NCBI GenBank assembly: GCA_003557545.1
Contig: PWOD01000122.1
Coordinates: forward strand, 1-21,736
DNA length: 21,736 nt
Source of the DNA: a bacterium
GTDB lineage: Bacteria; T1Sed10-126
Direction of reading: 5' to 3'
Shown: in pieces, positions 1-21,736 of the stretch
Layout: every line of letters begins with the position of its first letter
Numbering within the stretch: position 1 is the stretch's first letter
Position numbers and translations under genes: made by a program
The notes under the pieces: model-generated
The model's database searches: none
Told to the model about the DNA's origin: nothing
What the model saw: the letters and a program-made list of their open reading frames with translations, nothing else

Positions 1-558
1 AGCGCCCCGGCAATCAGCCCGGATGGCTGATAGTGGTTCCTCTGTTGGAAGCTCTTCCTTTAACCCGTTTAGCTGGCTGGCTAACTGTTTAGTGGGGATG
101 AACCGGAAATGGAATAAAATTGTTAGGGGTCAGACACTACGTTTTACGTTTTTATGTCTAAAAAGGTTGTGGGACATTCCTGGGAAAGAAAAATTATCAA
201 ACAACTTTACCTTGTATACTGTTTTTGGGTCAAGATGGTGACGGGAATCAGAGCGGTCTCGTTCGGGCATTTCCGGGTCCAGTCGAGGGAGCCCCCCCCT
301 GTCTCTAAAGACCGGGATCGTGGGGCGCATTCGTAGCTATCCCTTTGTGTCTGGTCACTCTCGTGTGCTTGTAAGTTCTTTCGGCTCCCAGTCGATCCAA
401 ACAGCTCATATTAACTGCTTGTTTTTGTTATTCTCCAGGGTATTAACCTGCAATTCAGATCGCAGTTGGAGGTGATATGAACTTCATCTGAAGCTCTACA
501 GTAAAGTACATTTGATTTATCTCTTCGGGGTAACTAAGGACTAATGAGATAATACGGT
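1..558. other. Left-edge region without an identifiable gene; possible gene fragment and mobile-element flank
   Basis: No complete gene is recognisable here. On the minus strand a frame is open from 129 to the window edge (43 codons). Its inner part reads like protein (LNGLKEELP, then SAIRADC), but it has no ATG, GTG or TTG and is cut by TGA at 130-132. Just beyond that stop are GGGGTCAGACACTACG (126-141) and GTGGGACATTCC (169-180). Sequences of this style often flank transposase genes, but that is recollection, not a search. A 7-bp hairpin (13-19 with 25-31) has no T-run. The stretch 240-480 includes a run of seven C and reads as weakly coding in several frames without matching anything I know. 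TTATCTC (517-523) and GAGATAA (546-552) form an inverted repeat just beyond the trmL stop but lack a terminator T-tract. Confidence 0.3.
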
Positions 559-1062
559 TTAGATGAGGTTTGATTCTTCAGGATTGGTGCTATAGGGGGT
601 CCGGGAGAACCAGTCTGGGGAGATCTGGCGGAGTGCTTCAAATAGTACGGCGGCCACGGAGTTGGCCAGGTTATAGGCTCTTATTTGCTGTTTCATTGGT
701 AGACATATGGGAATGATTTCCGGCGTATTTTTAACGGAGTCTGGAACCCCTCGGGTTTCTCCACCGAAGATCAGGTGATCGTTTTTCTGGTAGTTTACCC
801 TGTGATAGGGATAATCGGCAAATTTTGTCAGGAGATAACGGTTATTGCAGGGGGTTTTAAGATAATCTGTCCAGTTTGCATGGCAAACAGGCTGAACTTT
901 ATGCCAGTAATCAAGTCCGGCTCTTTTGACTGCAGACTCTTCATCAAGTTTAAAATTGGGTTTTCCGACGATCCTCAGGCGAGTTCCTGTACCCAGGGTT
1001 AGTCGCCCGATATTTCCGGTATTCGGGGGGATTTCCGGACGATATAAAACTACTGTAAGCAT
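559..1062 (-). CDS. trmL: tRNA (cytidine/uridine-2'-O-)-methyltransferase TrmL (SPOUT family)
   Basis: This is a SpoU/TrmH-class SPOUT methyltransferase. TrmL uses S-adenosylmethionine to methylate the 2'-O of the wobble nucleotide (position 34) of certain leucine tRNAs. The three family motifs are visible: NTGNIGRL at residues 14-21, FGGETRGVP at 99-107, and a C-terminal block with IPICLPM, YNLANSVA and FEALRQ that forms the knotted cofactor site. KRAGLDYW (46-53) is also typical of TrmL. At 167 aa it is about ten residues longer than most TrmL, with the extra length at the C-terminus. The ATG at 1062 is preceded by GAGGAG at a slightly long spacing. The gene is divergent from korA across a 225-bp gap. 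TrmL is preferred over other SpoU enzymes because the protein is a single short catalytic domain with no RNA-binding extension. Confidence 0.93.
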   Translation of the reverse strand: MLTVVLYRPEIPPNTGNIGRLTLGTGTRLRIVGKPNFKLDEESAVKRAGLDYWHKVQPVCHANWTDYLKTPCNNRYLLTKFADYPYHRVNYQKNDHLIFGGETRGVPDSVKNTPEIIPICLPMKQQIRAYNLANSVAAVLFEALRQISPDWFSRTPYSTNPEESNLI

Positions 1063-1102
1063 CAGGTTTTAACTCCTCTGTTTAACCTACAAAATAGCCT
1101 GT

Positions 1103-1139
1103 TATCAGTTCTAAAAAGTGGACTTAAAAGAAACTGATA
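1103..1139. promoter_or_regulatory. 8-bp inverted repeat between trmL and korA
   Basis: TATCAGTT (1103-1110) and AACTGATA (1132-1139) are perfect inverted arms 21 nt apart. They lie between the divergent trmL and korA genes and just upstream of the korA -10 element. This could be an operator or a stem in the trmL leader. No protein is assigned to it. Confidence 0.3.
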
Positions 1140-1165
1140 GGACTGTATTATTCAAATTGTTTGGC

Positions 1166-1174
1166 TGTTATAAT
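1166..1174 (+). promoter_or_regulatory. Extended -10 promoter candidate for the korA run
   Basis: TGTTATAAT has a perfect TATAAT (1169-1174) preceded by the TGn extended -10 motif (1166-1168). No good -35 lies 16-18 nt upstream, which is tolerated for extended -10 promoters. The implied leader to the korA ATG is about 105 nt. At its end a small stem, CCAGA (1261-1265) with TCTGG (1273-1277), overlaps the first bases of the korA ribosome binding site GGAGA (1276-1280). Confidence 0.5.
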
Positions 1175-1287
1175 ATCAATAAAAAGCCGGGGATTGAATA
1201 GGGTTAACAGTGAGTTTGACAGGCAAGCTGACGGGGTTCATTTAGAAGATAGTAAAATCACCAGACGTTTTTTCTGGAGAATTTATT

Positions 1288-3099
1288 ATGCACAGTCCAA
1301 CAGTTAATAATCTACAGATTGAGGTTGCCACAACTAACGGTGATTACAGCGTTTCGACCAACGATACGCTGGCCAACGGGCTATTCAAAATGGGGCTTGA
1401 TGTTACCACCCGTCGTATTTTCCCATCCAACATTAAAGGTGCTCCCAGCCGTTATATAATTCGTCTGAGCGATTGTTCTTTGATGGCTCCGAACAATCGG
1501 ACAGATATTGCTGTACTGCTGATTGAAGAGCTGGCCGGTGAGGTGCTTGATCGAACAGTATCAGGGGGAGTTATAGTTTATGATTCGACTTCCAGCCTGG
1601 GTGAAAAGCTTACCGCTGCAACCGATGGTCGTACCGGGAGTGAGGAATTTTACCGGGAAGATTGCGTTTATTATCCGGTTCCTCTGAGTCAGCTGGCCGC
1701 GACCAATTTTTCTGACAGTCGACTTAAACGGATTATGCGAAATGTAATTTATGTAGGGGTCCTCAGCCAGCTCCTGGGGATTAAACCAGCCGCGATAAGA
1801 GAGGTTTTCAAGGAAAATTTTAGCGACAAGGGGAAGAAAGTAATTAACAGTAATTTTACAGCTTTAAAGATAGGTCGTAATTATGCACGACAGCAGTTTG
1901 CCCCCCCGGCTAACTATCAGCTGAAGGAGATAACCCATAAGACTCCCCGGTATTTTATGCGTGGGAACGATGCAACGGCCCTGGGGACTGTAATGGGAGG
2001 GTGTACCTATGCCAGTTGGTATCCGATCACTCCGGCTACTTTGCATGGGGAAAATTTGGAACGTTATGCGCCACGATATCCGCTGATTGTCGAACAGGGT
2101 GAAAATGAAGATTCCTGTCTGGGCAGGGCACTTGGAGCGGCCTGGGCTGGTGCCAGAGCGTCGGTTTCGACAAGCGGCCCCGGTCTGTCTAACATGGCGG
2201 AATTTCTTGGTTTTAGTTCCTTTGCTGAGATCCCGGTTGTGATCTTTAATATTCAGCGAATGGGTCCGGCGACCGGTTTGCCAACCCATACAAAACAGGG
2301 AGATCTACTGGCGTCGCTTTACTTAAGTCATGATGAATCGCCAAGAATTATTTTGACCCCCTCAACTGTTGAACAACTTTATGATTATTCATGGAAGGCT
2401 TTTAATATTGCTGCACGGTCTCAGATGCCGGTAGTAATTCTTTCTGACATGGAGCTGGGGTTGTCTTTTTATACAATTGCCGAGTTAAACTATCCGGAAC
2501 AGCCGATTGATCCGGGGAAAATTCTCTCCGAGGAAGAGTTGGGAAAAATCAGCGATTTTGAGCGTTATCGAGATCTGGATGGTGATGGCATCTGTTACCG
2601 TAGTTTGCCTGGTAAAGGTCCTACATATGTTACTCGAGGTGCCTACCATGATAGGGAGGCAAATCTATCTGAAAAACCAGCTGACTGCAGCCAAAAAATC
2701 GAGCGGTTGTTCAAAAAAGTTCAGACCGCAGCAGATTCCGGACAACTACCCTCTCCAGTCCTGGAAGAACCGGATGGGGCAGAGGTTGGGATTATCGGGT
2801 TTGGCTCTTCGATTTATGCTATTCAGGAGGCGGTTGGGCTGCTGAGGGAGCAGGATATTCAGGTTGCACTGTTTGATCTTCCAGCCATCAGTCCTTTACC
2901 CACAGCTGAACTGCAGGAGTTTATTGATCGCTATAAGACGATTTTTGTAGTTGAACAGAACTATACCGGTCAGCTGCAGAAGATTATTCAGACGGAATTT
3001 GCTGTTGAAAATAAGCTTCAGGGTATAAGACGTTATGATGGGGATTATCTGACGGCCCAGTATATTAGCCGGTACTGTCGGGAGTGTTTAGAACAATGA
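1288..3099 (+). CDS. korA: 2-oxoacid:ferredoxin oxidoreductase, fused gamma-alpha subunit
   Basis: This is the gamma-alpha subunit of an oxygen-sensitive 2-oxoacid:ferredoxin oxidoreductase. With KorB, it decarboxylates a 2-oxoacid such as 2-oxoglutarate to the acyl-CoA and reduces ferredoxin. The N-terminal ~210 residues are the gamma domain. It is followed by the pyrimidine-binding domain with YPITPAT at 245-251, a glutamate-rich patch (VEQGENED), STSGPGLSNM, and the GPATGLPT loop from 326. The C-terminal ~110 residues form the transketolase-C-like domain (EVGIIGFGSS onward). The length (603 aa) is normal for KorA. The ATG follows GGAGA with good spacing. The stop overlaps the korB start (ATGA). 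Substrate specificity cannot be read reliably; a branched-chain or other 2-oxoacid is possible. Confidence 0.9.
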   Translation: MHSPTVNNLQIEVATTNGDYSVSTNDTLANGLFKMGLDVTTRRIFPSNIKGAPSRYIIRLSDCSLMAPNNRTDIAVLLIEELAGEVLDRTVSGGVIVYDSTSSLGEKLTAATDGRTGSEEFYREDCVYYPVPLSQLAATNFSDSRLKRIMRNVIYVGVLSQLLGIKPAAIREVFKENFSDKGKKVINSNFTALKIGRNYARQQFAPPANYQLKEITHKTPRYFMRGNDATALGTVMGGCTYASWYPITPATLHGENLERYAPRYPLIVEQGENEDSCLGRALGAAWAGARASVSTSGPGLSNMAEFLGFSSFAEIPVVIFNIQRMGPATGLPTHTKQGDLLASLYLSHDESPRIILTPSTVEQLYDYSWKAFNIAARSQMPVVILSDMELGLSFYTIAELNYPEQPIDPGKILSEEELGKISDFERYRDLDGDGICYRSLPGKGPTYVTRGAYHDREANLSEKPADCSQKIERLFKKVQTAADSGQLPSPVLEEPDGAEVGIIGFGSSIYAIQEAVGLLREQDIQVALFDLPAISPLPTAELQEFIDRYKTIFVVEQNYTGQLQKIIQTEFAVENKLQGIRRYDGDYLTAQYISRYCRECLEQ

Positions 3100-4133
3100 G
3101 CAGTTCTGATCAAACAGTTAAGAAGAGTTATACAGCTGATGATTATTCCACTGAAAATACAGCTAACCTCTGCCCGGGCTGCGGACATCTGTTAATTGTT
3201 CGGGCCTTGAGACAGGCTCTGGCCGAGCTACAGATCCCGCCTGAAAAAATCAATCTGATCGCCGGGATCGGCTGTAGTGGTAAAACGGTAGCTGAAATTA
3301 ACAGTAATGGTCTCCATACTTTACATGGTTGTGCGGCGCCGGTGGCCATGGGGGCTCAACTGGCCAATCCGGAGCAGGAAAATATTCTGATCAGCGGTGA
3401 CGGTGACAGTTGGGCGATAGGTTCGGGTAAGATGATTGCTCTGTTGCGAACTAACCTTGATCTACTTTATATCTGTGAGAATAATGGAACCTATGGGTTG
3501 ACCCGTGGCCAGCTGTCGCCGACCACCAAGATGGACAGCCCCACCAGGTGCGGGACAGTCAGCGATATTCCCCCGGTTGACGGTATCGGTATTGCCCTGG
3601 TTAGTGGGGCCACCTATGTTGCCCGGGGATTTTCTGGCCGGCAGAAGCTGTTAATTGAACAGATCAAGGCCGGAATACTTCATAGGGGACTGGCCTATCT
3701 CGAAGTTTTTAGTCCCTGTCGCACCTTTAATGATCATGAAGAAAGTCATCACAGTTATCGGTATTGTCAGCGTCATGCGACTGATTTTCCAAGGATTTCA
3801 GTGGTTGACGTTGAGGCTGATTATCCGACTGACCGGCAGCTTGATCCAGAATTTAAATTTGAGGGTAAAAAAACCAATTTTGGTCTTAAGTTTGATAATC
3901 TTAATGAGATTCCCGGTTATGATCCCACCGACCGTAACCTGGCTTTGAAGACCTGGGAGGACTATTGGACTGAACAGGTTATTCCCCTGGGGCTGCTTTA
4001 TATCGATGATTCGGCGCGGGCTCATCATCAACGTTTTTATGGAGAGTCTGACAGTTATATAGCCGATCTTCGGCCCGAGGAAACGCGTCCTTCACAGAGT
4101 GATTTTTCAACAATACTGGAGCAGTTTAAATAA
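3096..4133 (+). CDS. korB: 2-oxoacid:ferredoxin oxidoreductase, beta (TPP/Fe-S) subunit
   Basis: This is the thiamine diphosphate- and [4Fe-4S]-binding partner of KorA. CPGCGH (Cys26, Cys29), GIGCSG (Cys60) and a late Cys in SPCRTFN supply four candidate cluster ligands. GDGDSWAIG from 101, followed by ENNGTYGLTRGQ, is the Mg-TPP motif. The ATG at 3096 overlaps the korA stop (ATGA) and has GGGAG about 11 nt upstream. A GTG at 3084 in the same frame overlaps that ribosome binding site and is less likely. At about 345 aa it is longer than the usual 280-300 aa beta subunit, with the extra length in the C-terminal third. No dedicated ferredoxin subunit (KorC/KorD) is nearby, so it probably reduces a free ferredoxin. 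Confidence 0.9.
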   Translation: MSSSDQTVKKSYTADDYSTENTANLCPGCGHLLIVRALRQALAELQIPPEKINLIAGIGCSGKTVAEINSNGLHTLHGCAAPVAMGAQLANPEQENILISGDGDSWAIGSGKMIALLRTNLDLLYICENNGTYGLTRGQLSPTTKMDSPTRCGTVSDIPPVDGIGIALVSGATYVARGFSGRQKLLIEQIKAGILHRGLAYLEVFSPCRTFNDHEESHHSYRYCQRHATDFPRISVVDVEADYPTDRQLDPEFKFEGKKTNFGLKFDNLNEIPGYDPTDRNLALKTWEDYWTEQVIPLGLLYIDDSARAHHQRFYGESDSYIADLRPEETRPSQSDFSTILEQFK

Positions 4134-4154
4134 CACGATTGGGAGGAGAAAATT

Positions 4155-4553
4155 TTGAGTTCACCGTTTCTTGAGATCACATCTGAAGATTATCTTGTGG
4201 AAAACGATTTAGCTTTTGCGATTTATGACCGGTATCCTGTAACTGTCGGTCACGTGCTGATTATCACTAAAAGATTGGCACCAACCTGGTTTGATACAAC
4301 TGCCGAGGAGAAACAGGCAATATTCCAGCTGCTTGAGGAGGCTCGGGAGATAGTTGAAGAAAAATTTTCGCCGGATGGATTTAATATTGGGATAAATTGT
4401 AAGGCGGCGGCAGGTCAGACGGTTAATCATTTGCATGTTCATTTGATTCCACGTTATCAGGGTGATGTAGATGATCCCCGTGGTGGTGTACGGCATTTGA
4501 TACCGGACAGGGGAAACTACCTTGCAGATGATTTTGTTCCGGCAACCAGTTAA
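4155..4553 (+). CDS. HIT family nucleotide-binding hydrolase
   Basis: This is a histidine-triad protein of 132 aa. The signature NHLHVHLIPRY places the catalytic histidines at 92, 94 and 96, and the upstream GINCKAAAGQTV is the nucleotide-phosphate loop region. Members split AMP or other nucleoside monophosphates from nucleotide conjugates (Hint/Ap4A hydrolase-like); the exact substrate is not predictable. The start is TTG at 4155, chosen because GGGAGGAG lies 6-7 nt upstream and translation enters the domain directly. It begins 21 nt after korB and is very likely cotranscribed. The tail after the triad (PRGGVRHLIPDRGNY) is typical of the Ap4A-hydrolase-like branch. Confidence 0.9.
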   Translation: MSSPFLEITSEDYLVENDLAFAIYDRYPVTVGHVLIITKRLAPTWFDTTAEEKQAIFQLLEEAREIVEEKFSPDGFNIGINCKAAAGQTVNHLHVHLIPRYQGDVDDPRGGVRHLIPDRGNYLADDFVPATS

Positions 4554-4630
4554 TCGCTGTCTTTTTTGTTCTCAATAGGTTAGAATTTTTTAGAACCCAA
4601 ATCTAATTAGAAGCCTGTAGGTGATTATTC

Positions 4631-6385
4631 GTGCACGATTGGAATTTAACCAAGGAAGAGGCAAGGTTTTTACAGGAAGAACTGGCTGAGGACTGTATTT
4701 TAGAGGGCAAACCTGAGGTTGAGCTGGTGGCAGGACTGGATGTGTCATTTTATCCTGGAAGTCAGATCTGTATTGCTTCGGCGGTTAGTTATTCATTAAA
4801 AAATCAGCATGTATGTGAAGAAGTTTTAATAATTTCAAAGCTGGAGTTCCCCTATATTTCAGGGCTGTTGGCCTTTCGTGAAGCACCTCCAATGATTGAG
4901 GCGGCGCTCAGTTTAAAAAACAAACCGGATTGTTTTATAGTTGATGGTCATGGGTATGCCCATCCCCGTCGCATGGGGTTAGCCTCCCATATTGGATTAT
5001 TTTTAGACACTCCGACGATTGGCTGTGCGAAAAACATCCTGGTTGGCGAATACAATGATCCGGGCCCTGAGGTAGGGGATAGCGATGTTATCTGGGACGG
5101 GGAGCCGATCGGTCACGTTATACGGTCGCGAAAGGAGGCTAAACCGATCTTTATTTCACCCGGCCATATGATAGATCCAGAGTATCTTCCGCAGCTGGTA
5201 AAACCGTTTTTGACTGGAGATTACCGGCTGCCGGAACCTCTGCGTCAGGCGGAGATTAAAGCCCGTTCAGAACGTCAGTTGATTGAGCAGATTATTAAGC
5301 CGTTCGTTGACCACGAGATTTCTATTTGTTTTGTTGGTGGTACACTGCGCGATCTGTTAACCGGGAAGAAACCGCGTGATTATGATCTGATGGTGGGTGA
5401 GTTTTCCAGAGAGGTTCGACGTGATCTGGAAAATCAGTTTGGCGGTCACTGGTTTGCCCTGGATCCAGATAGACAGATGTACAGGTTGCCCGGTAAGAAG
5501 ATTCAGCTTGATCTTATGGTTGTGCCCCCGGAAGAGGTAGAAGATGATCTGGAGCGTCGGGATTTTACAATAAACAGTGTGGCCCTGGATATGGGACAGG
5601 ACCTCTGGGTGGATCCTTTTGGTGGTAGAGAGGATGCTAGCAAGAGAGTTTTATGTCCAACAACCAACAGTTCACTGGCCGATGATCCCCTGAGACTTTT
5701 AAGGGGTTATCGACTGGCGGCAGAGCATCATCTGTCTTTCCACCCGCAGTTGCGGGAACGGATTTCTGAGACAGTTCCACTGCTGGGAAGGGTAAGTAAA
5801 GAACGGATTACTGAGGAACTGTTAAAGCTCTGTGGTCGGCAGGATGCTTCCCACTGGTTTGAAGTTATGTATGATGATGGTGTGATGACAGAAGCAGATT
5901 TTTTACGTAGTGAAGTTGTTGAAGAATCACGGATAATTGAACGCTGGAAACCGACGATTAAGAACTATCCGTTGATTAAGGAACGTGAGTATCACGGGGG
6001 TTATGATTTATTGACCTGTTTTAAGATGGCCCGCGCTATCCGTCAATCAGAACTTGATGACTGGCCACTACACCAGCAGATAAAACGGCTCTGTCGGGAA
6101 AGTTTTCTGGGTTTTTCAACTCGCCCGACTGACCTGAAGATTTTAAGTGCCAATTCACTGGCATTGCTGGGTCGGGTTTTAGGACAGGGTTTGACTGAAA
6201 ACTGGGGTGGCCCTAAAATTATTAACAAGATTGTTGAACTGGAGGAATACCTGGAGCTGCGGGGGGAGAAAACCAAGCAGATAGTCGAAGAGCATAAGAA
6301 CGAAGATAATCTTGGTGAGATTAAAAATGAACAGCTGCAGCAGGTTTTACCGGAGCTCTGGTCGAATACTATCGGCGGCAATTAA
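4631..6385 (+). CDS. Fusion of endonuclease V with CCA-adding/poly(A) polymerase-type nucleotidyltransferase
   Basis: Two complete enzymes occur in one 584-aa reading frame. Residues 1-~215 are endonuclease V (Nfi), which cuts nucleic acid next to deaminated bases (inosine). Metal-binding residues fit Asp37 (AGLDVSFY), Glu84 (FREAPP) and Asp105 (VDGHGYAHPRR), with FPYISGLL at 73-80 and PTIGCAKN at 128-135. Residues ~216-584 are a class II nucleotidyltransferase: GGTLRD (236-241), DYD (250-252, metal ligands), ERRDFTINS and DPLRLLRGYR. That class adds CCA to tRNA or poly(A) to RNA. The linker (~200-230) is short and helical. The GTG start has a weak site (TAGGTG). The gene follows the HIT gene by 77 nt and precedes the nuoA-like gene by 15. 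Each domain is recognised with high confidence; the role of the fusion is unknown, and inosine-linked tRNA quality control is a speculation. Confidence 0.88.
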   Translation: MHDWNLTKEEARFLQEELAEDCILEGKPEVELVAGLDVSFYPGSQICIASAVSYSLKNQHVCEEVLIISKLEFPYISGLLAFREAPPMIEAALSLKNKPDCFIVDGHGYAHPRRMGLASHIGLFLDTPTIGCAKNILVGEYNDPGPEVGDSDVIWDGEPIGHVIRSRKEAKPIFISPGHMIDPEYLPQLVKPFLTGDYRLPEPLRQAEIKARSERQLIEQIIKPFVDHEISICFVGGTLRDLLTGKKPRDYDLMVGEFSREVRRDLENQFGGHWFALDPDRQMYRLPGKKIQLDLMVVPPEEVEDDLERRDFTINSVALDMGQDLWVDPFGGREDASKRVLCPTTNSSLADDPLRLLRGYRLAAEHHLSFHPQLRERISETVPLLGRVSKERITEELLKLCGRQDASHWFEVMYDDGVMTEADFLRSEVVEESRIIERWKPTIKNYPLIKEREYHGGYDLLTCFKMARAIRQSELDDWPLHQQIKRLCRESFLGFSTRPTDLKILSANSLALLGRVLGQGLTENWGGPKIINKIVELEEYLELRGEKTKQIVEEHKNEDNLGEIKNEQLQQVLPELWSNTIGGN

Positions 6386-6400
6386 AGTCCTTCCGGTAAG

Positions 6401-6760
6401 ATGATCCGGACAACAGTATTTTCCTGGGCTTCTATAATTTTTTCGGCTGGCCTGGCATTGTTGTTGATGACTGTGCTGGTCAAACTTTTTTCAAAAGAGA
6501 TCCTCCAGTTTTTTTCAACAGAAAGAGCCGGAGATCAGCTTGATAACGAGCCGTGGGATTCTACCCAGAGTTCACCTCAAACCTTTTTTATCATTACATT
6601 AATCCTGATTTTCTGCTGTTTTATCGTTGTTGTTTTACCACTGGTGGTTTTGCAAGAGTTGGCCGGCCAGCAGCTATTTTTATTTTATAAAACCCTGTTT
6701 TTATTTATTGCAGTGTTCATTAGTGGTCTGGCCTACTGGAACCAGTTGGGTGGGATATGA
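6401..6760 (+). CDS. NuoA-like membrane subunit of a divergent complex I-type assembly
   Basis: A 119-aa protein with three predicted membrane helices (about residues 7-28, 62-85, 93-113), the NuoA/NdhC topology. The first loop (SKEILQFFSTERAGDQ) sits where NuoA has its YECG loop, and the last helix ends LAYWNQLGGI, like the NuoA C-terminus. Identification rests on this pattern plus position at the head of a nuo-ordered cluster. The NuoA second-helix motif FDxE, an acidic pair near the quinone/proton entry, is replaced by uncharged residues (IFCCFIVVVLP), and the loop cysteine of YECG is absent. It begins 15 nt after the endonuclease V fusion gene, and its stop overlaps the next start (ATGATGG), implying coupled translation. 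It could be an unrelated small membrane protein, but the context argues against that. Confidence 0.6.
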   Translation: MIRTTVFSWASIIFSAGLALLLMTVLVKLFSKEILQFFSTERAGDQLDNEPWDSTQSSPQTFFIITLILIFCCFIVVVLPLVVLQELAGQQLFLFYKTLFLFIAVFISGLAYWNQLGGI

Positions 6761-7260
6761 TGGAAGTAGAACTTGCCAGTTTTGTTAAATCTTTGCTGCC
6801 GGAGGGGGAACCTTCCAGCTACAGTATCCTGCCCGGCGATTCTGCCATGAAAATTTCTGTTCCCCTTAGATATTTTTCACGGGTCTGTCGTGCTGTCAAA
6901 AAAACAGCACCTTTTTACTTTTTACAGCTGGTCGATATAAATGTTGTGGAAACTTCTCAAACAGATTCTTTATATCAGTTGGTCTATCAACTATATTCCC
7001 ATAAACTGAAGTTGCGTCTTGCTCTGGCGGCTGACTATGGTGGAGAGGAACAGTTTCCAGATATTTCTGATCTCTGGACAACTGCGGCCTGGCTGCAAGC
7101 CCGTGTAGAAGAGCTGTATGGTATAAAATTTGTCAGCTCTCAATTGACGGTGACCGGCAAAGCCAGTTTTTTGCCGTCCGGGACTGAACCATCCGGAATC
7201 AGCCGGGGACAGTTACCCTCGGTGGATATATTTAAAGAGGAGCCGGCTGATGGTTGCTGA
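6757..7260 (+). CDS. NuoC-like (30-kDa type) peripheral subunit
   Basis: A 167-aa soluble protein resembling NuoC, which in complex I forms part of the connecting module beside NuoD. The most telling stretch is LYQLVYQLYSHKLKLRLAL followed by ISDLWTTAAWLQARVEELYGI (about 103-124). It aligns with the family's YHLLS segment and the SVTxLWxxAxWxEREVYDxFGI signature. The highly conserved family C-terminus (HPDLRRIL, then PLRKDY) is missing; the protein ends in an unrelated ~40-residue tail. It overlaps the NuoA-like gene by 4 nt and the NuoD-like gene by 11 nt. A second ATG directly follows the first. Subunit assignment is good, but function in a normal quinone reductase is doubtful because the expected neighbour NuoB is absent. 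Confidence 0.72.
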   Translation: MMEVELASFVKSLLPEGEPSSYSILPGDSAMKISVPLRYFSRVCRAVKKTAPFYFLQLVDINVVETSQTDSLYQLVYQLYSHKLKLRLALAADYGGEEQFPDISDLWTTAAWLQARVEELYGIKFVSSQLTVTGKASFLPSGTEPSGISRGQLPSVDIFKEEPADGC

Positions 7261-8413
7261 TAGCCGGGAGATTAAAACCTATCTCCATCTGCTGCCCGCA
7301 GGTTGTTGTTCGACAAAATTTGCGCCGGCAGTTGAATTAACCCTGGAAGAAAATCTCATTACTGGATGTACACCGGTTACCTGGATTGATTATTTAACTG
7401 ACCGTGGCGCTGTTTTTTTAGAAAAAAATAATGAGGTCAGCCAGCAGTTTTACCTGGCTTATCAGCGGGCGCTCTGTAAAACTGGATTTATTCTTGGCGT
7501 CGAAGTCATTGCACAGATTAATCTCCCACTGATAGCTAAAATTTTGCGCACTTTATTCATAGAGTTGCTTCGGATGGTTGGCCAGTTTTATTGGTTGTCC
7601 AGTGCCGCCCGGCTGTTAGAAATTGAAACGGTGGCATTAGCAGCCCGCCGGGAGGCAGAAACTATTCATTCAGCAGCAAACAATTTTTTTCAGGTTGATC
7701 AGTTGAGCAAGGCCGTTCAACCGGGCGGTTTTTACATGCTGTTTGAGAAGAGACAAATCATCGAACTGGCGAGTCGACTGGAGGAACTGAAAAGGGGTTT
7801 ATCCTATTATAAAAATCGCTTTTTCCATAATTATATTGTTGGCCTAAGAGCCCATAAAAAAGCCATAATATCGATTGAAACAGCTTTAGACATGGGATTG
7901 ACAGGCCCAGTTTTAAAGGCGGCAGGAGTCGATCGGGATTTAAGAAGAGGGGTTTCCGGTTCTGTTTATGATCAGGTAGATTTTAGGATTCCGGTTGCTC
8001 AACGGGGGGATGCTCTGGAGCGGTTTAATGTAAGATTTGAAGAAATAAAACAGAGTCTCCAGATAATTGAGCAGTTGCTGGAAGAAGTTCCAGCCCAGTC
8101 CAATAATAGTCGGGAAACAGCGGTTTTTAATCGTCCCCCGGCGGCCCGGTTTGATGATTTTCTAAAGGGATATCAGAGGTTTTTAAAATTTTCCTCTGAA
8201 GAGCTAGAATTTCCCGGTGGAGAACTTTATTACAGTTTGGAAATGGGCGGTGGAGAGTATGGGTGGTATCTGCTGTCGAATCCCCAGAAATCGTCTATTG
8301 ACTGTCAATACAGAACTCCCGGAGCTGCCAATTTACAGAGTATGAGATATCTTGCTCCTGGCAAGAGATTAGCAGAATTTCATCTTTTATTCGCCAGTCT
8401 TGGCGTTGATTGA
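7250..8413 (+). CDS. NuoD-like (49-kDa type) peripheral subunit, quinone-site motif lost
   Basis: A 387-aa homologue of NuoD, the complex I subunit that with NuoB and NuoH forms the quinone pocket. Clear landmarks are LTGPVLKAAGVDRDLRR (from 217), YDQVDFRIPVAQRGDALERF, RFEEIKQSLQIIEQLL, and a C-terminal block (PGGELYYSLEMGGGEYGWYL, RTPGAANLQSM). The normally invariant N-terminal block with HPSTHG, which carries the quinone-contacting His, cannot be found; the N-terminus reads LHLLPAGCCSTKFAPAVEL instead. The protein ends at ASLGVD, without the usual GEVDR tail. No [NiFe]-hydrogenase cysteine ligands are present, so it is not a hydrogenase large subunit. Its ribosome binding site AAAGAGGAG (7234-7242) lies inside the NuoC-like gene. 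It is probably structural or repurposed. Confidence 0.8.
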   Translation: MVADSREIKTYLHLLPAGCCSTKFAPAVELTLEENLITGCTPVTWIDYLTDRGAVFLEKNNEVSQQFYLAYQRALCKTGFILGVEVIAQINLPLIAKILRTLFIELLRMVGQFYWLSSAARLLEIETVALAARREAETIHSAANNFFQVDQLSKAVQPGGFYMLFEKRQIIELASRLEELKRGLSYYKNRFFHNYIVGLRAHKKAIISIETALDMGLTGPVLKAAGVDRDLRRGVSGSVYDQVDFRIPVAQRGDALERFNVRFEEIKQSLQIIEQLLEEVPAQSNNSRETAVFNRPPAARFDDFLKGYQRFLKFSSEELEFPGGELYYSLEMGGGEYGWYLLSNPQKSSIDCQYRTPGAANLQSMRYLAPGKRLAEFHLLFASLGVD

Positions 8414-8480
8414 GGGATTAAAGTGAAATTGAATGAGCCTCACGACAAGTCATTTTTAGAGCTGCAGGGAAGTCGATAAC

Positions 8481-9563
8481 ATGTTACATACAGCAATCTG
8501 GATCCTGGTTTCCCTGCTCAGGCTAGTTGCCATTTTAGCTCTGTTTGGACTGGCTGCGGGGGCTGTCGCCTGGAGCGTCAGCCGGCGGGTCGGAAATGAT
8601 TCGGTAGTTTTTGTTAATAAACAACGACCGGCCGGTCAACCCCCACAATTATTTATCGAAATTATATCGGTTATTCTGCTGCTGGGGGGGTTAACGGTAA
8701 TTCCCCTGGGAAACTGGTCGATCACTATTTCGGAACTGCATCCAGCTCTGGCCAACTTCCAGATTTATCAGATAGCACCGGGTCAGTACAGCCTGCTTTT
8801 TTTACCTGTTTTAGTGGTTTTGGCCCTGGTAATAAACAGTGGATTCAGGGCTGGATTGATATCCACCAATCTGCCCGAATTACGACTTTTTGCCGGTCTG
8901 CTGCTGGCGGCGCTCTCTGTGCTGTCTGTATTAATTAGTACTGGAACTATCGATACCGGGGAGATTTTATTTTTTCAGAACGATCATGGCTGGTTGTTAC
9001 TGCATAATCCGCTGTCCGCAGTTGGTTTTTTTTCTGCTTCCTACCTGTTAATCGACCGGCGATGGCTGAGTTTACCGGGGATTACTTTTCCTCCCCAGAA
9101 TTTAGTCGAATTGAGAGAATTATTTAGTTCATTGAAACTTGGGCTGGCCCTTGTTTTACTGGCAGCTCTATTTAGCTTGATCTACCTGGGCGGTGCAGCA
9201 GTACCGCTGTTTGGTTTGCTGAGAGATACGGCTTCAGTGGGGCTGAGCGGTAGGTTCGGGTTGCTGCTCCAGCCGGTTGTCTTATTTTTAAAAATCTTTG
9301 CTCTGATCAGTTTATTTGTCTGGTTAAAACTGATTCAGCCAGGTCTGCCTGAAAAACGTTTGTTAAGTTTGATATTTTCTCTAGGGCTACCGGTGCTGCT
9401 GATTGATCTGGTGGTTGCAGCCACTGCTAGAACCGGGGTGGCTCCAGGTAGTTCTGGCTGGTGGTTGCTCCGTGGTGTCTGGACGGTTATTGGGTTCGGC
9501 TGGGTTTGGTACAAAAGTTTTTATTTGTATTCTGGGACTACGATTAAACTGGTCGAACCATAG
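8481..9563 (+). CDS. NuoH-like membrane subunit
   Basis: A 360-aa polytopic protein with about eight to nine predicted helices, in the NuoH position and of NuoH size. The N-terminal helix, followed by SRRVGNDS and RPAGQPPQLF, mirrors the NuoH loop after helix 1. Later segments FLKIFALISLFVWLKLIQPGLP and LPVLLIDLVVAA match the family's WFxxK...FxWxRxTxPR and final-helix blocks. The acidic loop that makes NuoH recognisable (ERxPFDLPEAESEL), which lines the quinone channel, is absent; the equivalent stretch reads DRRWLSLPGITFPPQNL. The ATG has AGGGAAG upstream. There is a 67-nt gap after the NuoD-like gene and a 47-nt gap before the NuoJ-like gene. In canonical order NuoI should come next, but the gap has no room for it. 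Confidence 0.68.
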   Translation: MLHTAIWILVSLLRLVAILALFGLAAGAVAWSVSRRVGNDSVVFVNKQRPAGQPPQLFIEIISVILLLGGLTVIPLGNWSITISELHPALANFQIYQIAPGQYSLLFLPVLVVLALVINSGFRAGLISTNLPELRLFAGLLLAALSVLSVLISTGTIDTGEILFFQNDHGWLLLHNPLSAVGFFSASYLLIDRRWLSLPGITFPPQNLVELRELFSSLKLGLALVLLAALFSLIYLGGAAVPLFGLLRDTASVGLSGRFGLLLQPVVLFLKIFALISLFVWLKLIQPGLPEKRLLSLIFSLGLPVLLIDLVVAATARTGVAPGSSGWWLLRGVWTVIGFGWVWYKSFYLYSGTTIKLVEP

Positions 9564-9610
9564 CGGCGGAAAATTTACTCTGTTATGGTTGGACCGGAGA
9601 TTCAATTCAG

Positions 9611-10138
9611 GTGAATAAAATTATGGCAGAACTTGTTTTTTATTTTTCCTCATTTTTTTTGATAATCGCTCTGGCTGGATTTTTGCGTTCCCGCCGGCCC
9701 GGTCAGAAGCTGTTGCTTATAACTCTTGTTACGGTTTTTAACGTACCACTTTATTTTTTGTTGAACCGGCCGCTTACTGGTCTGCTCATCGGCAGTTTTT
9801 GGATCGGTGCTATTGCTTTGCTGGTATCTACAATTGGGGATGCACGTCCTTGTTCGGCAGTTTTAAGCTTGGCTTCTCTGTATGAAAAAATTATCTGTGC
9901 GGTAGTTATGACTTATGGCGTAATAGTTTTATTCAGCTTGATATTTCAGGTCAACCATGCGGTTCTTCCGGGGGATTTTGGTTTTGACCTGGCCGGTGGC
10001 CGTCATTTGAGTTATCTGGCGATTAATTTATTTTATGGCTACTGGCCATTCTTTTTGCTTGTCGCCCTGTTATTTCTCGGACTGTTTTTGAGTGTGGGGC
10101 ATATTTTTGAACAACTTAAGCTTATCAAGGAGAGTTGA
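9611..10138 (+). CDS. NuoJ-like membrane subunit
   Basis: A 175-aa protein with five predicted helices, as in NuoJ: near residues 7-23, 32-50, 58-75, 90-112 and 138-160. FWIGAIALLV corresponds to the family's VYVGAIxVLFLFV segment on helix 3, where NuoJ has its pi-bulge. The rest is strongly diverged, so the call relies on topology and position between the NuoH- and NuoK-like genes. The listed start is GTG at 9611 with a CGGAG-type site about 11 nt upstream. ATG at 9623, with AGGTG upstream, would shorten it by four residues and is equally plausible. The gene ends TGA at 10136-10138 in the same frame as the following NuoK-like ORF. Confidence 0.65.
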   Translation: MNKIMAELVFYFSSFFLIIALAGFLRSRRPGQKLLLITLVTVFNVPLYFLLNRPLTGLLIGSFWIGAIALLVSTIGDARPCSAVLSLASLYEKIICAVVMTYGVIVLFSLIFQVNHAVLPGDFGFDLAGGRHLSYLAINLFYGYWPFFLLVALLFLGLFLSVGHIFEQLKLIKES

Positions 10139-10159
10139 ACAACAATCTATCCATATTAT

Positions 10160-10432
10160 TTGATTCCCGGTATTTTATTGTTAGCCACAGGGATCTTCGG
10201 TCAACTTAGAAAGACGGGTGGACTGAATCGAGTTTTATCCATTTTCCTGGGGTTCAGCGGACTGTTTTATCTGCTGGCAGTAGTTGGGTATTTTTTTGCT
10301 CTTGATTTGGATAGGGTGTACCTGTTTTGTCTGCTGTTATTGACAGTTGTTCAGCTGATCGTGGCGGTCTTTCTGAGCTGGTTAGAAGGCTTTTTCCCAA
10401 AATCAAGTTCTGAACAGGGAGTCTATAAATGA
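10160..10432 (+). CDS. NuoK-like membrane subunit, start codon uncertain
   Basis: A 90-aa (or slightly longer) three-helix protein in the NuoK position. LLATGIFGQL matches the first helix (LFAIGLYG), RVLSIFLGFSGLFYLLAV the second, and LFCLLLLTVVQLIVAVFL the third. The two membrane glutamates essential for proton transfer in NuoK are not present: the helix-2 site is hydrophobic (around Leu30/Gly31) and the helix-3 site is Gln65. The formal start is TTG at 10160, but it lies about 25 nt from the ribosome binding site AAGGAGAG (10127-10134), and the homologous N-terminus extends upstream (IYPYYLIPG). An ATC at 10145, about 10 nt from that site, fits better. The frame continues from the NuoJ-like gene across its TGA. 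The stop overlaps the NuoL-like start (ATGA). Confidence 0.65.
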   Translation: MIPGILLLATGIFGQLRKTGGLNRVLSIFLGFSGLFYLLAVVGYFFALDLDRVYLFCLLLLTVVQLIVAVFLSWLEGFFPKSSSEQGVYK

Positions 10433-12228
10433 TTGATTATAGTTTTTCTATACTGCTGTTTGCCTCTCTGTTTGGGATTGTTTTAATAATTGGATTGTTC
10501 GATTTGAACAAGGCTTTTAAGCGATTATGGTATCTGCCGTCGGTTCTGTCCAACCTGCTTGATCTGGTTCCTCTTGTAATCAGCTGGCTATTATTATTTA
10601 AAATCGATTCCTTCCAACTTATTTTTCTGGAGTCGCGTTTTTTTGACCTGGGGATTTTTTACGATCGTTCGTCTGCAGTTTTTTTAGTCATGCTGTGGAC
10701 AGCAGTTTTTTTCTTGAAGATTTTTCTGCTATTATTTTTTTCCGGTTCGACTCTGCACCTATATTACTGGTTGATTGAGCTGTTGGGCTTTTCCGGATTG
10801 TTGATCTATCTGGCTCCGGGGGCTGTTCAGCTATTAATCGGTTTATCGATTGGCAGCCTGGGACTCTATCTTTTTGAGGCTAGATTTTCTTCCGAACCAG
10901 AGCAGTTTGATCGGTTGCAGGCTTCATATTGGGGTGCCGGCTGGGCTGTTAACCTGCTGATAGCAGTGACTGTTATCGGTTTGATTATGAGTTTTAATAG
11001 TGAACGTTTTACTGTTTTTTATCCGCTGATCGATCTATCTGCCGCCGATAATATAAGTTATCTGATTGCAGCAGTTTTTCTTGCAGCAGCGGTTCTCTTT
11101 GGAATTTTTCCATTTGTTTCAAAAGCGGTCTATGATCGTGAATTCGTTACTGATCGATTTAATTTTTTTAAATTTTACTTTCTCCTGCCGGCGGTTTGTT
11201 TTTTGCTTCTACGATTCAACAGTTTTTTAGAGTTGTGGCTACCGCTCCGGTTGATTCTATCAATCGGCGGTTTGTTTACTGCACTACAAACTGCTCTGTC
11301 CGGTTTTAGGCAGAAGAAGTTTAACCATCTCGTGGAAACTGTGGTAGGCAGTCATTTGGGAATGATTTTCTTTTTATTTGCTCTGGGCTATGCCCGGCTG
11401 GCAGTCTTTTATCTGTTTTTTCTCTTAGCCGGTCGGGGGGCTGTAGAGTTATCGGGCCGAGCAGCCCTGGGGGCAGCTCGAACCCGGGGATCTTCGCCAC
11501 CCGAGGCTATAAGTTCATTTTATCTGTCAATTTTTCTTCCACTGATAGGACTTTTAATTTTGGCTGGTCTACCGCCGTTCTGGGGATTCTGGGTTAATTT
11601 AGTGCTGCTTGGTGCAATCATTTCTGAGCCCGAATTCTGGTCGTTGATACCTCTGATCTATCTGTTTTTTATCTGTCAGTTATTTCTCCTGTTTAAACTT
11701 ATACGACGGTTGTTGAAGGGGAGCGGGCAGGCGGGTGGTGTTCAGGAATCCCGTCCTCTTATTAGTTTCCTGGGAACCAGCTTTGTGGTATTAATAGGAG
11801 TGGGTGGGGGGCTGCTGTCAGCCGACTATTTTACCAGTCCTGTCGATTTACTTTGGCAATTGCCGCCAAATCAGATTGTTTTTTATTTAGTAATGGTCTT
11901 GCTAGCGGGGGGACTGATCTATTCGACAAGGTATGTTGGAGTTAAATCGAATACTATTTTTCCCGGAGTCCTTATTGGTGTGGCTAATTTTTCAGTCCTG
12001 GGCACTATCTGCGGACAGAAGTTCATCTTGTTGATGGAGTGGCTGAGCAAACTTGTGACCGGCTGGGAAAGACAGGGCCGTCAACGGATCGCTCGACTCC
12101 TCGGAGGCCTGCTGAAACTTTCAGGAGTAGGGTTGGAATTTTTCCAAACCAGGAGTTTAAGTGGCTATTGTTTTTGGGGAACGCTGCTGTTTGTTGGACT
12201 CTTGTTACTGGTTGTTTTATTTTCCTAA
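10429..12228 (+). CDS. NuoL-like antiporter-type membrane subunit
   Basis: A 599-aa, roughly 16-helix protein of the NuoL/Mrp-antiporter family. NuoL rather than M or N is indicated by its size, the LAGLPPFWGFWVN block (378-390) and the C-terminal extension: GWERQGRQRIARLL, then FFQTRSLSGYCFWG, like the NuoL segment ending in lateral helix and last TM (LQTGxLRxY). Key channel residues appear changed. The helix-5 glutamate (GWEGVG in NuoL) is Ser140 in GLSIGS. The helix-7 lysine is a Leu five residues before Pro228. The helix-12 lysine of GFFSK is Asn390. The HAATMV motif is not conserved. These are by-eye alignments. The start overlaps the NuoK-like stop, with AGGGAG upstream. It presumably sits at the distal end of a membrane arm but is unlikely to pump protons in the usual way. 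Confidence 0.78.
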   Translation: MIDYSFSILLFASLFGIVLIIGLFDLNKAFKRLWYLPSVLSNLLDLVPLVISWLLLFKIDSFQLIFLESRFFDLGIFYDRSSAVFLVMLWTAVFFLKIFLLLFFSGSTLHLYYWLIELLGFSGLLIYLAPGAVQLLIGLSIGSLGLYLFEARFSSEPEQFDRLQASYWGAGWAVNLLIAVTVIGLIMSFNSERFTVFYPLIDLSAADNISYLIAAVFLAAAVLFGIFPFVSKAVYDREFVTDRFNFFKFYFLLPAVCFLLLRFNSFLELWLPLRLILSIGGLFTALQTALSGFRQKKFNHLVETVVGSHLGMIFFLFALGYARLAVFYLFFLLAGRGAVELSGRAALGAARTRGSSPPEAISSFYLSIFLPLIGLLILAGLPPFWGFWVNLVLLGAIISEPEFWSLIPLIYLFFICQLFLLFKLIRRLLKGSGQAGGVQESRPLISFLGTSFVVLIGVGGGLLSADYFTSPVDLLWQLPPNQIVFYLVMVLLAGGLIYSTRYVGVKSNTIFPGVLIGVANFSVLGTICGQKFILLMEWLSKLVTGWERQGRQRIARLLGGLLKLSGVGLEFFQTRSLSGYCFWGTLLFVGLLLLVVLFS

Positions 12229-12261
12229 AAGTTTTGTTAAACGGAAAGGATTGAGTGAGTT

Positions 12262-13758
12262 TTGTTATATTTGCTGGTGATTATGGTTCCTTTTACTATA
12301 GCCGGTTTTTTGGTCTGGAGGACTGAGATGTCAACCACCAGACTCACAGCCCGGCAAACCCTGCTATTACTATCAGGCAGCGGGCTGCCCGTACTGTTTG
12401 GGTGGGGAATAATTACTGCCAGCGAATCTTTGCCGGTTGGACTGTTTAATACAGGGTTCTCCTGGTTTGGTGGTATCTCCTCCGAGCGGGTTGAGTCGGT
12501 TGTGGATGGTAGGGCCTTTCTATTTTTTCTTCTATCAGCTTTGTTGATTAGTTTTATGCTATTATTTTTGCTTCAATCAAAACGGATCATCCGGGCCCGC
12601 ACCGGAGTTTTAATAGCCGGATTAACAGGTAGTTTGTATGGATTATTTTTAGCTGGAGACTATTTATTGTTAATTGTTTTCTGGCAGCTTTTAGCCGTTA
12701 TGCTTTACTATTTTATGTTGGACCAGGGATTTTCTGGTCGTCAGGCTGGACTGCAGTTTGCTTTCCGTACTGCTGGTTCAATCATTTTTCTGGGAGTCCT
12801 TGCTCTAATGGTTGGTTCGGGAGATAGTTTAACTGTCAGTTTTTCTTCTGTCCTTCCAGCATCAGTGACGAATGGAGGAAATGGCTGGTTACTAACTGCA
12901 CTGGTCATAGCTTTTATTGCCGGCGGCGGCCTTTTTCCTCTGCATTTTAGATCGAACTCAGGGACAGCAGAGCCAACCATTGAAACCCAGTTTTTTGTTA
13001 CTGTTTTAGTTCCTGTTTCTGCCCTCTATATCATCTCTCGAATCATTCCGTTCGGTGCTTCGCAAGGATTTCCGCTGCAGTATGGGCTGTTTATTGTAGT
13101 TATGCTGGGGATAGTTTATGGGGCTCTGCTGGCGTTGGGTAGCAGCTCTTCAGAACAGTTTATCAACTATCTTTCCATCAGCTCTTATTCGATTGCTCTG
13201 GCAGCCTTATTAGCGGGGATCATATCGGCCTGTCCCCCGGCTCTTTTTCAGACATTTTCTACGGCTTTAATTGTTTCCGGTCTAATCCTTTCTACACGGT
13301 CAACGCTCAGCTTGAAAACCAGTGAAAACCGTAAATTATCCCCCGGCAAACAATCAGGCTGGCAGCTTAGAGGTAACTATTTTGCAGCAGTTTTTTTACT
13401 GGCGTCCGCCGGTTTTGTTGGTAGTTCGGGATTTATTGGAATCCTTACGGTTGCTCTAACTATTTTGGAGTTTTCTTCTGCTGCAGGTTTACTGCTGGTC
13501 GCTCTGGTTTTCTCCGGCGGCCTGTTTGGTTATAAATTTTTTACCGATTTTTTAATGCTTAAACCTGTTGTTTTATCGCCAGCTGTACTATTGAAGCTTG
13601 CTATTATATTAATAATAATAATTTATTTGGGGTTGAATCCTAATCCTCTGTTTGAGGCATTCAGCTGTCCGGAAACAGCAACCAGGCAAATCAGCCAAAT
13701 GAGCTTTTCCCGTGAAACAGTCAATATTTCTGAGTTGTTCTTTCGGGGGGGTGGATAG
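12262..13758 (+). CDS. NuoM-like antiporter-type membrane subunit
   Basis: A 498-aa polytopic member of the same family, of NuoM length and in the NuoM position. LLIVFWQLLAVMLYYFML corresponds to NuoM FYVFFELxLIPMYFLI, with the essential glutamate replaced by Gln142. FRTAGSIIFL matches the FxxYTxxGSxxML block. GGGLFPLHFRSNSGTAEPT (221-239) matches the KxPxxPFHTWLPDAHxEAPT region, with the channel lysine replaced by Gly221 and the following LK also lost; the motif histidine (His228) is kept. The start is TTG at 12262, 11 nt after AAAGGA and two codons after an in-frame stop, so no longer protein is possible. It ends overlapping or abutting the NuoN-like gene. Confidence 0.72.
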   Translation: MLYLLVIMVPFTIAGFLVWRTEMSTTRLTARQTLLLLSGSGLPVLFGWGIITASESLPVGLFNTGFSWFGGISSERVESVVDGRAFLFFLLSALLISFMLLFLLQSKRIIRARTGVLIAGLTGSLYGLFLAGDYLLLIVFWQLLAVMLYYFMLDQGFSGRQAGLQFAFRTAGSIIFLGVLALMVGSGDSLTVSFSSVLPASVTNGGNGWLLTALVIAFIAGGGLFPLHFRSNSGTAEPTIETQFFVTVLVPVSALYIISRIIPFGASQGFPLQYGLFIVVMLGIVYGALLALGSSSSEQFINYLSISSYSIALAALLAGIISACPPALFQTFSTALIVSGLILSTRSTLSLKTSENRKLSPGKQSGWQLRGNYFAAVFLLASAGFVGSSGFIGILTVALTILEFSSAAGLLLVALVFSGGLFGYKFFTDFLMLKPVVLSPAVLLKLAIILIIIIYLGLNPNPLFEAFSCPETATRQISQMSFSRETVNISELFFRGGG

Positions 13759-13759
13759 T

Positions 13760-15151
13760 TTGCTGATTGAACTATATGTTTTTTCTCCATTTATTATTCT
13801 GTTTATTGGTGCTCTGGGCTGTATGCTCTGGAAGTTGTGGTCTGAAGATTCGGTTGAAATTATTTTTTTCACCTGTTTTATTTTGCTGCTTACTGCTGTT
13901 GCTTTGTTGTCAGGGGTGGAAGGAGAGGCCGGGTCGTTACTGCTGGATAGCCCGGCCAAAATGGCTTTTTTGCTTATTATAGTTGTTCAGTTGATAGGGT
14001 TGCTATATTCCTATATCTATTTGCGTTCCCATCTTCTTCCGGCGGTAGTCTACTGTTTTTTGTATCTGTTGTTAACCGCTGGTAGTGGTCTCATGGTTAG
14101 CACGACTAATCTGTTGACCTTTTATCTGGGATTGGAGCTGACGGTTTTCGCCGGCTGTTTTCTGGCTTTTTATGATTGTGACTTCACCCGGTTCAAACTA
14201 AGTCGTAATTATTTTTTCATCAATCTTCTGGGAAGTTTGTTCTTTCTGGTCAGTTTCCTGCTGATGTTTGTCGGATATAGAACTGTGGATCTCGCCCAGA
14301 TCGATTCAAGATTGCTGGCCGAACAACCTGGTTTATTACTGGGAGTTTTGCTGGCAATAGCTTTCAAGGGTGGACTGGGCCCCTTTTATTTTCTCTTTCG
14401 CGATTTTTATAATAGTGCTCCCACACCGCTGACCTTCAGTTTTTTTGCTGCAGTCAGAACCGCGCTGTTGATTTTTTTCCTGCGAGTTGTGCAGCTTTTT
14501 TCACCGGCAGATTCTGTTGTATGGCTCTGTTTTTTGGTGGGTTTCGGTTTTATTTTACTGTTTTTTCCAGTTTTACAGGCCTTTGTTCAAAACTCATTAA
14601 AAGAAAGTGCTATCGGGATTTTTTTGGCCAGTGGTGGGATTTTTCTTTTTTTGCTGGCCAGTGGCGACTCCTCAGTAACTCCGCTCTTTTTTTATCTATT
14701 GCAGGTCCAGTTGCTTTTGTTTGCTGGGCTTTCCGGGGTTATTTTAATAATAGATTCCTCAGCAAAAACAATGTATAAGATTAACCGTTCAGTTGATAAC
14801 CAGTCCGGTTCAGCTTCGTGGCTTCTCTGGCAGGGTATCTTTCTTGCTTTTATTGGGGTCCCGCCGCTGGGAAGTTTTATCGCCTTATATCTTATTATCT
14901 TGAGATTCGCCCGGTCAGGTATGTTGATTTTATTGCTGTTATTGGCGCCCGCATATCTGCTCCTGACTGTAACAGTTTTAAAAGTTGCTCGCAGGTATCT
15001 GATGAAGTTTCAGTCCGCTTATAGCGCAGTCTGGTTCGATAATAATATTGCTAAACGGTTGCTCTGTCTTGTCGTCTGGTTTAGTTTGACAGCTCTATTG
15101 ATGATGGGTTTTTTCCCTGAATTGTTTCTGAATTTTCCCCTCTTTTCTTAA
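13760..15151 (+). CDS. NuoN-like antiporter-type membrane subunit
   Basis: A polytopic protein (about 463 aa from the chosen start) of the NuoN branch. Unlike the L- and M-like subunits it keeps the core channel residues. Glu126 in LGLELTV is the helix-5 acid. Lys203 in AFKGGLGPFYF is the helix-7 lysine, followed by RDFYNSAPTPLT (NuoN: PDVYEGAPTPVT). Arg233 stands where NuoN has the PK or SK lysine. The helix-12 lysine (GGFxGKF) is lost in GVPPLGSFIALYL. I prefer TTG at 13760, directly after the previous stop and behind a G-rich site. A GTG at 13712 would add 16 residues and overlap the NuoM-like gene by 47 nt. It is the last gene of the run; the 336 nt downstream are AT-rich, with only weak stem-loops. 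Confidence 0.75.
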   Translation: MLIELYVFSPFIILFIGALGCMLWKLWSEDSVEIIFFTCFILLLTAVALLSGVEGEAGSLLLDSPAKMAFLLIIVVQLIGLLYSYIYLRSHLLPAVVYCFLYLLLTAGSGLMVSTTNLLTFYLGLELTVFAGCFLAFYDCDFTRFKLSRNYFFINLLGSLFFLVSFLLMFVGYRTVDLAQIDSRLLAEQPGLLLGVLLAIAFKGGLGPFYFLFRDFYNSAPTPLTFSFFAAVRTALLIFFLRVVQLFSPADSVVWLCFLVGFGFILLFFPVLQAFVQNSLKESAIGIFLASGGIFLFLLASGDSSVTPLFFYLLQVQLLLFAGLSGVILIIDSSAKTMYKINRSVDNQSGSASWLLWQGIFLAFIGVPPLGSFIALYLIILRFARSGMLILLLLLAPAYLLLTVTVLKVARRYLMKFQSAYSAVWFDNNIAKRLLCLVVWFSLTALLMMGFFPELFLNFPLFS

Positions 15152-15348
15152 ATTAATCGTAAAAACAATTTAACATAAAATAAATTCTATTGATTTGTTT
15201 GTTTGCCCGTTTCTATTTGTAATAGACCAAACAATTATATTCTGATATTTTTCTGGACAAACGGTCAATTTATTTCAAACAGATAAAGGTTTAAAATAAG
15301 TTTAAAACGATTTACAACAAATAAATTCCTATTTATATCAGATTATTC

Positions 15349-15377
15349 TTGACATCGAGGTTTATTATTTTTATCTT
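15349..15377 (+). promoter_or_regulatory. Sigma-70/sigma-A-type promoter for the tandem carbamoyltransferase genes
   Basis: TTGACA (15349-15354, perfect -35) is followed after 17 nt by TATCTT (15372-15377, 4 of 6 matches to -10). It lies in the intergenic region about 110 nt before the ATG at 15488. The leader it predicts contains an inverted repeat, AACCGG (15397-15402) with CCGGTT (15411-15416). Confidence 0.6.
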
Positions 15378-15396
15378 CTTATGATAGTTAAAAAAT

Positions 15397-15416
15397 AACC
15401 GGTAATCCTTCCGGTT
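15397..15416 (+). promoter_or_regulatory. Palindrome in the carbamoyltransferase leader
   Basis: AACCGG and CCGGTT are separated by 8 nt, just downstream of the predicted transcription start. This is the right place for an operator or a leader hairpin. It does not match the ArgR box as I know it. Confidence 0.35.
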
Positions 15417-15487
15417 TGACAAATTACCACGAATAATCACTGGCGTTTCAATAATGATTAACCATACTTTTTAAAGGAGGTTGCTTT

Positions 15488-16528
15488 ATGCAAACTAAAG
15501 GTTTTCGTGGTAAGGATTTTATAACTTTGAGGGATTTCACGCGGGAAGAGATTGATAGTCTGTTGGAAGTCGGATTTGATCTCAAGAAACGTTATGCATT
15601 AAAAGAACGACATTCTCACATACTTCCAGATAAAACACTTTACATGATATTTTATAATCAGTCTTTAAGGACTAGAAACTCCTTTGAGGCCGGGATGACG
15701 CAGCTGGGAGGTCATGCCCATTTTCTTTCCTCCGATAAGATTTATACACCGGCGGTAGAGGGGGAAGAAAAGGCTTATTCGACCGAACGGGTCTCGGATG
15801 TCGCGCGGACTCTGGAGAGGTTTGGTGACGCCATAGCGATTCGGATGTATGGTCCGCCGACCGGTTGGGTTTACGGAAAGGCTAATTCTTATATGAATGA
15901 GTTTGCCCGTTGGACCAACATTCCGATCATCAACATGGAATGTGATAAATACCATCCCTGTCAGGCTCTGTCAGATCTTTTAACAATCAAGGAGAAACTG
16001 GGAACTTTCAAGAAGAAGAAATTCGTCATGTCCTGGGCCTATTCTCCCTCCTATGAGAAACCTCTAAGTGTTCCCCAATCGGCAATTATTGCGGCTTCAA
16101 AAATGGGTATGGATGTGGTGCAGGCTCAGCCCAAGGGGTTTGAGCTTGATGAGGAGATACTCGACGCCTGTTCTAAATATGCCGAAGATGCCGGCGGTAG
16201 CTTTGAAGTCAGCTATGACATGGATGAGGCTTTTGAAGATGCACATGTTGTCTATCCCAAATGCTGGGGGTCAAAGTCTGAGTTCGAAAACGTTGCCGAA
16301 GGTGATGATTCCGGCATGGTCAAGCTGTTTGAGCAGAACAAAGATTGGAAATGTGATGCTGACAAACTGGCGCTGGCCCGAGAAAATGCCCTTTACATGC
16401 ATTGTTTGCCAGCAGATCGAGGCTGGGAAGTTACCGATGATGTGATAGATGGTCCGCAATCGGTTGTGTTTGATGAGGCCGAAAACCGGCTGCACGCGCA
16501 AAAAGCCGTCATGAGTCTGGTGATGTAA
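15488..16528 (+). CDS. YgeW-type (catabolic, aspartate/ornithine-like) carbamoyltransferase 1
   Basis: A 346-aa member of the aspartate/ornithine carbamoyltransferase superfamily. Carbamoyl-phosphate-binding motifs are present: SLRTR (59-63, in FYNQSLRTRNSFE), HPCQ (156-159) and HCLPADRGWEVTDDV (from 305). The segment FVMSWAYSPSYEKPLSVPQS (179-198) is characteristic of the knotted YgeW branch and differs from classical OTC, which has DGNN there. YgeW enzymes are thought to run in the degradative direction, forming carbamoyl phosphate from a ureido compound; purine-derived ureides have been proposed. The start has a near-ideal AAAGGAGG site. The paralogue follows after 1 nt. The true amine substrate cannot be told from sequence. 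Confidence 0.85.
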   Translation: MQTKGFRGKDFITLRDFTREEIDSLLEVGFDLKKRYALKERHSHILPDKTLYMIFYNQSLRTRNSFEAGMTQLGGHAHFLSSDKIYTPAVEGEEKAYSTERVSDVARTLERFGDAIAIRMYGPPTGWVYGKANSYMNEFARWTNIPIINMECDKYHPCQALSDLLTIKEKLGTFKKKKFVMSWAYSPSYEKPLSVPQSAIIAASKMGMDVVQAQPKGFELDEEILDACSKYAEDAGGSFEVSYDMDEAFEDAHVVYPKCWGSKSEFENVAEGDDSGMVKLFEQNKDWKCDADKLALARENALYMHCLPADRGWEVTDDVIDGPQSVVFDEAENRLHAQKAVMSLVM

Positions 16529-16529
16529 A

Positions 16530-17555
16530 ATGGCCTTGCGAAAGAGTAGTTTAAACGGCAAGTCAATGATTACCACACAGGATCTCAGTCGGGAGGAGAT
16601 TCTGGAGATTATCCAGGTGGCCGAGGCCATGCAGAAACATCGTTTTTCCGATGAGTATACCGGGGTTTTAAAACATCAAAGTTTTTTGATGTTTTTCTAT
16701 AATCCTTCGGTCCGCACCCGACAGTCGTTTGAAATTGCTGCGACTGAGTTGGGTGGCCATGGTCTGTACCTGGAACCGGGCGGTATGCGTCTTAAGACTA
16801 AGGATCGTGCCGGTGAAACGATTGAGGATGTAGCCGGGGTAATGAACCGTTACGGCTGTGGTGTTGGGATTCGTATTCTTGAAGGGAAACTCGATTATTA
16901 TGGCCGGGGCGATGAGATTCTGCGTGAATACGACCGCTATCTGAAAGTCCCCCTGGTGAGTTTTGCCCACGATCGTTTTCATCCCTGTCAGGGACTGGCT
17001 GATGCCATGGGTTACCGCAAACATTTAGGTGAACATCTTGAGGGAAAAACGATTGTTCACCAGTGGGGCCACGGAGCCCTGGCTCGTTCCCATTGTTCTG
17101 TTCAGGAGAGTATGTTGATCTGTTCACGGCTGGGAATGAATGTTCGGGTCGCTCATCCACCCGGTTATGAGCTTGATCAAGAGGTGATCGATTGGACAAA
17201 GCAAAACTGTGCGGAAAATTCGGCTGAGTTTTCCGTGACAAATGATCCTGTCGAAGCCTATGAGGATGCCGACATAGTCTATTCCCGTAACTGGATGAGT
17301 ACAGATGCCTATAGTGGCGGCGAGTTTCATAAGGAGCAAGAGGTTGAGAAGGCCATGCAATATACCGACTGGATCTGTGATGAGGAAAAGATGAAGCTGA
17401 CCAACAACGGCTTCTTTTCACATCCCATGCCGGTGGATAGAACCCATGAAGTTACTGATGAAGTAGCTTCTGGACCTCGCTCAATTATTCTTGATATAGC
17501 CGAAAACAGGCTGCACGTTCAGAAGGCCTATATGGCTCTATCAATGGGTAGTTAA
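16530..17555 (+). CDS. YgeW-type carbamoyltransferase 2, with altered catalytic loop
   Basis: A 341-aa paralogue of the preceding gene. It keeps PSVRTR (59-64, in FFYNPSVRTRQSFE) and HPCQ (151-154), but where OTC and YgeW have HCLP it carries HPMPVDRTHEVTDEV (from 298), closer to the HPLPR of aspartate carbamoyltransferase. The middle loop is VHQWGHGALARSHCSVQES, at the position of AYSPSYxKPLSVPQ in its neighbour. These changes lie where the second (amine) substrate binds, so it probably uses a different acceptor or donor from gene 1, or the two form a hetero-oligomer. The ATG is 1 nt after the previous stop, with little ribosome binding site, suggesting coupled translation. The transcript ends at the terminator 24 nt downstream. 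Confidence 0.82.
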   Translation: MALRKSSLNGKSMITTQDLSREEILEIIQVAEAMQKHRFSDEYTGVLKHQSFLMFFYNPSVRTRQSFEIAATELGGHGLYLEPGGMRLKTKDRAGETIEDVAGVMNRYGCGVGIRILEGKLDYYGRGDEILREYDRYLKVPLVSFAHDRFHPCQGLADAMGYRKHLGEHLEGKTIVHQWGHGALARSHCSVQESMLICSRLGMNVRVAHPPGYELDQEVIDWTKQNCAENSAEFSVTNDPVEAYEDADIVYSRNWMSTDAYSGGEFHKEQEVEKAMQYTDWICDEEKMKLTNNGFFSHPMPVDRTHEVTDEVASGPRSIILDIAENRLHVQKAYMALSMGS

Positions 17556-17578
17556 AAATCCTTTTATGTTTGGCAATG

Positions 17579-17616
17579 ATATGCTGACAGGTTAACTTGA
17601 CCTGTCAGCATATTTT
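17579..17616 (+). terminator. Strong intrinsic terminator after the tandem carbamoyltransferases
   Basis: A perfect 14-bp stem is formed by 17579-17592 and 17600-17613 (core GCTGACAGGT / ACCTGTCAGC), with a 7-nt loop TAACTTG. The right arm runs into TTTT (17613-17616). The run of T is short, but the stem is long and GC-rich in the centre. Confidence 0.85.
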
Positions 17617-17855
17617 GCTTATTATTACCGTTCACCGGTTTGTTGCAAATTTACCCGAATAAACAGGCAGAGTCAGCGGTGAGCGCCATTCAGAACGATT
17701 ATTTATCAGGCTGATCTTATAATAAAAGCCGGTTGTTATTTAACGGTAGTGGGAGTTGTACAGGTTGCGGGTTGAAATTATAGGGCAGCTGATTTTTCAA
17801 TTATCTTTGATAATACGGCGCAACAGGTTCGAAATTATTTTGAGGAGGATCTATT
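17617..17855. promoter_or_regulatory. Leader/promoter region of the carbamate kinase genes
   Basis: This gap follows a terminator, so it must carry the promoter of the next three genes if they are not read through. A perfect TATAAT lies at 17718-17723 without a good -35. A palindrome ATTATC-TTT-GATAAT (17800-17814) lies 42 nt before the ATG and could be an operator. No known riboswitch or gene is recognised. Confidence 0.35.
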
Positions 17856-18800
17856 ATGCCTAAAGCAGTCGTCGCAGTTGGTGGCAACTCACTTATTTCT
17901 GAGAAAGGGAAGGAATCTGTTCCAGATCAATATACAGCCGTGGTGGCAACGGCCCGTCACATAGCCGGAATGATTGAGCGGGGTTGGGATGTTGTGGTTA
18001 CCCATGGTAATGGACCCCAGGTTGGGTTTATTTTACTCCGGGCGGAGCTGGCCAAAAAACATGCTGGTCTGCATGATGTTCCTCTTGATTCCTGTGTGGC
18101 TGATACCCAGGGGGCTATTGGATATACTTTTCAGCAGGTTTTAAAAAATGAATTTGAACGCCGAGGTATCGATAAAAATGCGGTTACACTGGTTACACGG
18201 GTTCTGGTTGATAAAAATGATCAGGCGTTTGATAATCCTGCTAAACCGATTGGACCGTTTATGGAAGAGGAGGAGGCCCGTCAACACCAGGACGAAGATG
18301 GATGGGATGTGGTGGAAGATTCAGGACGGGGTTATCGCCGGGTGGTTCCCTCTCCGGCACCGGTTGAAATAATTGAGGAAGAATCGATTAAAACCCTGGT
18401 CGAAAAGGGAGATACCGTGATTGGAGTAGGGGGCGGAGGTATCCCTGTTTATCGTCGAGAGGATGGGATTATTGCCGGTATCGCTGCTGTCATTGATAAA
18501 GATGCTGCTTCTTCAGTGCTGGCTAAAAATATTGGGGCTGAGCTGTTTCTTGTTTCTACAGCTGTGGAACAGGTCTGTATCAACTTTGGTCAACCGGATG
18601 AACAGCCACTTGATGAGATGACGGTGGCTGAGGCCAAACAGTACATTGAGGAGGGCCATTTTGCGCCCGGCAGCATGAAACCAAAGGTTGAAGCTGTGAT
18701 TGATTTTCTGGAAGCTGGTGGTAAAGAAGCGATTATTACTACTCCCTATAATATTGAAAAAGCTCTGGAAGGAAAAGCAGGCACCCGGGTGGTTAATTAA
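17856..18800 (+). CDS. arcC: Carbamate kinase
   Basis: A 314-aa carbamate kinase of the amino-acid-kinase fold. It transfers phosphate from carbamoyl phosphate to ADP, giving ATP and carbamate, which decays to CO2 and NH3. Motifs: VGGNSL (8-13), THGNGPQVG (49-57), then DTQGAIGY, GVGGGGIPV and DKDAAS, the nucleotide- and phosphate-binding loops of ArcC/YqeA. The length is typical. The ATG has GAGGAGG at good spacing. Two nucleotides separate it from the PLP enzyme gene, so the two are cotranscribed. The position between three carbamoyltransferases shows that the block works in the catabolic direction. The symbol arcC is used for the enzyme activity; the yqeA-type paralogue cannot be distinguished here. 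Confidence 0.95.
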   Translation: MPKAVVAVGGNSLISEKGKESVPDQYTAVVATARHIAGMIERGWDVVVTHGNGPQVGFILLRAELAKKHAGLHDVPLDSCVADTQGAIGYTFQQVLKNEFERRGIDKNAVTLVTRVLVDKNDQAFDNPAKPIGPFMEEEEARQHQDEDGWDVVEDSGRGYRRVVPSPAPVEIIEEESIKTLVEKGDTVIGVGGGGIPVYRREDGIIAGIAAVIDKDAASSVLAKNIGAELFLVSTAVEQVCINFGQPDEQPLDEMTVAEAKQYIEEGHFAPGSMKPKVEAVIDFLEAGGKEAIITTPYNIEKALEGKAGTRVVN

Positions 18801-18802
18801 CA

Positions 18803-19996
18803 ATGGCTAATCATCTGACTTCGTTTGTCTGTTTTAACTGTCGAACCGAGCATCCTGCTGATTATGATGGTTATCTGTGCCGCGAGTGTGGAGGTAATCT
18901 GAATGCAGTTTATGATTACCAGGCGGTGGCGGAGAGTTTTACTGTCGATCGATTGAAACAGGATGATGAGCAGACAGTCTGGCGGTACAGTGAGCTGTTC
19001 CCCTTTGCTGATCGGCGCAATGTACCCGGTTTGCATATGGGAATTACGCCACTTTATCGGAACAGAATAATTGAGCAACAGATCGATACCGAGTTAATCT
19101 ACCTGAAGGATGATACCCGGTTACCTTCTGCCTCTTTTAAAGATCGGGCCAGCAGTGTAGTAATGGCGGTGGCTATTGAGAAGGGAGTTGAACGGGTGGC
19201 CTGTGCTTCCACAGGAAATGCCGGTTGCTCATGGGCCTGCATGGGAGCGACCTGTGGTATGCCTGTGACAATCTTTGTGCCCGCTTCAGCACCAGAAGCT
19301 AAGATAGCTCAGTTGGAGGTTTATGGTGCTGATGTGCGGAGGGTTGACGGTAGTTATGATGATGCCTTTGCTCTCTGTGTGGAAGAGTGCGAAAAACATG
19401 GTTATTTCAACCGTAATACAGGATTTAATCCCTATACTCGTGAAGGGAAAAAATCTGTTTCATTTGAGATCTGGGAACAGTTTGGCTATCGTGCTCCTGC
19501 TTCGGTCTTTGTTCCGGTTGGTGATGGTAATATTATCAGTGGTGTCTGGAAAGGTTTTTATGATCTGCAGCAGCTGGGTCTGATTGATGAGATGCCAGCG
19601 ATTTTTGCGGTTCAGAGTACTAATTCTGATGCAATTGCAAAGACAATCAGTACTATTGAGCAGGGCAGTCAGAGTCTGGATGATTTTACAGTGGCGACTG
19701 TTTCAGCCACAACGCGTGCCGATTCGATAGCGGTCGATACCCCAAGTGATGGGGTGTCGGCGGTCAGGGCGGTTATGGAGACCGGCGGTAAGGCCGTTAC
19801 AGTCAGTGACCAGGAGATTCTGGCGGAGATTTGGGAGCTTGCATCCAGCACAGGAATTTTTGCTGAACCGGCCGGCGTCACGGCCGTTGCCGGGTTGAAA
19901 AAATTCGCTCTGGCTGGCGGAGTAGTGCCAGCTCCCGCTGTTGCACTTGTTACAGGAAATGGATTAAAAGACGTTAAGGCGGTGTTAGAGGCATGA
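18803..19996 (+). CDS. Threonine synthase-family PLP enzyme with N-terminal zinc ribbon
   Basis: A 397-aa fold-type II PLP enzyme. An N-terminal zinc ribbon uses Cys10, Cys13, Cys26 and Cys29. The PLP lysine is Lys113 in PSASFKDRAS, the phosphate-side STGNAG is at 136-141, and VGDGNIISG stands for the glycine-rich phosphate loop. Closest by eye is threonine synthase (O-phosphohomoserine to threonine), and databases would probably label it thrC. However, no other threonine genes are present; it sits between carbamate kinase and OTC and overlaps OTC by 4 nt. Escherichia coli pairs YgeW and YqeA with another fold-II PLP enzyme, the diaminopropionate ammonia-lyase YgeX, so a lyase or beta-replacement role on an amino acid from the carbamoyltransferase reactions is an alternative. 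Confidence 0.8.
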   Translation: MANHLTSFVCFNCRTEHPADYDGYLCRECGGNLNAVYDYQAVAESFTVDRLKQDDEQTVWRYSELFPFADRRNVPGLHMGITPLYRNRIIEQQIDTELIYLKDDTRLPSASFKDRASSVVMAVAIEKGVERVACASTGNAGCSWACMGATCGMPVTIFVPASAPEAKIAQLEVYGADVRRVDGSYDDAFALCVEECEKHGYFNRNTGFNPYTREGKKSVSFEIWEQFGYRAPASVFVPVGDGNIISGVWKGFYDLQQLGLIDEMPAIFAVQSTNSDAIAKTISTIEQGSQSLDDFTVATVSATTRADSIAVDTPSDGVSAVRAVMETGGKAVTVSDQEILAEIWELASSTGIFAEPAGVTAVAGLKKFALAGGVVPAPAVALVTGNGLKDVKAVLEA

Positions 19997-20901
19997 GTAA
20001 AAAGGATTTTGTGATTTTAACTGATTATGACAGGAAGACGCTGGAAGAGATTATTCAACGCGCTCGAGAGCTTAAAGGAGGAGCTCAGCCGCAACGTGGT
20101 AAAGATAAGGCGCTGGCCATGATTTTTACCAAACCATCGACCAGAACCAACGTTTCCTTTCGTATGGCAATGCATAGGTTGGGTGGTACTTCGATGTATC
20201 TCGGGAATGAAACTCTTCAACTTTCCCGGGGCGAGACTATTGAGGATACGGGCCGCACGCTGGCCCGGTATGTGGATATAGTTATGATTCGGACCTTTGA
20301 TCATGTTGATGTTGAAAACCTGGCAGCCGGTTCGACAGTCCCTGTTATTAACGGGTTGACCGATCTGTGTCATCCCTGTCAGGCCATGGGTGATGTTCTG
20401 ACCCTGGTAGAATCAATTGATTGTGAGCTGTCGGAGGCGAAATTGACCTATATTGGTGATGGTAATAACGTCTGTCATTCATTGATCAATGCTGCTGGTA
20501 TTTTTGGATTTAAACTGACCGTTTGTGCGCCACCGCAGTTTGCGCCGTCCCCTGCTATTGTCAGACCAATGCAGGAAAAAAATCCCAGTATTGAGGTGGT
20601 TTCTGACCCTCAGTCCGCCGTAGTTGGAGCGGATGCCATTTATACTGATGTCTGGGTAAGTATGGGCGATGAAGAGGAGGCTGAGCAAAGATATCAAACT
20701 TTTGGTGATTACCAGGTTAACTCTCAGCTCCTGCAACAGGCCAAGGACTCCTGTATAGTACTGCACTGTCTGCCGGCTAATCGAGGAGAAGAGTTGACTG
20801 ATGAGGTAATGGATGGTCCTCGATCACGGATTTTTGATCAGGCAGAAAATCGAATGCACAGTCAGCAGGCTATTCTGGAATATCTTCTGGGAACCGTTTG
20901 A
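19993..20901 (+). CDS. argF: Ornithine carbamoyltransferase
   Basis: A 302-aa classical OTC interconverting ornithine plus carbamoyl phosphate with citrulline. All signatures are present: KPSTRT (47-52), HPCQ (127-130), DGNN (156-159), DVWVSMGDE (219-227; the SMG loop binds ornithine) and HCLPANRG (258-265). It is of normal size, unlike the longer YgeW-type pair. It overlaps the PLP enzyme gene (ATGA) and is the last gene of the carbamate kinase operon, so it likely works catabolically with carbamate kinase, as in the arginine deiminase pathway (arcB role). An arginine deiminase (arcA) is not in the window. Catabolic and biosynthetic OTCs cannot be separated safely from sequence, so the symbol denotes the enzyme. 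Confidence 0.93.
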   Translation: MSKKDFVILTDYDRKTLEEIIQRARELKGGAQPQRGKDKALAMIFTKPSTRTNVSFRMAMHRLGGTSMYLGNETLQLSRGETIEDTGRTLARYVDIVMIRTFDHVDVENLAAGSTVPVINGLTDLCHPCQAMGDVLTLVESIDCELSEAKLTYIGDGNNVCHSLINAAGIFGFKLTVCAPPQFAPSPAIVRPMQEKNPSIEVVSDPQSAVVGADAIYTDVWVSMGDEEEAEQRYQTFGDYQVNSQLLQQAKDSCIVLHCLPANRGEELTDEVMDGPRSRIFDQAENRMHSQQAILEYLLGTV

Positions 20902-20961
20902 ACTCCAGGTAGAATAGGGGAGTTTTTCACGGCTTTTCTGTTGACAGATAAATTCTACCTG
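20901..20961. terminator. Stem-loops between convergent OTC and panD genes
   Basis: Two alternative structures lie in the convergent gap. AACTCC (20901-20906) with GGAGTT (20919-20924), running into T5, resembles a weak intrinsic terminator for the plus-strand operon. CAGGTAGAAT (20906-20915) and ATTCTACCTG (20952-20961) form a perfect 10-bp inverted repeat with a 36-nt loop that could serve either strand. Confidence 0.4.
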
Positions 20962-20995
20962 ATTGGTATGGTTGTTGAACTCTCGAAAATCAATT

Positions 20996-21361
20996 CTATC
21001 CAGTAGATTTTCTGATTATCTGATTGTTTTCGTCAACCCAGACGAGTGTTGGCCGGTGAGCTTCAGCAGTAGCCTTATCCATCTGGCTGTAGGCGAGGAT
21101 TATTACAAGGTCGCCGACTTCAGCCTTACGGGCGGCAGCACCGTTGAGACAGATGGTTCCCTGGTTAGTTTTTTCTTCGATTAGATAGGTTTCAAATCTT
21201 TCGCCATTATTGAGATTGACCAGCTGGACCTTTTCGTAGGGGATTAAACCGGCTGCTTCGATCAATTGAGAGTCAACGGTTATACTGCCCTGATAATTAA
21301 GATTGGCCTCGGTCACTGTGGCCCTGTGGATTTTAGATTTTAACATCGTAATAAGCTGCAT
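20996..21361 (-). CDS. panD: Aspartate 1-decarboxylase precursor
   Basis: A 121-aa proenzyme of aspartate alpha-decarboxylase, which makes beta-alanine for pantothenate and CoA synthesis. The self-cleavage site is Gly25-Ser26 (NYQGSITVD), where Ser26 becomes the catalytic pyruvoyl group. MLKSKIHRATVTEANL before it and NGERFETYLI, GTICLNGAAARKAEVGDLVII after it are family signatures, including Arg of GERFETY near the active site. The ATG at 21361 has GAGGGTG about 7 nt upstream. A later Met6 would also fit but lacks a site. It is convergent with the OTC gene and monocistronic in view; no panB or panC is present. It is unlikely to be functionally tied to the carbamoyltransferase block. Confidence 0.95.
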   Translation of the reverse strand: MQLITMLKSKIHRATVTEANLNYQGSITVDSQLIEAAGLIPYEKVQLVNLNNGERFETYLIEEKTNQGTICLNGAAARKAEVGDLVIILAYSQMDKATAEAHRPTLVWVDENNQIIRKSTG

Positions 21362-21427
21362 TTTTTACACCCTCATAAGATTAAATTAGCTCTACAATAG
21401 TCTGGTTTAAGTTGAAAACCGCTTAAT

Positions 21428-21462
21428 AGTATAGCATCTTTAATCTATTTTATAAACGTCAA
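21428..21462 (-). promoter_or_regulatory. Promoter candidate for panD
   Basis: On the minus strand TATACT (21428-21433) is preceded by TGC (extended -10). TTGACG (21457-21462) lies 23 nt upstream, too far for a normal -35, so recognition would rest on the extended -10. The 66-nt leader to the panD ATG is reasonable. Confidence 0.45.
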
Positions 21463-21553
21463 CGCTGGGATCTACCGATTGTTTTAAGGGCTAATTTATC
21501 TACTAAATAGTTTAACCTAAAACCCTGTCAGCCAAATGATTGAGAGGATTTGA

Positions 21554-21736
21554 TCAGAGATTATCCTCCGATAATTTTACTATAGTCCGGTTAGGCAGTT
21601 GAAAAATTGGAGAAATGTCAACACATGGTAAATCGTTTCCACCCCGGTGAGATCTATAGTAATCATCCAGTATCCAGGGAAACCACAGCATCAGCTCTTT
21701 TGGATGGTTTCCCAGGTTCTGTATTGTCTCCCAAGG
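21554..21736 (-). CDS. C-terminal end of an unidentified protein (gene continues beyond the window)
   Basis: On the minus strand a frame is open from the window's right edge for 60 codons to TGA (21554-21556). The residues look like genuine protein: NLGNHPKELMLWFPW, then ILDDYYRSHRGG, DISPIFQLPNRT and a charged end VKLSEDNL. The composition (aromatic and acidic, no low-complexity or stop clusters) favours this frame over a 37-codon plus-strand frame from 21625. I do not recognise the family. The gene would lie upstream of panD on the same strand, separated from it by about 190 nt that include the panD promoter candidate. Confidence 0.55.
   Translation of the reverse strand, partial: PWETIQNLGNHPKELMLWFPWILDDYYRSHRGGNDLPCVDISPIFQLPNRTIVKLSEDNL

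Follow-up and report, generated by a model that had tools for sequence, protein, structure and literature searches.

A fused endonuclease V and tRNA nucleotidyltransferase, predicted to be of the CC-adding type, in two genera of 'Candidatus Busufiota'

To our knowledge, an alkyltransferase-endonuclease V protein from Ferroplasma acidarmanus is the sole other fusion known to contain endonuclease V (EndoV). It is likewise a two-enzyme protein, and its partner domain is a DNA repair alkyltransferase; this means that both of its halves act on DNA damage (Kanugula 2005, via PMC10779285). In the protein described here, by contrast, a nuclease of DNA and RNA damage is joined to a tRNA maturation enzyme. 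The EndoV from Escherichia coli is reported to be equally efficient on inosine in RNA, and a trypanosome EndoV cleaves inosine-34 tRNA mimics in vitro (PMC5561087). For the other half, the closest described system is the Aquifex CC-adding enzyme AaS (PDB entries 3wfo-3wfs), of which 3wfr is named as a CC-adding enzyme (PMC4810234). In bacterial CC-adding enzymes, the flexible loop responsible for the switch of specificity to ATP is missing (PMC7014341; PMC3925840), although transplantation of the loop failed to convert the specificity in some cases (PMC3925840).

The window analysed here is the whole stretch of 21,736 nucleotides, which belongs to a genome (G000) of T1Sed10-126, or 'Candidatus Busufiota'. 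Two genomes of this lineage are listed, with sizes of 2.15-2.2 Mb and an origin in the sediment of hypersaline soda lakes (PMC11382960); two saltmarsh metagenome-assembled genomes of the phylum appear in PMC12942990. The one other genome of the phylum among those searched (G001) is the metagenome-assembled genome T1Sed10_126, and both are approximately 92-93% complete, so that about 8% of each is missing. The features of the fusion gene are as follows.

4619..4624, + strand: probable ribosome-binding site AGGTGA (sequence inspection)
4631..6385, + strand: fusion gene, 584 amino acids, EndoV and class II tRNA nucleotidyltransferase of predicted CC-adding type (open reading frame translation, Pfam, orthologue)
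4700..5254, + strand: EndoV domain, residues 24-208, with Asp37, Tyr75, Glu84, Asp105, His111, and Lys134 intact
5255..5323, + strand: linker, residues 209-231, free of stops and of equal length in both genera
5330..5653, + strand: nucleotidyltransferase head, residues 234-341, with GGTLRD...DYD, Asp294, RRDFTIN, and DPFGG
5513..5554, + strand: short flexible-loop region, residues 295-308, 14 residues from the third catalytic Asp to motif B
Residues 351-358: template motif DDPLRLLR, just N-terminal of the neck domain
5735..5887, + strand: neck domain PolyA_pol_RNAbd, residues 369-419 (Pfam)
5888..6382, + strand: C-terminal body and tail region, residues 420-584

Three Pfam families match the translation above their curated cut-offs: Endonuclease_5 at residues 24-208 (4e-62), PolyA_pol at residues 234-341 (2.1e-15), and PolyA_pol_RNAbd at residues 369-419 (1.6e-8). 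These domains, together with the orthologue described below, agree with the sequence-only reading, in which this open reading frame had been taken for EndoV fused to a nucleotidyltransferase.

The EndoV half is matched by PF04493 with 209.8 bits against a cut-off of 23.4, over positions 9-197 of the 198 in the profile. Residues 1-211 align almost without gaps with the bacterial EndoVs (nfi) of the solved Thermotoga type, 2w35 and 3hd0. Asp37, Glu84, and Asp105 align with Asp43, Glu89, and Asp110 of 2w35, whereas the wedge residue Tyr75 and His111 align with Tyr80 and His116, respectively; all the catalytic and wedge positions checked are thus kept in the fusion protein. In the transferase half, motif A (GGTLRD at residues 236-241 and DYD at 250-252, Asp294 being the third catalytic Asp), motif B (RRDFTIN), motif C (DPFGG), and motif D (DDPLR) are all present, and their key positions are invariant compared with the relatives. 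The observation from the first inspection that both halves retain their catalytic residues is therefore borne out. No second EndoV was found by a search of the G000 genome. The EndoV half most likely still acts on inosine-containing DNA, as is usual for the family, and possibly on such RNA too.

The orthologue in G001, which belongs to a different genus, also consists of 584 residues. It has the same architecture and is collinear and gapless with the G000 protein at 60% identity. An AGGTGAT sequence was seen close upstream of its start codon. In the EndoV part, the identities between the two genomes at codon positions 1, 2, and 3 are 0.77, 0.88, and 0.46, and in the head and neck they are 0.61, 0.79, and 0.38. 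In both halves the third position is far less conserved than the second, which indicates purifying selection at the protein level on both. In the comparison of the two genomes, no internal start codon common to them was found at the junction. Both genomes are draft assemblies, G001 being metagenome-assembled, so that an assembly or frameshift artefact uniting two adjacent genes has to be considered. However, the same fusion, of equal length and without gaps, occurs in two genera, on contigs that differ in size and in the genes upstream; Nuo-like genes lie downstream in both. An artefact is extremely improbable on this evidence. The gapless orthologue, the selection on both halves, and the lack of a shared start at the junction mean that the fusion is one inherited protein, conserved across the two genera, rather than the two separate genes, divided by a stop or a start, that had initially been envisaged as the alternative.

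Protein searches of 290 and 385 overlapping genomes (approximately 386 distinct ones, spread over many bacterial families) detected the fusion only in G000 and G001, and two scans of the genome collection likewise yielded the G001 orthologue and no further case. Well over 100 other EndoVs were among the matches listed, and none has a transferase within the match; in this respect the present protein, with its transferase of 370 residues, is unlike the other bacterial EndoVs. In phage and plasmid collections, no record covered 80% of the fusion query or both halves, and a scan of viral contigs gave a single EndoV and no fusion. Full-text searches, which covered the literature in part, found no paper that describes EndoV and a tRNA nucleotidyltransferase as a fusion. 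The genomes and papers searched are a portion of those in existence, and the term "unreported" therefore holds within these collections. Within them, no third case came to light, in keeping with the early impression that the domain pairing is unusual; the pairing is real and apparently unreported. A 602-residue EndoV frame in G337 was rejected as a further fusion, its length reflecting an open frame that runs on through GC-rich sequence. Ancestry from an operon of adjacent EndoV and transferase genes was also unsupported: the two genes of the sole nearby pair, in G072, are separated by approximately 4 kb that includes ABC-transporter and transposase-like genes.

The length of the loop, counted from the third catalytic Asp to motif B, was measured in 72 nucleotidyltransferases. 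Two classes were observed, a short one of 8-14 residues, extended to 18 by the Aquifex CC-adding enzyme, and a long one of 23-36 residues; the short-loop sequences were chosen partly for weak profile matches, so that the proportions of the classes are biased, and one row (L171) is ambiguously aligned, but the gap between the classes is clear. The loop of the fusion protein has 14 residues, whereas that of a second nucleotidyltransferase encoded in the same genome, of the DHH-CBS type, has 30. Every CCA- or A-type enzyme sampled has a loop of at least 23 residues. The NCBIfam CCA and PcnB profiles gave at most 88 bits with the fusion protein, below cut-offs of at least 290. In the tree, the fusion protein is placed among the short-loop enzymes including the Aquifex CC-adding enzyme, a position of modest support (83/81). 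The DHH-CBS protein falls within the well-supported DHH-CBS/A-adding clade (100/96).

The fused transferase shares with AaS the head and neck, the short loop, and an A-adding homologue in the same genome. It differs in the EndoV domain, which AaS does not have, and in the loop, which has 18 residues in AaS. Its C-terminus is also diverged from AaS: in residues 420-584 (5888-6382 in the window), the HD-domain residues found in most related CC-type enzymes have been lost, and no family match was obtained for this region. An AlphaFold model built from the two sequences had a pLDDT of 42.5 and was too poor for use.

The second nucleotidyltransferase combines DHH, DHHA1, CBS, and PolyA_pol domains and has 873 residues in G000 and 867 in G001. 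Its best solved matches are 3h37 and 4wby, which we take to be the Thermotoga maritima CCA enzyme and the Aquifex A-adding enzyme, respectively. The question raised at the outset of whether the genome has another CCA-type enzyme is thus answered by an A-adding homologue, and its presence points to the fused half as the CC-adding partner. The two types also occur together elsewhere. Of the sampled genomes, 24 have a nucleotidyltransferase frame of 815 residues or more, and 19 of these also carry a short-loop enzyme; a second nucleotidyltransferase is present in 28 of the 29 genomes with a short-loop enzyme. In G000, CCA is not encoded in 39 of the 40 tRNA genes (L036-L075), the exception being initiator tRNA-Met. 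This means that CCA has to be added after transcription.

The best reading of these data is that the fused transferase is a CC-adding enzyme of the short-loop class and neither a generic CCA-adding enzyme nor a poly(A) polymerase. The original label, "CCA-adding/poly(A) polymerase-type", was thus right about the domain; the specificity it implied is disfavoured by the short loop and the DHH-CBS partner. Two observations would fit complete CCA addition or poly(A) synthesis by the fused enzyme, the DHH-CBS protein then being redundant or otherwise employed. Among the solved structures, the transferase half scores highest with the CCA-adding enzyme 1miv, the 3wfo-3wfs group being second, and DHH-CBS-type relatives vary in specificity. 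That of T. maritima is a full CCA enzyme (PMC3925840), and the fused enzyme could accordingly be free for another role if the same held here. Nevertheless, a loop of 14 residues falls outside the range of all the sampled CCA- and A-type enzymes, and the fusion protein groups with the short-loop enzymes in the tree, which makes full CCA or poly(A) activity quite unlikely.

The loop class, the tree, the co-occurrence in genomes, and the CCA-less tRNA genes together suggest a CCA system divided between two enzymes, with the fusion protein as the predicted CC-adding partner. In this system, RNase Z would trim the tRNA to the discriminator base, the C-terminal transferase would add C74 and C75 to the trimmed tRNAs, and the separate DHH-CBS nucleotidyltransferase would add A76, while the EndoV domain would make nicks at inosine (deaminated adenine) in DNA and probably in RNA as well. 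RNase Z was found at full length in both genomes, with 290 and 276 bits, just below the strict curated cut-off of 293. Processing of tRNA 3' ends by EndoV is thus not needed, and the idea that EndoV takes the place of RNase Z was rejected. It is probable that the protein is a bifunctional EndoV/CC-adding enzyme in such a system, a lineage-specific fusion without substrate coupling being the most economical form of this reading. Sequence comparison is the basis for predicting the two activities, the restriction to CC, and the assignment of the steps to separate enzymes.

The sequence-only reading had suggested that the two halves are coupled through wobble inosine: EndoV would cut tRNAs containing inosine at position 34, and the transferase would repair or tag them. 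Such a mechanism might draw on the in vitro cleavage of I34 tRNA-like substrates by an EndoV, as cited above (PMC5561087). However, the tRNA sets of these genomes contradict it. The tRNA-Arg anticodons are CCT, TCT, TCG, and GCG in G000, and CCT, TCT, CCG, TCG, and GCG in G001. No tRNA-Arg(ACG) was found among the 40 tRNA genes of G000 or among 30 of the 41 of G001 (L086-L115; 11 were not retrieved), where the Arg set already covers CGN; these codons are read by the GCG, TCG, and, in G001, CCG anticodons. Nor did the TadA-type deaminase family give a match at cut-off in either genome, each 92-93% complete as stated above; the one weak match was RibD-like. Furthermore, CC addition takes place at the acceptor end and not at a break in the anticodon loop. 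Coupling through wobble inosine is highly improbable in view of these findings, unless the missing part of each genome contains both an A34 tRNA gene and tadA. The nearby trmL gene, which had been offered as a pointer to wobble chemistry, has no bearing on inosine, since TrmL modifies U34/C34.

Other short-loop nucleotidyltransferases are also joined to unrelated domains. In G027, a NusB domain precedes a short-loop (CC-type) nucleotidyltransferase in one protein of 568 residues (L152:11-1717), and in G072 a short-loop nucleotidyltransferase with an HD domain carries a C-terminal family 2 glycosyltransferase (L076:5692-7755; 687 residues). These resemble the present protein in joining a short-loop transferase to an unrelated domain, and they differ in the partner domains and the lineages. 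Such cases indicate that linkage need not mean functional coupling; by analogy with them, an incidental fusion without substrate coupling is the simpler view. Three further short-loop nucleotidyltransferases (L158, L160, and L161) have N-terminal extensions of 130-260 residues without a Pfam match.

A functional link of another kind might be tRNA surveillance. The CC-adding half would bring tRNAs to EndoV, which would cut those with accidental inosine during 3' maturation; the inosine might come from spontaneous deamination or misincorporated ITP, and such tethering would have become safe once wobble inosine was lost. The activities of the E. coli EndoV on inosine in RNA and of the trypanosome enzyme on inosine-34 tRNA mimics (PMC5561087) are consistent with this model. 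With neither an A34 tRNA-Arg nor a TadA-type enzyme found in either genome, normal tRNAs would be expected to escape cleavage. On the other hand, matches of TadA strength were present in 57 of 89 genomes spread over the phyla and missing in about a third, so that their absence here is weak evidence for the model and not diagnostic. The unrelated fusion partners of CC-type enzymes elsewhere also speak against it, and surveillance seems rather unlikely. That the CC-adding half hands every newly trimmed tRNA to EndoV, as a damage checkpoint enabled by the loss of wobble inosine, is unlikely as well. If the halves were coupled, the protein would provide a concrete test of bacterial EndoV acting on RNA in vivo, which is an open question in the EndoV literature. 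If they are not, the fusion shows how readily CC-adding enzymes acquire unrelated partners.

In the window, the fusion gene is followed at 6401-15151 by a Nuo-like cluster, which consists of a small open reading frame, NuoC, NuoD, NuoH-like and antiporter-like genes, and unassigned open reading frames. The first genes of this cluster after the fusion gene are in the same order in G001. The interval 15488-20901 holds three carbamoyltransferase-family paralogues alongside a PALP enzyme and a gene of the amino-acid-kinase type, and this set resembles the ygeW/ygeX/carbamate kinase set.

Follow-up and report, generated by a model that had tools for sequence, protein, structure and literature searches.

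A complex I-like gene cluster without NuoB and NuoI that may encode a non-redox membrane complex

Introduction

Studies of complex I usually treat its parts as serving the coupling of electron transfer to pumping, and the locus described here raises the question of what use could be made of the complex I skeleton by itself. Variants of the complex without the N-module have been described, with a large survey including an 'incomplete' category (PMC12361115), and an 11-subunit enzyme, nuoABCDHIJKLMN, is known from Desulfitobacterium hafniense (PMC11238625). The window, that is, the whole stretch of 21,736 nucleotides that was analysed (contig PWOD01000122.1 of assembly GCA_003557545.1, lineage T1Sed10-126), carries at positions 6401-15151 nine consecutive plus-strand genes, nuoA-C-D-H-J-K-L-M-N, in canonical order and with no internal stops, a composition that corresponds to the 11-subunit complex minus exactly NuoB and NuoI. 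An initial annotation had remarked on this loss of precisely the Fe-S subunits and had reasoned that the remaining assembly would need a new partner or a non-redox role. Here we argue, at a probability of roughly 60%, that the cluster descends from the 11-subunit complex I and that its products are no longer redox-active, forming instead a structural or regulatory membrane complex with at most one residual ion path, through NuoN.

Results

The nine reading frames and their canonical order, as given in the initial annotation, agreed with Pfam, NCBIfam and profile-profile comparison (hhalign, with seven canonical operons as the reference), and on these comparisons the identity of NuoC, NuoD, NuoH, NuoL, NuoM and NuoN is firm and that of NuoJ and NuoK fair, with NuoA named mainly by synteny. 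The NuoC-like (6757..7260, 167 aa; PF00329, 44.8 bits), NuoD-like (7250..8413, 387 aa; PF00346, 157.6 bits), NuoH-like (8481..9563, 360 aa; PF00146, 34.4 bits) and NuoM-like (12262..13758, 498 aa) proteins scored above the Pfam cut-offs, and the NuoM (TIGR01972, 71.7 bits) and NuoN (TIGR01770, 72.1 bits; gene at 13751..15151) models were matched at about 72 bits, far under the NCBIfam cut-offs. The hhalign probabilities were 100% for NuoD (E 7e-49), 99.7% for NuoN, 99.0% for NuoM, 98.8% for NuoH, and 98.7% for both NuoC and the NuoL-like protein (10429..12228, 599 aa including a C-terminal extension). Support was weaker for the NuoK-like protein (10160..10432, 90 aa as called; 85%, together with its alignment) and the NuoJ-like protein (9611..10138, 175 aa; 58%), and the 6% obtained for the NuoA-like protein (6401..6760, 119 aa) amounts to no profile support against the seven operons, so that its name comes from its operon position, roughly three transmembrane segments and a sequence pattern that can be aligned. 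Transmembrane counts based on hydropathy still resemble those of the canonical subunits. NuoN probably starts at the GTG at 13751, and the start of NuoK may lie upstream of the TTG at 10160, at about 10145.

The genes are tightly packed, and remeasuring the 4-nt overlap between nuoA and nuoC and the 47-nt gap between nuoH and nuoJ returned the values first reported. A fusion of endonuclease V with a tRNA-nucleotidyltransferase/poly(A) polymerase head (4631..6385, plus strand; PF04493, PF01743) stops 15 nt short of nuoA in the window and 9 nt short of it in G001, the only other genome of the phylum that was compared, which belongs to another genus of the same family; because of this proximity, the fusion gene is probably the first of the same transcription unit and the ten genes probably form one operon. 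In G001 all nine genes recur in identical order and between the same neighbours, the endonuclease V fusion before and YgeW-type and carbamoyltransferase genes after them, and since this recurrence is in another genus, the arrangement goes beyond chance. The orthologues in G001 also strengthen the calls, as NuoL there exceeds the Pfam cut-off (PF00361, 66.6 bits) and NuoJ reaches an E value of 4e-4 against PF00499, under the cut-off.

The loss extends beyond what was first noticed, in that the quinone site is lost as well, and so is a large part of the proton path. Residues were compared in a MAFFT seed alignment with the seven canonical operons, with residue roles and E. coli numbering, assigned by motif, following PMC9271201. 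In NuoD, the GPQHPATHG quinone-site loop, including its histidine, is replaced in both genomes; the core fold is kept and there are no NiFe ligands. The C-terminal GHPDLRR...PLRKDYP motif of NuoC is gone, and in NuoH the region of the quinone-tunnel helix is shortened, the acidic PFDLPEAExEL loop is degraded or deleted, and an extra C-terminal helix with PGSSxW is a new feature common to the window and G001. The E-channel is likewise lost, with the YECG motif of NuoA missing and the changes (window/G001) D79 to C/S and E81 to F/F in NuoA and E36 to F/L and E72 to Q/Q in NuoK, although the alignment is weakest for NuoA, NuoJ and NuoK, where individual positions call for caution. The Lys/Glu wire of the antiporter-like subunits is largely absent: NuoM has E144 to Q/E, K234 to G/V and K265 to P/P and has lost E407, and NuoL has E144 to S/S, the central Lys to R/R and K399 to N/N and has lost D400. 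Only NuoN retains the ion pair of TM5 Glu and TM7 Lys, with E133 and K217 kept in both genomes, K247 replaced by R/R, and K395 present in G001 but not in the window. Among the invariant columns of the membrane subunits in the window, charged residues are kept less often (17/114) than uncharged ones (179/640; Fisher p 0.004, from seven canonical operons and one alignment method), with no such bias in NuoC and NuoD (22/56 charged vs 52/110 uncharged, p 0.41).

The main rival reading is that the complex is an ion-conducting device, in which NuoN forms a gated path for cations or protons, perhaps gated by the C-D cap, in the manner of a cut-down Mrp antiporter. It draws on the Glu-Lys pair of NuoN and on the fact that this subunit retains the most invariant charged residues of all membrane subunits (6/14 in both genomes), but the arginines at the central lysine positions of NuoN and NuoL would relay protons poorly, most titratable residues of NuoM and NuoL have disappeared, and the two NuoK glutamates are lost, so that we consider such a device unlikely, if still worth keeping in view. 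Some ion chemistry may nevertheless remain, because the NuoN pair and a few further charges in G001 (NuoM E144, NuoN K395 and an Arg in NuoL) are kept; this, the incompleteness of both MAGs, the fast divergence discussed below and a conceivable redox partner encoded at another locus are counterweights to the reading of a non-redox structural or regulatory complex.

Another explanation for these losses is decay: the cluster would be the remnant of a complex I unneeded in both lineages, caught before frameshifts appeared. Apart from the lost catalytic residues, the low identity between window and G001 would fit such decay, as it is 18% for NuoA, 36% for NuoC, 32% for NuoD, 28% for NuoH, 25% for NuoJ, 24% for NuoK, 27% for NuoL, 26% for NuoM and 29% for NuoN, beside 59% for the endonuclease V fusion and 83% and 79% for other flanking genes. 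Fast divergence is also expected under weak constraint. However, all nine frames are open in both genera and their order is kept, new shared features such as the NuoH extension have arisen, and the codon positions speak for selection. Identity between window and G001 was 0.34-0.50 at position 1 and 0.52-0.58 at position 2, above the 0.24-0.26 and 0.26-0.34 given by shuffled pairing in all nine genes, and 0.27-0.34 at position 3, close to shuffled values and near saturation. Neutral drift to about 32% amino-acid identity produced about 114 in-frame stops in a simple simulation with point changes only and one lineage, a large contrast with the absence of any stop in either genome. In addition, constraint is regional in NuoD, where 39/80 residues are identical at 201-280 and 3/39 at 281-320. 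The open frames in both genomes, together with conserved positions 1 and 2 and a third position near saturation, indicate that the loss is old and selected and not recent decay, and the earlier claim that the genes are kept under selection thus stands; the nine proteins evolve fast, under constraint on fold and order, and we regard a decaying relic as improbable.

A third possibility is that the complex is still redox-active, having borrowed an Mbh-type NuoB and a ferredoxin-like subunit or docking some other electron carrier on NuoD. Neither NuoB, with its cluster N2, nor NuoI, with its two 4Fe-4S clusters, is present in the nine-gene cluster, and the canonical slots are empty in both genomes, as the initial annotation had it for the window. 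The whole-genome search that it had proposed found exactly one NuoB per genome, adjoining a NuoH-type gene in a hydrogenase cluster of Mbh-Mrp type located elsewhere, which also holds Mrp-type genes, 4Fe-4S proteins and the large subunit of a NiFe hydrogenase (split over contigs C205 and C84 in the genome that contains the window), and no NuoI match above the cut-off in either genome, the best (67 bits against a cut-off of 113) lying in the hydrogenase cluster. No nuoB/nuoI pair dedicated to the cluster and no second canonical NuoD, either of which could have overturned the first interpretation, was found in these searches. The CxxC motif is absent from all nine proteins in both genomes, and there is no shared pair of cysteines, only single ones common to both in NuoC and NuoN. 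The one NuoB and one NuoI-like 4Fe-4S protein of each genome, and the kept core of NuoD, could be taken in favour of redox activity, but those genes belong to their own complete hydrogenase cluster, the quinone-site elements and E-channel are gone, and G001 has no clear quinone prenyltransferase, its sole UbiA-family match being below the cut-off. The 2-oxoacid:ferredoxin oxidoreductase genes upstream in the window (1288-4133) were considered as an electron donor and set aside, as they are not beside the cluster in G001. Taken together, continued redox activity seems highly improbable. That nuoB and nuoI were simply missed in unassembled parts of two drafts (the host's 2.15 Mb and 91.9% complete, G001 likewise in the 92-93% class; 239 and about 120 contigs) is hardly credible, as the cluster is contiguous with both slots empty, independent absence from two drafts is unlikely, and NuoB-interacting sites are co-lost.

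The composition seems to be rare. In a screen of 386 phylogenetically spread genomes, a two-row NuoD profile scored 708-750 bits on the two genomes and at most 194 bits elsewhere, and comparing the counts of NuoD and NuoB revealed no other NuoB-less case among the 386; a distant third lineage outside this sample is possible. Three candidates from the counts were rejected: G026, with three NuoD and no NuoB, has contigs with cox1, cox2, cob and ribosomal protein genes and was discarded because these look like protist mitochondrial genomes inside the MAG; in G044 NuoB adjoins NuoD; and in G087 the contig stops before the expected place of NuoB. A search of a contig collection for related loci gave only one canonical NuoD match, in a Rhodospirillales MAG. 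We found no description of the nine-subunit composition in the open-access literature, to which the search was confined, consistent with the initial annotation, which knew of no such complex.

Discussion

We propose that the cluster encodes what could be called a pseudo-complex I, in which nine subunits keep the architecture of complex I and are selected for a role without electrons, quinone or a proton wire, a proposal that we hold to be slightly better than an even bet. NuoB and NuoI would have been lost in the common ancestor of the two genera, a loss that removed all Fe-S clusters and also a wall of the quinone pocket. The release from electron-coupled pumping might then have permitted the replacement of the quinone loops of NuoD and NuoH, of the E-channel acids of NuoH, NuoA and NuoK, and of most of the wire in NuoL and NuoM, with the folds, the gene order and the peripheral C-D cap retained by purifying selection. 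The predicted assembly is a membrane arm that carries a small C-D cap and would perform neither electron transfer nor pumping, and a scaffold or a regulatory device is our first guess for its role. Structure predictions from the two-sequence alignment were of low confidence (mean pLDDT 41.7 for NuoD and 39.2 for NuoH); with the NuoD model as query, the top 50 Foldseek hits were all 49-kDa chains of complex I, at a TM-score of only about 0.3, and thus of little added weight. Of the two needs first put forward, that for a non-redox role is upheld, and a new electron partner on a working pump is less likely than a non-redox complex, given that the quinone site has disappeared along with a large part of the proton path.

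The redox job of complex I may have been lost where other complexes carry energy conservation. Rnf and hydrogenase-Mrp-type complexes can both conserve energy without quinones, and the host lineage possesses Rnf, whose RnfC and RnfD genes adjoin each other in L081, as well as Mbh-Mrp-type loci, both of which could do so instead.

A lineage that has kept nine subunits but neither the electron path nor the quinone site, and little of the proton wire, would represent a natural dissection of catalytic versus architectural residues. It also calls for caution in annotation pipelines that infer respiration from nuo genes.

Among known systems, the 11-subunit complex I of Desulfitobacterium hafniense has the same order and the same subunits apart from two, and neither has NuoE, NuoF or NuoG; here, NuoB and NuoI are missing, as are the quinone site and the bulk of the proton-wire residues. 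Group 4 [NiFe] hydrogenases and Ehr complexes likewise have NuoC, NuoD, NuoH and antiporter-like subunits, but they keep a NuoB homologue, whereas here it lies outside the cluster, NuoA is present and the NuoD-like protein is without CxxC. The phylum has its own Mbh-Mrp-type cluster. Searched as the two-row profile, the NuoD-like protein matches the Nqo4 chain of known structure with an E value of 1e-46, far better than MbhL and HycE, for which the values are 9e-16 and 1e-11; it therefore has its origin in complex I rather than in a hydrogenase. Mrp Na+/H+ antiporters are also non-redox and have NuoL/M/N- and NuoK-type subunits, but the MrpA-G set differs in gene content, having no C, D, H or A, and conserves the ion pairs and central lysines that are largely lost here. 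Lastly, the DAB/DUF2309 CO2-uptake complexes consist of one NuoL-like subunit and a zinc protein with no other Nuo subunits, and no DUF2309 (DabA) partner is found among the annotated neighbours in the window; in those complexes, too, a NuoL-like subunit works without electron transfer.

Genomic context of the nuo-like cluster

Immediately 5' of the nuo-like genes lies a gene in which endonuclease V is fused to the head of a tRNA-nucleotidyltransferase/poly(A) polymerase in a single protein of 584 aa (window 4631-6385; locus L033, 5601-7355), and this arrangement is kept in both genera. A two-subunit 2-oxoacid:ferredoxin oxidoreductase is encoded further upstream (window 1288-4133); in G001, the second genome carrying the cluster, these genes are not beside it. 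Within the cluster itself, the NuoK-like gene has no common start codon at the point where its G001 relative begins (window 10136-10162), and a rare ATC near 10145, located 3' of a GGAG motif, might serve as the start.

Both genomes also carry a NiFe hydrogenase cluster of the Mbh-Mrp type that contains Mrp-type genes and encodes NAD(P)H/ferredoxin-type subunits. It is divided between two contigs in the window's genome (L036 at the end of C205, and L037 on C84) and is found at L035 on C104 in G001.

Separately, G026, a 97% complete bacterial bin flagged by its NuoD and NuoB counts, holds several related copies of contigs on which cox1, cox2, cob, nad and genes for ribosomal proteins occur (L091, L092 and L093); these are apparently contaminating mitochondrial DNA from a protist.

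Downstream of the nuo-like genes, window 15488-20901 encodes three carbamoyltransferase-family proteins, one carbamate-kinase-like protein and one PLP-dependent ammonia-lyase-like protein. The first two are also kept in G001. The set resembles a cluster for purine or carbamoyl catabolism of the YgeW type.
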